A stretch of DNA of 64,000 nucleotides, taken from assembly GCA_964036045.1 (NCBI GenBank), contig OZ038390.1, positions 2,507,238 through 2,571,237 of the forward strand, written 5' to 3'. Positions 1 to 64,000 of this stretch are shown piece by piece (position 1 is the stretch's first letter; each line of letters begins with the position of its first letter). The position numbers were made by a program, and so were the translations under genes. The stretch comes from Eutreptiella sp. 'Long Island Sound 2002' (lineage: Eukaryota; Euglenozoa; Euglenophyceae; Eutreptiales; Eutreptiaceae). The notes under the pieces were generated by a model that did no database searches, was not told the DNA's origin, and was given only the letters and a program-made list of their open reading frames with translations.

Positions 1-313
1 TAAAACCTCCGTTCTGATGTTTAGTACCTAATTAAGTACCGCATTAATGAGGTCCCAAAAAAATACGGTCCGAACGGGAAGTGTTCGTTGGACACGGTGT
101 TCGTTGGACACGGGGGGGGGGGGGGGGGGCTACACAAGAGAGACAATGAAACATCATAGAGAAGAGCATAAAGCATGACAGAAAGTGACATCCCAAATTT
201 CTGGAGTCTCGACTATGGGGACTTTGGTTGACAAAAATGTTCGGTAACTTAATCAAAGAAAAGGAGGGGCCATGAGCTACGGATACAAGACTCACATACA
301 CCCCCGGGACACA
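1..313. other. Non-coding left edge with a homopolymer
   Basis: I see no gene here. A 15-bp phrase (GTTCGTTGGACACGG) occurs twice in tandem around 80-112 and runs into an 18-base G homopolymer at 112-129. Exact homopolymer length is a likely assembly uncertainty. Confidence 0.6.
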
Positions 314-397
314 GGCATATGGTCATCGTCACAACTCTCAGTTCATTGTTTGACCTGCTGCACTGCAGCACATCTAAAATGAGGCCGACTGTTTCTT
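314..397 (+). repeat. 84-bp direct repeat, left copy
   Basis: This segment is nearly identical to 2937-3020 (shared phrase GGCATATGGTCATCGTCAC, ending in GAGGCCGACTGTTTCTT). The two copies bracket the decayed LINE body in the same orientation. They are too long for an ordinary target-site duplication, so a pre-existing repeat or a local duplication is more likely. Confidence 0.85.
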
Positions 398-1144
398 GGG
401 GGGATCAATGGTCGGTAGTGATTGACTGAATGTTCCCGCCATAGACACTTTCAGCCGTTAGTCCGATCAGTGCAACGAGATTCAGCAATGTGTCCCCTTC
501 TTGGTTGGGGTGCTCCACTAAAGTACGTACACTCAAACATGTACATGTTGCTGCGGCCGCGCTGTGGTGCTTGAATTGCCCGTGAATCCACAAAGTCAGA
601 ACATATACCGAGAGACCATGTGATCTGAGGCCGCGCCGGGAAACCCAGCTTCATTGTACTACTTGCAAACTGACTGGGCTGCATAGCATGGCACTCATTC
701 GGCCTGTCCCCTTCAGTTGCTGTTTAGTTTCAAACAGAGCAGGGAGAAACATACAAAAGGAGGTGAGGAGGGTGTGAGGGTGGTAAACTGGCGTAGAAAC
801 CACAGCGCCAGCGGATACAATGCAGTTAGTCACGACTGCCTTCTGTGGAGCACGTGCGAGAGCTGAGCTGGCTTGCACTGTCAGAGTTCTCTGCACTCCA
901 CGAACCAGTGTCACAGTGACTGATGTCAGATGTTGTCGAGAGAGCATCTGCCATGAGCGTTAGGTTGAGTGTAGTGAGGACCGCCTGTCCTTCAATGGAG
1001 TGAATGAGCGGAGGTGATGCCTGTGCGCAAAAATTAAGACGCTTTACCGGAAGCGGAGACCTGTCTAGTGTGAGTAGCTTAGACTTTTTTGGGGCGCGCG
1101 GTGTGCCAGCCACAGAGAGCAGCAGCGATGGGGTGCGTGGGTGA
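398..1144. other. Presumed 3' tail region of the LINE remnant
   Basis: No recognised protein domain. Position downstream (minus strand) of the RNase H and the bordering direct repeat at 314-397 suggest 3' UTR or flanking sequence of the LINE remnant. No clear poly(A) end is visible. Confidence 0.4.
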
Positions 1145-2930
1145 AGGAACCGCGGGTGCAGTTGGCTGCCCTGGTCAGCCAGGCGGTCCGCCTCATTGTT
1201 ACCTTCGACGGTTACGTGAGAGAAGGTACTTTGACCCAATGAAAAGTGCGTGGATTCTCATCTAGTGCTGCCAGGAGTTGTTCCCACAGGGGGACGTTGG
1301 AGACTTGGCCATACGACCCTATCCACCCACGCAAGTGCCAGCGGCGCGCCGCGCCGGTCGCCCCCAGGACCACGTACTGTGAGTCCGTGCAGATCGCACT
1401 GTCCCCTGTGCTAAATATGCGAAGTGCTCTGATGACCGCCAGCAGCTCTGCCGAGTTGTTTGTCTGCCTGTAGCCATCCGGCACAAAGGCCGCGATGCTC
1501 ACTTACTTTTCACAAAATATGCCATATCCTGCCAGACGACCTGCGTGGCCCTCCACAGCTGAGGAGCCGTCTGTGTAAACAAGGGGGATAGCACTGTCCG
1601 AAAGGTCCTGCAACACCTCTTGTAGCTCCTCCGCCTTCTGCAGTTTGCGGAGTTTCCGCGCAGTGTTACGTGCTTGCCGCTTTGACAGGGGGGGTGTCGG
1701 TGGAGTATTGGTGAAAGGGTTGGGGGGAGGGGAAGGTTTGGGTGCTGTGGTTGGAGGGGGGGGGTCGCGGCTGTGAGGACCGCTGAAGGAAATCCAGAAA
1801 CCACGCTAGGACTGTCTCGGGAATGGGAAGGTAGCGGGGGCAGGAGGCCCAGGAATTCAACGTGTGAAACCACTTGGCACACAAAGATTCCCATGCAATC
1901 CGAAGAAACGAGTTGTGCTTTTTGGCACAACAGAGCGACCAATTTGTGATGATGGCAGACCAGCCGATCAGGCCAGCTGGTGTTTCCAAAGAGGCGGGCT
2001 TATCGTCCTGCAGCAAATGTACAACGTCAAATGGATGCAGCCCAGTGGACCGGAAGGCCGTATTGACGACCTCAAAAGCTCCTACAAGGAACCGGCAGTG
2101 AAACAGTGCATGTGAGATTGATTCTAATTCGTTGTCTATAGGACACCACACCTCAAAAGGCTTCCAGTCCTGTTGGCGCTGACCCACCGGCAGCTTGGCC
2201 CATAGGGCCCTGTGGATGAAATCTTTGTGTGAAGGTGGGAGTTGCATCGATGAAAGGCCTGCCACACCGCATCAGGCTGACGGGGTGTGAGCGAGTGGGG
2301 TAGTGAGAGCATATCTACCACTGGTGAGCGGGTCCAGCGAGACCAGAAGGAAAGGTCTGGCAGTGGGAGTGGGCCGTGGCACGTAGGAGCGGGTGGTGGT
2401 GGGGGGTGGTTGGTTGCTAAACGGCGCCTGTAAATGGGTTCCCACGTGGGGGCTAGCTGCGAAAACAGTGTGTCGTCCTCTAGCAACTGGCCCACTGTGA
2501 GTACCCCCAAACGGATGAGTCGCGCGGAGAAAAATAGGAGAGGCGTTGATCATTCAGGAAAAGGGTTGAGTGCCACAGTGGAGTGTCGTAGGAAAGCAGG
2601 GCTGGTTCTTCAAAGCAAATGTTTTTTTTAACCAGGGAGAAAGCCCGCGCGCACCAGCCCAGATACGGCATATTATTTTTGATGGCGTTGGATCCTATTT
2701 GAAAGAAAGGCAATGAGCCGGCGAAACCAAAATGCCCAGATTTTGGGCAAATGGCTGAAAGGAGCTATGCAGGACCTTAGGTACACTCAAAGGGTCTTTC
2801 ACGTAGGCCACAAAAGCAGAGGCGTGCTGCCAATAGAGAAAGAGAGTCTCTGGCGGCGCCAGGCTGTGCCCTCCCCGACTAGGGGGGTGGGACGAAATGT
2901 TCAAGGTGACTGCCCAGGAGGGCAGGAGGG
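1145..2930 (-). pseudogene. Decayed LINE 3' part: post-RT region, zf-RVT-like domain and RNase H
   Basis: Read on the minus strand, the region carries the end of a non-LTR retrotransposon ORF2. From 2930 to 2480 there is the post-RT segment (YVKDPLSVPKVL, PLWHSTLFLN). Around 2260-2050 lies a zf-RVT-like block (WCPIDNELESISHALFHC). The RNase H begins with LVYTDGS near 1580, followed by NNSAELLAVIRALR, TDSQYV and HVTVEGNNEADRLAD, so the catalytic D-E-D-D/H pattern is recognisable. It is dead: an in-frame TAA lies near 1498, a one-base frameshift separates the HW.KV strand from the HVTVEGNNEAD motif near 1215-1235, and further shifts lie between 2136 and 2700. The RT catalytic core itself is not in the window. 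RNase H placed after zf-RVT points to an RNase-H-bearing LINE clade, but I cannot name the clade. Confidence 0.8.
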
Positions 2931-2936
2931 CAGGAG

Positions 2937-3020
2937 GGCATATGGTCATCGTCACCACTCTCAGTTCATTGTTTGACCTGCTGTACTGCAGCACACCTCA
3001 AATGAGGCCGACTGTTTCTT
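2937..3020 (+). repeat. 84-bp direct repeat, right copy
   Basis: Partner of 314-397. It is directly followed by a T/C-rich tract (3016-3040). The first residues of the minus-strand ORF that starts near 2994 are encoded by this repeat, not by the LINE. Confidence 0.85.
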
Positions 3021-3240
3021 TTTTCTTTTCTTTTTTTTGTCTCTCAGGCTCAACAAGGTTCAACAACAGGCTCTTGGCCCGCTTTGCGTAAGAGCATACA
3101 CCCCCCCAAAAGAAAAGTGGGAGGGGGGGGGGGGGGTAGCTCTTGAGCTGGGCCACAGATTGGAAGGCGGGATGTAGACACTTTGTGAACAGTGCATCTG
3201 GCCCCGTCAGATTGGGTGGAGTTTCAGGTTTGGGCCAACC
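3021..3240. other. Non-coding, purine/pyrimidine runs
   Basis: No gene seen. Contains a T-rich tract (3016-3040) and a G run around 3121-3136. Confidence 0.5.
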
Positions 3241-3454
3241 GCTCGTGCTCAGCAAGCGCTTCAGTATGGTCCTTCGCAGTGGTGCGGGGCAGGTGGGGCT
3301 TTCCTGGGGGAGCAGCATTTGCGAACGTACGTAGTGTGAGGAGGCAAAAATGGTTGAGAGCTGTTGTTTAATCAGTATCTGGGTATGGGTTTGCATAGCG
3401 CACGGCTTTGGCCCGGTTTTCCAAGGAAAGGGATTGGGTCAGCAGCTTCCTTAT
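3241..3454 (+). repeat. Dispersed repeat S, copy 1
   Basis: About 214 bp, closely matching 9677-9893 (shared GCTCAGCAAGCGCTTCAGTA at the start, GGATTGGGTCAGCAGCTTCC near the end). A strongly diverged third version lies at about 5458-5600 and a short tail version at about 10029-10075. It is non-coding and forms part of a larger diverged duplication of 3.2-6.7 kb against 9.7-11.1 kb. Confidence 0.85.
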
Positions 3455-3535
3455 CTGGCACATGGCCAGTAGGGTAGATGCTTGGCGAAGAGAGGGTTTG
3501 CATAATTCTTCGTTTTTGTTGTCGGGGGGGTTCAG

Positions 3536-3725
3536 CTCTCGGAATCAGGAATCAGAGCGGTCCAGTGCTACGATTGTCCCACAGCTCAGGTGGGTAGCGG
3601 CCATGACGTAGGTACGGCACGCTAAATCTGAAAACGTCAAATGCAGCGGGAACTGCCACGCCTGTAGGCAGCCCAAAGTGCTACTGGAGCACGTAGAAGA
3701 CTAAAGGCTGAGAAGAATCAGCGAA
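3536..3725 (+). repeat. Diverged copy of interspersed repeat P
   Basis: Shares the series TCAGAGCKGTCCARTGCTAC, then ACTGCCACGCC and a final GAAGGCTGA/ACAGCGGTGT-like end with 5816-6010, 11150-11345 and 43905-44105. Short partial versions lie around 4370-4420 and 9970-10035. No coding capacity. Confidence 0.6.
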
Positions 3726-5687
3726 AAAGGTTTTTTTTTTTCGTTCTTGGTTCGGTAGGTCGGCTCGGTAGGTCCAGAGACGGTCGGGAGGTGGGCCCTC
3801 CCTGTAGTACAAACTTTTTTTTTGCTCAGACTCACAAGTTCATCGTAAGTGCTGGGCCAGACGGGCCGGATCAGTAATGACAGTGTAAGTACAACATATG
3901 TTGTCCTGTGCGATACCTGGGCCGCATACCACCCGTGGTGCCGGGACGTATACTTGAAACTCATCTGTAATCTGTCATGCAGTATCAGAAACTGCCACAC
4001 CACTGGGGCAACGAGGAAAGAAAAACAGAAAATGTGAAAAAGTATTCCATGAGAAAAAGAGAGTAGCTTGCCTGGCGTCTCTGGTGGGAGTATGTCCTTT
4101 ATGTAACTCATGTACGTGGGCGTTTGATTGTCCATTGTGCCCTCTGGTCTTCCCTCCCTGTAGTACAAACTTTTGTAAATGCTGGCGTTCTCCATCATTC
4201 TCCATAACTCTACACCAGCAGTGTCGCCTGAGACGGTGTTAGTTGGGGGGCCCAGTGCCTTCAATGGAAGGCCGAGAGATGTCAGACTTCTCTGGAATCT
4301 TTTTTTTTTGCTGCAGACTAAGAAGAGCTGGCGTAGCCTGCTCTGCTCTGAGTACTCGAGATGACCTCTCGGAATCAACGTTCAGAGCGGTCCAATGACC
4401 ACACAGTGGGTGTGGTAACGGACGGATGTCAGACTTCTCTGGAATTTGATGCATGATAGTGCGGTGTATGCCACGCCAGGTCGTAGGTACAGTTGTGGGT
4501 CGTACCCTAGCTGGCCGGCCTATCCTCTCCCCTGGTGTTACCAGTCCCCCTGCTCCCTACCTCCCATGTGCTGTCCAGTGCTCCGCATGTTTATGAGGTC
4601 GCCCATCAAAAAGGAGCGCCGCCTTGACAGCATTCTGTTTTTGTGCAAACACCCTTCCGTTGGGCTTGCACCTAGGCGGTGGGGAAGTGAGCACTCTGTC
4701 AACAACCAGTCGATGAATCGATGTTTGTTGGTGCGGCCCTCTGGATTTTCCGACCTCAGAGGAGGTTTGTGTGACTCTAAACAAAACACATTGTGCGAAA
4801 TGTGACTCATCTACAAGGCCTTAACACTGCATGCCTGTCGATTGTCTTTCCTCCCCTTTATTGACTGGTACCAACTTGAAGTCAGAGAACCAAAGTGCAT
4901 CTGCAGAGAATGCATAGCGCACACTTCCAAGAGTAAGATTGGGTGGCCTTAATACCTTTTTTTTTCGCAACAGGCCTGCGCTGAGTAGCGATAAGGCTCT
5001 CGGGTTCACAACCCGGTCTCTGCATCAGTGCTGCAGGGCGCAGTACAGTCACTCGATATATTGTGTGTCCCAAAGGGCAAACCTGAGTCTGTGCCTGCAG
5101 AGTATACCAATGCATGGTAGTGCAGCGGGTACTGCCACGCCGAAGCGACCCAAATGAGTTCAATCAATAAGATTGGGGAATCTTAATGCAAACTCGACTT
5201 TCGTTGTGTGCGATTCAAACCAAACTGGCATGATCTGGGGTGAAAGTGCCGAGGAACAACCTGGGAATTAAGTGTATTCCATATCTGACCACATCTCTTT
5301 CCTAAACTGTGAGTGTGTTGAGGATGGGACTCCGGCGTTTCATCCCTGCTTTAGGAGTGCACCATCAAGTACGGCATATGTTGTCACGCCAAAAGGCATG
5401 CAAAAAAAAGGAACATGAGAAAATCGGGGATTCTAAACAAAAATCAGGATGTCTTGTGGCGCTTCAGACTGGTCCTTTGCAGTGATGCGCGGAGGTGGTG
5501 CTTTGCTGGGGGTGGAGCATTTGCGAATGTGTGTAGGGTGAGGCAAAGATGGTTGAGAGCTGATGTTTATTGAGTAGTTGAGTATGGGTTCACATCGCGT
5601 AGGGGTGTGCATGAACCCGAGAGAGCTTGACTTAGGACGGTGTGTACCAGCAAACTTCTCACGGCTGTGTTGGGCTGAGATATGCGG
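3726..5687. other. Non-coding repeat-rich spacer
   Basis: About 2 kb without a recognisable gene. It has short repeated phrases shared with 10.1-10.3 kb (for example TGATGCATGAYAGTGCGGKG near 4450 and 10280) and the duplicated phrase CTTCCCTCCCTGTAGTACAAAC. Long ORFs here overlap on both strands and show no domain motifs. Confidence 0.5.
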
Positions 5688-6665
5688 AGCCGCACTGAGC
5701 CAAACCAGAGTCCGATGGATTTTGATGGTCAAGTGGTTCGACACGGCAGGTGTCTGGCAAAGAATTCCTGGACTTTTTTGGGGGGTTCCAGGCCATGGCA
5801 AGCTGACGAAGCCCTCTCAGAATCGAGGATCAGAGCTGTCCAATGCTACAACTGTCCAACAAGGCAATGGGGTAGTGGACATAACACGCAGTAAAGATGG
5901 GCTAGATCTGATGCCAGCAAATGCAGCGGCAACTGCCACGCCCGCCCGTGGGCATCCCGGTGTGCTACCGGGGCACAACAAACGCTGATGGCCGACAAAA
6001 ACAGCGGTGTGCCATGCCCCGAGAAAACAATGCCTAAAAAGAAACCAATACTGAAGTGGTCAAGTGGTTCGACAAAAGAGGAAGGCATGGGCGTCTCGCT
6101 ACGAACTGCCGTCACAGACAGCAATACATGGTACCGTACACGTTCTCGCAATGCCGCATGCAATGGGTGAGGTAACGCACCAATCCAAATCCTGAGTGAC
6201 CTGTAGTCGGGGGACGTGCACGAGGTTATCGTGTGGAGGTGAAGGCACGCCTTTGCCCGTTGCATCCACGCCACTGCACACAACACACGGTACCATGAGA
6301 CCAAGGCAGGGCATAAACGTCAAAAGGTTGGGATGCCCTCCATGCGCGGCACACCAAAGAGTGTGTGAGCAAAGTTCGAATGATTGCAAGCAAATGCAGT
6401 CCTGGTGGGTGTCTTCTTTTGTTTTTGCTTTCAGTAGACATAGTCCGGAAGCTGCGAGGGTGAGCTCAGAATCATATCAGCGCAGAATCACACAGTATCT
6501 GTCAAGCAGCACTTCTGGGGGGTGCCTTGCTGGTCTGGCCTACAAATCCTCAGCCAGGTGCTCGGGCATCACTCGGTACGCACTGGCAAACAGTCAACTC
6601 AGGAGCAGGGGTGCAATGCTGTGTTGATAGACAAGCCAGGGTCTTGTCTCCTCCAGTCCATGTGA
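5688..6665 (+). repeat. Segmental duplicate, copy with P insertion
   Basis: Matches 10335-11055 in the same orientation: 5688-5743 pairs with 10335-10391 and 6057-6577 with 10374-10892. The difference is a 313-bp insertion at 5744-6056 in this copy. After about 6575 the other copy carries about 95 extra bases before homology resumes through 6665. No gene is recognisable in either copy. Confidence 0.85.
5744..6056 (+). mobile_element. 313-bp SINE-like insertion P with an 18-bp target duplication
   Basis: The insertion is flanked by identical 18-bp direct repeats at 5726-5743 and 6057-6074 (TGGTCAAGTGGTTCGACA). The paralogous segment at 10374-10391 holds a single, one-mismatch copy of this site with no insert. 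A second near-identical P copy sits at about 11073-11398 in a different context. There is no ORF worth calling. The end is A-rich (CCTAAAAAGAAACC) but has no long poly(A). Length and duplication size suggest LINE-mediated retroposition. Confidence 0.75.
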
Positions 6666-8301
6666 ACAATCAGACTGCGGCATCCTGGCCTGATACGTAC
6701 ACCGGAGGCACTGCTGTTCTAGGCTCTTAACGAGACAATAGTCATGCAGCTGCTCCACAGATGATCACCTGGTGTGATGTACACTGGCGGTTGAGCCTTA
6801 TCTGGAACACGGGGTGTCCAGACACTGTCACCAACCCCGGGACTGGCGCTGGATGGGCGGTGATTGATGTTGCTGCCCAAGGGGAGGAAAATTCCGCAGG
6901 TACATTTGAAACGGGCACCCCCCCCCCCCGGCCCTGAAAACAGAGTGTGCGAGTACCAAAATACCACAACAGCGTCTTTGTAGCTGAGATCATGCATTGC
7001 ACAGCAGCCCCCAACCACTGGATTGTGTACAGCACTGCACTCAGCACAACCATTTGAAGTAGCACAGGGAACGCTGTTTTTGGCATAGACATCGAGTCCA
7101 CAGCAGTGTTCAACAGTAAGGGTCACGGAAGTAGCAGAGACTGTCGCACTTGAGTACGGACATGCTACCCTGCCCCCATCCCCATGTGCAACGAACCGCT
7201 ATTTGCACCGTTTTTGCTTGTGCCCCCCAACGAACACACACATTCGCCTGTCCACCCTTCAAATGCAGCACATAGGCACTATGCTCTGCCCATGAACACG
7301 AATTGGGGCTTGGTGGTGGCTGAAATAGTGGCCATGACTGCGCCTGGCAGCTGGCGCCTCTTGGTCGGGGCCCTACAGTTGCAGCTACATGCAGGCCTGT
7401 CCTGTGCCGAGCACAGCCAGGTACGGGCAGTAGGTGCCAGCCTGGTGGCAGAAGTGCATCAAGCGAAACACAAGCCCATCAGATCACCCTCCGTAGCTAC
7501 GCGTGTTTCGTCCCAAACCTCCCCTGCCTCAACACAGGTCCAGTCAGTGGCACTGCTGAGGCACTCGCAATGCACCAACAACAGCACCTCGTCCAACCAG
7601 CAAACACACAGGAGAACCTCAAATATCAAACCCTCTAAGAAAATCTGGAAAATCGAAAGTGACGGTTCCCTCCCCCACCCCCCCACCCCGGTTACCAGAC
7701 AAGGAGGATGGGGAGTAAAATCATTGGCATGCCTTTAGTGTGACCAGCAGGTGGTCGTTGGACAGTGTTTTGAGGGAAGAAACCGCCGCTTGACCACAGA
7801 AAGAACCCATGCCGAGGGTAAAGGTAAAGGTAAAGTGCTCGGGCGATCTCCGAACTCCAGCGTATCCGTGATCCCTACCTGTCCCAAGGCACAGCACGCT
7901 ACATCATACTACACTCATCAAAACAGCTGCAACTCCGGTACAGTGAATTCGCGGGAAACGTAAAGAGCCACTGTATCATACAGGGCATAGAAGTCCCAGT
8001 GCGGAGCGTGCCCTCGCTCACACGGGCACACGACACAGGCGTTCCTGTACTTCGGTCCTGCTTCTGCCGCCTGGCACCGCAGGACATCACAGTACAGCAC
8101 TTGCAACGTGTACTGGCCGCCCCGCCGCAGTGCTCGAGGTGGCACGCGCACAGATAGATCCGTTACCCAGGGCAGCGTGGCACCAGGCACTACATGCAGG
8201 AGCAGGAGGAGAGACAAAAGGTTGACAGAGATGTGGCGGGCAGTGTTCCATTGAGCATAGGCCAGCTCATCGCTGGAGGTGTCACGTGGCGTGATGCACA
8301 T
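6666..8301. other. No recognisable gene
   Basis: Roughly 1.6 kb in which overlapping ORFs on both strands have no family motifs. It contains a C-run (about 6920-6930) and the small tandem GGTAAA unit near 7818-7833. Confidence 0.45.
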
Positions 8302-9258
8302 CCTGCTTGGCTCGCCGAATGCCCTGGAAGGACACCGTAACGCCGGGACTGCTGTGATGGGTGGTCAGTGGCGTGTAGCACGTCCAGCTTGGCTCGCCGA
8401 ATGCCCAAGATGGACACCGTAACGCCGGGAGTGCTGTGATGGGTGGTCAGTGGCGTGTAGCACGTCCAGCTTGGCTCGCCGAATGCCCAAGATGGACACC
8501 GTAACGCCGGGACTGCTGTGATGGGTGGTCAGTGGCGTGTAGCACGTCCAGCTTGGCTCGCCGAATGCCCAAGATGGACACCGTAACGCCGGGACTGCTG
8601 TGATGGGTGGTCAGTGGCGTGTAGCACGTCCAGCTTGGCTCGCCGAATGCCCAAGATGGACACCGTAACGCCGGGACTGCTGTGATGGGTGGTCAGTGGC
8701 GTGTAGCACGTCCAGCTTGGCTCGCCGAATGCCCAAGATGGACACCGTAACGCCGGGACTGCTGTGATGGGTGGTCAGTGGCGTGTAGCACGTCCAGCTT
8801 GGCTCGCCGAATGCCCAAGATGGACACCGTAACGCCGGGACTGCTGTGATGGGTGGTCAGTGGCGTGTAGCACGTCCAGCTTGGCTCGCCGAATGCCCAA
8901 GATGGACACCGTAACGCCGGGACTGCTGTGATGGGTGGTCAGTGGCGTGTAGCACGTCCAGCTTGGCTCGCCGAATGCCCAAGATGGACACCGTAACGCC
9001 GGGACTGCTGTGATGGGTGGTCAGTGGCGTGTAGCACGTCCAGCTTGGCTCGCCGAATGCCCAAGATGGACACCGTAACGCCGGGACTGCTGTGATGGGT
9101 GGTCAGTGGCGTGTAGCATGTCCAGCTTGGCTCGCCGAATGCCCAAGATGGACACCGTAACGCCGGGACTGCGGTGTTTGGTGACCCGTGTGTTGAAGCT
9201 AGTCCAGCTTGGCTCGCCGAATGCCCGAAGAGGGCACCGTAACGCCGGGACCGCTGTG
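8302..9258 (+). repeat. 82-bp minisatellite, 12 units
   Basis: Units begin at 8302, 8384, 8466, 8548, 8630, 8712, 8794, 8876, 8958, 9040, 9122 and 9204, giving an exact 82-bp period. Each unit begins CCWGCTTGGCTCGCCGAATG and ends near GTAGCACGT. The inner units are almost identical. The first (8302), eleventh (9122) and twelfth (9204) are diverged, the pattern expected of an array homogenised from within. The period is not a multiple of three, so ORFs running through it are not proteins. Confidence 0.95.
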
Positions 9259-9676
9259 AGAAAACACACAGGCAATACACACACCCTGCCCTACCCTCAA
9301 CAGGCACACCCTCAGGTCCCTAAACCTGCCACTTGCCGTGCTCCCTCCCCTGGTGTTCACCCTCACACTGGCGGTGTTTAGCCCCGACCGGCTCGCGGAA
9401 CGCCCTATGAGACGTCCTATCGCCCTCAAGCCCACCTGCACCCTGGTTTCAGCGGTATCGGTATGTTCCAACGTTTGTACACCCCTTCCACCTGGGTACG
9501 CGTGGCTGTTACGCCCATGTCCCTTGGTTTGACACGCCATTCTCAAAGGCGACAGGGCGCTGCCGAGCGGTGTTGGTCCCGCTGACAGTACCCATGCCGA
9601 GGGGCACCGAGCATACTAGAGGATGCAGCGTCGTGTTTGCATCTCATATCACGGGTGCCGTGAAAGGTAAGGAACA
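9259..9676. other. Non-coding spacer between minisatellite and repeat S
   Basis: No gene seen. A weak relic of the 82-bp unit (GGCTCGCGGAACGCCCTATG) is visible at about 9390-9410. Confidence 0.4.
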
Positions 9677-9893
9677 GCTCGCGCTCAGCAAGCGCTTCAG
9701 TATGGTCCTTCGCAGTGGTGCGGGGCAGGTGGGGCTTTCCAGGGGGAGCAGCATTTGCGAACGTACGTAGTGTGAGGAGGCAAAAATGGTTGAGAGCTGT
9801 TGTTTAATCAGTATCTGAGTATATGGGTTTGCATAGCGCACGGCTTTGGCCCGGGTTTCCGAGGAAGGGGATTGGGTCAGCAGCTTCCTTATT
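9677..9893 (+). repeat. Dispersed repeat S, copy 2
   Basis: Second copy of the 3241-3454 repeat, in the same orientation, with a few substitutions and a 2-bp insertion (GAGTATATGGG against GGGTATGGG). Confidence 0.85.
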
Positions 9894-10334
9894 TTTCGCT
9901 TTTTTTGGGGGGGGGGGTTCAAACCAAGATGAGCTGGCGTAGCCCGCTCACTTCACAGTACTCGAGATAACCTCTCGCAATCCCGGTTCAGAGCTGTCCA
10001 GTGCTACGATGATCCCACAATGGCGTGGTAGCGGATTGGGTCTGCAGCTTCCTCATCTGGCACATGGCCAGCAAGGTTTACATAAATCCTCATCGTTTCG
10101 CTCTCGGCCCATTACAGAGGGCCTGAGAGGTGGACCCTCCCGGTAGTGAAAGCCTTTGCGTATGCTGTATGCTTCTCCATAATCATACGGCATCTGTTAG
10201 GGCAGGCATGCCTCCTCACAGAGGGGGAATGTTTGCCCGGCGTGCGCCCGGCGCGCTACCTTAGTACCTTCTCTGGAATCTGATGCATGACAGTGCGGGG
10301 TATGCTGCCACACCAGGGCGTATGTATGTATGTG
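9894..10334. other. Non-coding repeat-rich spacer
   Basis: No gene. Contains a partial P-like segment (about 9970-10035) and a fragment resembling 3431-3475. Confidence 0.45.
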
Positions 10335-11055
10335 GGGCCGCACTGAGCCAAACCAGAGTCCGATGGATTTTGATGGTCCAGTGGTTCGACAAACGAGAAG
10401 GCATGGGCGTCTCGCTACGAACTGCCGTCACAGACAGCAATACATGGTACCGTACACGTTCTCGCAATGCAGCATGCAATGGGTGAGGTAACACACCAAT
10501 CCAAATCCTGAGCGACCTGTAGTCGGGGGACGTGCACGAGGTTATCGTGTGGAGGTGAAGGCACGCCTTTGCCCGTTGCATCCACGCCACTGCACACAAC
10601 ACACGGTACCATGAGACCAAGGCAGGGCATAAACGTCAAAAGGTTGGGATGCCCTCCATGCGCGGCACACCAAAGAGTGTGTGAGCAAAGTTCGAATGAT
10701 TGCAAGCAAATGCAGTCCTGGTGGATGTCTTCTTTTGTTTTTGCTTTCAGTAGACATAGTCCGGAAGCTGCGAGGGTGAGCTCAGAATCATATCAGCGCA
10801 GAATCACACAGTATCTGTCAAGCAGCACTTCTGGGGGGTGCCTTGCTGGTCTGGCCTACAAATCTTCAGCCAGGTGCTCGGGCATCACTCGGCCATGTCT
10901 TCGTTCTCACATCCGACCACCTGCATGCAGCTCAATGCAAAGCGAACGGTTGGCTCACACACCCGACACACAAAAGACAAACAGTCGGCTCAGGAGCAGG
11001 GGTGCAAAACTGTTTCATAGACAAGCCAGGGTCGTGTCTCCTCCAGCCCCTTGCG
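10335..11055 (+). repeat. Segmental duplicate, empty-site copy
   Basis: Partner of 5688-6665. The site where the other copy carries the 313-bp insertion is present once here (10374-10391), so this is the unoccupied allele-like version. Most of the block is about 95% or more identical by eye. Confidence 0.85.
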
Positions 11056-11072
11056 AAGCCCCTTGTCTACAT

Positions 11073-11398
11073 ACACGGCAGGTGTCTGGCAAAGAATTCC
11101 TGGACTTTTTGGGGGGGGTTCCAGGCCATGGCAAGCTGACGAAGCCCTCTCAGAATCGAGGATCAGAGCTGTCCAATGCTACAACTGTCCAACAAGGCAA
11201 TGGGGTAGTGGACATAACACGCAGTAAAGATGGGCTAGATCTGATGCCAGCAAATGCAGCGGCAACTGCCACGCCCGCCCGTGGGCATCCCGGTGTGCTA
11301 CCGGGGCACAACAAACGCTGATGGCCGACAAAAACAGCGGTGTGCCATGCCCCGAGAAAACAATGCCTAAAAAGAAACCAATACTGAACTGGAATTGG
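11073..11398 (+). mobile_element. Second near-full copy of insertion P
   Basis: Matches 5741-6055 throughout, starting at ACACGGCAGGTGTCTGG and ending at CCAATACTGAA. I see no target-site duplication around this copy, so its borders may have been reshuffled. Confidence 0.7.
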
Positions 11399-11944
11399 TC
11401 GGAGTCCACTACGGGTTTGCTAACACTGCCATCACGACTCCGGCTCAGAGGGGGGTGCGTGAGTGCGATGCATGCAGATCCTTTTGGGGGTAATGCATCG
11501 TACAGATTGAGTCCTTAATGGCGAGGTGGCCTGCGACACCCCGTTCTGGTCTGATCATGGTACTGCTGTGTGCTAAGTGCCTGCTTTCCCAGACGGTAAT
11601 CTGAGCTTTGGCCCAGCGTTGATCCAGAGAATGAGACACACCCATCGATGCAGACTGCAGAAGGAGAAGATATCACCAAATTGCAGCTTCCCGCAGTGCC
11701 TTGTTCTGCATTACCAGCCCTTCTACGGAGGCCTTCTACGTCATCGTGCACTGCATTTAGCTGATGTGTTCTGCGTTGTCCTGCTGTCGAAACTCCCGTT
11801 ATTCCTTGACTCTTGACTTTTTTTTCGTGATCCCCGCCCTCTGTCGTACCTTCTGGAAGCCTTCGCCCGGGGCTTCTGCCCCAAGATGAAGGCCTCTGCA
11901 AAGGGGGAGGACCACGCAGCCCTACCATGACAGGACAGCCGCAA
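11399..11944. other. No recognisable gene
   Basis: Unique-looking sequence between insertion P and the GC-rich array. ORFs on both strands lack motifs. Confidence 0.4.
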
Positions 11945-12186
11945 TATTGCAGCTAGGGCCGGGGCAAAGCGGGCCGGCAGGGACAAAACGGCAGGCCGGG
12001 GCAAAATGGCCGGGGCAAAACGGCCGGCCGGGGCCAAACGGCCCGGGCAAAACGGCCGGGGCAAAACGGCTGGCCGGGGCAAAACGGCCGGGGTAAAACA
12101 GCCGGGGCAAGACGGCCGGGGCAAAACGGCTGGGGCAAGACGGCCGGGGCAAGACGGCCGGAGCAAAACGGCCGGGGCAAAGAGGC
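11945..12186 (+). repeat. GC-rich 14-bp tandem array
   Basis: Repeats of GGGGCAAAACGGCC with variants (GGCT, CAAGAC). The right half is a clean 14-bp period, while the left half has extra GGCC insertions. On the minus strand it yields Pro/Leu/Arg-rich translations in more than one frame, which are artefacts of the repeat. Confidence 0.9.
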
Positions 12187-13125
12187 CGCCTTGAGAATTA
12201 GGCGGACGGCTTGAGAATCAGGATCCTGGATGTCAAGATGGGCCGTTCCAAAGGTGGACGGCTTGAGAATCAGGATCCTGGATGTCAAGATGGGCCGTTC
12301 CAAAGGTGGACGGCTTGAGAATCAGGATCCTGGATGTCAAGATGCCGTGTCAAGAGCGGACGGCTTGAGAATCAGGATCCTGGATGTCAAGATGTCCCAA
12401 AGGCGGACGGCTTGAGAATCAGGATCCTGGATGTCAAGATGGGCCGTCCCAAAGGCGGACGGCTTGAGAATCAGGATCCTGGATGTCAAGATGGGCCGTT
12501 CCAAAGGTGGACGGCTTGAGAATCAGGATCCTGGATGTCAAGATGGGCCGTTCCAAAGGTGGACGGCTTGAGAATCAGGATCCTGGATGTCAAGATGGGC
12601 CGTCCCAAAGGCGGACGGCTTGAAAATCAGGATCCTGGATGTCAAGATGCCGTGTCAAGAGCGGACGGCTTGAGAATCAGGATCCTGGATGTCAAGATGT
12701 CCCAAAGGCGGACGGCTTGAGAATCAGGATCCTGGATGTCAAGATCGGCCGTCCCAAAGGCGGACGGCTTGAGAATCAGGATCCTGGATGTCAAGATGGG
12801 CCGTCCCAAAGGCGGACGGCTTGAGAATCAGGATCCTGGATGTCAAGATGGGCCGTCCCAAAGGTGGACGGCTTGAGAATCAGGATCCTGGATGTCAAGA
12901 TGGGCCGTCCCAAAGGCGGACGGCTTGAGAATCAGGATCCTGGATGTCAAGATGGGCCGTTCCAAAGGTGGACGGCTTGAGAATCAGGATCCTGGATGTC
13001 AAGATGTCCCAAAGGCGGACGGCTTGAGAATCAGGATCCTGGATGTCAAGATGTCCCAAAGGCGGACGGCTTGAGAATCAGGATCCTGGATGTCAAGATG
13101 GGCCGTCCCAAAAGCGGACGGCTTT
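12187..13125 (+). repeat. About 52-bp minisatellite, about 18 units, with higher-order structure
   Basis: Each unit has a constant core (GACGGCTTGAGAATCAGGAT then CCTGGATGTCAAGAT, containing a BamHI site) and a variable linker: GGGCCGTTCCAAAGGTGG, GGGCCGTCCCAAAGGCGG, GCCGTGTCAAGAGCGG or GTCCCAAAGGCGG. Full units are 52 bp and the short-linker units about 47 bp. The rare GTGTCAAG linker occurs at about 12349 and 12653, and the surrounding linker order repeats, which indicates a higher-order unit of about 304 bp. Short ORFs through the array change with linker length and are not genes. Confidence 0.93.
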
Positions 13126-13221
13126 TGGGCCTACAATATTCACCACGGGAGCCAATGACAGCTTGAGGGTCTATTCCTGTGCAAAAAGGTTTTCCAACAT
13201 GTAAAACCTAAGGGCACTAGC

Positions 13222-15204
13222 CTAGACCTCATAGAGCTCACGAGCGGAGAAGAGCGAGACTCGTGTCTCCAAATCAGGTGGTGGCGGGTCGCTTGGCAAA
13301 CTGCGCGGCGACCGCTCAGGCCATGCGTCAGATTGAGACGAGGGTGTCCTGTCGTCGTGCAACTGGTGATAGGCATGTGCAATGCTCTCCACCATTTCTT
13401 GCCCCGACATGTCCTTCCGGAGCACGCAGTGCGCGCCACTTGCAACGTAACGGTGGACGTCTGACTCCGCATCATTCGCAGATCGAGTGCAGATCAAGCC
13501 CGGGAACCCCTCCGCCACCAACTGCCGGATGAGGTCGGAGCCATGGTAGCGTCCCGTGGGGTAATCCAGGTGCTCGTCCAGCACTACAACGTCGGCTTCG
13601 TTCCGGGCCGCTTCAACGAATTGCAGCACCTCGTCTGCCGTCTTGCCGAACGACTTCACGGATTCAGGGAAGGCAAGAGTCGTGAGCTGGTGGGCGACCA
13701 GGCGCCGCGCCACGGGGGAGTCGTCCAGGGTGTGAATGCGCAGACCGCGGGGCAGTGGGCGGGGCGGGCGGTCGGTGGGGGCCTTACTGGGGGGCTTCAT
13801 ACGCTCTGCGGTGACTTTGGCTTGAAAGGTCACACAATTGTGCTCCTGCCGAAGGCTCAGGGCGAAGCCACAGGCCTTGGCAAGGGCAAGGCTGCGGGGC
13901 AGCCCAATGTGGTCTGTCAGCGTAGGCTCGAACCGATTCGACTCGGAAGGCTCTGGGCCCACAAGCGTTTCGATGTAATCACCCGTGAGCATCGGCCGAT
14001 CGGGGTGGGCCCGGTTCGTGACACAGAATAGTACCTGGAGCGGCGAGGCTTGGCCGGACTCAAGGGGAGATTCAGCAGCAGAGATGGTGAAAACCACCTC
14101 TGGATCCCTTGGGCACCCATGTTGTACGGCGTTGCTCAGAGCATTTTCGAGGATCATTTCGCATGCAACGGAATCGAACTTGGCCCACACTTGGCTGAAG
14201 TTCTTCACCAGATTCCGTCCCAAAGCCAAAGACTCGCCCAGGTCGGAGAGGCGGCAGGGCAGCATGCGGGGCCAATATTCTCCCGCCATCAGCTTCGAAT
14301 AGGCCTGCCGCTTCGAACAAATCTGCATCCCCCGGCGCAGCGAGGCTGTGCACTTCAGCAATGCTCCGCGCGGCCCCTTGTAGGCGCTCAAAAACATCTC
14401 CAATTCACCGGCGGCATCGGCCATCCTGTTCTTCAATGAGTGATTCACAAGGCTCTCTGCCTGTTGAGAGGCTTGAAGGTTCTTCTCGAGCCCCAACTCA
14501 GTCACGTGGTGCAACATCATCATCCGCTTGACCCAACACGACAGAAGGAGGAAGAAAATCAGGATCAAGATGTTGGTGGCAAGAGAGTACAACGCAGAGA
14601 CCACCATGATGTTGGGGGAGAGGAGGCCGAAGCCTAAAAAGCATACCGTACCGAACAGCAGCGGCATATAATCAATGGACAGGAAAACAGTGGCGAAACA
14701 TTGTGGCATGCCCCATATCAGAAAGCTGTTGATGGCATTCCGAGACAGCGTAGTTCGCAAAGTGCTGTGTACGACGTCCAACTGGCTCTGCGAGAAAGTG
14801 GCGAGCGTGAACGTGCCCTCTGCGTACCAGGTGAACCACTCGCCCGCTTGTACATGACACATCCAGCCAGTCCATATATCAAGAAGGATCACCGCTGCAG
14901 TAAAGTAATACTCGATGTTGGGCTTGGTCATCTTCAGATAGCAGCAGGAAAGCAAAAAAATGCCAATCACCAACGGGATGATGTAGCCGAAGAAGCCAGT
15001 AGGGAGGTGGTCTTGACCCCAATAGGATGTCAAATTGTAAAGGGAAAAAAGGATGTGAACCACCGCAAACAGCTTGGCAGGTGCTAAACAAAAGTCAGCA
15101 TATCTTTCTCGATAACTTCTGTGGACTTCAGGGTCAGATAGTTGCCAGCCCCAGAATGTCCAGCGCATCTGTCGCCTCATTGCTATCCAGTCTTTGGTCG
15201 CCAT
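13222..15204 (-). CDS. Membrane hybrid histidine kinase with receiver domain
   Basis: This intact 660-codon gene runs from ATG at 15204 (A at -3 and G at +4, a good eukaryotic context) to a TAG. No intron is needed. Residues about 43-225 hold five to six hydrophobic segments. After them, near residue 255, VNHSLKNRM is a probable dimerisation/phospho-His motif (H255). The ATPase part shows an N box (ENALSNAVQHG, residues 353-363) and a weak G region (GLPRSLALAKACG, 434-446). The C-terminal receiver (about 488-615) has the acidic pair D494/D495, phospho-acceptor D543 in VVVLDEHLD, T573/S575 and K597, so it looks competent. The expected role is a phosphorelay sensor in a membrane, with autophosphorylation at His and transfer to the fused receiver. 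The input signal cannot be deduced: no PAS, GAF or CHASE motif is seen. The G boxes are degenerate, so the kinase may be weak. It is the only convincing non-transposon gene in the window. Confidence 0.85.
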   Translation of the reverse strand: MATKDWIAMRRQMRWTFWGWQLSDPEVHRSYRERYADFCLAPAKLFAVVHILFSLYNLTSYWGQDHLPTGFFGYIIPLVIGIFLLSCCYLKMTKPNIEYYFTAAVILLDIWTGWMCHVQAGEWFTWYAEGTFTLATFSQSQLDVVHSTLRTTLSRNAINSFLIWGMPQCFATVFLSIDYMPLLFGTVCFLGFGLLSPNIMVVSALYSLATNILILIFFLLLSCWVKRMMMLHHVTELGLEKNLQASQQAESLVNHSLKNRMADAAGELEMFLSAYKGPRGALLKCTASLRRGMQICSKRQAYSKLMAGEYWPRMLPCRLSDLGESLALGRNLVKNFSQVWAKFDSVACEMILENALSNAVQHGCPRDPEVVFTISAAESPLESGQASPLQVLFCVTNRAHPDRPMLTGDYIETLVGPEPSESNRFEPTLTDHIGLPRSLALAKACGFALSLRQEHNCVTFQAKVTAERMKPPSKAPTDRPPRPLPRGLRIHTLDDSPVARRLVAHQLTTLAFPESVKSFGKTADEVLQFVEAARNEADVVVLDEHLDYPTGRYHGSDLIRQLVAEGFPGLICTRSANDAESDVHRYVASGAHCVLRKDMSGQEMVESIAHAYHQLHDDRTPSSQSDAWPERSPRSLPSDPPPPDLETRVSLFSARELYEV

Positions 15205-15814
15205 AATCTTAATAAACTTGAGGAAGTGATAGAATTTGGAAGTGAAAGACGTGCACTAGCACATGTGACATACAGCAACACCGGAGACATCTGCAATCTG
15301 ATCAATCTCCACAACATCTTGCCACTTCAAGAGAATTGTGACCAGAGGAACGATGACTTTTGTACAGCACGGGTCAACAAGTCGCAACTTGTAGCAAACC
15401 TACGTGGTCCAGGAACACAAATACAATCATAACACGTGCACCACTTTTTATCAGATGTTTGAAATATAAGATGCAATGATTTTACCAATCTCGGGCACCG
15501 TTGCACTCTGAAATCCCCCCTTCCTCCCACAATACTGATCTGAGAGTGGCGTGTTCAGGCGTGTCCACAAAAAAGACATTGAACGCCTGTCCCGTCCACT
15601 AATTGGAGTCTCACGGCACTGCGCACGCCCCTTGGCCCATTGCTGAGAGGCCTCCGGAAAATGTCAATGGTCTTACCTATGAATTCGATTTGCCACCAGC
15701 TGTGGTTCGCTTTTGGGGCTGATACTAAATCTTGTGACATGCAGCCTCCACACGCACAACTCTCTGGGGCCGGCCTTTGTATCTTGCTCAAAGCAGGATG
15801 TCATTGATCTCTAC
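15205..15814. other. Intergenic DNA upstream of the kinase gene
   Basis: About 600 bp with no ORF of note. It should hold the promoter of the minus-strand kinase gene, but I see no TATA box or other site I can defend. Confidence 0.5.
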
Positions 15815-15818
15815 CAGG

Positions 15819-15903
15819 GTTCCGTAGCCTCCGCAGGAGCGTCGTGTGCATCCCCACTGTCCCGTGTGAGCAAAACAGGCAGTAACACGCAATGGTCGCT
15901 TCT
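15819..15903 (-). repeat. Terminal repeat B2 of host retroelement H
   Basis: Partner of B1 (16122-16206). A gap of about 100 bp separates B2 from A2, so the layout is similar to, but not exactly, the compact B1-A2-B2 block known from PAT/Ngaro elements. Confidence 0.8.
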
Positions 15904-16004
15904 TCTGCACAAAACTCAGCGTCAGTATATGGTCTCCAGAGCTGACTTGTGCGATTCCCGAGCTGAAGCTCCGACACAGATACCCTTTTGAGGCGGGCGG
16001 GTTG

Positions 16005-16126
16005 GGCAATCGAGAGACGTGTGGGCACAAATGAAAACGACTGAGCAGTGTGGGCATACATGCACATTCACCCCGCTCGCCCTGCTCCGGCGCACGGAAC
16101 CTCCGTTCCTGCGGAACCACAGTTCC
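16005..16126 (-). repeat. Terminal repeat A2 of host retroelement H
   Basis: Matches A1 at 39403-39528 in the same orientation, but lies downstream of the RNase H. It abuts B1 (16122-16206). Confidence 0.8.
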
Positions 16127-16206
16127 GTAGCCTCCGCAGGAGCGTCATGTGCATCCCCACTGTCCCGTGTGAGCAAAACACGCAGTAACACGCAATGGTC
16201 GCTTCT
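16122..16206 (-). repeat. Terminal repeat B1 of host retroelement H
   Basis: An 85-bp segment (TTCCGTAGCCTCCGCAGGAG ... CAATGGTCGCTTCT) nearly identical to B2 at 15819-15903, 303 bp apart, in the same orientation. Confidence 0.85.
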
Positions 16207-16359
16207 CCTGCACAGCCAGCGAGCAAATGGGAGCAGCTCTGGCTCACTACCATTTCACCCTGATGGTGGGATGACAATTGATGAGACCATCAAACTGCCC
16301 CCGACCCCATACCCCATGTGTGTCGTCGCCTCTCAGCCGCAGCCGTGACAGCGGACCAA

Positions 16360-17170
16360 CGCGGGAAGTCATGGATTCTACTCAGAGGGTCCGCTGGGTT
16401 GCTGGCGGAGTCTACTCTGAAGAAAAAGGGCTGTACATGGCTCCACGCTCGGAGTCAAAACATGCGCTGTAGCACTCTCTGCTGTGGGAGGCAGCCTGTG
16501 CTGGCGGAGAGGGAGGTAAGTTGCGCCCGGGCGGCGTCATTGTCCACGCCCACTCTCACCGCGGACGCACCTTTATACACAGCAAGTTTTGCAGCCCAGT
16601 ACCCTGCGTACACTTCTGCCTGTTGTAGCGACTTGATCCATGGGGGGCAGAGGCGTGTGCGGTAGCACCCGGGTTCCCCCACCACCCCCATGCGGAATCC
16701 CCCCAGGACTTCCGCCGCGTCGCTGAAAAATGTACGCGTGCACCGGTGACTGTGCTGGGGGTTGTGGAGGGGGGGAATGGAACAGGTGATGGCAGTCCCC
16801 AGCGACCTGGCCAGCCGGCCTGTGAAGTGGGGGCATGCAGAATACATTTGACGGTACGCCCCCGCCAAGAAGGCGGCTGCCCCCACCCCTGGACGCGCCA
16901 GCCACTGGAGCCTCCCTAACAGGCGCGACAACTCATGAGCGGAAATTCCACCCCGACCCAGCCCCCGCAGATAAATGCGCAGCGCTGCGGCGACCGCTTC
17001 TGGGGAGTTGCTGATGGAGGCCCGCTTGGCATCCAGCACTTTTCCTATAAAAGAGATGCGTTGCGTCGGGGTGGCCTCGGATTTTGGACTGATAATGAAG
17101 CCAGCTGCCCTGAGCTTATGTACAATCCTGCCCAGCGCCTCTGTGACCAACCCTGGGGAGGAAGCGGACA
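16360..17170 (-). pseudogene. C-terminal RT and RNase H of host retroelement H
   Basis: Resumes directly after YLDDIL with VSASSPGLVTEALGRI, FIGKVLDAKRASI and LLGRLQWLARPGVGAAAFLA (connection), then RNase H motifs FFSDAAEVLGGF, QQAEVYAGYWAAKLA and GVDNDAARAQL. A TGA (about 16455) interrupts the frame before LRAWSHVQPFFF and the typical tail SASNPADPLSR. Such ADPLSR tails are found in RNase H of DIRS/Ngaro-like and related retroelements. With the upstream part it is one RT-RH unit. Confidence 0.8.
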
Positions 17171-17190
17171 CGAGGATATCATCCAGGTAT

Positions 17191-18499
17191 TTTTTTTTTT
17201 ATACTTCCGGCGCCACATAAATTTGAAGTTCAACGTCTCACTACGAACAAAGAAGGGGCACTCATAGGCAGGTCGCCTAGCATCAGTACAGCCGTTGTAA
17301 CTATAGCCACAGGCTTCGTGCGGGTTATGCACGTCCATTGAGGACGCCTGTGGGGACAAGTTATCCCACAAGTCGGCTAACAGTGGTGTGCAGATCTGCT
17401 CTGCCGCGGGCATTGGCTGCCCAGTCCGAAGTTTCAAGTGATGTTTTTTCTAGTGTGGTGGTAGCAAGCCTAGGGTCACGTGCGGTGGGTCCTAGGAGAT
17501 CCAGTCAGCTGAATCTCCCATGGGTCTGTCGGTTCAGGGTCCCCAGTAAGCTGGATGTAGTCCGGGGTGTCGGGGTGGTGCGTCCTTTATCGCTTGAAAC
17601 GCCGACCCGGTGATAAGGCGACTGCACTCGCAGGCCTCTTTTTCTGTTCCCTGACAAGGCTCCACCGCTCTGCGATTTCCTCCACCCAGGCCTGGTACTC
17701 CATCAGCCACCGGCTCATGCAGGCCCGCACCTCCTCCAGTGACTCCTGCCGCCATTGTTTCATGGATCTATGTTGGCTGACGCGGGCAAGTTGCAAGGTA
17801 TCGCACATGGCTGCGGTCAACCACGTGTCCCTGTCCCCCAGCTTATGGGTCACCATAGCAGCCCATGCACGGAACTTCTGGTAGGCCAGCTGCTGGTGGC
17901 TAATGTTGGCCCGGGCAACTGTGGCCGAGTGGGCGAGCGCAGAGCGCAGCGCCAGTTCTAGCATTCCTGTATGCCGCAGGACCCTTGTGGCGAGGCGGCG
18001 CAAGCTGGAAAGTGTGCCCAACAGGACACGTTGACGTGCACGGTGCGCCGCATAGAGAGTCACGCGAACACTATGGTGGAACCAAAACCGCGTGTGCTGA
18101 GTGGACACGGCGAGCACCCTAGCGCAGGCGTCCACGTGTGAGGCCCATGTCACTGCCACCCTGACAGTAACCTGTCGTTGCGCCAGGATTCCCCTCACGG
18201 TTCCTCTGATCAGTGATTGAGCCGTCTGCATCAGATTATTGGCCGCCATGTAGGTTGCCCCTGTCACCGGTCGCCACTATTTTGTGGGGGTCACAGACGG
18301 CGTTAAGTGCATGCCTGTGTCGAGGAAGGTTTCAGCCCAAGTGAGTCCGTCCCTAGTCCAAACCGGTAAAGCCCTGATTACCATGCACGCCCTTGGGACG
18401 GTATACGGTTGACGCAGGAGTTTTGCCACCGTGCGCCTGGTTTCCAGCCTGTGATCTCTTTTGGGTTTCGCAGACCTTTGTTGGCTTCCAGTCACCGCG
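17191..18499 (-). mobile_element. 1.3-kb poly(A) retrocopy inserted in the RT catalytic motif
   Basis: The insert is flanked by perfect 20-bp direct repeats (17171-17190 and 18500-18519, CGAGGATATCATCCAGGTAT). In the minus orientation it ends in a run of ten A directly before the duplication, the hallmark of target-primed reverse transcription by LINE machinery. Removal with one repeat restores the YLDDILV motif and the frame. The insert carries one ORF of its own and about 0.4 kb of 3' non-coding sequence, so it is either a retroposed mRNA or a short non-LTR element. Confidence 0.85.
17587..18249 (-). CDS. Unknown basic, helix-rich protein inside the retrocopy
   Basis: ATG at 18249 (MAANNLMQTAQSLIRG) to TAA at 17587-17589, 220 codons. 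The protein is rich in Arg, Ala and Leu, mostly helical by eye, with a Lys/Arg-rich end (SPGRRFKR). It has no membrane segment or family motif I recognise. Because the whole unit sits between the target duplication and the poly(A) tail, it may be a retrogene copied from a spliced mRNA, and the source gene would be elsewhere in the genome. Another ORF upstream (18495-18277) may be 5' UTR or an upstream exon. Confidence 0.45.
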   Translation of the reverse strand: MAANNLMQTAQSLIRGTVRGILAQRQVTVRVAVTWASHVDACARVLAVSTQHTRFWFHHSVRVTLYAAHRARQRVLLGTLSSLRRLATRVLRHTGMLELALRSALAHSATVARANISHQQLAYQKFRAWAAMVTHKLGDRDTWLTAAMCDTLQLARVSQHRSMKQWRQESLEEVRACMSRWLMEYQAWVEEIAERWSLVREQKKRPASAVALSPGRRFKR

Positions 18500-18519
18500 C
18501 GAGGATATCATCCAGGTAT

Positions 18520-19025
18520 ATATCAGTTAGAACGTCCAATCCCCGCACTGCTAATTTGACTATTGCGGAAACCAGTTTATGGCACACCGCCGGGGAGTAC
18601 TTCCAGCCAAACGGAAGCCTGGTATACCTCAACCCCTTACCCACGGTACTCACAGAGAAGACTCGTCTCCACGTTGCAGGCAATCGGATGGACCAGTATG
18701 CGTTACTGGGGTCCAACTTGGCCATCCATAGCCCCCCCCCCCCCCCGTTTCCTGGACAGACGCTCAGCCACAAGCTTCGGGGAGGGCAGGTGGATGCGTG
18801 GAGGTCTTCGCATATCTACTGCATTGATCTTGGTTGCGTTGAGCAGGAGACGGCACTTAGTTTTGTTTTTATACCTCAAAAACGCCGTCGCCGTCAGTGC
18901 CTGTCGCGTGCTGTGCAACCCCGTCGTTTCGCCACGCACCGCGTTTAACATCGTTTTGAGGTTGTCTAGGGAACCGGAAGGCGGACAGGGGAATTGTTCG
19001 CTCACGTGAAAAGCGCGCTGGTATA
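18520..19025 (-). pseudogene. N-terminal RT domain of host retroelement H
   Basis: Contains YQRAFHVSEQFPCPP, then RYKNKTKCRLLLNATKIN, PRIHLPSPKLVAERLS, and after a 14- to 15-base C homopolymer (about 18731-18745, which shifts the frame) AKLDPSNAYWSIRLP, RYTRLPFGWKYSPAVC and the catalytic YLDDIL at the border with the retrocopy insertion. The motifs correspond to RT motifs 1 to C. The C-run frameshift could be either real decay or a sequencing artefact. Confidence 0.8.
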
Positions 19026-19055
19026 TTCCTTTGGCTACAGGTACGCATTTCATAA

Positions 19056-19420
19056 AGTCCGGTCTTCCGGTCTGCCCGGTCTTCCCGTTTCGCGCAGTTT
19101 ATTCTAGCAAAACTTCTACTTTACGCCGGTTTACGCAGTTTATGCAGTTTATGCAGTTTATGCAGACTGAACAGTTTATGCAGTTTATGCGGTTCGTTTT
19201 AGTTTACCAGAAGACCGGTCCAGACCGGTCCAGACCGGTCCTTGAACAAACCGCGTAAAACGATCTAAACGGGCCGGTCCCATCATTTCAAGCAGTTTAT
19301 GCAGTTTATACAGTTCACATCAAAAACAGGTATAAACAGGTCGAACCGGTCGGACCGCCCAGTTTAGCGCGTTTTATGCAGTTTGTTCAAAGACCGGTCC
19401 GGACCGGTCCGGTCTGGTCT
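19056..19420. repeat. Left subterminal motif cluster of element B
   Basis: Multiple ACCGGTCC/AGACCGGTC boxes (for example 19211-19243 and 19390-19415), interspersed with tandem TGCAGTTTA units (about 19133-19190 and 19294-19310). Similar ACCGGTC boxes occur near the right end, so they may be binding sites for the element's protein. No coding sequence. Confidence 0.6.
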
Positions 19421-19511
19421 TTACACGAACTGAAATGAACGGTTCGGTCCGGTCGGTTCGATCAGTTCTGTCTATCAAATCACACAGGCAGCAGGCACTG
19501 GATCGTCAGTG

Positions 19512-19547
19512 TGGGATGCAGCGTTCTAGGGCGTGGTGCGGAACCCC
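19512..19547 (+). repeat. Left terminal inverted repeat, copy 1
   Basis: Identical to the copy 2 left end; inverse of 26577-26612. Confidence 0.95.
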
Positions 19548-19737
19548 TAGTTAGAACGCAATTTCTGGAACACCCACCTACCCTCAATTTTGGGGCAAAC
19601 CACCTAAAAAAATGGATTCAGCACCCTCAAAAACCCCCCATCCCCTTTCTTTCCCCACATAACCCTCATTGTAGGGGTGGTTTTTGGGGGGGGGTCAAAG
19701 AGTTAGAGCACAGTTAGAACAGAGTTAGAACGCAGTT

Positions 19738-19825
19738 AGAGCACCTTGCTCTAACTAGTTATCGCGCTAGTTATCGCGCGATAACTCAGTTATCGCGCAG
19801 TTATCGCGTGTAGTTATCGCGCACC
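19738..19825. repeat. Array A of the transposon, copy 1
   Basis: Matches 29839-29925 with minor differences. Confidence 0.8.
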
Positions 19826-19891
19826 CCTCCTCCCTCCCTCCCTAGGACAAACAACACAAAACACTTGGCACAAAGCATGTGTGGTCGTTTT

Positions 19892-21550
19892 TCATACAAA
19901 GTCATCAATGTCTGAGGCCTTGGCTGCCTCCAGTCCCAAAAGCCCTTGCTCCAGGGCGTTCATGGACATGCAATGGTGCATGTGGCGGAGGGACACACTT
20001 GGCCTCACCAAGGACCAACCCTTAAAACAATTTTTGAGCCTCCTCTTGTAAGGCCCATGCCGATACTCCGTTGGGATGGAGGAAAACTGAAAAATGTTCC
20101 TCCATTTCTCGGCAAAAAAGGTGGAATGTGCCAAGCACCAATGGATCCACCTGGTGGGGGACCAACCTTAGTCTCCCCACGCTTTTGAAAATTTTGTGGT
20201 CAACGCACGGTGGCGTTCCACTTGGGTTAGAGTGTACAACTCCCTCACCCTCCAAAGCTCATACAAACCCTCAATGCATTTCACCATGACATGCACAACA
20301 ACCCATAACATAGGTCCCCCAGGGGTCCTCACTGTGGGGACATGCTCTTTGAGGCAATCCACAAATTGCCTTTGGAAGGGGGGGGAGGTTAGGAAAACTT
20401 TGGTGCTTGTTAGATCGAAATCTTTTTCTGTGGCCCTCGAGGCCGAAGGGAGGCGTTCCCTGAGAGGGATGCCTGAGGTCTCATCCTTGAGGGCTTGCTT
20501 GAAGGCCTGCAAAGCTGCAAGAGCTTGGGCCTTACCAGGGGTACCAGGGGGGAGGGCCTGAAGGGTGGTCTCAATGCGCTTTGCAATGCCGTTTAGGATG
20601 CGGCATGCTGCATGTTGGTAGTCCCCCGGCCGCCTATCAGGGGTCACACTTCTCAAGAATGCCCCCCATCTTGAGGTGGACTCCACCCCCCTTTGCTCAA
20701 CAATCCCATTGGGGTCTTTGCACAACCAACACTTAGACCCAGCCCCCCCCATTGCTTGCATCCCCTTCCCATCCTCTGTCAAAATGACAGTGCAAGTCAA
20801 AAATTGGTTTTGAAAGAGGACAACGTCCTCTTCCACATCCCTCACCTCTTGGTTGAGGTTGGCGGAGATGTCCAGGCTTCTCAAAAAAGCCTGTTCATCC
20901 CCGCCATCCATGCAAAACCATGAGGCCCATAGCTTCACCTTCGAAGCATATTTTGCCCCCCCCCATACATTAACCCATACATCCGCACGGGTAGAGGATG
21001 CCTTCCACAAGGAAGTCGCATCAACTGAAATAACAACAATGGCAACGCCACTAGGGGGGGGTTTCCCGATAACTCGGGCCATAGATATTGCATTTTGCAC
21101 AATTGATTGCAAAGGCACATGGGCAGCTGCCCTATTGCGGCCTGTGGTAGACTTTACAATGGTTGTTTGGGGAAAGTAGGGCATGATCCGTTGCCGAACG
21201 GCCCTTAGGTCCCGTTGTGTGCAACGGCGGGGCATTCGCAAAAGGGCCCGTTGGGAGAGATGCATGCTGCATGCCATGCGTAGCATGCTCAGGGCCTCAT
21301 GCTCCTGAGCTGTTAATGCAAGATGGCCGCCAAGTGGGCCAGACAGGGCAGTGCACGCCCCACCACTTCAACAAACTTCGCCTTTGGTGTTGGTGCCACA
21401 CACGACGTTTGGGTCACCCAATAGAACTCGCACCAGCCGCTGAACCGCCTTCAAACGCCGCCGCCGGGCCTTGGGGCACTGCAGATCGGTGTACCGCCGG
21501 AGGTTAGCTGTGTTGAGAGCCCGCAGGGCCTCATTGACAGCACTATCCAT
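19892..21550 (-). pseudogene. Transposase gene, copy 1, with premature TAA
   Basis: Nearly identical to 29994-31652. A C-to-A change converts a serine codon to TAA at 20168-20170 (after ...TKFSKAWGD), removing the last 92 codons and the candidate catalytic Glu. It shares the TGA / 72-nt putative intron (21305-21376) with copy 2. Confidence 0.85.
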
Positions 21551-21615
21551 GAAGAATAAGAGGACCTGGACACGAAATGAGGGAGGGTTTTGAAGCAAGG
21601 GCCCAAAAAACACAC

Positions 21616-21793
21616 GCGATAACCCACGCGATAACCCCCGCGATAACTAGGTTATCGCGCGATAACCCCCGCGATAACCCCCCGCGATAACTAGTTAGAG
21701 CGCGATAACCCCCCGCGATAACTAGTTAGAGCACCCAGTTAGAGCGCGATAACCCCCGCGATAACTAGTTAGAGCAGGGGTTAGTGCGCACTA
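21616..21793. repeat. Array B of the transposon, copy 1
   Basis: Matches 31716-31895 almost base for base. Confidence 0.85.
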
Positions 21794-21961
21794 ACTGGTG
21801 GGGTTAGAGCAAGCGTTGGGCACCCTAAAACCTTCACAAACGTTGATTTTGCACCCAGGAAACCTTGGAGATGTCAACAATGTGCAGGCACGGGGTACAT
21901 GGCGCCACAATCACAAATTCAAATCAGTCAAATGGACATGTTCCGGGCTAGTTGCCCCTCC

Positions 21962-22684
21962 TCAGAGTACACAATGACAAACCATGGTGGGCATCCCACC
22001 AAAGCAGAAAAAATAGAAATAGTGAACAATAATCGAATCACAAATTACACTAGCTGGAGGGGTTAGAGGGAGCATTGGGCACCCTAAAACCCATGGACAG
22101 CAGCTGCTTCGCCACACAGGCGTGCAGTGCAGAACCCCCCCCGCACTATAAAAAATCACGCTCCATCGCTCGCCCTCCCATGGCAATGGAGCGTGTACTG
22201 CCCTGGTGTTGAACAACACCGGGGCTTGGGGGGTGGCGGTGCATGCCCAACCCTCCACCGCCCTACCCTTGCACACACGGGTGTGCCGCTTTTTTTCCCT
22301 CATGGAGGGATTCAGCAGGCCACCACTCTCCACCCAAAACTCACCCCCCGTGAAAGACCCCACACACACAATAAGCGCCATGGGCGCCCCATCCCGCAAA
22401 TGGGAGTGGAGGCCCATGGTGTCTGTCCCTTGGGGGCGAACAATTTGGATGCTACACCATGTGAACCATGGTGGAGCATTGGAGGTGCAATACCCATTGA
22501 GGTCTGCAACCAAGGGGGTGAGGGCAGGCCTGAGGGTAGCAGCGGCCATGTGGGTCGCCCTAAAATTAGAGGGGTTGGGGTTTCCACTTCCCACGAGGCC
22601 GAAGTGGCACATGTCCACTTGGGCCCCATATCGCTCCTTCCCACGAAAAATGCCCTTGGGCAACCCCTTGAGCAAATCCACTAG
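21962..22684 (-). CDS. TET/JBP-like dioxygenase domain, copy 1
   Basis: The domain is almost identical to 32157-32759 (GLHSHLRDG, SFTGGEFWVE, GERWSVIFYS) and stays open. A small difference in the G run after FYSAGG gives a longer, unrelated tail. It also follows the coiled-coil ORF after UGA-CUAG. Confidence 0.55.
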   Translation of the reverse strand, partial: LVDLLKGLPKGIFRGKERYGAQVDMCHFGLVGSGNPNPSNFRATHMAAATLRPALTPLVADLNGYCTSNAPPWFTWCSIQIVRPQGTDTMGLHSHLRDGAPMALIVCVGSFTGGEFWVESGGLLNPSMREKKRHTRVCKGRAVEGWACTATPQAPVLFNTRAVHAPLPWEGERWSVIFYSAGGVLHCTPVWRSSCCPWVLGCPMLPLTPPASVICDSIIVHYFYFFCFGGMPTMVCHCVL

Positions 22685-22687
22685 TCA

Positions 22688-23895
22688 TTGGCTCCCACTC
22701 CTACTCCTGCTACCCTGACTCTGCAACCCTTGCGGCGCCAGCCCCTGCTGGGCCTGCTGCGCCCCGAAGGAGGCACAGAGGGTGGAGGTGAGGCTGCGCA
22801 CCTGCGCCTCAGCCACCCCCAAGCGCTGCCCAAGGTCATCCCCCCTCCTCCGCTGCCCCTCCACCTCCACCCTAAGCTGGGCCACCTCCACCTCCGCCTT
22901 CCGCCTCCCCTCCTGGGCCTCCCTCAGGGCCTCCCTCATCGCCTCCACCTCCTCCCCCCTCTTGGCGGCCAGGTTGAGGGCCTGGTCCAGGGCACGCTGG
23001 GTGTTGCCCTGGGCCTTTTCGGCCTTCGCCAAGGCCGACTTGTGGTCGGCCGACCGACCCTTGGCCAGTGCGGCCTCGACCCCCGTGGCGGCCGCCTGCT
23101 CCACCAAAACCTGGCAAGTGTCCGTCACGTGGGTGGCCACACTGGTCCCCAAGGCCTCCACGTCCAGGGCCTCATGGGGGGGCTGGGCTGCCGCCACCTT
23201 TGCCACCTTCGATGGCTTGGGGGAGGGCTTGGGGGCGGGGGTTTGGCCCTTACCCCTAAGGGGGGGGGGGGGCATCCGGCTCAACCACCACCACGTCTGG
23301 TCCCCGCTTCGTCTGGCCTTTTCCCGGCCTTCCCCCCTTGGGTGCATACTGCCGAACCCAATCGGCAGTGGCGTCCACCACAGAAGGGGGGGGGTCATAC
23401 CCACCAACCTGGTGGATGCCCCCCCCCCCTGTGCAGCTTCTGCCACACTTCCCTCCCCGTATACTCCCCCTCCCACAAAAAACACACCCTCAAAAGGAAA
23501 TAAGATTTCCTTTGGGGGGGGTCGCTCATCCCAAACAAACACAAAAAAGCCGCAACCGTTTCCCCCTCTGCGGCATTCGGCCACTTGGCCGTTTCCCCCC
23601 CAACCCACACATAGGAGGGGAGGGTGAGGTTGGTCTTCCTCTCCACCCCCCCCTCCTTCTCGGTGATGGTGACCTGCCGGTACCATCCCGTCCCCCCCAT
23701 CCTGCAGGCCTCATCCCCAGGCTCCCCCCACCGCCACGACGCCCCCTCCGGCAGCCTCTTCTCCCCCTCCAGCTCCAACCGGGCCGCCACCGGCTTGGCG
23801 GGCCGTGCCCCTGCTGCTTCTGCTGCTCCGCCTGCTGCCTCGGCTGCCTGGGCGTCGTCCTTGACGAAGATACGGGGCAGCTGCAAGATGGTAGC
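22688..23895 (-). pseudogene. Coiled-coil protein gene, copy 1, frameshifted
   Basis: Same protein as 32763-33968. It carries one extra base in a G run (13 against 12, about 23270-23282) and one in a C-rich run (about 23418-23430), so the N-terminal part, the linker and the coiled coil lie in three different frames. Confidence 0.8.
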
Positions 23896-24093
23896 CTGAA
23901 AAAAACAAAAGAAACAAAAAAAAAACACGCGATAACCCGCGCGATAACCCCCGCGATAAATAGGTTATCGCGCGATAACCCCCGCGATAACCCCCCGCGA
24001 TAACCCCGCGATAACTAGTTAGAACGCGATAACCTAGCGCGATAACTAGTTAGAGCAGGGGTTAGAGCAGGGTGTTGTGGGAAGTTTTCACAC
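23896..24093 (-). other. Predicted 198-nt intron with array C (copy 1)
   Basis: Same donor (CAG|GTGTGAAAAC) and pyrimidine-rich acceptor as copy 2, 41 nt shorter because the array has fewer units. Confidence 0.6.
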
Positions 24094-26225
24094 CTGGTGA
24101 CATGGACACATGCCTTGGCCCTCCTTCTTGGCGTCGTCCAGCACCAGGCCCAGCCTCCGCAGCCACACGAAGTCCGTGACGGCCGCATACTCCCCCACCT
24201 GCCGCCACTCCACCACCTGGGCCACCCCCTCCACCTCAGGGGCCACCCTTGCCACTCCCCCATACAACCCCCTCCTCACCACCAAAATGGTGCCCGCCGG
24301 CACCTTCATCCCAACATGCCCTTGCAAGGTGGGCCAGGGCAGTGCCTCCCCATGGCACACCTTGGCCAAGGGGCACTGATCGGGGTGGCCTGCGACCGCC
24401 CCCGCCTCCTCATTAGTGAGGGGGGCAATCACCTCCCTCCCAATCCCCCACCCCGACAACAAAAAATGCCCGGTGGTTGTTCCCACCGGGAGCAAGCACT
24501 GAGCAGATTGCTCAATGCTGACCCCATTGGGGTCCACCACCACCTCCTCCTCCTCCCCCCCCTCCACCTCCTCCCCCTCCTGGCATGGCACACAAAGGCC
24601 ATCTTTGTGGGCGGTGCACAAAATCAGCCGATTGCATCCGTAGCAATTGGCTACCACCTTCCCCCTACACCTAACCGCCCCATCACACTGGACTGTCCTG
24701 GCCATCCGGCCACCAGGTGCCCCCAGCTGTGGCCTTTTAATGGACTGCGTCACGTGCAGGTTGGGGAATCGAAGATTCCCCCCCTTGGGTAAGCTCAATG
24801 GCAAAAAATGCCATGAGGCGGGGGTCCCTTACCCCCATGGGGGAGGCCTTGGGAATCCCCGACCCCCTGTGGACATCAAGGGCATTAAAAAAAAAGGCAG
24901 TGCCCCTCTTGAATGGCACAGCCCTCTCCACCAAAGGGTCAGGGAACCCCGAACTGCTGGAGGGCACAAAAAGAAAATGTGACCCATCCTCCTCCTCATG
25001 ATTATGGGTTAGCATAATAAGGCAATTGACAATCAATGTGCCTTCAGGAATGGTGTAGGGGGGGGCGTCGCGATGGAGGTGCTGGGGGGTGTGGTCATAG
25101 CTCGAAATTTCGGCCATGTCAAGGATGGTGCAGCTCCATCCGACCCCCCCCACCACAGTCTTCTTTGCGGTCTCAAGCACACGATCTGCCACCCTTTTGA
25201 GGACTGCCAGATCATGGAGCTTGTGGGGGTTGTGCTTGTGGTGGTTGGCACCCCCATAGTTGCCATACAATGTGCGGCGGGTCCCAGAATCTTGGGGCCT
25301 GCCGACAATGGGGGGGTTCTCATTGAAAATGGGTGCCTTCTCTGAGAGAGGCACCCTATCCAAATCATCCAAAAGACTTTGCAGCTGAATGTCACTCAAA
25401 AAATCGTGCTCCAGGAGGTGGTTGACCACCAGCTTTCCCCCCACCGTGAGCACAAGGTCATTGGGGTCCCTATTAAAGGCCCCCAAGGGCTCGGCGGCAA
25501 CCACCTCCTCCGCCTCCCCAATAAGGGGGGGTGTTGCCCCAAATGGAAAAAGAATCACCCCCTGCCCCGAAATAATGTTGGGAGTGGTGACCCCATACCA
25601 CTCATGCTCCCATTGGGTGACACTCCCTTGTGGGGCAAAGGGAGTGCATGGGGAGCTTGTTTTCGGGGTCGTCAGTGCAGACCCGGCGGGTGTTGTGGGT
25701 GAGGGGTTGGGGGAACCAACCATCCGACTTACCCTTCCCCTTACCCGGTCGGATCCTTACCTTCTGGACACTAATCATGAGGGGGTTGTGGGGCTTCTCC
25801 TTCCTCCCCCCAGCCCCCACCCCCCCCGCATCCTCCTCCTCCTCCTCCACTTCCTCCTCCTCCTCCTCCTGACCCACATAGAGGGTCCTCTTCGTTCCCG
25901 CACCCTTCTCGGCATGAGCGGTGACGGACTCCACAACCGCGTCCACATCCTCGGTATGAAGCTGGATCAAAAATCCAGCAACCCCTGGATTTACCTCTAG
26001 CAACTCGAAGATGTAGTTGCTGAGAACCAGGGGGTCTCGCTTGTCCGCCATGAAGGGGGACTTATGGACAAGGAGTCCAAAGTCCACACCATGTTCAAAG
26101 CGGGTCGCCACAGGGCGCCTCACATTGGCATCACCCATCGTAAACCCCTCAGGACCGCCAAGGCGACGGACCCCAAGGAGCTTTTGATGGTGCTCGCACC
26201 AAGCGTGGGCAGCAGCAAGGGCCAT
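24094..26225 (-). pseudogene. Large 2OG dioxygenase gene, copy 1, broken
   Basis: Collinear with 34208-36328. A 10-bp insertion relative to copy 2 (about 25612-25621, ATTGGGTGAC) and an extra C in a C run (about 24778-24784) split it into three frames. The HRD and distal His motifs survive in the middle piece. Confidence 0.85.
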
Positions 26226-26281
26226 TATCAAAGAATACGAAGGCTTTGAGAGCTACAGCGAAAAGGGGAAACATAAAATGA

Positions 26282-26432
26282 AGCGCGATAACCCACGCGA
26301 TAACCCACGCGATAACTAGGTTATCGCGCGATAACCCCCGCGATAACCCCCGCGATAACTAGGTTATAGCGCGATAACCCACGCGATAACTAGTGCTCTA
26401 ACCCCGTTCTAACCCCGCGATAACTAGTTAGA
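26282..26432. repeat. Array D of the transposon, copy 1
   Basis: Matches 36388-36535; one TTATAGCG in place of TTATCGCG. Confidence 0.85.
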
Positions 26433-26576
26433 GCACACAAAGATCAAATCGCAAAAAGTGCAAAACGGGCAATATCGAGCAAACGAAACATGGAAGGCAC
26501 ATTGTTGCATCATAGTGCACCCATGTAACATGTGAAATTCCGGGTTCCAACCATATTAACAACACCCAAAATTGGG

Positions 26577-26612
26577 GGGGTTCCGCACCACGCCCTAGAA
26601 CGCTGCATCCCA
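26577..26612 (-). repeat. Right terminal inverted repeat, copy 1
   Basis: Inverse of 19512-19547. Confidence 0.95.
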
Positions 26613-26798
26613 TGGACACAAAAATGGCAGAGCCCGCACAAAGGGGATGCCACAACACAAAACCTGTCCAATGCAGTGTGCAAGAGAAGGGACAGTTTTT
26701 TGGCTTTCACACAGCACCCTCATGCTACTTGTGCATAGCGTGCCAGACTGGTGGGGGCACACGCCGCTGTCACCCCCTATCAAAGTACAGACATGTCA

Positions 26799-27150
26799 TC
26801 AGGATGGCAGGAGGGCCGGTGCGAAGTGCGCAGCACTCGCCGGCCCGAGTGCCATCCTGAACTCCCTGCCCTCCCCAACCCATTTGGAAACAAAGGTCGT
26901 AGGTAAGAGGGGGCCCTTGCCCGCACCCAGCACTGTCGCGCGCAGCGGGGGCCACCACCATGACTTTGCATAACCTTTATACGCACACCCTCGTACAATG
27001 GACGCCAAATTGACCTGCATGTGCACATCAGTGAAAGCGTACGTCAAAGCCTTGGACGCCACTGTGGGGATCATGGATTTCAGGACTGACCTAGCATTGG
27101 GGGAGTCATGATCAACCCACTTGTCCCACAAGTCAAGGTCTGTGGGCAGG
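26799..27150 (-). pseudogene. Probable C-terminal continuation of the element B RT
   Basis: Open frame in a different phase, encoding LWDKWVDHDSPNARSVLKSM and YAFTDVHMQVNLASIVRG before ending at 26799, close to the inserted transposon copy 1. Its position and protein-like composition suggest the RT frame was shifted by one base, or that a frameshift is used. Confidence 0.4.
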
Positions 27151-28981
27151 ACGTGTCAGGGAGCTGGAAACATACATTCTTCATTAACAGAATAAGCTCA
27201 GGTTCTGTGACCACACGTGACTCACACCAGTCGTTCACGGCACCACACGGTTCCCATTTCATGGGGATGTTATATAACACGTCAATGAAAACTTGTGTAA
27301 AACGCACCACTTGCTGTCGGGGCAGACCAGGCGGAATATGTACATAACCGATGTAATTATTATCCATAAACCTGCTGAATAAAACTGTCGGCTCTGGTGG
27401 GATGTCTGGAGAACTGTCTGGGAGGCAACCACGGAAATATGTAGTTTCAGCTAGCATTACATCCCTGGGACATAAAGTTTCAAAATGGGCATTGAGCATG
27501 GGACGTGCTTTCTTTGGTGCTGCAGCGATGATGTGTCCGAAACGACCTGACGGATATGAATCCCATAGGCCCAGCAGCAGCAGCCTGAAATTGATTTCAC
27601 CCAGGCGAATCCACCCTAAGGTCTTAAACTGCTGATTGAACCAACCTCTCATACCGTATTCTTTGAAGAAGGCACGATTCCTGGGCAATACAACATCCTG
27701 TGGGAAGGTTAGCTGTGGCCCAGGGGTGTAACTACATGCAGGCATGCCCATGCCACACAGAGCTTGATGGACATTGCGCATATGGGCCTGCATACCTTCT
27801 TGGTTAAACAACACAGATTCACGGAAAATGGCCCACAATACCATAATCTGTGCAGACAAAAACCCCCCGATGGGCACACCTCTGGAGCCTTGCCTAAGAA
27901 GGATGGTATCCAGGCAGAAAAACGTGTTGTGCAGCAGGTCCCACACCACGTACTCGTACACTTCGTCAAAGTTCAGCACCACAAACATGTGTTCCGCACT
28001 TTTCCCTATCCTATCACGATGCCTATCGTTGCCACGCGCAATACTAAACCACAACGTGATTCTTTGTCCCAGGCTGTTCATGATTTTTTCTTTGGCGGCT
28101 GTGAGGGCCTGCAGCGCTTCTCGCTTGTCTATGTTCCAATAGCAATTGTCCATATCCCTTTCTCGCACAAAAGTACAGTTTCGCCCGGCATCCAGTCCCA
28201 CCAGACCCATGAACATATCCCTCACGCCCAACAGGGAGGGCAGTGCCATGAACGGTACTGCCTTGATGCATTCTTTTACCATCAGGGTCAGGCATCTACC
28301 TACTGTACGCGCCAGCGGCTTGAGCGGATGTGGTGCAAAGGTGATTATATTTCTCCAGATATAGTAATTCACCACCTTGTCCAGTTTCCACTTCGGAAGT
28401 GCAAATATAGACGGTACAGCATACCTTTTGTGCGGTGCTGTGCTGATATCGTGCATTTTGAAAGGCATGATGTCCCACAGATCAACCGGCACATAGTGAC
28501 GTGCAATAAATTGCTGTCTGTACAAAGGGTGCTGTAATTTTTCTGAGAGCAGGCCCAAGTGGCTACCGAGCTCCAGAATTTTGTGGCGGTGCGCTGATCT
28601 CAAGAGCATAGTGAGTCCCATGGCATTGCACTGCCATCTGGACGGTGCTACACCCACGATGTCAAACTCAGGCGCAAGCAGGATACCCTGCACTGTGTGA
28701 CTTTCGAGCAGAGAAATACAGAAACCTCCCAGCCTATGCAGTTTTTTGTCCCACTGCGAAACGACCAAAGACCATGCTTTCGGGGTTTCATTCACCCTGG
28801 TTATCACTTGCTTGTTCGTGTGTGGTGCGCGCGCTGCATGTTCCTGTATGAATCTGTTGGACTGAGATGCAGTAAATGAGGAGAGTTCACTGAATGCTTG
28901 AGGCAGGGTGGTGACCTCGTCAGGCAAGTCAGGGCACACTGTTTTTGCTATGGGTTCCACAGATTTATCAAATGTCTGCAA
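27080..28981 (-). CDS. Unusual reverse-transcriptase protein of element B
   Basis: An open frame of 633 codons, which can be read further upstream without a stop to at least 29170 (LKRKRDTRITKFLLLRQLHK). No ATG starts it, so the true start, possibly after a splice, is unknown. RT-like motifs: A with RERDMDNCYWNID (D276), B with RQGSRGVPIGGFLSAQ (363-378), and C with FSRFMDNNYIGY (D540-N541). Two features are odd. Motif C reads MDNN in place of the usual xxDD. About 160 residues lie between motifs B and C, far more than in standard RTs. A one-base shift near 27130-27160 leads into another open frame (to 26799, DLWDKWVDHDSPNARSVLKS) that probably belongs to the same protein. I cannot place it in a known clade; Penelope-like or a divergent protist RT are options. 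Confidence 0.6.
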   Translation of the reverse strand: MQTFDKSVEPIAKTVCPDLPDEVTTLPQAFSELSSFTASQSNRFIQEHAARAPHTNKQVITRVNETPKAWSLVVSQWDKKLHRLGGFCISLLESHTVQGILLAPEFDIVGVAPSRWQCNAMGLTMLLRSAHRHKILELGSHLGLLSEKLQHPLYRQQFIARHYVPVDLWDIMPFKMHDISTAPHKRYAVPSIFALPKWKLDKVVNYYIWRNIITFAPHPLKPLARTVGRCLTLMVKECIKAVPFMALPSLLGVRDMFMGLVGLDAGRNCTFVRERDMDNCYWNIDKREALQALTAAKEKIMNSLGQRITLWFSIARGNDRHRDRIGKSAEHMFVVLNFDEVYEYVVWDLLHNTFFCLDTILLRQGSRGVPIGGFLSAQIMVLWAIFRESVLFNQEGMQAHMRNVHQALCGMGMPACSYTPGPQLTFPQDVVLPRNRAFFKEYGMRGWFNQQFKTLGWIRLGEINFRLLLLGLWDSYPSGRFGHIIAAAPKKARPMLNAHFETLCPRDVMLAETTYFRGCLPDSSPDIPPEPTVLFSRFMDNNYIGYVHIPPGLPRQQVVRFTQVFIDVLYNIPMKWEPCGAVNDWCESRVVTEPELILLMKNVCFQLPDTSCPQTLTCGTSGLIMTPPMLGQS

Positions 28982-29162
28982 GCTGTTGTGTAAGTCCTCA
29001 GCACTGGGGAGGGTCGCGTTGCGTGCATTTTGCGTGCATGCAGTAGCCTCAGGGAGAAGCTTCTTCCACTGCTCGGGGTGCCTCGTTTTATGCAGTTGGC
29101 GCAGAAGAAGTAAAAACTTTGTAATCCTTGTATCCCTTTTTCGTTTGAGTTCGTTTGAGTTG

Positions 29163-29346
29163 GTACAAAGACCGGTCTAGACCGGTCTTGTGATCTGCCA
29201 AACTGGTCTACATGCAAAACTCTAATCCTTCGTTGAATCATCAAAAAACACCAAAACCACAAGATCCGCCACATGCAAATACCCCTGACCCAACTTTTCA
29301 CACAAAAGTCACAATTTGCACAAAAATCCAGACCAGACAAGACCGT
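29163..29346. repeat. Right subterminal motif cluster of element B
   Basis: Contains AGACCGGTCTAGACCGGTCT (29170-29189) and CCAGACCAGACAAGACCG before the 13-bp inverted end. It mirrors the GGTCT-rich left end. Confidence 0.55.
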
Positions 29347-29370
29347 TGTGCTAGTAGCCAAAGGAATATA

Positions 29371-29612
29371 TTAAGTAGGTCGTGTGGGATGCAGCGCCTC
29401 CAGATGGAGCCCGCCACCGACACCCTGCCTGCTGTGCCCAGCCAGCCCGGGCCATTTCCTTAGATACACGCGGCGGGTGAGCAAACTTGGGCCCCTTTTT
29501 CGGGGGGCAAAGTCTATCATACAACTGGGACTCCGCCTCGCCCAGCCTACTCGGCAATGATTTTTAGGGCTTTCAGCAGCACCCCCCTCCCCTGACGACC
29601 CGCATGCATGTA
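29371..29612 (-). pseudogene. Short host-retroelement segment between two insertions
   Basis: This 242-bp segment lies between the right end of element B and the left end of copy 2. On the minus strand it encodes residues such as LGEAESQLYDRLCPPKKGPK and then ASHTTYLI, which continues in frame into the RT segment at 19025. One frameshift (near 29575) separates it from the upstream piece. The 12-mer TGGGATGCAGCG at 29386-29397 happens to equal the start of the transposon TIR. Confidence 0.6.
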
Positions 29613-29648
29613 TGGGATGCAGCGTTCTAGGGCGTGGTGCGGAACCCC
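29613..29648 (+). repeat. Left terminal inverted repeat, copy 2
   Basis: 36 bp, starts TGGGATGCAGCG and ends GCGGAACCCC; perfect inverse of 36680-36715. Confidence 0.95.
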
Positions 29649-29838
29649 TAGTTAGAACGCAATTTCTGGAACACCCACCTACCCTCAATTTTGGGGCAAA
29701 CCACCTAAAAAAATGGATTCAGCACCCTCAAAAACCCCCCATCCCCTTTCTTTCCCCACATAACCCTCATTGTAGGGGTGGTTTTTGGGGGGGGGGTCAA
29801 AGAGTTAGAGCACAGTTAGAACAGAGTTAGAACGCAGT

Positions 29839-29925
29839 TAGAGCACCTTGCTCTAACTAGTTATCGCGCTAGTTATCGCGCGATAACTCAGTTATCGCGC
29901 AGTTATCGCGGGTAGTTATCGCGCA
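29839..29925. repeat. Array A of the transposon, copy 2 (3' end)
   Basis: GATAACTNAGTTATCGCG-type palindromes and AGTTAGAGC units between the left inverted end and the transposase stop. Copy 1 counterpart 19738-19825. Units contain TAA and TAG on both strands, so they stop translation in most frames. Confidence 0.8.
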
Positions 29926-29993
29926 CCCCTCCTCCATCCCTCACTAGGACAAACAACAGAAAACACTTGGCACAAAGCATGTATGGTCTTTTT

Positions 29994-31652
29994 TCATACA
30001 AAGTCATCAATGTCTGAGGCCTTGGCTGCCTCCAGTCCCAAAAGCCCTTGCTCCAGGGCGTTCATGGACATGCAATGGTGCATGTGGCGGAGGGACATAC
30101 TTGGCCTCACCAAGGACCAACCCTTAAAACAATTTTTGAGCCTCCTCTTGTAAGGCCCATGCCGATACTCCGTTGGGATGGAGGAAAACTGAAAAATGTT
30201 CCTCCATTTCTCGGCAAAAAAGGTGGAATGTGCCAAGCACCAATGGATCCACCTGGTGGGGGACCAACCTGAGTCTCCCCACGCTTTTGAAAATTTTGTG
30301 GTCAACGCACGGTGGCGTTCCACTTGGGTTAGAGTGTACAACTCCCTCACCCTCCAAAGCTCATACAAACCCTCAATGCATTTCACCATGACATGCACAA
30401 CAACCCATAACATAGGTCCCCCAGGGGTCCTCACTGTGGGGACATGCTCTTTGAGGCAATCCACAAATTGCCTTTGGAAGGGGGGGGAGGTTAGGAAAAC
30501 TTTGGTGCTGGTTAGATCGAAATCCTTTTCTGTGGCCCTCGAGGCCGAAGGGAGGCGTTCCCTAAGAGGGATGCCTGAGGTCTCATCCTTGAGGGCTTGC
30601 TTGAAGGCCTGCAAAGCTGCAAGAGCTTGGGCCTTACCAGGGGTACCAGGGGGGAGGGCCTGAAGGGTGGTCTCAATGCGCTTTGCAATGCCGTTTAGGA
30701 TGCGGCATGCTGCATGTTGGTAGTCCCCCGGCCGCCTATCAGGGGTCACACTTCTCAAGAATGCCCCCCATCTTGAGGTGGACTCCACCCCCCTTTGCTC
30801 AACAATCCCATTGGGGTCTTTGCACAACCAACACTTAGACCCAGCCCCCCCCATTGCTTGCATCCCCTTCCCATCCTCTGTCAAAATGACAGTGCAAGTC
30901 AAAAATTGGTTTTGAAAGAGGACAACGTCCTCTTCCACATCCCTCACCTCTTGGTTGAGGTTGGCGGAGATGTCCAGGCTTCTCAAAAAAGCCTGTTCAT
31001 CCCCGCCATCCATGCAAAACCATGAGGCCCATAGCTTCACCTTCGAAGCATATTTTGCCCCCCCCCATACATTAACCCATACATCCGCACGGGTAGAGGA
31101 TGCCTTCCACAAGGAAGTCGCATCAACTGAAATAACAACAATGGCAACGCCACTAGGGGGGGGTTTCCCGATAACTCGGGCCATAGATATTGCATTTTGC
31201 ACAATTGATTGCAAAGGCACATGGGCAGCTGCCCTATTGCGGCCTGTGGTAGACTTTACAATGGTTGTTTGGGGAAAGTAGGGCAAGATCCGTTGCCGAA
31301 CGGCCCTTAGGTCCCGTTGTGTGCAACGGCGGGGCATTCGCAAAAGGGCCCGTTGGGAGAGATGCATGCTGCATGCCATGCGTAGCATTCTCAGGGCCTC
31401 ATGCTCCTGAGCTGTTAATGCAAGATGGCCGCCAAGTGGGCCAGACAGGGCAGTGCACGCCCCACCACTTCAACAAACTTCGCCTTTGGTGTTGGTGCCA
31501 CACACGACGTTTGGGTCACCCAATAGAACTCGCACCAGCCGCTGAACCGCCTTCAAACGCCGCCGCCGGGCCTTGGGGCACTGCAGATCGGTGTACCGCC
31601 GGAGGTTAGCTGTGTTGAGAGCCCGCAGGGCCTCATTGACAGCACTATCCAT
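29994..31652 (-). CDS. DDE-like transposase (copy 2)
   Basis: ATG at 31652 (MDSAVNEALRALNT) to TGA at 29994. Taking the second, longer part (464 codons from 31388), candidate catalytic acids are D89 (VVISVDATSLWK), D172 (VILTEDGKGMQAM) and E407 (FSSIPTEYRHGPYK). A CWLC pair (C186/C189) follows the second Asp, as in several CACTA/KDZ-type transposases. Within the coding frame a TGA at 31470-31472 interrupts ...TKGEVC / SGGACTAL. A 72-nt phase-0 intron (GTTTGTTGAAG at 31478 to TTAACAGCTCAG at 31407) would remove it. The gene lies nearest the left inverted end. A preceding 3' splice site (GTGTCCAG at 31668) would link it to the upstream transcript. Family assignment is tentative. Confidence 0.6.
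31407..31478 (-). other. Possible 72-nt intron in the transposase gene (copy 2)
   Basis: Begins GTTTGTTGAAGTGG, ends CATTAACAGCTCAG, with TTAAC as a plausible branch site. Length is a multiple of three and both borders are phase 0. It removes the in-frame TGA. The same sequence is present in copy 1 at 21305-21376. Confidence 0.4.
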
Positions 31653-31715
31653 GAAGAATAAGAGGACCTGGACACGAAATGAGGGAGGGTTTTGAAGCAA
31701 GGGCCCAAAAAACAC

Positions 31716-31895
31716 ACGCGATAACCCACGCGATAACCCCCGCGATAACTAGGTTATCGCGCGATAACCCCCGCGATAACCCCCCGCGATAACTAGTTAG
31801 AGCGCGATAACCCCCCGCGATAACTAGTTAGAGCACCCAGTTAGAGCGCGATAACCCCCGCGATAACTAGTTAGAGCAGGGGTTAGTGCGCACTA
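31716..31895. repeat. Array B of the transposon, copy 2
   Basis: Same motif family, between the TET/JBP-like ORF and the transposase. Copy 1 counterpart 21616-21793. Nearby, a further phrase (GGGTGCCCAANGCTT with TCTAACCCC) occurs twice, at about 31905-31935 and 32125-32165. Confidence 0.85.
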
Positions 31896-32156
31896 ACTGG
31901 TGGGGTTAGAGCAAGCGTTGGGCACCCTAAAACCTTCACAAACGTTGATTTTGCACCCAGGAAACCTTGGAGATGTCAACAATGTGCAGGCACGGGGTAC
32001 ATGGCGCCACAAACGCAAATTCAAATCAGTCAAATGGACATGTTCCGGGCTAGTTGCCCCTCCTCAGAGTCCACAGAGTACAGTAATAGAAAGAGTGAAC
32101 AATAATCGAATCACAAATTACACTAACTGGAGGGGTTAGAGGAAGCATTGGGCACC

Positions 32157-32759
32157 CTAAAACCCATGGACAGCAGCTGCTTCGCCACAAAGGCGTGCAG
32201 TGCAGAACCCCCCACCCGCACTATAAAAAATCACGCTCCATCGCTCGCCCTCCCATGGCAATGGAGCGTGTACTGCCCTGGTGTTGAACAACACCGGGGC
32301 TTGGGGGGTGGCGGTGCATGCCCAACCCTCCACCGCCCTACCCTTGCACACACGGGTGTGCCGCTTTTTTTCCCTCAAGGAGGGATTCAGCAGGCCACCA
32401 CTCTCCACCCAAAACTCACCCCCCGTGAAAGACCCCACACACACAATAAGCGCCATGGGTGCCCCATCCCGCAAATGGGAGTGGAGGCCCATGGTGTCCG
32501 TCCCTTGGGGGCGAACAATTTGGATGCTACACCATGTGAACCATGGTGGAGCATTGGAGGTGCAATACCCATTGAGGTCTGCTACCAAGGGGGTGAGGGC
32601 AGGCCTGAGGGTAGCAGCGGCCATGTGGGTCGCCCTAAAATTAGAGGGGTTGGGGTTTCCACTTCCCACGAGGCCAAAGTGGCACATGTCCACTTGGGCC
32701 CCATATCGCTCCTCCCCACGAAAAATGCCCTTGGGCAACCCCTTGAGCAAATCCACTAG
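32157..32759 (-). CDS. TET/JBP-like 2OG dioxygenase domain (copy 2), in frame after UGA
   Basis: Follows the coiled-coil ORF in the same frame, separated only by UGA in the context CAA-UGA-CUAG. In numbering from the GTG codon at 32756, the core reads GLHSHLRDG (H92, H94), then VGSFTGGEFWVESGG (GG at 112-113), then VLFNTRAVHAPLPWEGERWSVIFYS (H163, R172 in the full string). The GG-E-W strand, the distal H and the GER-[WY]-S end are the pattern of TET/JBP-type DNA-base dioxygenases, whose members oxidise 5-methylcytosine or thymine. The second iron ligand position reads His rather than the common Asp, so activity is uncertain. There is no ATG near the start, so expression probably needs readthrough or splicing from the upstream ORF. 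Confidence 0.6.
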   Translation of the reverse strand, partial: LVDLLKGLPKGIFRGEERYGAQVDMCHFGLVGSGNPNPSNFRATHMAAATLRPALTPLVADLNGYCTSNAPPWFTWCSIQIVRPQGTDTMGLHSHLRDGAPMALIVCVGSFTGGEFWVESGGLLNPSLREKKRHTRVCKGRAVEGWACTATPQAPVLFNTRAVHAPLPWEGERWSVIFYSAGGGFCTARLCGEAAAVHGF

Positions 32760-32762
32760 TCA
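32760..32762 (-). promoter_or_regulatory. UGA stop in the leaky UGA-CUAG context
   Basis: Minus-strand CAA TGA CTA GTG, identical in copy 1 (22685-22687). UGA followed by CUA(G) is the best-known high-readthrough context in eukaryotes. Here it separates two in-frame domains. The alternative, a 33-nt intron (GTAGC...CTAG) that is a multiple of three, would also remove the stop but would be extremely short. Confidence 0.5.
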
Positions 32763-33968
32763 TTGGCTCCCACTCCTACTCCCGCTACCCTGACTCTGCA
32801 ACCCTTGCGGCGCCAGCCCCTGCTGGGCCTGCTGCGCCCCGAAGGAGGCACAGAGGGTGGAGGTGAGGCTGCGCACCTGCGCCTCAGCCACCCCCAAGCG
32901 CTGCCCAAGGTCATCCCCCCTCCTCCGCTGCCCCTCCACCTCCACCCTAAGCTGGGCCACCTCCACCTCCGCCTTCCGCCTCCCCTCCTGGGCCTCCCTC
33001 AGGGCCTCCCTCATCGCCTCCACCTCCTCCCCCCTCTTGGCGGCCAGGTTGAGGGCCTGGTCCAGGGCACGCTGGGTGTTGCCCTGGGCCTTTTCGGCCT
33101 TCGCCAAGGCCGACTTGTGGTCGGCCGACCGACCCTTGGCCAGTGCGGCCTCGACCCCCGTGGCGGCCGCCTGCTCCACCAAAACCTGGCAAGCGTCCGT
33201 CACGTGGGTGGCCACACTGGTCCCCAAGGCCTCCACGTCCAGGGCCTCATGGGGGGGCTGGGCTGCCGCCACCTTTGCCACCTTCGATGGCTTGGGAAAG
33301 GGCTTGGGGGCGGGGGTTTGGCCCTTACCCCTAAGGGGGGGGGGGGCATCCGGCTCAACCACCACCACGTCTGGTCCCCGCTTCGTCTGGCCTTTTCCCG
33401 GCCTTCCCCCCTTGGGTGCATACTGCCGAACCCAATCGGCAGTGGCGTCCACCACAGAAGGGGGGGCGTCATACCCACCAACCTGGTGGATGTCCCCCCC
33501 CCTGTGCAGCTTCTGCCACACTTCCCTCCCCGTATACTCCCCCTCCCACAAAAAACACACCCTCAAAAGGAAATAAGATTTCCTTTGGGGGGGGTCGCTC
33601 ATCCCAAACAAACACAAAAAAGCCGCAACCGTTTCCCCCTCTGCGGCTTGCGGCCATTTGGCCGTTTCCCCCCCAACCCACACATAGGAGGGGAGGGTGA
33701 GGTTGGTCTTCCTCTCCACCCCCCCCTCCTTCTCTGTGATGGTGACCTGCCGGTACCATCCCGTCCCCCCCATCCTGCAGGCCTCATCCCAAGGCTCCCC
33801 AAACCGCCACGACGCCCCCTCCGGCAGCCTCTTCTCCCCCTCCAGCTCCAACCGGGCCGCCACCGGCTTGGCGGGCCGTGTCCCCGCTGCTTCTGCCGCT
33901 CCGCCTGCTGCGTCGGCTGCCTGGGCGTCGTCCTTGACGAAGATGCGGGGCAGCTGCAAGATGGTAGC
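32763..33968 (-). CDS. Coiled-coil protein of the transposon, second exon (copy 2)
   Basis: Begins at the predicted acceptor (ATILQLPRIFVKDD) and ends at UGA 32760-32762, about 402 codons. The N-terminal third (WYRQVTITEKEGG, LPSYVWVGGETAKW, KSYFLLRVCFLWEGE) looks like a compact beta-rich domain, with a possible but weak resemblance to BAH modules. A Pro/Lys-rich linker follows (PPPLRGKGQTPAPKP), then a long coiled coil (KRGEEVEAMREALREAQEGR) and a Gln/Ser/Gly-rich end. Its job may be oligomerisation or chromatin contact for the linked dioxygenase domains. No ATG begins the ORF, which supports the splice model. Confidence 0.6.
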
Positions 33969-34207
33969 CTGAAAAAAACAAAAGAAACAAAAAAAAACGC
34001 GATAACCCGCGCGATAACCCCCGCGATAACTAGGTTATCGCGCGATAACCCCCGCGATAACCCCCCGCGATAACCCCGCGATAACTAGTTAGAACGCGAT
34101 AACCTAGCGCGATAACTAGTTAGAGCACCTAGTTAGAACGCGATAACCTAGCGCGATAACTAGTTAGAGCAGGGGTTAGAGCAGGGTGTTGTGGGAAGTT
34201 TTCACAC
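33969..34207 (-). other. Predicted 239-nt intron containing repeat array C (copy 2)
   Basis: Donor CAG|GTGTGAAAAC at 34207 and acceptor TTTGTTTCTTTTGTTTTTTT-like pyrimidine tract followed by CAG at 33971-33969. Both borders are phase 0: ...CPCHQ joins ATILQLPRIF. In copy 1 the same borders give a 198-nt intron (23896-24093). The size difference lies entirely in the GATAAC array. Confidence 0.65.
33995..34175. repeat. Array C of the transposon, copy 2 (intronic)
   Basis: Same motif family inside the predicted intron 33969-34207. Compared with copy 1 (23926-24060), one compound unit is duplicated. Confidence 0.85.
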
Positions 34208-36328
34208 CTGGTGACATGGACACATGCCTTGGCCCTCCTTCTTGGCGTCGTCCAGCACCAGGCCCAGCCTCCGCAGCCACACGAAGTCCGTGACGGCCGC
34301 ATACTCCCCCACCTGCCGCCACTCCACCACCTGGGCCACCCCCTCCACCCCAGGGGCCACCCTTGCCACTCCCCCATACAACCCCCTCCTCACCACCAAA
34401 ATGGTGCCCGCCGGCACCTTCATCCCAACATGCCCTTGCAAGGTGGGCCAGGGCAGTGCCTCCCCATGGCACACCTTGGCCAAGGGGCACTGATCGGGGT
34501 GGCCTGCGACCGCCCCCGCCTCCTCATTAGTGAGGGGGGCAATCACCTCCCTCCCAATCCCCCACCCCGACAACAAAAAATGCCCGGTGGTTGTTCCCAC
34601 CGGGAGCAAGCACTGAGCAGATTGCTCAATGCTGACCCCATTGGGGTCCACCACCACCTCCTCCTCCTCCCCCCCCTCCACCTCCTCCCCCTCCTGGCAT
34701 GGCACACAAAGGCCATCTTTGTGGGCGGTGCACAAAATCAGCCGATTGCATCCGTAGCAATTGGCTACCACCTTCCCCCTACACCTAACCGCCCCATCAC
34801 ACTGGACTGTCCTGGCCACCCGGCCAGCAGGTGCCCCCAGCTGGGGCCTCTTAATGGACTGGGTCACGTGCAGGTTGGGGAATCGAAGATTCCCCCCTTG
34901 GGTAAGCTCAATGGCAAAAAATGCCATGAGGCGGGGGTGGGACACCCCCGTGGGGGAGGCCTTGGGAATCCCCGACCCCCGGTGTACATCAAGGGCATTA
35001 AAAAAAAAGGCAGTGCCCCTCTTGAATGGCACAGCCCTCTCCACCCAAGGGTCAGGGAACCCCGAACTGCTGGAGGGCACAAAAAGAAAATGTGACCCAT
35101 CCTCCTCCTCATGATTATGGGTTAGCATAATAAGGCAATTGACAATCAATGTGCCTTCAGGAATGGTGTAGGGGGGGGCGTCGCGATGGAGGTGCTGGGG
35201 GGTGTGGTCATAGCTCGAAATTTCGGCCATGTCAAGGATGGTGCAGCTCCATCCAACCCCCCCCACCACAGTCTTCTTCGCCGTCTCAAGCACACGATCT
35301 GCCACCCTTTTGAGGACTGGCAGATCATGGAGCTTGTGGGGGTTGTGCTTGTGGTGGTTGGCACCCCCATAGTTGCCATACAATGTACGGCGGGTCCCAG
35401 AATCTTGGGGCCTGCCGACAATGGGGGGGTTCTCATTGAAAATGGGTGCCTTCTCTGAGAGAGGCACCCTATCCAAATCATCCAAAAGACTTTGGAGCTG
35501 CACATCACTCAAAAAATCGTGCTCCAGGAGGTGGTTGACCACCAACTTCCCCCCCACGGTGAGCACAAGGTCATTGGGGTCCCTATTAAAGGCCCCCAAG
35601 GGCTCGGCGGCAACCACCTCCTCCGCCTCCCCAATAAGGGGGGGTGTTGCCCCAAATGGAAAAAGAATCACCCCCTGCCCCGAAACAATGTTGGGAGTGG
35701 TGACCCCATACCACTCACGCTCCCACTCCCTTGTGGGGCAAAGGGAGTGCATGGGGAGCTTGTTTTCGGGGTCGTCAGTGCAGACCCGGCGGGTGTTGTG
35801 GGTGAGGTGTTGGGGGAACCAACCATCCGACTGCCCCTTCCCCTTACCCGGTCGGATCCTTACCTTCTGGACACTAATCATGAGGGGGTTGTGGGGCTTC
35901 TCCTTCCTCCCCCCAGCCCCCACCCCCCCCGCATCCTCCTCCTCCTCCTCCACTTCCTCCTCCTCCTCCTCCTGACCCACATAGAGGGTCGTCTTCGTCC
36001 CCGCACCCTTCTCGGCATGGGCGGTGACGGACTCCACCACGGCGTCCACATCGTCCGGATGAAGCTGGATCAAAAATCCAGCAACCCCTGGATTTACCTC
36101 TAGCAACTCGAAGATGTAGTTGCTGAGAACCAGGGGGTCTCGCTTGTCCGCCATGAAGGGGGACTTATGGACAAGGAGTCCAAAGTCCACACCATGTTCA
36201 AAGCGGGTCGCCACAGGGCGCCTCACATTGGCATCACCCATCGTAAACCCCTCAGGACCGCCAAGGCGACGGACCCCAAGGAGCTTTTGATGGTGCTCGC
36301 ACCAAGCGTGGGCAGCAGCAAGGGACAT
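34208..36328 (-). CDS. 2OG-Fe(II) dioxygenase with acidic stretch and Cys cluster (copy 2, first coding exon)
   Basis: Open from ATG at 36328 (MSLAAAHAWCEHH) to a predicted 5' splice site CAG|GTGTGA after 34208. In residue numbering that starts two codons earlier: an acidic run (EEEEEEVEEEEE, about 122-133), then a double-stranded beta-helix dioxygenase core with the iron ligands H383-R384-D385 (QHLHRDAPPY) and distal H451 (NALDVHRGSG), plus R468 (HPRLMAFFAI) as a likely 2-oxoglutarate contact. A Cys/His cluster (C512 to C546: QCDGAVRC, NCYGCNRLILC, LCVPC) probably binds zinc. The expected chemistry is Fe(II)/2-oxoglutarate-dependent hydroxylation. Substrate is unknown; protein or nucleic acid are both possible. 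If the intron is real, the protein continues into the next exon. The family assignment rests on spacing of H-x-D, H and R, not on overall similarity. Confidence 0.65.
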
Positions 36329-36387
36329 TATCAAAGAATATGAAAGCTTTGAGAGCTAAAGCGAAAAGGGGAAACATAAAATGAAGC

Positions 36388-36535
36388 GCGATAACCCACG
36401 CGATAACCCACGCGATAACTAGGTTATCGCGCGATAACCCCCGCGATAACCCCCGCGATAACTAGGTTATCGCGCGATAACCCACGCGATAACTAGTGCT
36501 CTAACCCCGTTCTAACCCCGCGATAACTAGTTAGA
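36388..36535. repeat. Array D of the transposon, copy 2 (5' end of the gene set)
   Basis: Degenerate tandem GATAACCCNCGC / CTAGGTTATCGCGCGATAAC / GATAACTAGTTAGAGC motifs between the right inverted end and the first ORF. A TTTTCGCTTTAG acceptor-like site follows at 36356, so the array may lie in a 5' UTR intron. Copy 1 counterpart is 26282-26432. Confidence 0.8.
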
Positions 36536-36679
36536 GCACACAAAGATCAAATCGCAAAAAGTGCAAAACGGGCAATATCGAGCAAACGAAACATGGAAGG
36601 CACATTGTTGCATCATAGTGCACCCATGTAACATGTGAAATTCCGGGTTCCAACCATATTAACAACACCCAAAATTGGG

Positions 36680-36715
36680 GGGGTTCCGCACCACGCCCTA
36701 GAACGCTGCATCCCA
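36680..36715 (-). repeat. Right terminal inverted repeat, copy 2
   Basis: Inverse of 29613-29648. Any minus-strand promoter of the operon-like gene set would be expected just inside this end. Confidence 0.95.
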
Positions 36716-36717
36716 TA

Positions 36718-37366
36718 CTCCACAGCTGAGAACATGTCCTCTATGGCACCCTGGACCATGTGGCTCCACCCTTTCTTTATGCCTTTTAGTTGCGCGATTT
36801 CTGACGCCATTCGTCTGGCTTCTCTGTCCGTTCCCTGGACTTCTTCACTTGGCTGCGTGTGGCTGGGAGCATGTGCGCCGTCGCTTCGCACCGGCCTCCG
36901 CAGGCGTTCGTGTCCCAGAAGATCACGCAGCGCCCTCCTGACCCGCCGCGGCGATGTCTCGTCGCCGCCACGGCGCCCAGAGTTGCAGCGTCGTTCCCAG
37001 TCGTTGTGTGAGGCTGACTTCCCGCTTATCGTTGATTGTGGCCACCGGCAGTGGTCCTCCTTTGACAAAGTTCCAGCTGGCTGGCCGGTACACATAGATT
37101 TTGAGCATGCCCGGTGTTGCCCATTCACCCCACCGGAGGATACTGTTCGTCGGTGCCCCGAGCAGCCGGAGCTGAGCCGCCCCACACCTGCGCCACGCGT
37201 GCCAGCGCAAGGACTTGCAGCCTGATTCCGGCCTGCCAACCAGCTCTGCGAGCCCTTTGTGGAGCACGAATACGAATCGTCTGAGGAATCCGAGGGGTGG
37301 GCAGCGGGCAGTGCGAGTAGCACTTCAAACGCTACTTCGGGACCCCCCCCCCTAAGGGTTTGCTTC
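36718..37366 (-). pseudogene. Middle part of host retroelement H, cut by transposon copy 2
   Basis: Charged, helix-prone sequence ending SEIAQLKGIKKGWSHMVQ and then DMFSAVEY at the insertion site. The frame continues across the TA target site into 29610. No domain recognised. Confidence 0.5.
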
Positions 37367-39402
37367 TTAATTGATAACGACCAAATCCAATCTAAACTTG
37401 CCCACTCCATCCGTTTGTCGAAGCCTAACGAGCCCCCCCCCCCCCCCAGGGTTCCTGCATCTGGGTCCGTATTTTCTTGAGCCTGCTCCCTTCCCTCCCT
37501 TGCCCTCCGCTCCGTGGCGCCGTTGCCCTGCCGCCACGTTGCCCCGCTCCCAGTCCGCTGCCCCTCTCGCGAGTTGGCACATCAAGAGGAACCCATGCAT
37601 GGAAGCCCAGGTCTTGGACTTGCGTTTGGTGATCTTTTCCCTGAATGATTCAACCGCCTGGACAACAAGCCAGTCGCCTGCGCACACCGTGCGCGGAATC
37701 CAGCGCAATTTTTCGAGTACCATGATGCCGCTGAGAAGTTTTTTGAGCGCCGAGTCTGTTTGATGGTGCTGCACCAAGAACAGGATTTGGTCGTCGATGG
37801 ACTCCCACGCACTTGCCCCCGGCTGCTTTCGTATGCGCGCGACGAGCTTGCGCAGCTCGCCGCCATACCCTGTTCTGGTGTCGTTTGCCAACCCGCACAT
37901 TGCCCTGCTGGCGTACGATACGGCGTACCCCGCATTGACAGCGACCTCCAGCTTGCACGCTGCCTCGACCATTCTGACCGCGTCATCTGTGAGAAGATCG
38001 AAATTGCTGTTTGGAGGTTTGTTGCCTGTGAAGCTTGAGGACGCTTCTCCTGGCGGCTCTGGCATCGCCGTGTCGCCGCTGCCCGCGCCGTCCCGTCGCT
38101 CCCGGATGCCCTCAGCACTGCCTGACTTCTGTCGATCCACTCCCGGCTCTGAGGACGCAGGTGGTGTCCCGGCACTTCACTTTTTGCGGAGGGTTGCCCC
38201 TTTGCAGCCGAAGGGGGCCCCTTGCCAGTACCAATGGCAGTTTTGGCAGGATCTGCGGGGCGTAGACGGTGGCTTGCCCGCATTCATACCAGATCGCCCG
38301 TCGTCTTCAAACGGAAGTGCGGGACCCCTTTAATGTAGATAAATGGGGGCGCCGCTGCTGCGTCCTTCGGGTCTTCGAAGACCTTGTCGTATTCCCACTT
38401 TTTGCCCTGCTTGCCTTTCTTGCGGTCGCTCCCGCTTGACGAGGATGTCGATGAACTACTGGTCGTACTGGAATCTGACGACTCCGACTCGCAGGACATG
38501 GAGTGCCCGTGACCGCCGGAATTCTCGGGGTACTTGTGTTTTTTCGACTTGTGTCTCGCCTTTTTCTCCTTCCTGAGGTGTTCCTTGCTCTTTGCCTTGA
38601 GGATGTCCTTCGCTTCATCGTCGCATTTGAGAATCACCTACGGGATCGCCCAGGCCAGGTCCCAATGCAGCCCCGGGTCGTCGTTGGGCTCCATGGCGCT
38701 GAGCTCTATCCCCATGTGGGCGGCCTCCTGCCGAACCCTGGACTCCGACGCGTTGGGCAGTTGACCGAGATACCCTTCCAAAACTCTGCAGAGCTTTTGC
38801 ATCCAACGCGATGCCCCTGCTCGTTTCCTGGGCGCCTTCAAGTTCCCCTTCAACAAAGCATACCTCTGTTCGCGCTCCGTGCTCGGCGCGGCGGATCCAG
38901 CGTCGTCCACAGCGGCCCCCGACGCGCTGGCCGCCTGCGTACCCGACTAGCCCTGTCCGCAGAAACCTTCAGCGCCCGTCGGCTTGACGTCTCGCCCGGC
39001 AGCACCTTGCTGTCCTCCGCACTGCTGGGCCTGTCGCATGATTTCCACGTACGCAAAAGCCGCTTGGCTTTGGTCCGGCATCAGGTCAAAACGTTGTACG
39101 TCAACGTCCCATGACACGCTAAGCGCAAAAAGAAAGCAGTCTCTGTAGTGTTGGAATGCGCTGCACACCATGTGCATGTTGAGCAGCTGCTTGAATAGGA
39201 CTGCACCCCGGGTCGTGGTCATATGCTTGGACGCAGCCCATGCCCCATACCCCGCCATGAGCACATTCGGCCGGTCCTCCTCCGGGACCTCTTCCGCCTT
39301 TTCTGGCTTGCGCAGCAGCAGCGAGCAGGCCTCGTCCATGAGCTTGGGATTCTCTGCCAGCAGGTGTTCCCAGCTCCAGTCATATGATTGGTCCCCAGAC
39401 AT
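37367..39402 (-). pseudogene. Gag-like first ORF of host retroelement H
   Basis: Starts at ATG 39402 (MSGDQSYDWSWEHL). One reading frame runs through in-frame TAGs at 38947-38949 and 38638-38640 to a TGA at 38284-38286. It includes a Ser-rich, Lys-rich low-complexity segment (residues around KKARHKSKKHKYPE). A different frame then stays open from about 38140 to 37367 with a helical segment (DDAVRMVEAACKLEVAVNAG ... GGELRKLVARI). The organisation suits a structural gag-like protein. No zinc knuckle or recombinase signature is visible. The stops and the frameshift indicate decay. Confidence 0.6.
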
Positions 39403-39528
39403 GGCAATCGAGAGACGTGTGGGCACAAATGAAAACGACTGAGCAGTGTGGGCATACATGCACATTCACCCCCACCCGCCCTGCTCCGGCGCACGGAACC
39501 TCCGTTCTTGTGGAACTATAGTTCTCAA
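39403..39528 (-). repeat. Terminal repeat A1 of host retroelement H
   Basis: About 126 bp directly upstream (minus strand) of the first gag-like ATG at 39402. Matches 16005-16126 (shared GGCAATCGAGAGACGTGTGG and CTGCTCCGGCGCACGGAACC). Confidence 0.8.
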
Positions 39529-39860
39529 GCAATTGCAGACAATTCCATAGACAATGGGCGGGTACTGCAAGACAGAAGGAAGCCAGCAGTATTTGATGCA
39601 CCACATACATGTGCAGCACATACATGTGCACTGCATATCAGCAACGACATATATGCACCCCACATACATTTACACACTACATATCGGTACAGCTATTCCA
39701 TATACCCCACATAATATGCACCACATGTTGGTGCGGCACATGCACGACATATCAGTACACGACAAACATGTACCCCACATACATATGCATCACATGTTGG
39801 TAAACCACATACATGTACCCCACATACATATGCACCACGTATGGGTGCACCACAACATGT
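39529..39860. repeat. Low-complexity ACATACATGT-rich tract
   Basis: Irregular repeats of CACATACATGTGCACCACATA type (about 39595-39855). It is AT/CA-rich and non-coding, although many short ORFs traverse it. Confidence 0.7.
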
Positions 39861-40448
39861 AGAGACATTGTCCGGGATTCGTTTCATGACAAGTTTGTTG
39901 AGAAACACAAAAATTTCGTCCTCGTCTTCGTGAATGTCAACTCTCACATCTGCAACACTTGTGGGTGTAGCATGCGGCAATTCGTGTTTTAATTTAGTTT
40001 ACGGCACTATGTGCACTCTACTTTCAACCAAGAGTATAGCGAGAGGTTGGGAGCCCGTTCGTGATGCCACCGTGACAAAGCCCAACCCGCTAACATCACG
40101 ACTTTGGGGGTCGCATGCAGCGGCAAAAAATCCGCACCCCACGGGCACATATCTCATTCGCCTGCCCTTTATGGGTCCTCCCATGGTCACCCATGCGGGA
40201 CGAGGCCATAACATATGTGAGGAATCGCGAAACACAAGCAAGCTCCCCCTTACGCTCAGCAGAGTGTGGCACATTGGTGTTGCCAACCCAAGGCGCCGGG
40301 TACCATAGCTTCACCCGACCACTCCACTTAAAAAACAAAAGACAAAAGACAAAAGAAACTTGCACCGTCCGAGTGAGGGCCGGCGTTCGCACCTGTGACT
40401 CATCTTCTAACACCATATGCATGGATGCGTGCAAATCTCGCGATTGGG
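39861..40448. other. No recognisable gene
   Basis: ORFs on both strands lack motifs. Contains a small AAAAGAC repeat near 40331-40360. Confidence 0.4.
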
Positions 40449-40934
40449 TTAGTCCGGATAGCATGATGTTATTAGACACGAGCACATTACGAATTGACCT
40501 ACTGCGTGACTAGACACACGGATTGATGCAAGTCCGATGTCCATGTGGACCGGATCCATGGAGAGTGAGTGATGCGAATTGTTAGAAATTCGAAGCATAT
40601 GTACGTTGTCAAAAAACTTCACATCTCTAGCAAAAGGAAGTAAGTCTCTAACAAGACTTCGTGGGTCCCAAGTGAAAAAGCCTAGAGGCTTAGTTATTGC
40701 ATCTAATCGCGGCAAGACAACAATACCTTCAATTGGCTCATTATTGTGTTCATTCATGGCGAGCATGTCGATGATTAATTGAACTTGTGATGTTAAATTC
40801 ACGGGGCTCGTTTTGGTAAAATTGAGTAAAGTGGGTGTGGCAAAAAACTTTTTGTCTTTGGTGGATGTGACGGCGCGGTAGATGCTTGAAGCATTTGGAA
40901 AATTGTAATAAGAGATGTAGCGCGCACTTTGCAA
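40449..40934 (-). CDS. Hypothetical ORF, 161 codons
   Basis: Open on the minus strand with protein-like composition (PLGFFTWDPRSLVRDLLPFA, MLRISNNSHHSLSMDP). Upstream in the same frame it reads CCKNCGGPCLPLLLQSARYI, a possible Cys-rich exon end. No start ATG is certain and no family is recognised. It may be an exon or a transposon relic. Confidence 0.3.
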   Translation of the reverse strand: MQSARYISYYNFPNASSIYRAVTSTKDKKFFATPTLLNFTKTSPVNLTSQVQLIIDMLAMNEHNNEPIEGIVVLPRLDAITKPLGFFTWDPRSLVRDLLPFARDVKFFDNVHMLRISNNSHHSLSMDPVHMDIGLASIRVSSHAVGQFVMCSCLITSCYPD

Positions 40935-41945
40935 TAGTAGGGGGAGGCAAGGGCCACCACAGTTCTTGCAACACCCTAGTTAAGGTACCTAACCTTGGCA
41001 AAGCTCTGAACTAGGGGTGCAAACCCGGTCCTCTTACCCACTTTAGGGGTGGCCACGGTGGCAGTTACTGTCGGTTGGGCAGTGGTGGGCCCATGGTGGC
41101 CATGGGGCACAATGAGGCAAGCCGGATGAGACCTGTAGAAATGCACACAATTAAGGTGGTGGCAATTAGAAGGCACCTAGCCCCTAAGGTGTGTTACTTG
41201 CCTCATAGCACACCACTATAGAGCTCAGAAACTGCAATGACACCACTTTCCTTCCTCATTATCCTCATCATATCCCCATTTGTCCCCTCTACCTCCCATG
41301 TTCTCCCTCATTTGCTTCAACTTTCTGCACCTTGGTCCCAAATTGCCCCATTTGTGTTCGAATCCTCCATTTGAAAGAGAAACACAGGCATTCAGCGAAG
41401 CAAGACAACAAGCATTGGAGCAATTGACAGCGCCTTGTGGCATGTGTGCCAAGTACACAAGTCGTTTGGACAGTACTTGGCTCATTTGGCTGTCGGATTG
41501 GCAAAACACAACACAAACTGGTACACAGGGCCTCTCGAAGGCATAAGGAGGCCAAAGGCAGACGAATGTCTGCTGCGAAAAACTGTCGGTCGTCGACCGG
41601 CCTCCAATGGGCTGTGATGACCGACGAATGCATACCTGTTGGTCGAAAAATGATTCGACACCTCCAAACCTGCAATGGGTGACATGTAACATGTATGTAC
41701 AGAAAAGGATAAAGAGAGGCCTGAGGCACTCTCGCAAACAAATGTGGACTGTCGACGCCTGTCGAAAGCAGAACTTGAGGTCGACGAGCGTCGACAAAGG
41801 CAGTCTCTGCACTCAGAGATTGCAAGGACAAGAAACACAACAAAAGAGCACTGTAGTCCAAGGTCAATGTACAAAATCATTGAGCCTCACAGAGACTCTC
41901 CTCACTCGACCAGACCTTCGACTCTCTACTGGTGGCTGCACACAC
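40935..41945. other. No defensible gene
   Basis: Long overlapping ORFs on both strands (41.2-41.9 kb) cover each other and show no motif. No choice between strands can be made from sequence alone. Confidence 0.35.
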
Positions 41946-42861
41946 TCAGGCCCAGGGTCTGTAGGGACCACTGAAGCCACTCTTGCACGCATGGGACTCC
42001 CCATCCGACCTCGACTCTTGTCTAGCCCTCTTCCTGGCACTCTCCTTTTGCAAATCAGCTTTCTTTTTTTCCCTTTCACGTTTTTTCTGCTCTGCCTGCT
42101 CTTGGAGCACCCGTGTTTTCTCAGCACGCTCCACCTCTCTCCTCTCTTTCTCTCGAAGGCGCTCGGTCGCTCTCCTCTCCTTCTATGGCTATGACTCTTA
42201 TCACTCTATTGACCATGGCCTCTGAAAGGCGACACTTGTAGAGTTCAAAATACATCTGTCGGACCCAGGCACTGTACCTGCCATCGCACCAGAGAGGAGG
42301 GCTTTGAATACGAATGATGTTCTTCTGCAGTGATTTCACCTGTCTTCCCTTAGCCTTGGCCATGACCCTCCACCTCGCTCGACTCTTCACAAGCTGGGCA
42401 ATGCGTGCACGTTTGCTAGCGAGCTCTGTCTGGGCCTCCCTCAGTTTCTTCTGAAGAGCCCTTTCGGATTTCCTCAAGGAGTTGACACGAGTAACATAGT
42501 GTGAGTGAACCTTCAGCAAATCCTTCATTTTGGAGGCAGCACTGCGAATCTGCTTCTGCAGGGTGGCCTGTCTTTGAATTGCAAGTACGAATGACTGTGC
42601 CTTTTCAACAGTACGGCGACGAAACTTGCAGTGAACTTTCGAGCGTGTGCGCTGACCCACAGTTGTCGAATGCTGCGAAATCTGGATGCGACCACTGAGG
42701 CCACATTCACCCTGCCTACACCACCATGTTTTGGTACCACACTTTGATGGAGGTGCAAAGCGAAGCAGAGTGGAGGGACAGCGAGTCCAGGTGTCGCACA
42801 CGGGCCATGCACCACAAGCCGAACAGAAACGCTTGTATGTTGTACCACGAGTCATGCGCAA
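41946..42861 (-). pseudogene. Coiled-coil, Cys-rich ORF of unknown origin, frameshifted
   Basis: From 42861 the frame reads a Cys/Trp-rich start (FCSACGAWPVCDTW, KTWWCRQGECG), then a long coiled coil (RKSERALQKKLREAQTELAS) and a segment resembling the region ahead of some large eukaryotic transposases (AWVRQMYFELYKCRLSEAMV). Near 42130 the charged coiled coil resumes in another frame (EQAEQKKREREKKKADLQKE) to 41946. I read it as a decayed transposon-associated gene; this is a guess from composition. Confidence 0.35.
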
Positions 42862-43904
42862 ATCAGCAAATCAGCTTGATTCGTGGAATTCTAAGATGCA
42901 CAAGGACCAGAACTGCACTGCCCAGAAATGCGGAAGCCGGCGTACGTCCGGCCGACTCGACCTTATCGACGGCCTACCCGAAGGCCACACATCGGACAGC
43001 TACAGAGGAAATGGGTGGACATAAGGTGGCACTACCATTTTCAATGTCGAAATTACGAATTCAATGTGAACCAACGGTAAGTAATGGGATAGATAGAAAG
43101 GTCGACATTTAAAACCAGTAATTCGACATTTGTGGATCCTGAAAGGCCACTGCTTTCAGAGAGTTTCGGCTTTCCGCGAACCTCGGGGGGGGGGGCTGTG
43201 CCCGGCAAGCGCTGTCGAAGCCGCAGTTCCAGGCGCCGCATAGCCCTTGCCTCCCCCTAGCAATAGGGATCGTTGGGATTCGTCGTTTAAGTTGTAAGCC
43301 TCACACCTATGATTTTATGCGCCGGGAAAAAAACTGAAAAAAAAATTTTCAAAAAAAATTTATGAAGAAATCTTAAAAAAAATTTTTGAACAATAATTCT
43401 GACCTGAAATGCGAAAAATCTCCAAGCGTGTCATTGTTGCCGACCAAAATCACATGAAATGAAACTCTTCTGCCCATTTGCCGAGCATATCAGAATGATT
43501 AACATTTTTTTAAAATGTCACGAAAAAATCTTAACGTTGTTTCTTGCAAAAACTGACCCACAACACTGTGAAAAGAAACGTAGCCGTGTACTCCTTATCC
43601 CAGATCCATCCTGCAGAAATAGCCCTAGCATTTGGATGAGCCTCTATTTTGGAGCACATTTCACAAACATTGCTGTCCATCAAAGACCAATAAAACAGGC
43701 ATTCCTACACTGGCATTCCTTCACTGCGCGTGCACGGCGCATTAGGCAGATATGTTTTCCGAGGCCACCTTGAAAACCACCCACCACTGGAGAAGCACAC
43801 TTCTGCGGGGCAAAAATAACAAATTGGGACACACACAGCAGTTATTGCGGTCTACATAAGAAAATATCCTACTTTTCACACAACGGACATGCAGCGCGGG
43901 CACA
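42862..43904. other. AT-rich non-coding stretch
   Basis: Contains A/T runs (43331-43395). No gene seen. Confidence 0.45.
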
Positions 43905-44105
43905 GCGCACGGAACCAAGGTTCAGAGCTGTCGAGTGCTACCATGATCCCACGGTGGCTGTGGTAGTGGATCTGACACATGAGGATTGACTGAGTCTGAA
44001 ACCAGGCTCTGCAGTGGTAGACTGCCACGCTTGTAGGCCTCCCAGTGTACATCAGGCTTAAAAAAAACAGCGGTGTGAAGATCGAAGGCTGACATGAATC
44101 AGTGG
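43905..44105 (+). repeat. Distant copy of interspersed repeat P
   Basis: Shares TTCAGAGCTGTCGAGTGCTA, ACTGCCACGC and AACAGCGGTGTG with 5816-6010, so the P family occurs well outside the 3-11 kb cluster. Confidence 0.55.
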
Positions 44106-44519
44106 GTTGCCCGTCATCCACCCTGGATTGTCACTGCTTTGCACCTTTGCACCATTCCGCAGTTAGTCGTCCATCTGGGTTAAAATGACAAAAAATACCG
44201 AATTTATCATTGGATTGGGGAAAAGATTGAAATCTATGCAGACAATCCCTTGGCACGGGATGGCGCCCGTCAATTGAACGATGCGTTGAATGATTTGAAG
44301 AAAGTTTTATAGTGATTTCAACACTGTGTGTTTGTTGTGTCTCTCCTGCTGCTTGCTGCTGGTGTAGGGTTTCCTGCTGCTTGTTTTTGATGAGGAAAAT
44401 GTTTTATTTGCTGAAATACAACCAATCCAGGATAACCCAAGCCAGAGATAAGCAAGTAGAAGAAATTCAGGATCAAAGCATGAAGGGCTGCAGTCACAAA
44501 GAGTTAGGTAAAGAAAACT
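44106..44519. other. No recognisable gene
   Basis: Moderately AT-rich; small ORFs only. Confidence 0.4.
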
Positions 44520-44823
44520 ATCAACAATAGACCACAGCAATTAGCATACATTGCAACTCAGGATAAAATATTTTACATGTTTGAGAAAAACTGATTGGAA
44601 AACTGCCCCAAGGGCTCACTCTCATCCACAGTGCCATCTTGAGATGTGCACTCTTTGTTTTTGGGTCCCATAGGTGCTGAGGTGACATGGCATGTGGCGA
44701 TGAGGTCACTGCCATGTCACATGGGATCTTCCTACTTAGCTAGGCTGACCGGGAATTGAACCCAGGACCTCTCAAAAAGAGGTGCCCCAGCCCCCTAGGG
44801 TGCATACCACTAGGATAGCTAAG
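44520..44823 (-). mobile_element. tRNA-derived SINE-like element
   Basis: On the minus strand 44823-44736 can fold like a tRNA. CTTAGCTA pairs perfectly with TAGCTAAG as an acceptor-like stem. A T arm (CTGGG-TTCAATT-CCCGG) carries a good pol III B box (GGTTCAATTCC). CCTAGTGGTATGC resembles an A box, and there is a long variable-type hairpin (ACCTCT...AGAGGT). The extra-long stem and atypical D/anticodon region argue against a functional tRNA. The sequence downstream to about 44520 would be the SINE body. Confidence 0.45.
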
Positions 44824-47116
44824 AATTCATGAGAAAAGATAGATAAGTTCATAGGCTCTGCCTTCAGTATATCAGTGCCTCAGCAACCCAGGAAAAGATG
44901 TTTTAGTGCCTATAGCTTTGGGATAAAGGGGTCAACACCACATCCCGATTTAGTGTTTGGTTCCATAGGTCAAAATGTGTTATCACCACTTTTGGTTGGG
45001 CCAATACTAAGATAGAAATGCCTGTTTGCTTAGAGCACCTCTAATACAACTAAAGTATACCCTAAAGGATTGGAAAGGCACTTTTTCTTACTCCTCCCTT
45101 GTGATGTGGTGGCCACCACTATCGCACTTTCAGGAAAAAGGGATTTTTTCTTGGCCTTTCCTTGGTTTCCACATCTACTGTAGAATACCTATAGCTTCCC
45201 TAACACTGTAAAAGAGTGCTTTACCATGGCCAGCGACTCTTGCTGCATTGTTGACGACAATCTCCAACAGAAAACTCAGCGCTCTTGGCGCTGCCGGGGT
45301 TCTTGTGGCTTGGTGGGGTTAGAGTAGGGCATGCCAAGAACATATGCATGTGCATCCCTCCCTCCAAGCTGCAGCGTAACACAACCCAACGCCAGACTCT
45401 CATAGGACGCTCGACCCAAGTCTCATGGAACCTCTTCGAGACACCTGTCCTGGTACTGGGACGAGGGTGCGCTGATTTAATTAGAATTGCCCCTTGGAGG
45501 GGTCTTGATTCTGGTTCAGTCTCCTGCTGCTGCTTTTCGGCCAGAACAGCGGCCTACTCGACGAGGCTTTGCGAGGAGGTCTGTACAACAGAGGGATGGG
45601 AGAACGAGGGAAAAATCCACGCAAGCGCGAAGCGACAACACCTAAATCCGTCAAATGGTGGCCTAGAATTTTTCTGTGGGCACACACCTGGACCGAATCC
45701 AATTGTGCATCAGATGCACATTTTTATAAAATTTGTAGTCTTCTCTTGATTTTTTAAATCAAGAAATTCCTACGCAGAAAAAGGCGGCGCGCAGGAGCGG
45801 CTCCTAGCGAAGCGCCGGAAAATACAGAAATAATGAGATTATAAACGTATGTCTCACGTAGACAGGAAAATGACGAGACACACATAAATAGAGGTGATTA
45901 AAGATTCCACCCACATTGCCAGAATCAACGTAAAATCAAGAATTCGAAAAATAAGAATATGACTTCAATGAATCAGGTATAAACCGCAGGTGTGCTCGTT
46001 CTGTTTGCCCGACGCACAGTGCTCGCCATGTGTCGTCGTTTTCAAGCCTGCTACCACGATAGAACACGATAGAGGGCTAGATCAGAAGATCGCACGATGA
46101 TTAGAGGTGAGATTAGGGAGAAACAGATGGCCTTCGGCCAGGGAGTGGTTGTCACGGGGGGCTACCGGTCCTGTCCTGTGGTGCAATGCGGGGCAACCGT
46201 GACAACTGCTCTTACACACCAACCTCCCTTTTTTGTAGCAGCGATTAGAACATACACACGTGTGCATAAACGATTTGCTTCGCTTGTGTTTCGTGTCACC
46301 TTCCCACTTGCTCTCTCTCTCCAGCGGTAGGTAAGGTAGGTAAGCCCAGGTAGGGCCACCCCCTGGTGGAGTTCGTGATCGTGGGTAAGATTTGTAGGAA
46401 AAACAGTGATTGGCACAGGTTGGTCGCAAACTCGTGCATGCTCGTGCATTCACACACGCATTAAAGGGTAGGCCACGCGTGGTGCGCTCGGTACAACCCT
46501 TGTTTAGGTTACCCAGGGGCTCCTCGGTACATTCTTTAAGAGAACCTGAGGAGTCTCTTAACGCTTGCTTGCTTGACAGGGGTGTTTGAGGACAGCGTAT
46601 TATAGGTCACACTGAGAAGCGTATAATACGTGGAGTGTGGCTTGGTTCCTCAGCCGCAAACACCCCTTCATTGGCCTTTGCTTTACAAGTGGGCAGGTAG
46701 GGTGATTGGTGCAGTCCCTTGAGCCGTGCTAAAATATACGGCGCTGATCACACAAACAACATTCACGCTGTGCACGCAACAAGAGCACCCCTTCCCTCCA
46801 AGCCCTAGCAGGAAAACGCGTTGTGGCGTCCCTGTTAGGCCACAGTTGCTTAGCAGCGCTGTGTTCTCTTGTCTTCTTCACAGGAGGGTCATTAGGACCC
46901 ATGACTTTATCTTCAACACCACCCAGTAGAGCGTGAGTGTAGGAGTGGTAATCCTGAGTGGGGGCTTGAGCCAGTTGCAGTAGCGCTCGCCCACCAGGAT
47001 GGTGCCACTGTAGGGTGTCCAGTACCTGTAGTGCGTGTGTCACTGTCCCACCCGTTTCCTGCAATTTTAGCAGGGTTGGTGGGCTGTGGCAGTGGTTAGG
47101 TCAGCGTTTTGGCCAC
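44824..47116. other. No recognisable gene; may include the Gypsy-1 3' region
   Basis: About 2.3 kb with only short ORFs. Part of it should be the 3' LTR of Gypsy-1 (minus strand), but the partner LTR lies outside the window, so I cannot set borders. Confidence 0.4.
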
Positions 47117-47439
47117 TTAGCAAAATGGCGTTTTCATGCCTTCATAGCTTTTGGCCACCCCTCCCTGTAGTAGACAGATAGGTAGGGAAAACAATACCTG
47201 GATTAGTACGCTGGGTATTCCCCCAAGGTTTTGCGCCAGCACAGAAATTGGGCGCTTAGGGGAGGGGAGACCCGGGGCGTACCCCGTGGCATCAATAAGA
47301 CACCCCTCGGGGTCTAGCAAGCGTGCAGACTTGGGTATAATTAGGACACCACTTCTGCGGCTTGCTCTCAGGACCTTAGGAATAGCACACTCACACATAC
47401 GCTTAGGCAGGTAAGGGTAAGGTTCAGTCCCTAGCTTTA
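47117..47439 (-). CDS. Unassigned ORF downstream of the Gypsy-1 chromodomain
   Basis: Open frame (KLGTEPYPYLPKRMCECAIP, VLIIPKSARLLDPEG) immediately 3' of the chromodomain. It may be the end of pol, an accessory ORF, or chance. No domain is recognised. Confidence 0.3.
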
Positions 47440-48129
47440 GTCTTGGAGGCAAGCGTCTCAGCGAGCCTCAGCAACTCACCGAGGTTGTTCTGGGACAAGT
47501 AGTCAACCAGAACTGAGTTTAGGCGCCCCTCAGGTAGAACAAACGCAGAGAAGGGTTCCCAGGTGGCCTCTTCGACTCCAAACAAGGGTGAGGAAGCGCC
47601 AACCCTGGCGATAGCGGTGGCGTAGGACAGACTTCACCACGTAGAAGCCCTCCTTAGCCATCTCCTCGGCGTGCATGTCAGGGAGTTCCCCTTCAACTTC
47701 CATAGGGCTGGCAGCCCCTTGTAGGTCTAGGGCGGCGATCTCCTCGTCGTTAAGCCCCCACTCTTCCCCACAGGGGTCTTCAGGGTCATAGTAGCGCTTC
47801 AGATGTTGAGCAGCGCACACCAGGGTCCCCCCTAGATGGGGAGAACACCGCACGCTGATACGGTGTCCATCCACAGATAGAATCTTGTAGGGCCCGAAGT
47901 ATGGATCGTCACTGGTAGAGCGTGGCCAGGCGGGTAGTCGGCTGTGATGCACTAGCACCCAGTCCCCCTCTTGGTAGGTGGCCGGTACTCGGTGCTTGTT
48001 CTTCTTGTTCCACTGACGCTCCCTCACTCTTTGGAGCATAGCCTTGGCCTTGTCCACCTTCGCTTGTTGCTCTTGGACCCATCCACCCACAGAAGAATGG
48101 GTGTCCTCTGGATAGGGGGCATGTAGGAA
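47440..48129 (-). pseudogene. Gypsy-1 integrase tail and chromodomain
   Basis: GDWVLVHHSRLPAW and FGPYKILSVDGHRISVRCSP form the SH3-like integrase end. EGFYVVKSVLRHRYRQGWRF starts a chromodomain, completed after a one-base shift near 47590 by VEEATWEPFSAFVLPEG and LVDYLSQNNLGELLRL. Confidence 0.8.
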
Positions 48130-48509
48130 CTACGCCGGGCGCCCTAGGAATAGCTCATGGGGCAAGTAGCCAGTAGCTGAACTCTCTTGGGAGTTCATCA
48201 TCAAGGATATGACGGGGAGTAGTCTCACCCAGTCTCTGGTGCGTTCAGTTTTGCACCATATCCTTACATTCTCCTTGAGGACACGGATCTGTCGCTCACA
48301 TAGGGGGTTGCTCGTGTGCGAGTAGGCGATCCCGGTAGACACCTGGACATTGAGGGATCTCAGGACCCTCTTGTACCAGCCGGTATCTGAGCGTACTCGT
48401 ACGTCCTCATCGGAGTTGATCTCCTTGGCCCCCATAGACAAAAAACCACTCCTCCAGGAGTATCTTGATAGTCTCCTCCCCGGTAATGTGTTTGGTACAT
48501 GGGAACAAC
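48130..48509 (-). pseudogene. Gypsy-1 integrase, core C-terminal half
   Basis: Continues FPCTKHITGEETIKILLEEW, then SDTGWYKRVL and SNPLCERQIRVLKENVRIW (catalytic Glu region), and GYLPHELFLGRPA up to a TAG at 48130-48132. The same frame stays open after the TAG. Confidence 0.85.
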
Positions 48510-48789
48510 TAAAGAAGGTCCCTACCAGGACCGGCCCCCGCTGTGCCCCTTCCGCCTGTGACCCCTGCTGACTTACTCCTGATCAGCGATTGCATTTCTC
48601 AAAATCCAGGGTCCAAAATCCAAAAATATAGAAAATACAATCCTCCTTCAACCCTGAACAGCAACCGGATCCCACAAATACAGCAATAACCCAATCCACA
48701 ATCCAATCTGCACTGCGGGCTTCCGTTCAGCACATCGGTCGTCTCACGATGGCGGGCATGTATAAGAAATGCACCAAAGAGGAAAGCCC
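48510..48789 (-). repeat. Inverted LTR piece at the 5' end of Gypsy-2
   Basis: 280 bp equal to the reverse complement of 61499-61778. It joins a direct LTR fragment at a short shared sequence (AAGCCC, 48784-48789). Confidence 0.9.
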
Positions 48790-48996
48790 GCAGTGCAGAT
48801 TGGATTGTGGATTGGGTTATTGCTGTATTTGTGGGATCCGGTCGCTGTTCAGGGTTGAAGGAGGATTGTATTTTCTATATTTTTGGATTTTGGACCCTGG
48901 ATTTTGAGAAATGCAATCGCTGATCAGGAGTAAGTCAGCAGGGGTCACAGGCGGAAGGGGCACAGCGGGGGCCGGTCCTGGTAGGGACCTTCTTTA
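48784..48996 (+). repeat. Truncated direct 5' LTR of Gypsy-2
   Basis: 213 bp matching 61566-61778, in the direct orientation expected of a 5' LTR. It ends ...CCTTCTTTA right before the primer binding site. Confidence 0.9.
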
Positions 48997-49010
48997 TGGT
49001 AGCAGAGGCG
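48997..49010 (+). promoter_or_regulatory. Primer binding site of Gypsy-2
   Basis: TGGTAGCAGAGGCG, adjacent to the LTR end. Its first part complements the 3' end of an initiator-methionine-type tRNA (...CUGCUACCA), the usual primer of Ty3/gypsy elements. Confidence 0.65.
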
Positions 49011-49216
49011 TACCTGCTGCCCCTACCTACCGCCGACCCGGGGACTTGGGCCCTTATGAGCCCTGCCCAAGTACGCCCCGGGTGCGTATCGTGGACTCCG
49101 TGGAGACCACGCCGGAGATTGGAGCCATAGAAGAGCCGAGACGTTCAAGAGCATGGCGAACTCCGGAAGTTGAAGCCCGAAGAGAAGTACGACATTCGGG
49201 AAGAGGAGGACTTGAC

Positions 49217-50218
49217 ATGGAGGATCTAGTCTCCATGTGTGAGCGTCGCTGCCGAAAGGCATGCAACCTCCGCTCCGCCGCGGAGGACTCTGAAGAGGCC
49301 TGCAATTCAGGCAGCAGTGGAGGACGGGCCCGGCGCTACCGGAAGCGCAGGTCACCCAAGTCCGCGGCAAGGGACGCCGGGGCTATGGATACGGACCTCA
49401 GCCCGGTCAGGTTGTGGGACTCCGAGCACTCCGAGGGCTATCGGACAGCTTATGAGCAACCCTCGGAGTCGGAGGAGACGGCCAGACCGCCCACAAGGGC
49501 GAACACGGCCCCAGAACCCAGCCTGGAGCATGATGCCGAGGCGTTGGAGAGGCCCGCCAGAGCCAGGACGGCGCCTGTGGCCCGGCACACGGAGCCAACG
49601 CGGGATAGCATGGGCGACACACCCATGGCGGAGGACTCCGAGGCGCCGGGAACTGCGGGATGCGCCGGATCAGGTGGAAAGCACGCTGAGTGCCACTGCG
49701 AGCACGTGTCGTTCCTCATGGGCAAGTACCCAAAGATGGGGATGGACGCCATCGTGCATCGCCTAGACCGCCTGGACAACGCAAAGGACGGTCTAGAGGA
49801 GGACGTCGCCGGGATCCTGGATGACCAGTCGGCCGCGGAGAAAGACATGGAGGAGCTGCGAGCGGAACGGGGCCGGGACCGGGAGAATCTGGAGCTGGCC
49901 CTGGAGAAGCAGCAGCGAGTGGTGGACAGCCACCTCCACCTGGTGGAGGACATGTCGGGACGCCCGAAAAGGCTAGAGGAGCTACAGCCCCTCGCCTCGG
50001 GTCCGGAGCTCCCGGCAAAGCCGGCCGCGGCAGAGCTGGTGGAGCGGGTTAAGACCCTCAGGAGCGCCATGGATAAACCATGGGCGGCCCTGCAGAGGCA
50101 CCCTACGCGCCTCTGCGTGTTGACCCGGGTGCGCTGCCGTTTGTTCCCATGTTCAGCGAATCCACAATGGTCGGGGAACACACGGCACCGGCTGGGTCCA
50201 TGCGGGAAGGGCACGTAA
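49217..50218 (+). CDS. Gypsy-2 first ORF, coiled-coil protein
   Basis: The frame is open from inside the LTR (48911), but the first ATG after the primer site is 49217 (MEDLVSMCERRC). The protein is Arg/Glu/Ser-rich, with a Cys cluster (HAECHCEH) and a long coiled coil (RGRDRENLELALEKQQRVVD, KTLRSAMDKPW). It overlaps the gag frame by 139 nt (50080-50218), with gag in the -1 frame relative to it. It could therefore be an N-terminal gag extension joined by frameshifting. No known domain. Confidence 0.55.
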   Translation: MEDLVSMCERRCRKACNLRSAAEDSEEACNSGSSGGRARRYRKRRSPKSAARDAGAMDTDLSPVRLWDSEHSEGYRTAYEQPSESEETARPPTRANTAPEPSLEHDAEALERPARARTAPVARHTEPTRDSMGDTPMAEDSEAPGTAGCAGSGGKHAECHCEHVSFLMGKYPKMGMDAIVHRLDRLDNAKDGLEEDVAGILDDQSAAEKDMEELRAERGRDRENLELALEKQQRVVDSHLHLVEDMSGRPKRLEELQPLASGPELPAKPAAAELVERVKTLRSAMDKPWAALQRHPTRLCVLTRVRCRLFPCSANPQWSGNTRHRLGPCGKGT

Positions 50219-52017
50219 CCACGGACCCGAGGAGCCTGACGGTACAGATGTCCCACGCCGCCCAGGATCTACCGCCAACTACGAATACCCATGCAGTTTA
50301 TGCGGAAGAGGAGATCCAGAGCCAGACCATGCAGGGGCGAACCATGGGAAGCGCCGACGGACATGGTCGAGGCCACCCAGGCGCAAATCTGTGGGCGAAG
50401 GACCCCACTACGGGGATATGGACGGTCGATGGAGCAAGTCCTTCCCGCATTCCAAACCCCATGGGTTCAGGCCCAACTGGACCGCACTCCATGGAGGAGA
50501 GGGATGTACGGGGAGTGTACTCACACCCCCCGGCCACAGGTGGTATCCGTCTCGGTGGAGTGGTGGCTGGTGACGTCGGAGACGCCATCAGGATTGACGA
50601 CCTCAGGGGAATCAAAATCCCCTACTATGATGGGAACCCCTCCAACCTGGACGACTTCATCCTGGATTGGGAGGACTTCGCCGAGGAGGCCGTCGGCGAG
50701 ATGCGGGGAGCGCCGCGGGACAAGTGGGTATGCCGGACATTCCCACACCGGCTGGCGCAGGACCTGAAGGAGGAGCTGCGGGATCAGATCCGGGAAGGAC
50801 TGATCCGTACGGAGCAGGCCTGCCTCCAGTGGTTGGAGGATGAGGAGCGGGTGGACGCTCCGAACCAGAAGCGGGAGGAGTTGTGGTCCATCCCGCTGCC
50901 GCTGGACCGCGGTGAGTTGCGGGTCCGGGAGTGGAACCGGTACCTGCGAAAGTACCGAAGATGTCTCAAGCTGGTGGAGGACTGGAATGAGGCCAGCGAG
51001 ATCCGCCACCTGCTGAAGGACGTCCTCCCCGGCAACTGGAAGAGGAGAGTGGAGGACGAGGAGAAGAAGCGAGCCAAGAAGCGGGTGGCGGTGAGGATCA
51101 TGGCGGCGGAGGATACCCATGCGGGTATCATGGAGTTCTTCAGGAGGAACCTGGGCGAGCCCAACCGGATGTTGGGACTGAAGAACGCCGTGTACGTGGA
51201 GGTGTTTGGAGACTCCATGGGGCAAAGGTTGCTGCGCCTCAACAACGTGGAGTGGAGGCGCGGGGAGCCGCTGAGGATGCAGGTCATCTTCGCCCGCATG
51301 AGCCTGGACGAGATCGTGAAGTACATCACGGTGGAGTTGAAGCTCAATGCGAAGAACGAGGCCCACGTGCAGGATCGACATGGTCATGGACAACGAGGCC
51401 ACCGAGAAGACCGTCATCATCGGGAGATCCAGGAGGACACGGCCAACTCCGCGGAGGATGGCAGTGGAAGTGGCCAAGACCACTGGTCCCGGGAGGATCA
51501 CGAGGAGGCCCGTTTCTTCGCGTTTGTGGCGCACAACGTGAGGGACAATGGGCAGGATCGGTCCAGATGGAGCCGGGTGGGACCCAAGAAGGGCAAAGAG
51601 CCAAGGAGGATCGGGAACCCACCGCTCTCGTTCTGAGAGTACAGGTCTCAGCACGACGGGTGCTGGGTCTGTTATGGCAAGGGAAACAACAATGCACACG
51701 ACCACCGTCAGTGCAAGGTGTATGAGGCGGACAAGAAGGCCTACTTCGCCGCCCACCCCGAGAAGAAGCCCAAGGAGCAGCGGACTTCCGATTGGAAGGC
51801 GAAGGGCGGAGACGGGGGAGAAGGCCAAGGCAAAGGCCAAGGAAAAGGCGGAGGAAGAGGCTATGGTGGTGGACCTGGCCAAGACCGAGGAGTGAGGTCG
51901 ATCGAGGAAGTTGCTGAGGATATGTTGAGGACGTTGGAGGAACTCAAAGCCCAGCAACGTGGTGGACAAAGTCCTGGCGGATTGCAGCCGGAAGGGGCTG
52001 CGGGAAGTCAAGTCTAG
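50080..52017 (+). CDS. Gypsy-2 gag with internal UGA
   Basis: ATG 50080. Residues about 165-260 show a retrotransposon gag core (IKIPYYDGNPSNLDDFILDW, AQDLKEELRDQIREG). UGA at 51634-51636 interrupts; the same frame then gives a zinc knuckle (CWVCYGKGNNNAHDHRQC) and a Gly-rich tail up to UAG 52015-52017. A 114-nt phase-0 intron (GTGAGG at 51538 to CTCAG at 51651) would also remove the UGA. The knuckle beyond the stop shows the frame is meaningful, so the UGA is either read through, spliced out, or a recent loss. Confidence 0.65.
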
Positions 52018-55000
52018 AGGAGCCCCCACGGGAGTGGGACCTGGGAGGTCTCTCCTCCGAAAATCAGTGGAATCCCAGAGAAAGCGAAGGCACATCGGGT
52101 GCCGAAGAAGGCTCCAGAAGAGCCAAAACCACTGAGTTTCGCCACTCCCAACCCCTGGAGAGCCCTGCCAAGGGAAGTTTATGTGGGCAAGGGACGTGGC
52201 AAGAAGGAAGGAGCGACCACGGAGAGCCCCGTGGACGGGCAAGACCAACCCAAGATCTACACCATCCGTGATCATACCCTCGAAGTCCTGATGCACCCGG
52301 ACGTGCTAGAGTTGCATGCCGTGAGAGTCGTCCATACACCGCATGGCGACGAGTGGCAGTTGCACTTGAAGGCGCGTGTACGGTGCGGACAAGAGGAATT
52401 GGTGGTGGATGTTCTGGTGGATACGGGTGCCCAGCCGAGCCTGGTCCGGAGAGGGTTGTTCAAGGAGGAATCCCTGCAGCCCAGCCGGAGACCGGTGCGC
52501 CTGAAGGTGGCCAATGGAGAGATCATGGGTGGTGGTACCCATGAGGCCACTATCAGTATGGAATTCTGGGAGCATGAGCGCTTGAACCGCCCTGATTTGG
52601 CGAAGAGAAGCACTCTATCCGGGAACTTCTATGTGGCCGACATTACTGATTGGGATATGATCATGGGGTATGACTTCATGGTGGCAAATGCGATTGGAGC
52701 CCTTCCCCATCGTGCAACGCTGGTCCGGGAGGATGATGAATGCCTCACATGGCTGTCCACGGACTATGCATGCGGATCGTCCCAATGGAATGCTGAGGAA
52801 GAGGATCGGATCGTCCAAGCGGTGCAAGCTGTGGGTGCCAAGTCCAGAGGAGACCGTGGAGTTCAGCTCACGGAGTATGGAATGGCGCCGCAGGTGTATG
52901 CCAGGATGATCCACACGCTGGGAGCCGAAGCGCCCGAGACGGACGTCTTCGCTTCCCGGGATGCCCCACTTCTGCGGAAGTGTAGGAGGCATTGGCATCG
53001 AGGAGACTCAGCCTGGCATAGGCATTGGGGTTTGAAGGAGTGGGGGCCCATGTATTGGCATGGCTCCCTGGATAACACCAGACGTACGGTGGAGAAGATC
53101 GTCGCGGATAGGGCGAAGGGGATCCTGGTCATAACCGGCATAGGATCCACCCCTTGTCCGCTGGAGGGTCTCAAGTCGACGCTGGACTCCATCACCCTGA
53201 ACGAGATGTCATTCGGGCCAGAGGAGGAGTTGTTCATCGACGCCAAGGGTGTATCAATGCCCTCCCCGGGTCAAGCGTGGGGTACCAAGGCTTTCCTGGT
53301 GGATGGGGCGCAAGCCCAGCCCACGGGTGATGAAGCATTCATCCGTAGGGTGGAGGCGGTGCCCATGAAGGTCATGTTTGAGCCCAAGGAGGGGACGGAT
53401 CAGCCAATCGATGGCATTGACGTCCTGTCCCACGCCGAGATCGACAACGTCGTCAACTACATGCGGATTGGGATGCACGACCGTGTGGCAGCCAAGAAGA
53501 GGCGGGCCATGGTCACATCTCCGCATTGGTGGGATGACAAGATGTTGGTCACCGGCAAGTACGAGAAGGACGAGTTCGTGGCGAGGGTCATGGATCACAT
53601 CGCGGACCAATACGATGGTCTGGTTGGGTCGGACCCACCGACATGGGATTTTCCAAGAATGGGTGCTGATAGCGACAAGAACCAGCCCGACGCCGCAAAT
53701 TTCCGAAGATTATCGGTGGGAAGCATGCCCCACGACGATGAAGACGGCATATCGGACGAGGAGAAGTCGGACGCGGACCCGGAGGAGGCCTCCACCGCAG
53801 TGCGGTCGGTTGTATCGATACCGAAGCAAGCGGCTGAGGAGGCCCAGGAGAACCCGAAGGTCGCCGAGCTGAAGGAGAGGCTGATCAATGCCTATCCGCG
53901 GCTGTTCAGTGGCGTCGCCAACAAGAACCCTCCAGATCGTGGGAGGTTTGGCACAGCGAGGATCAAGCTGAAGCCGAACCCCAAGATCTATCGTCATCGG
54001 GAGTACCAACTTCAGGGCGATCGGGCCGAGGCCATGAAGAAGTTGTTGGCCGAGTTCATTGAGCGGGGATGGATCGAACCCTCCGACAGTGAGTGGGCCA
54101 GCCCAGCCTTCATCGTGCCCAAGAAGGAGAAGGGCGAGTGGAGGTTGGTGGTTGATTACAGAGGGTTGAACGAGCAGACCGAGCACGACTCGTACTCGCT
54201 TCCCCTGATCGACTCCATCCTCCAAAAGCAACAGAAAAAGCGGATTTTCACGGTGTTAGACCTGAAACACGGCTATCACCAGATGCCGCTACACCCGGAC
54301 TCCAGGCCCTGCACAGCGATGTCGACGCCGCTGGGGCCCATGCAGTGGAAAGTGGTGCCTAAGGGCGCCAAGAATGGCAACGCCGCTTTCCAGCGCATGA
54401 TGGAGGACCTACTCGGTCCTGTCCGGGACTGTGCCGATGCCTTTGTGGACGACATCATCATCGGGTCCGGCAAGGAGAAAATGACTGAGGACGAGCTCAT
54501 CGAAGCGCATGAGAGGGATCTGCGCCGAGTGCTCAGTGAGCTGGACAAGCACAACATGGTGTGCAAGCCCACCAAAGCCTCACTCTTCGTGAAGGAAGTG
54601 GAATTCGCGGGTCACGTGGTGGGTCACGGGCACCGCCGTCCCATGCCTGGGAAGCTGGCGTCCCTGCACCACTGGGAAAAGCCCCAGACCATCAGCGAGC
54701 TCCGATCCTTCATGGGGTTCTGCAACTACTATTCGGGCTATGTCCGGATGTATGCAGAACTGTCGGGGCTGCTGCACAAGATGCTGCAAGTGGGCAAGTT
54801 CGACAGCCGGAAGGGGAGCAAGAAGAAGCTTGCCTGGACCCCTGAGGCCGAAGATGCGCTCAACCGCCTGAAGGAGCGACTCCTGGGGCAGTTGGGGCTA
54901 TTCCTGGTGGACCCGGACAAGGGATTCGTGCTACGGACGGACGCCTCGGACTATGCCGTAGGGGCAGTCCTCGAGCAGGTCCGGGACGACGGGTCACACG

Positions 55001-57084
55001 TACCCGTGGCGTTCTGGAGCCGGATCCTGGCCGAGGGCCAACGCCGCACCTGGACCGCGAGGGAGAAGGAGACGTACGCCATTGTGTGTGCGCTCAGGAA
55101 GTGGTCTGGCCACATCGGATTGCAACCGGTGGTGGTTTGCACGGACCATCAGTCCTTGCAGAGCTGGCACAAGGAGCACGCCGACACCCCCTCGGGACCG
55201 GCGGCAAGGAGGGCCCGATGGCATGAAACGTTCGCCAAGTTCGACCTCAGCGTCGTGTACGTCCCGGGGAAGGACAACACTGTGGCAGATTGCTTCAGTC
55301 AATGGGCCTACCCCGCGGGCAAGGCCTGGATGGACATATCCAGCCATGGGGACGCCGAGGAGACGGAGGAGGCCAAGCGCATCATCGAGATGGAGAAGGC
55401 CATGGAGCAAGAGGGGGTCAAGTGCTTTGTGGTGATGGCAAACCGTACAGACCTGGCCAAGTTCCGGGGCGCCCGAGTCCAGGCTATTCGAGAGGAAACC
55501 CTCGAGCCATGGATGGTGGCCCCTGTGGAGCTAGTCAGGTCGGTGCCCACAGAGGACTGGTCGGATGACTATGCGGCATCCGAGCACTGGAGCAAGTACT
55601 GCAACGCCGTGAGCGCCCCGTCGGACGACGAATGGCCCGAGGGCTTGACCGAGGATGGGGACAAGTTGTTCCTCAAGGACAAGCTGCTGGTGCCCGAGAA
55701 CCGAGTGGAGGAGCTCATTGACCATTGGCACAACGCCCAGCTCATGCACCCTGGCCGAGACAAGATGCAGCAGGACCTGGAGTGGCGTTTCAAGTTCCCT
55801 CCGGGGTACTACGCCATCCTGGATAGGTACTGCAGCGACTGTGCCGTGTGTCGGGCCAGGAAGAGCCCCAACCACTCCACAGCGGGCAACCCGGTGTACA
55901 CGGCTATACCGGAGGCCCCTATGCGGTCCGTGGCCATGGATGTGTTCGCCATGCCGGAGGTCACCGTGGAAGGAGAGACATATGACTGTGTCATCCTGGC
56001 GGTGGACAGGCACAGCGGGTGTATCGTTGCAGTCCCGGGCAAGAAGTCCAAGAAGAAGGACAAGAAGGACAAGCATGGAGTGGGGCTGCAGGCCAAGACC
56101 GTCGCTAATGCCATGATCAGGCATTGGCTGACGATTTTCGATGTCCCAGCTGTCATCTGCAGCGATCGGGGCAGTCAGTTTGTGGAGACGTGGTTCAAGA
56201 CGATGTGCAAGCACATGGGTATTCGGCACGCCAAGACCGTGGCGTACCACAGCCGGTCGAATGGCCGAGCTGAGGTGGCTGGGCGGCAGATGTTCGAGAA
56301 GTTCCGCCAGCTGCACATCGACGAACCGGGCCGGAATTGGTATAATTTGGTGTGGAGAGTACTCCAAGCGTATCACGACCTTCTGGGACCCACTGGACTG
56401 TCGCCCCATCATATCCTGTTCCTACGGGATCGAGTGTCACGCACTCTCCCGTGGTTGAACCATGGCAAAGTGGCCCGGGATGCGAACGCTATGATTGCTG
56501 AGGCGGACGACACGGCGGCCAAGGTGTGCAAGGCCCTTCAGGACGAGCATGAGAAGAGGGCCAAGTACTTCAAGCAGGGAAAGGTCCAGAAGTATGCTCT
56601 CCAAGACACCGTGTGGGTGGAGCGGCACCACAAGGATGTCCTGTCAGGGCATCGGCAGGCATCTTGGTATGTGCCGGGGGTAATCGTGCGGAAGGTCGGG
56701 CAGGATGTGTATGCGGTTCGTGTGGGGGATAACAAGATCCTGGACCGCGATCATACCCAGCTTCGTCCCCGAGCACCAGACCCCAGCGGACGTCCCGTCA
56801 CCTTCGAGTTCACGGCCGGCGATGTGGACTCAGACGACGAGGGTGAGGACGACGATTTCACCGCGGAGAAGATCCTGGCGGACAAGCCGGACCCGGGGAC
56901 GCCTGGGGGGAGGCTGTATAAAGTCCGATGGAAGGGATTCGCCGCCTCCAGAGATTCGTGGGAACCTCCGAGCAGTTTTGTGCCGAGGTACACCACGGTC
57001 TGGATGGACTATCTGAAGAAAAAGGACATTTCTTTGGATGTCAAGGACGTGTTGGTCCATTTGGTGGCTGCTGTAGCACCATAA
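52018..57084 (+). CDS. Gypsy-2 pol polyprotein (protease, extra domain, RT, RNase H, integrase, chromodomain)
   Basis: Open from the codon after UAG 52015-52017 to TAA 57084, in the same frame as gag. No ATG is required if the UAG is suppressed; the first in-frame GTG is 52099. Domains, numbered from 52099: aspartic protease with VDVLVDTGAQPS (D about 108); an extra region of about 300 residues (ETDVFASRDAPLLRKC, WGPMYWHGSLDNTRRTV); RT with VDYRGLN, LDLKHGYHQMPLHP and FVDDIII (about 782-788); RNase H RTDASDYAVGAVLEQ (about 944); integrase zinc HNAQLMHPGRDK ... CSDCAVCRARK (about 1212-1252), core MDVFAMP, ICSDRGSQFVETWF and NGRAEVAGRQ (D, D, E); and a chromodomain GGRLYKVRWKGF / SRDSWEPPSSF (about 1590-1650). 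All catalytic residues look present, so this is an active-type enzyme set. Confidence 0.92.
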   Translation, partial: RSPHGSGTWEVSPPKISGIPEKAKAHRVPKKAPEEPKPLSFATPNPWRALPREVYVGKGRGKKEGATTESPVDGQDQPKIYTIRDHTLEVLMHPDVLELHAVRVVHTPHGDEWQLHLKARVRCGQEELVVDVLVDTGAQPSLVRRGLFKEESLQPSRRPVRLKVANGEIMGGGTHEATISMEFWEHERLNRPDLAKRSTLSGNFYVADITDWDMIMGYDFMVANAIGALPHRATLVREDDECLTWLSTDYACGSSQWNAEEEDRIVQAVQAVGAKSRGDRGVQLTEYGMAPQVYARMIHTLGAEAPETDVFASRDAPLLRKCRRHWHRGDSAWHRHWGLKEWGPMYWHGSLDNTRRTVEKIVADRAKGILVITGIGSTPCPLEGLKSTLDSITLNEMSFGPEEELFIDAKGVSMPSPGQAWGTKAFLVDGAQAQPTGDEAFIRRVEAVPMKVMFEPKEGTDQPIDGIDVLSHAEIDNVVNYMRIGMHDRVAAKKRRAMVTSPHWWDDKMLVTGKYEKDEFVARVMDHIADQYDGLVGSDPPTWDFPRMGADSDKNQPDAANFRRLSVGSMPHDDEDGISDEEKSDADPEEASTAVRSVVSIPKQAAEEAQENPKVAELKERLINAYPRLFSGVANKNPPDRGRFGTARIKLKPNPKIYRHREYQLQGDRAEAMKKLLAEFIERGWIEPSDSEWASPAFIVPKKEKGEWRLVVDYRGLNEQTEHDSYSLPLIDSILQKQQKKRIFTVLDLKHGYHQMPLHPDSRPCTAMSTPLGPMQWKVVPKGAKNGNAAFQRMMEDLLGPVRDCADAFVDDIIIGSGKEKMTEDELIEAHERDLRRVLSELDKHNMVCKPTKASLFVKEVEFAGHVVGHGHRRPMPGKLASLHHWEKPQTISELRSFMGFCNYYSGYVRMYAELSGLLHKMLQVGKFDSRKGSKKKLAWTPEAEDALNRLKERLLGQLGLFLVDPDKGFVLRTDASDYAVGAVLEQVRDDGSHVPVAFWSRILAEGQRRTWTAREKETYAIVCALRKWSGHIGLQPVVVCTDHQSLQSWHKEHADTPSGPAARRARWHETFAKFDLSVVYVPGKDNTVADCFSQWAYPAGKAWMDISSHGDAEETEEAKRIIEMEKAMEQEGVKCFVVMANRTDLAKFRGARVQAIREETLEPWMVAPVELVRSVPTEDWSDDYAASEHWSKYCNAVSAPSDDEWPEGLTEDGDKLFLKDKLLVPENRVEELIDHWHNAQLMHPGRDKMQQDLEWRFKFPPGYYAILDRYCSDCAVCRARKSPNHSTAGNPVYTAIPEAPMRSVAMDVFAMPEVTVEGETYDCVILAVDRHSGCIVAVPGKKSKKKDKKDKHGVGLQAKTVANAMIRHWLTIFDVPAVICSDRGSQFVETWFKTMCKHMGIRHAKTVAYHSRSNGRAEVAGRQMFEKFRQLHIDEPGRNWYNLVWRVLQAYHDLLGPTGLSPHHILFLRDRVSRTLPWLNHGKVARDANAMIAEADDTAAKVCKALQDEHEKRAKYFKQGKVQKYALQDTVWVERHHKDVLSGHRQASWYVPGVIVRKVGQDVYAVRVGDNKILDRDHTQLRPRAPDPSGRPVTFEFTAGDVDSDDEGEDDDFTAEKILADKPDPGTPGGRLYKVRWKGFAASRDSWEPPSSFVPRYTTVWMDYLKKKDISLDVKDVLVHLVAAVAP

Positions 57085-59285
57085 CGGATCCCCCTTGGCA
57101 TTTTTGTTTGTTTTTGTGCTTGTGAGATGGGTGAGGGCGTTCATCCGGGGATTTTTCGGCCTTGTTTGGCCATATACCCCCTTCACTCGATCTCCACATA
57201 TATATTTCATTGTGGTATACTTATTTAGGTCGACCGACGACGTTTCTCTATCTTTGATCCCCTTGGTCCATGTTGTAGATCAAGAGGAGACCGGATATGG
57301 CGTAGGGCACCGATTATGAGTGTCCTCACCCCTCCCTTGGGGCGTGGGGGACGCCTACGACGTGTGTGGGGCCTCCATGTGTCCTTGGGACATGGGGGGG
57401 GGGTTGGAGCCCATTGGGGTCCTCCCGTCCTCTCTTCAATGACTTCCGAGCGGTAACAACGCTCTGAGAAGGGGGGTGAAGCCGGTTCGGACCCCTGTGG
57501 CCATCTTGGGGTCACTTGGGGTGTGTATCTATGTGCCGGCAAGCTGCCATTGGCTGATATCATACTCTCCCATCCACCTGACCTAACCCGATGTGATAGT
57601 GTGATAGGTTTGGCCATTCCGGCTATGAGCGGCCACATTCAGTACCGAGGCGCCGCCAGCGGAGATTTATAGTTTTATAGATATATATATATAGAGTTAT
57701 ATATATAGAGTTGGTAGGTGTTTCAGGGTTTCTATCTCTACAATTCTGTATGGGTGGTATTTTTCTGTCTGCCGCCTGCAGCAACTGCTGCCCATAATGG
57801 GCGATGATTAGTTGTACGGTAAACCCCCTACTGTTTAAGGAGCGTGAGGCTCCAAACCCCCAAACCCTAGGGTGTGCGCGTGATGCGCTGAGTGGTGCGT
57901 GAGGTGCCCCGCCCGCGCTGCGTGATGCAGCGATTGTTTTTTTGGTGCGCGATGCATCTTGTGCTATGGGTTTGAGTGATTCCTTCCCTGGACACCCCTC
58001 CCTGAGATTGGTTGTATTTTTAGGGTGATTTTTCTGCTCGGGGTGGTGCGTGTGTTTCGCTCCGCCCCCTGGCCTTGATGTGTGATTCACAGGGCCTGGT
58101 CTTCGGGATATTGTTGTCGTGGGTTGGTGAGCAGGTATTGTATGCCCGCTTTTGTATAACATCTTTTATGACCCTGTGTGTGTTTACCTCAGTGTTTTCG
58201 TTTTCGCCTTTTGTGTTTCGGTAAGTTTTTCTTTTCCTTTTCCTTTTTTATATTTTATACGGTGGTACATTTTCTTACGTCTGTGTGAGTGTGTTGTGTT
58301 ACTTTACTTGCTTTTATTGTAAGCGTGTGCATTTGTGCGTGTCCATGGCATGTCAAGGCTGATTGTCGTTGAGTTTTGCGTCAGCCTGCTCAGTTTTTAT
58401 TACAGATGCAACAAATACAGTTACGCGTTTGGCTTCACGACAGCTGATAAAAATTTTGCAGGTTAGGCTCACCTCGTCTTCATGCACGTTTTTATATGTC
58501 ATGTGCATTAGCATAGTTGTTGTTGTGTAGTGTGTAGTTTCTAACCTCAGTGCTTGCTGTTCAGGCCGCGAGTGAAGTGGGAATCAGAAGTTTCGGTTTG
58601 GTGAACATGATCAGGTATGACTGAAGATTAGACACGTCTTTAATATGATATGCATTTTTCTCCTTTTGCCTTTGCACTGCAGCAACAGCGAATGGGCATC
58701 ACGTGGACGAAGCGCTCAAGGGTCTGAATTCGGTGAAGGTGCATCAAACAGAATGCATTCAGTTTAATACAGGTTAAGTGGATTTACTGTATATCATTGC
58801 AGGTTTGCACTTTCAGAGAATTGGGCAGAGCAACATAATCACAACACCGTCCACGCTGTTTGTGCTGCAGGGCAGGCAGGGTATTAATGTCTGTACATAG
58901 TCGAACCTTTTTACGGGCAGGCAATCGCGAAAATTGTTACAGCTTTTCTGACAGCCCTCCCCCCCGAATCCGCTCACAGCACTGTAGCGCCTGGTTAGCC
59001 ATTGCTGCAGACAGTTTTTCTGTTTGTAGGCAGGTCAGTATGCTGTGTCACACGCCCCCCCTCAACACCTATGCCTATCCTGACTGGTATGTAGGGCTGC
59101 AGTGAAATTCTGTAGCACGCCTCAGTGACTTTTTTTTTCGGGTGTGTGTTTGACTTTTTTTTGTTTGACACCCTGCTCTGGGCTGTCTACAGCAGCTCAA
59201 CCCCCCCCCCCCCCCCACATTAGTGTAAAGATCTGAGTGTTTTTTTCCCTTAGTCAGCCATTTGCTGAGGTAAACCCCAGCAAAT
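57085..59285 (+). other. 3' non-coding region of Gypsy-2
   Basis: About 2.2 kb between pol and the candidate 3' LTR. Contains a TA-rich tract (57670-57715) and T/G-rich segments. ORFs here lack motifs. Long 3' regions are known in some chromoviruses. Confidence 0.5.
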
Positions 59286-59300
59286 AGCTTGGGAAGGGAG
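59286..59300 (+). promoter_or_regulatory. Candidate polypurine tract of Gypsy-2
   Basis: GGGAAGGGAG directly before TGTAATAGGACAC. A purine tract followed by TG is the expected border of a 3' LTR. Confidence 0.45.
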
Positions 59301-61778
59301 TGTAATAGGACACGGTGTAAAGATCGCTAACGCGATGGGTCGCGCATGCGCAGCGAGTACGTGCAGATGCGTAACAGGGAGCACAGCGATATGAAATAGA
59401 CAATCAGAAATAATCTAGGTATTTTGCAGTGCATATGTAAATTTTATTGTTATACAGAGAACGGGATGACATTACGTTTTGGGACAGTCTTCTGTTGTGT
59501 TCGCTGAGGGATACTAAGAGGATGCAAGGAGTTCAACAATTTGAGGGCTTTTGAAAAAGCATTGCAGGATACCGCAAATCAATGACAGAGGATCAGTACC
59601 ATTACAATATCAGAATATCAGGAATCAACAGGGTTTTTTTATCATAATGTTTCCGCAATTTTTAAGCCTTCCGTTCTGATTGTCAATGTATCGGCGACTG
59701 TCAGTTGGCGCGCGATTTTGCGGTAACGGAATGGTTAACTGTTATTTACAGATATTTTGGCGGAAACCCCGATGAAGGGTCAGATTTCATCAGTAAAGGG
59801 TTCGTTGCTTCCGCATTTTTCATATTATACACTCGCAAAATTAATCCGATTTTTTCAGACTTTCAGAATCGGATTTTCGACTTCGACATCGCCGCACTCG
59901 ATATGACGAATCTCGAGTGGTCCGACATTTTTCCCCGATCACGAATCAACGTTTCTTTTGTTATGCCCTTCGTTTTGCTTAGAGATATAGGCGAAACAAA
60001 GTTGATTCGTGAGGCCACTTTGAAAGGTCATATCTCCGGCTCACCGCGAGTAGTCTCAATTTTGAGAATTGGGTTGGAACCGCATTGGTCTCAACTTAAT
60101 TTGGGAAGCATCAAACGCCTTTGGTGTGTACACATGCCCGGTATAGCAAGGGATAATGGTCAAGAGGGTAGAAAGTGATATATAACTCTTGGACCGTGCA
60201 ACCGAATATTTTAATGCGACTTTCGAGTGTACCGCATGAGTGTTGGGGTTGCATAGCAACTTTCCTTGGGTTCCTACGTATTTTTAACGTGAAGTTATGT
60301 CCATGGAGGGTCATGGCATATCATGGTGGGAGCCACTTTTGAGGGTATGTGTTATATGCATGGTATGTGCTTCGATATGCTCATGCCCATGTTATATATC
60401 TCCGTTTGTAGGAAGATATATGGAGTCATACGTGGCAAGGGCTTCGCCCATGTCCCAGTGGTGAACTCCATAGCGCTAGACTAAGTCTACCGCTCATATA
60501 GTGCATGTGGGAGGGCTTACGGAGCGACCCACAAGCGCCAATATCAATTTTCCCATTTTCATGGTGCGTGTTGGGAGGAGGTTCGAAGGTGTCCTTATGC
60601 GTCCATATGGGGATCCAAGTGGGGGGATTGTTGGCAAATGGTCCCAAGCAATTGTGTTTTGAGTCATAGGTTGACACCATGGGTGAGCGAAGTTATATAC
60701 TATTGTAATTATCTTGAATTTGGCATTATTTGCATGTTTTTGACCTCATTTTATGCTCATTTTTGTGTTTTATGTGCTCAACTGGTCGGCTAACAGTAAA
60801 GTGCCTAGAGATCCGTGAACCATGGCATGTTGCTTATATGTTGGCATATGCTTCGGTGTTGTACCTCACCATATGCCGGATCACGTGATCACTTTGGCTT
60901 GGCACACGAGGCCTCACAAAATTAGGTCTCAAACTCATGAGCTGACTTGTGAAGCATGACATGTACATAACCGGAGAGGTTTCGGAGCCAATGATGGGAT
61001 ATTCTTGGGCATGGACCGTTGGTCTATATCACCCTTGTATATTACTTTCCGGTTTGACACATGCATGGAGTATTTGGATATTTGCCGTATGCATTTTTGA
61101 GTATATAATTGAATTTTGGGCATTATGGTGTGATTTGCCTGATTTTGCCATGTTGTGAGGTCATCTTCATGGGGCAGTTCTCCAAGCCCATTCGACTCCA
61201 AGTCCAACCATGGTTATGTCAGGGTAGGGCATGGTCCTGAGTGCCACTCTAGGCCATGACACGCCACCTCCCCTATTGGGCTAGGATATATAGGCTTGGG
61301 AGTGAACACATTTTTGGGGTTCATGTAGTGACTTGTGACACATGGCATTTAGCCATCTTATTTGATTGGGTTCAGGGCATCATGTTGGTGAGTCAAGGGA
61401 AGGTCTTGAGTCCAGGGAATGAGGGGTCTATGGCTGTGAGTGTGTACGTTTCCATCTCTCCCCAACCTTGCTTTATTTGTGTTCATATGCCAATTTCAGG
61501 GCTTTCCTCTTTGGTGCATTTCTTATACATGCCCGCCATCGTGAGACGACCGATGTGCTCAACGGAAGCCCGCAGTGCAGATTGGATTGTGGATTGGGTT
61601 ATTGCTGTATTTGTGGGATCCGGTTGCTGTTCAGGGTTGAAGGAGGATTGTATTTTCTATATTTTTGGATTTTGGACCCTGGATTTTGAGAAATGCAATC
61701 GCTGATCAGGAGTAAGTCAGCAGGGGTCACAGGCGGAAGGGGCACAGCGGGGGCCGGTCCTGGTAGGGACCTTCTTTA
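59301..61778 (+). repeat. Candidate 3' LTR of Gypsy-2 (about 2.5 kb)
   Basis: The right border is firm (CTTCTTTA next to CAAC). The last 280 bp are confirmed by the inverted 5' copy, while the left border at 59301 is inferred only from the purine tract. A 157-codon ORF at 59705-60178 has no motif and may be fortuitous. Confidence 0.5.
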
Positions 61779-62100
61779 CAACCTGGTAAACCTGGTCAAC
61801 CCACAGATTACCACGAGGGCGAACTCATAGCCCCCGAACTTCGGCATCTCCGTGTAGTCCACGTATAAAACACTGTTAGCACAGCGAGGGATGGGCAGGG
61901 TCGAGTAGAGACCTCTGTCCCTGATATCCCCTGGTTTGCAGGACCTGCACGGGCACTTGTCCACGATAGGCTGGAGGGCTTTCCGCAGTTGGTCGTCAGT
62001 CCACGTAGTGTGGAACCACTGCTAGAATAGCCTCAGGGTACGGTCAGCACCCACATGACCGCTGGACTCATGGGTCCACTTCAGCAGCGCTGGGACTCTG
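61779..62100 (-). pseudogene. Gypsy-1 integrase, N-terminal half
   Basis: Zinc-binding HESSGH ... DKCPCRSCK (an HHCC type), interrupted by a TAG (LF*QWF), then the core start GLYSTLPIP and YVDYTEMPKFGGYEFALVV (first catalytic Asp), ending at TRFTRL at the Gypsy-2 insertion. Confidence 0.85.
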
Positions 62101-62545
62101 TCACTAGGTACCACGATGCGGTCCCCGTGCCAGAGGTAGCTCTTGTCCCTCTTCCCTGATCTTGGTTGACCAGGAGGGGTTCAAGGCGTTTCTCCAGCCG
62201 CTTGTAGATATCCCCAAACTCCTTCAGGTACTCCGATTGTTGGAGTCCATCCAGGGGACGTATCATAGTCATGTTGAGGTCCAAGTGGACGTGCATACGG
62301 CTGAACGCCTCCTTAGCCAGCGCTTCAGACCGGGCACCAATCAGGGCGTCGAAGTTGTTGCGGCTGATGTAGTCTGCACACTCGTTCTTCACTCCCTGGA
62401 TATGGTGTACCGTCAGCCGTAGTTGACTGAGGTAGGTCCACCAACGCCGTAGCTTGGCCTTCTCAGGTGGGGGGCCCTTCTGGAAAGTGCGGACCGGCTC
62501 TTGCTCGCACAGCCAGACCACAGGGTTACTCCCCAACAGTCGTGA
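62081..62545 (-). pseudogene. Gypsy-1 RNase H C-terminal part
   Basis: RLLGSNPVVWLCEQEPVRTF, LRRWWTYLSQLRLTVHHIQG and NECADYISRNNFDAL are the usual end of gypsy RNase H. A linker follows, and then a frame change near 62100 before the integrase zinc domain. Confidence 0.8.
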
Positions 62546-64000
62546 TTGTGAGGGTAGCACTAGCATACCCGCGAGCCTGGTTCCACTTCCAGTTCCAGTG
62601 GCCGAGAGGTACTAGGACCCACTTGTCGTCGGGGTAGCTGTGCTTGAGGGTTCCATCTCGGCCGAGACCTTCCGTCCCCCATTGGGAAATGGCCGAGTCG
62701 AACTCCTCCTTCTCTAGTGCTTGCCATTGGAACAACGTTCCACCACCGCCCACGTTGCTGGCGTCGGTCACCAGGAAAATCTCCCCTTGTGCCCTAGGCA
62801 CGCCCAAGCACTTAGCGTTGGCCACCTTGTCTTTGAGCTCGTCAAATGCTTGTTGCTCTTGTGGGCCCCAGCGCCAAGTAGTACTCTTCTTGATAAAAGC
62901 CGTCAGAATGGCGCTGGTGTAGGTGAAGTTTCTGATATGGCGGCGATAGAAGTTGCACGCCCCAATGAAACTGCGTACATCATGAAGTCCCTTCTTGGGG
63001 TCTTCGTGACGTACCTTAGCATCCATCAGGGGTTCGGCCTTAGAGGCCGCTGGGGTCCACCACCCATAGCCAACGTCAAACCCCAGGTACTGCATGTTCT
63101 CCTGCATGAACTCACACTTCTCCAGCTTGAGCCGTGTGTTGTTCTCTTGGCAGACTGCAAAGAACTCACCCAAGAGGATTAGGTGGTCCTCCTGGGTATT
63201 GGTTCCGAGGCATACATCGTCGATGTGTGCTTCCATCTGGGCCCCACGGGATATAAGTTCCTGCACCTTAGGTCTCCTTCGTAGGATGGACAAGATCTTG
63301 TTCATCAGCTCTTGGAATAGAGCGGGTGTGTTGGCCACGCCAAATGGCATGACCTTCCACTTGAACACCCTCCCCTGAGGGGTGATGAAGGCTAGTAGCT
63401 CCTGAGCGTTGGGCGTCAGGTCCACTTGCCAGAATCCGCTCCTCTTGTCCATCTTGGTCTTGTAGCGACAGGAGGCTATCTTCTCAAGGGTAGACTCCAT
63501 ATTAGGAATGGACCCTGAGTGGTTCAGCGTTTTCTTGTTCAGCTCTCCGTAGTCCACTACCAGCCGTTTGGCTGTAGACCCAGGTTTAGCCACCAGGAAA
63601 CAGGGGCTGCAGTGTTGGGGGTAGTCCCCTTCCTTGTACTCCAGGACTAGGCCAGCGTCGATACATTCTTTCATCTGTTGCTCAATCTCGTCGGCCTGCT
63701 CTTTAGGAGCTGGAAAGGGTCTCCTCTGGATCTTGTGACCCACGAACTCGGGTTTCAGCTTGAGGTCCATCTGTACCAGCTTGTCACATGAAGCTGGAGG
63801 GGGTAGTTCTCCGAACACCCCCAGATAGGTCCTTATAAGCTTCTGCACCCGCGGGTCCAGTAGCTTGATCTTGTCCTCCATGTCCTCGTCAGAGTGTAAG
63901 TTGCTTGCCCCCTGAGTAATAGACGTCGGGAGGTGATCCTCCACCGACTTTTCGCCCTTGGTAGTGTCCTTCAACCCTTTGGTAGGCATATAGTAGGTCT
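62530..64000 (-). pseudogene. Gypsy-1 RT and start of RNase H (partial at window edge)
   Basis: Motifs: RPFPAPKEQADEIEQQMKEC, AKRLVVDYGELNKKT, MDKRSGFWQVDLTP, VMPFGVANTPALFQELM, MEAHIDDVCLG (catalytic DD), FIGACNFYRRHIRNF, then RNase H FLVTDASNVGGGGT. The last RNase H part has shifted frame near 62550. Confidence 0.85.

Follow-up and report, generated by a model that had tools for sequence, protein, structure and literature searches.

A CMCT-like DNA transposon with non-coding motif arrays, a predicted dioxygenase gene and a probably leaky stop codon

Results

Structure and copies of the element

The window (the whole 64,000-nt stretch of DNA that was analysed) contains a TIR DNA transposon with exact bounds at 29613-36715, and the ends of this element are real. 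Indeed, perfect 39-nt inverted arms (29610-29648 and 36680-36718) correspond to 36-nt TIRs, the 2-bp TSD TA and one extra matching base, with the left TIR (29613..29648, plus strand, 5'-TGGGATGCAGCG...) preceded by TA at 29611-29612 and the right TIR (36680..36715, minus strand) followed by TA at 36716-36717. The termini read 5'-TGGG..CCCA-3', and 2-bp TSDs, at varied target sequences, were found in 13/16 elements (those with both ends found), so that the TIR transposon proposed in a preliminary description of the locus is well established. Two genes, both on the minus strand, are carried by the element, namely a transposase gene and a probably spliced dioxygenase gene.

A second copy in the same orientation (19512..26612, minus strand) displays 97.4% identity and the TSD TG. 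Both copies share a transposase TGA (31470-31472 in the first), which is common only to these two among the 16 compared. The 29613-36715 copy is thus defective and also has its reading frame shifted by a net 1 bp close to where its post-stop domain ends, while the 19512-26612 copy has frame-breaking indels in the dioxygenase, coil and post-stop frames. The search of the 2.28-Gb genome for further copies, which the preliminary description had recommended, scored at least 40 near-complete left thirds and at least 150 copies of the post-stop domain, both numbers being lower bounds. The element is young and abundant, and its expression, binding and methylation are therefore directly testable. In a sample biased to the transposase region, 6 of 16 elements were without 2.1-3.3 kb including dioxygenase sequence and a seventh had 324 bp of exon 1 deleted, all of them retaining the ends and the transposase region; the dioxygenase is therefore not needed in cis.

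Transposase and classification

The transposase (29994..31652, minus strand; 552 aa in P0154) contains D (VDATSLW), D (DGKGM), C(2)C, H(4)H and E (IPTEYR) motifs, with CWLC and HWCLAH sitting between DGKGM and IPTEYR. All of them are retained in the relative P0193 (38-39% identical), in line with the DDE-type enzyme described earlier. Among 11 aligned relatives, many of which are partial or decayed, the residues were present, where a letter exists, in 5/8 (first D), 9/11 (second D), 10/10 and 10/11 (the two C), 6/8 and 5/8 (the two H) and 5/7 (E) cases.

As described in the part of the CMCT literature covered (PMC12730594), the transposases of this clade are D-D-E enzymes in which C(2)C and H(3-4)H lie between the second D and E, their TSDs measure 2 to 5 bp, and their termini are mostly 5'-CA..TG-3', with the 5'-TGT..ACA-3' termini of PlavakaA as an exception. 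The D-D-E/C(2)C/H(4)H pattern and the 2-bp TSD are both found here, and by these the transposon is CMCT-like (CACTA/Mirage/Chapaev/Transib/Plavaka-like); since its termini differ from 5'-CA..TG-3', we use 'CMCT-like' and do not file it as a CMCT member. The transposases of P0154 and P0193 had no match in Pfam (E up to 1), and for the 11 aligned relatives the only matches were two weak ones to unrelated families. Note that Pfam includes a KDZ model. The KDZ link drawn in the preliminary description is not supported, given the lack of any KDZ match in Pfam for these 11 relatives, together with the 2-bp TSD and the CMCT motif pattern.

Motif arrays of the non-coding segments

The 9-bp word CGCGATAAC, often facing GTTAGARC, occurs 40 times in the 29613-36715 element, 36 times in the 19512-26612 copy and 0 times elsewhere in the window. 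When both half-sites (CGCGATAAC and GTTAGARC) are counted, 59 fall in the 1.47 kb of non-coding sequence of the element and none in its 5.6 kb of exons, with a single one in the window outside both elements. The CpG-rich arrays noticed before are therefore present in all four non-coding segments and in no exon: at the left end (29804..29923, 6 CGCGATAAC with GTTAGARC, and another GTTAGARC at 29651), between the two genes, upstream of that of the transposase (31717..31912, 11 CGCGATAAC and 5 GTTAGARC), inside the predicted intron of the dioxygenase gene (12 CGCGATAAC and 5 GTTAGARC) and at the right end (36387..36537, 11 CGCGATAAC and 3 GTTAGARC). In a diverged copy, the left end has GTTAGTGC x4 where the 29613-36715 element has mainly GTTAGARC.

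Dioxygenases carried by transposons are believed to act against silencing, and the dense arrays could be the target address of the one encoded here. Subterminal repeats are common in DNA transposons, and those of maize En/Spm bind the transposase. The arrays may likewise be transposase-binding subterminal repeats only, the internal ones regulating the promoters of the element and the dioxygenase acting genome-wide, unaddressed; two of the four arrays are indeed subterminal, and the transposase has the lowest shared pN/pS of four frames (0.22, against 0.32-0.49 for the others). However, the other two arrays, in the predicted intron and the intergenic segment, are each at least 2 kb from the nearer end and unneeded for end recognition, and such a layout is described for VANC targets (PMC5735166). 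We regard this explanation as possible, if somewhat unlikely, and retain the address function as the preferred reading of the arrays.

The dioxygenase gene

The predicted exon 1 (34208..36328, minus strand, 707 aa) would encode a PhyH-like 2-oxoglutarate/Fe(II) dioxygenase (HRD...H...R), with a Cys/His cluster after it. The predicted intron (33969..34207, minus strand, GT...TTTTTTTCAG) leads to a predicted exon 2 (32760..33968, minus strand, 402 aa), which has a coiled-coil region at its end and then TGA. The gene is probably spliced, as the intron displays GT-AG, phase 0 on both sides and a polypyrimidine tract, and no ATG is found near the start of the coil frame.

The HxD...H...R signature appears as HRD, VHRGSG and PRLMAFF; in agreement with the preliminary description, the HRD, distal His and Arg, as well as the Cys/His ligands, are present in exon 1 and retained in P0199 (27% identical, E 5e-16). 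Over 18 aligned relatives, counting letter-bearing ones only, H is kept in 16/18, D in 13/18, H in 12/15 and R in 9/13. The motif stretch matches PhyH (E 0.012-0.019) and 2OG-FeII_Oxy_3 (E 0.061-0.068) in Pfam weakly and below the cut-offs, for 4/15 relatives each, and one relative matches the unrelated Stevor (E 0.0053) better than any relative matches PhyH. Searching the profile against PDB sequences gave no match, and the AlphaFold2 model of exon 1 was unusable (mean pLDDT 26).

It is also conceivable, but in our view rather unlikely, that this enzyme is a PhyH-like hydroxylase with a protein, an RNA or a small molecule as its substrate, which helps the element or the host without DNA demethylation. 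The families found by the profiles include no nucleic-acid oxidase, as this explanation would have it, but matches this weak cannot fix a substrate, and the Cys/His cluster in an array-bearing element would fit a chromatin target.

Readthrough context and post-stop domain

The coiled-coil frame is in frame, across a single TGA, with the frame at 32157-32759, so that the preliminary description was right in placing the second candidate dioxygenase in one frame with the coiled-coil protein. The stop lies in a UGA CUA G context (32756..32762, minus strand), the consensus of PMC4359377, where it is described as a high-readthrough context in human cells. In most copies, the post-stop domain (32123..32759, minus strand) is 211 aa long; the 29613-36715 copy shifts by one base near the end, and its own frame stops at 32157. 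UGA CUA was found in 32/32 copies covering the site and also in the diverged copy (~69% nucleotide identity), against which the post-stop codons gave a dN/dS of 0.22 at dS 1.16 (176 codons, one pair) and the coil end 0.33 (46 codons, one pair). We suggest that stop-codon readthrough probably occurs, because UGA CUA is kept in the diverged relative and the codons downstream of it appear constrained in this one pair. Among young copies alone, no selection on the post-stop domain was detectable (shared pN/pS 0.64, p 0.29). A DNA transposon in which a retained UGA CUA separates two coding domains would, to our knowledge, represent an uncommon case of readthrough outside viruses, and such a probably leaky stop could set the composition of the enzyme.

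TET/JBP dioxygenases have an HxD iron motif, a distal His and an Arg. The post-stop frame contains the GLHSHLRDG, FTGGEFW and GERWS motifs from which a TET/JBP-like domain had been proposed, but the comparisons did not support this identity: none of 20 relatives matched any Pfam family, the profile search of PDB sequences was empty, and the iron motif is read as HxH, not HxD (first His in 30/36 and second His in 33/36 aligned relatives). In addition, two relatives had no match in PHROGs. Because HxH stands where TET/JBP has HxD, the domain may not be catalytic. It might then be a reader with a dioxygenase fold and an HxH iron site, binding DNA or modified bases, with readthrough setting the proportions of enzyme with and without the reader. 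The conserved HxH agrees with this, as do the distal His (22/26) and Arg (16/25) in relatives with a letter there, but the fold itself is unproven (the AlphaFold2 model, with a mean pLDDT of 32, was unusable), and we consider a reader distinctly unlikely. That the UGA simply ends the protein before an untranslated relic is very improbable: the UGA of all 32 young copies covering the site, the Arg at its position in two single diverged copies (P0008 and P0014), which makes the position changeable, and recent polymorphism without clear constraint would agree with a relic, but the dN/dS after the retained UGA CUA and the 203-234 aa frames of the 150 scored genomic matches (best candidates only), one with an internal stop, argue against it.

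CpG mutation

In the exons of 40 copies, CpG transitions exceeded those at other C/G 4.3x by copy events, 3.3x by sites and 2.9x by singletons. Since coding CpGs mutate ~3x faster, the copies are probably methylated. By copy events, CpG changes were rarer in arrays than in exons (12/3422 vs 67/7425, p 0.0014); the difference by sites was not significant (p 0.22), and by singletons the CpG/non-CpG ratio was 2.8 in arrays vs 2.9 in exons, array CpGs of resident copies decaying as fast as exon CpGs. There is no clear protection of array CpGs. The self-directed DNA modification suggested in the preliminary description thus stays a conjecture, which the arrays fit, although the singletons show no slower decay of their CpGs.

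Discussion

Altogether, we propose, as a plausible reading that we would not yet call probable, that this CMCT-like TIR transposon carries its own anti-silencing gene and that its arrays are the address for the oxidising dioxygenase protein. We infer that the first gene, once spliced, would give a 1109-aa protein made of the PhyH-like Fe(II)/2-oxoglutarate dioxygenase, the Cys/His zinc-type cluster and the coiled coil, to which some ribosomes passing UGA CUA G in the cell would add the second domain of ~211 aa, and that the second gene would give the transposase. The CGCGATAAC arrays at the two ends, inside the intron and upstream of the transposase gene would form the address label of the element. 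A protein of the element, most likely the dioxygenase as a coiled-coil multimer, would bind them and oxidise the silencing mark on its own copies, most simply 5mC at CpG, and the oxidised copies could then be transcribed and moved.

The proposed readthrough resembles that of AQP4 and LDHB, in which UGA CUA G is followed by an in-frame C-terminal extension (PMC4359377). In contrast to these genes, the extension predicted here has ~211 aa and lies in a transposon gene.

Fungal TET+ DNA transposons (Kojima 2025, PMC12730594) likewise bear a 2-oxoglutarate dioxygenase, some of them being CMCT elements with 2-bp TSDs, and their dioxygenases are proposed to act against DNA methylation. The main text of that paper uses none of the words algae, protist or dinoflagellate. 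KDZ (Kyakuja-Dileera-Zisupton) transposons can also carry TET/JBP genes, but Zisupton has a TSD of 8 bp, unlike the 2 bp found here (PMC12730594). The enzyme of the fungal elements is a TET/JBP dioxygenase, in some cases recognisable by structure only (PMC12730594). In contrast, the main enzyme here is predicted to be PhyH-like, none of the profiles tried matches the second domain, which stands behind a probably leaky stop, and motif arrays are present.

The VANDALs of Arabidopsis are Mutator-like. As in the VANDAL/VANC system (PMC5735166, PMC10398659), dense arrays of a 9-bp motif, mostly in one orientation, are element-specific and rare elsewhere, and they occupy introns, intergenic and terminal non-coding regions (here checked within the 64-kb window). 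Moreover, when VANC target motifs differ between subfamilies, their units have changed in concert (PMC5735166), as GTTAGTGC and GTTAGARC appear to do here. The layout therefore resembles that of VANDAL/VANC anti-silencing, from which we infer the mechanism by analogy; the likeness is one of layout, and the VANC literature covered does not present VANC as an oxygenase. The fuller scheme, a self-addressed and base-modifying anti-silencing system that would join VANC-like targeting to a catalytic subunit, with readthrough setting the share of enzyme that has the second oxygenase-like domain, seems to us fairly improbable as a whole.

Element structure and transposase

Our best reading of the element is a self-addressed anti-silencing system, in which one of its proteins would bind the arrays and an oxygenase would act on the silencing mark there; we infer the dioxygenase protein as binder, DNA as substrate and 5mC as base. 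The boundaries proposed in the preliminary description were exact, since perfect inverted arms at 29610-29648 and 36680-36718 leave 29613-36715 once the target site duplication (TSD) and one extra matching base are removed. A second copy, 97.4% identical and in the same orientation, lies at 19512-26612. The proposed search for further copies was carried out in the 2.28-Gb assembly (2205 contigs), which its size and its content of retrotransposons and introns suggest to be eukaryotic: the left third of the element as DNA query matched at least 40 places (the best 40 of 2412 candidates, two in the window) along almost its full length with 99-100% identity, and a diverged post-stop domain as protein query matched at least 150 (the best 150 of 2774 candidates), both counts being lower bounds. 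At G000:C15:55222201-55222673 and G000:C3:54923193-54923651, extra left ends of 460-470 bp adjoin full left thirds, as if end fragments had been duplicated in tandem.

Both ends were recognized by our pattern in 16 of the 22 elements checked (20 fetched and the two in the window), and six fetched loci in which the script did not find both (L009, L011, L014, L021, L022 and L025) were left out. A 2-bp TSD of variable letters (TA, AA, TT, CA, TG, CC, TC, AT) flanks 13 of the 16 and is absent from L010, L013 and L028; L010 and L013, both full-length, share one insertion place in an apparent single repeat. Deletions of 2.1-3.3 kb have removed much of the dioxygenase gene from six of the 16, in a sample biased to transposase-bearing copies, and 324 bp of exon 1 from L012, the ends being kept in every case; a factor acting in trans would permit such derivatives. 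Elsewhere in the window we observed a Ty3-type retrotransposon polyprotein frame (52018-57084, plus strand, 1688 aa) with Pfam matches to RT, RNase H, integrase and chromodomain, a 677-aa frame (13222-15255, minus strand) that is hydrophobic in its N-terminal part and falls narrowly short of the Pfam cut-off for a response-regulator receiver domain (E 1.3e-6), and a 698-aa open frame (27080-29176, minus strand) adjoining the left side of the element, of which the 633 aa starting at 28981 match Pfam no better than chance. An Rfam scan of the window found nothing, and scans of viral contigs (three alignments) and genome contigs (one alignment) turned up no relative.

All genes of the element are encoded on the minus strand. 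A TGA breaks the transposase frame (31652-29994; 552 aa in the related protein P0154) in both window copies, where the remaining 14 of the 16 copies have TTA; since these two copies share the TGA and differ in their flanks, at least one was probably mobilized with help from elsewhere. Genome-wide UGA recoding is ruled out, as this UGA is private to two of the 16 copies and P0154 has leucine there. The only diverged transposase relative found, P0193 (39% identity over 93%), retains the D of DAT.LW, the D of GDGKGM, C(2)C, H(4)H and the E of IPTEYR, a pattern which fits the description of CMCT transposases (CACTA/Mirage/Chapaev/Transib/Plavaka-like) in Kojima 2025 (PMC12730594), and not that of KDZ. 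KDZ membership is ruled out by these motifs, the 2-bp TSD and the lack of any KDZ match in Pfam. However, CMCT termini are usually CA, whereas this element has 5'-TGGG, and its transposase relatives match no Pfam transposase model; we therefore prefer the label CMCT-like to full membership. In several related proteins (P0125, P0148, P0149, P0152 and others) the dioxygenase-1 start is fused in frame to the transposase, as from internal deletions, and the P0148 fusion retains the entire transposase query.

Arrays and CpG decay

The arrays comprise 40 copies of CGCGATAAC and 19 of GTTAGARC, often opposed around TA and mostly spaced by 12, 11, 13 or 7 nt. They do occupy every non-coding segment, as initially described, with 12 half-sites in the left end, 16 in the intergenic segment, 17 in the intron and 14 in the right end, and none in the exons; the second window copy has 53, and a single one lies elsewhere in the window. 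CGCGATAAC points the same way in 31 of 40 cases, five of the nine exceptions being in the left end. In L083, an incomplete copy at ~69% nucleotide identity, the left end carries GTTAGTGC four times and exact CGCGATAAC is absent from its 4-kb stretch, which indicates a concerted change of the second word across several units. A rival reading holds that the arrays serve the transposase only.

CpG observed/expected ratios are 0.41-0.52 in the exons versus 0.73 for the rest of the window, both copies excluded. Across 40 copies with clean context required, exon transitions at CpG exceed those at other C/G by 4.3-fold (copy events), 3.3-fold (sites) and 2.9-fold (singletons), an excess which suggests that resident copies are methylated at CpG. 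The corresponding array ratios are 0.5, 1.6 and 2.8, and since the singleton value resembles that of the exons, recent decay is equally fast and there is no sign of protection in resident arrays. Among older, shared CpG changes there are two copy events in arrays and 41 in exons (p 0.0014 for all copy events); such a deficit would be consistent with selection on the word in the moving lineage. The CpG opportunities amount to 3422 letters in arrays and 7425 in exons over all copies, 18 of the 40 copies supplying only three short stretches. Protection of array CpGs from decay is not upheld: copy events, which count inherited changes many times, favour it in three successive counts (p 0.020, 0.041 and 0.0014), but sites (p 0.51 and, in the third count, a non-significant 0.22) and singletons (p 0.72 in the third) do not.

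Dioxygenase-1, the post-stop domain and the stop codon

Exon 1 (36328-34208, minus strand) encodes the HRD...H...R dioxygenase with a following Cys/His cluster that had been recognized at the outset. Pfam PhyH and 2OG-FeII_Oxy_3 match the HRD...H...R stretch below their cut-offs (E 0.012-0.068, four of 15 relatives each), and one relative matches the unrelated Stevor family at 0.0053, so E-values of that size mean little alone. In P0199 (27% identity, E 5e-16) HRD is conserved, as are the distal His, Arg and the ligands of the Cys/His cluster. The dioxygenase-1 profile matched no PDB sequence, and the AlphaFold2 model, from 18 alignment rows, has a mean pLDDT of 26, too low for use. A second rival reading is that the dioxygenase acts on a substrate other than DNA. 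P0199 itself begins as this transposase and continues into a diverged dioxygenase-1 relative that has an HRD...H...R set and a Cys/His cluster of its own; perhaps it represents a related family of elements that is nested in this one or has recombined with it.

Exon 1 ends in CAC CAG before a predicted donor GTGTGA, and exon 2, whose coil frame lacks an ATG close to the beginning, starts after TTTTTTTCAG, a predicted acceptor, with phase 0 on both sides; the acceptor is CAG in eight of the ten elements retaining the site and GAG in two (L013 and L023). The predicted spliced product of 1109 aa (707 + 402) closes with a coiled-coil region and GSQ, after which comes TGA CTA G. Coil and post-stop domain share one reading frame, as the join drawn in the preliminary description implied, with the TGA between them.

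The TET/JBP-like motifs claimed for the post-stop domain are present, whereas profile agreement is lacking: none of 20 relatives matched Pfam at E up to 10 (HMMER filters drop most matches above ~0.1), two relatives had no match in PHROGs, and the profile had none among PDB sequences. By our reading, HxH stands at the place of HxD, which we take to be the TET/JBP iron site, the first His occurring in 30 and the second in 33 of 36 relatives. The AlphaFold2 model has a mean pLDDT of 32 (36 alignment rows), again too low for use, and profile-profile comparison with dioxygenase-1 gave no similarity, the profiles being too shallow to count (Neff 1.8). A third rival reading would make the domain a non-catalytic reader. 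A 44-nt direct repeat (31891-31934 and 32121-32164, 93% identical, 230 nt apart) lies between the intergenic array and this domain, its second unit overlapping the domain end.

TGA CTA was found in all 32 copies covering the site among 40 loci examined (30 with TGACTAGTG, one with TGACTAGCG, one with TGACTAATG). Among the best 150 of 2774 post-stop matches, open frames measure 203-234 aa, that is, some stop upstream closes each, and one has an internal TAG. L083 is the decisive case: its coil ends in SWSQ, followed by CAA TGA CTA and the post-stop domain in frame, so a recent lesion is ruled out at this divergence. Against L015, a single pair analyzed by Nei-Gojobori with Jukes-Cantor, 176 post-stop codons gave dS 1.16, dN 0.26 and a ratio of 0.22, and 46 coil-end codons a ratio of 0.33. 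For human stop contexts, PMC4359377 gives UGA CUA as the high-readthrough consensus, best with G next. Two observations count against readthrough: young copies display no clear constraint on the domain in polymorphism (shared 10 N and 5 S, pN/pS 0.64, p 0.29), and P0008 and P0014 have Arg at the stop position, which first looked ancestral and was re-read, without a tree, as derived. Readthrough past UGA CUA G is nevertheless probable, and an untranslated relic is the least likely of the rival readings.

Comparison with known systems

No similar element is named in the titles and abstract beginnings of the papers listed by our searches of the open PMC library, which is no proof of its being undescribed. 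Transposon-borne TET/JBP genes are already known in fungi (PMC12730594), and motif-array anti-silencing is known in plants (PMC5735166 and PMC10398659); what is new, as far as open PMC searches go, is a CMCT-like element that combines the two with a probably leaky stop and a PhyH-like enzyme. According to the two plant papers, the Arabidopsis VANC proteins bind 9-bp motifs that are densely arrayed in VANDAL transposons, in introns, between genes and in the non-coding terminal regions; they induce loss of methylation over the element, and the target motifs diverge together. The array layout of our element is the same in kind.
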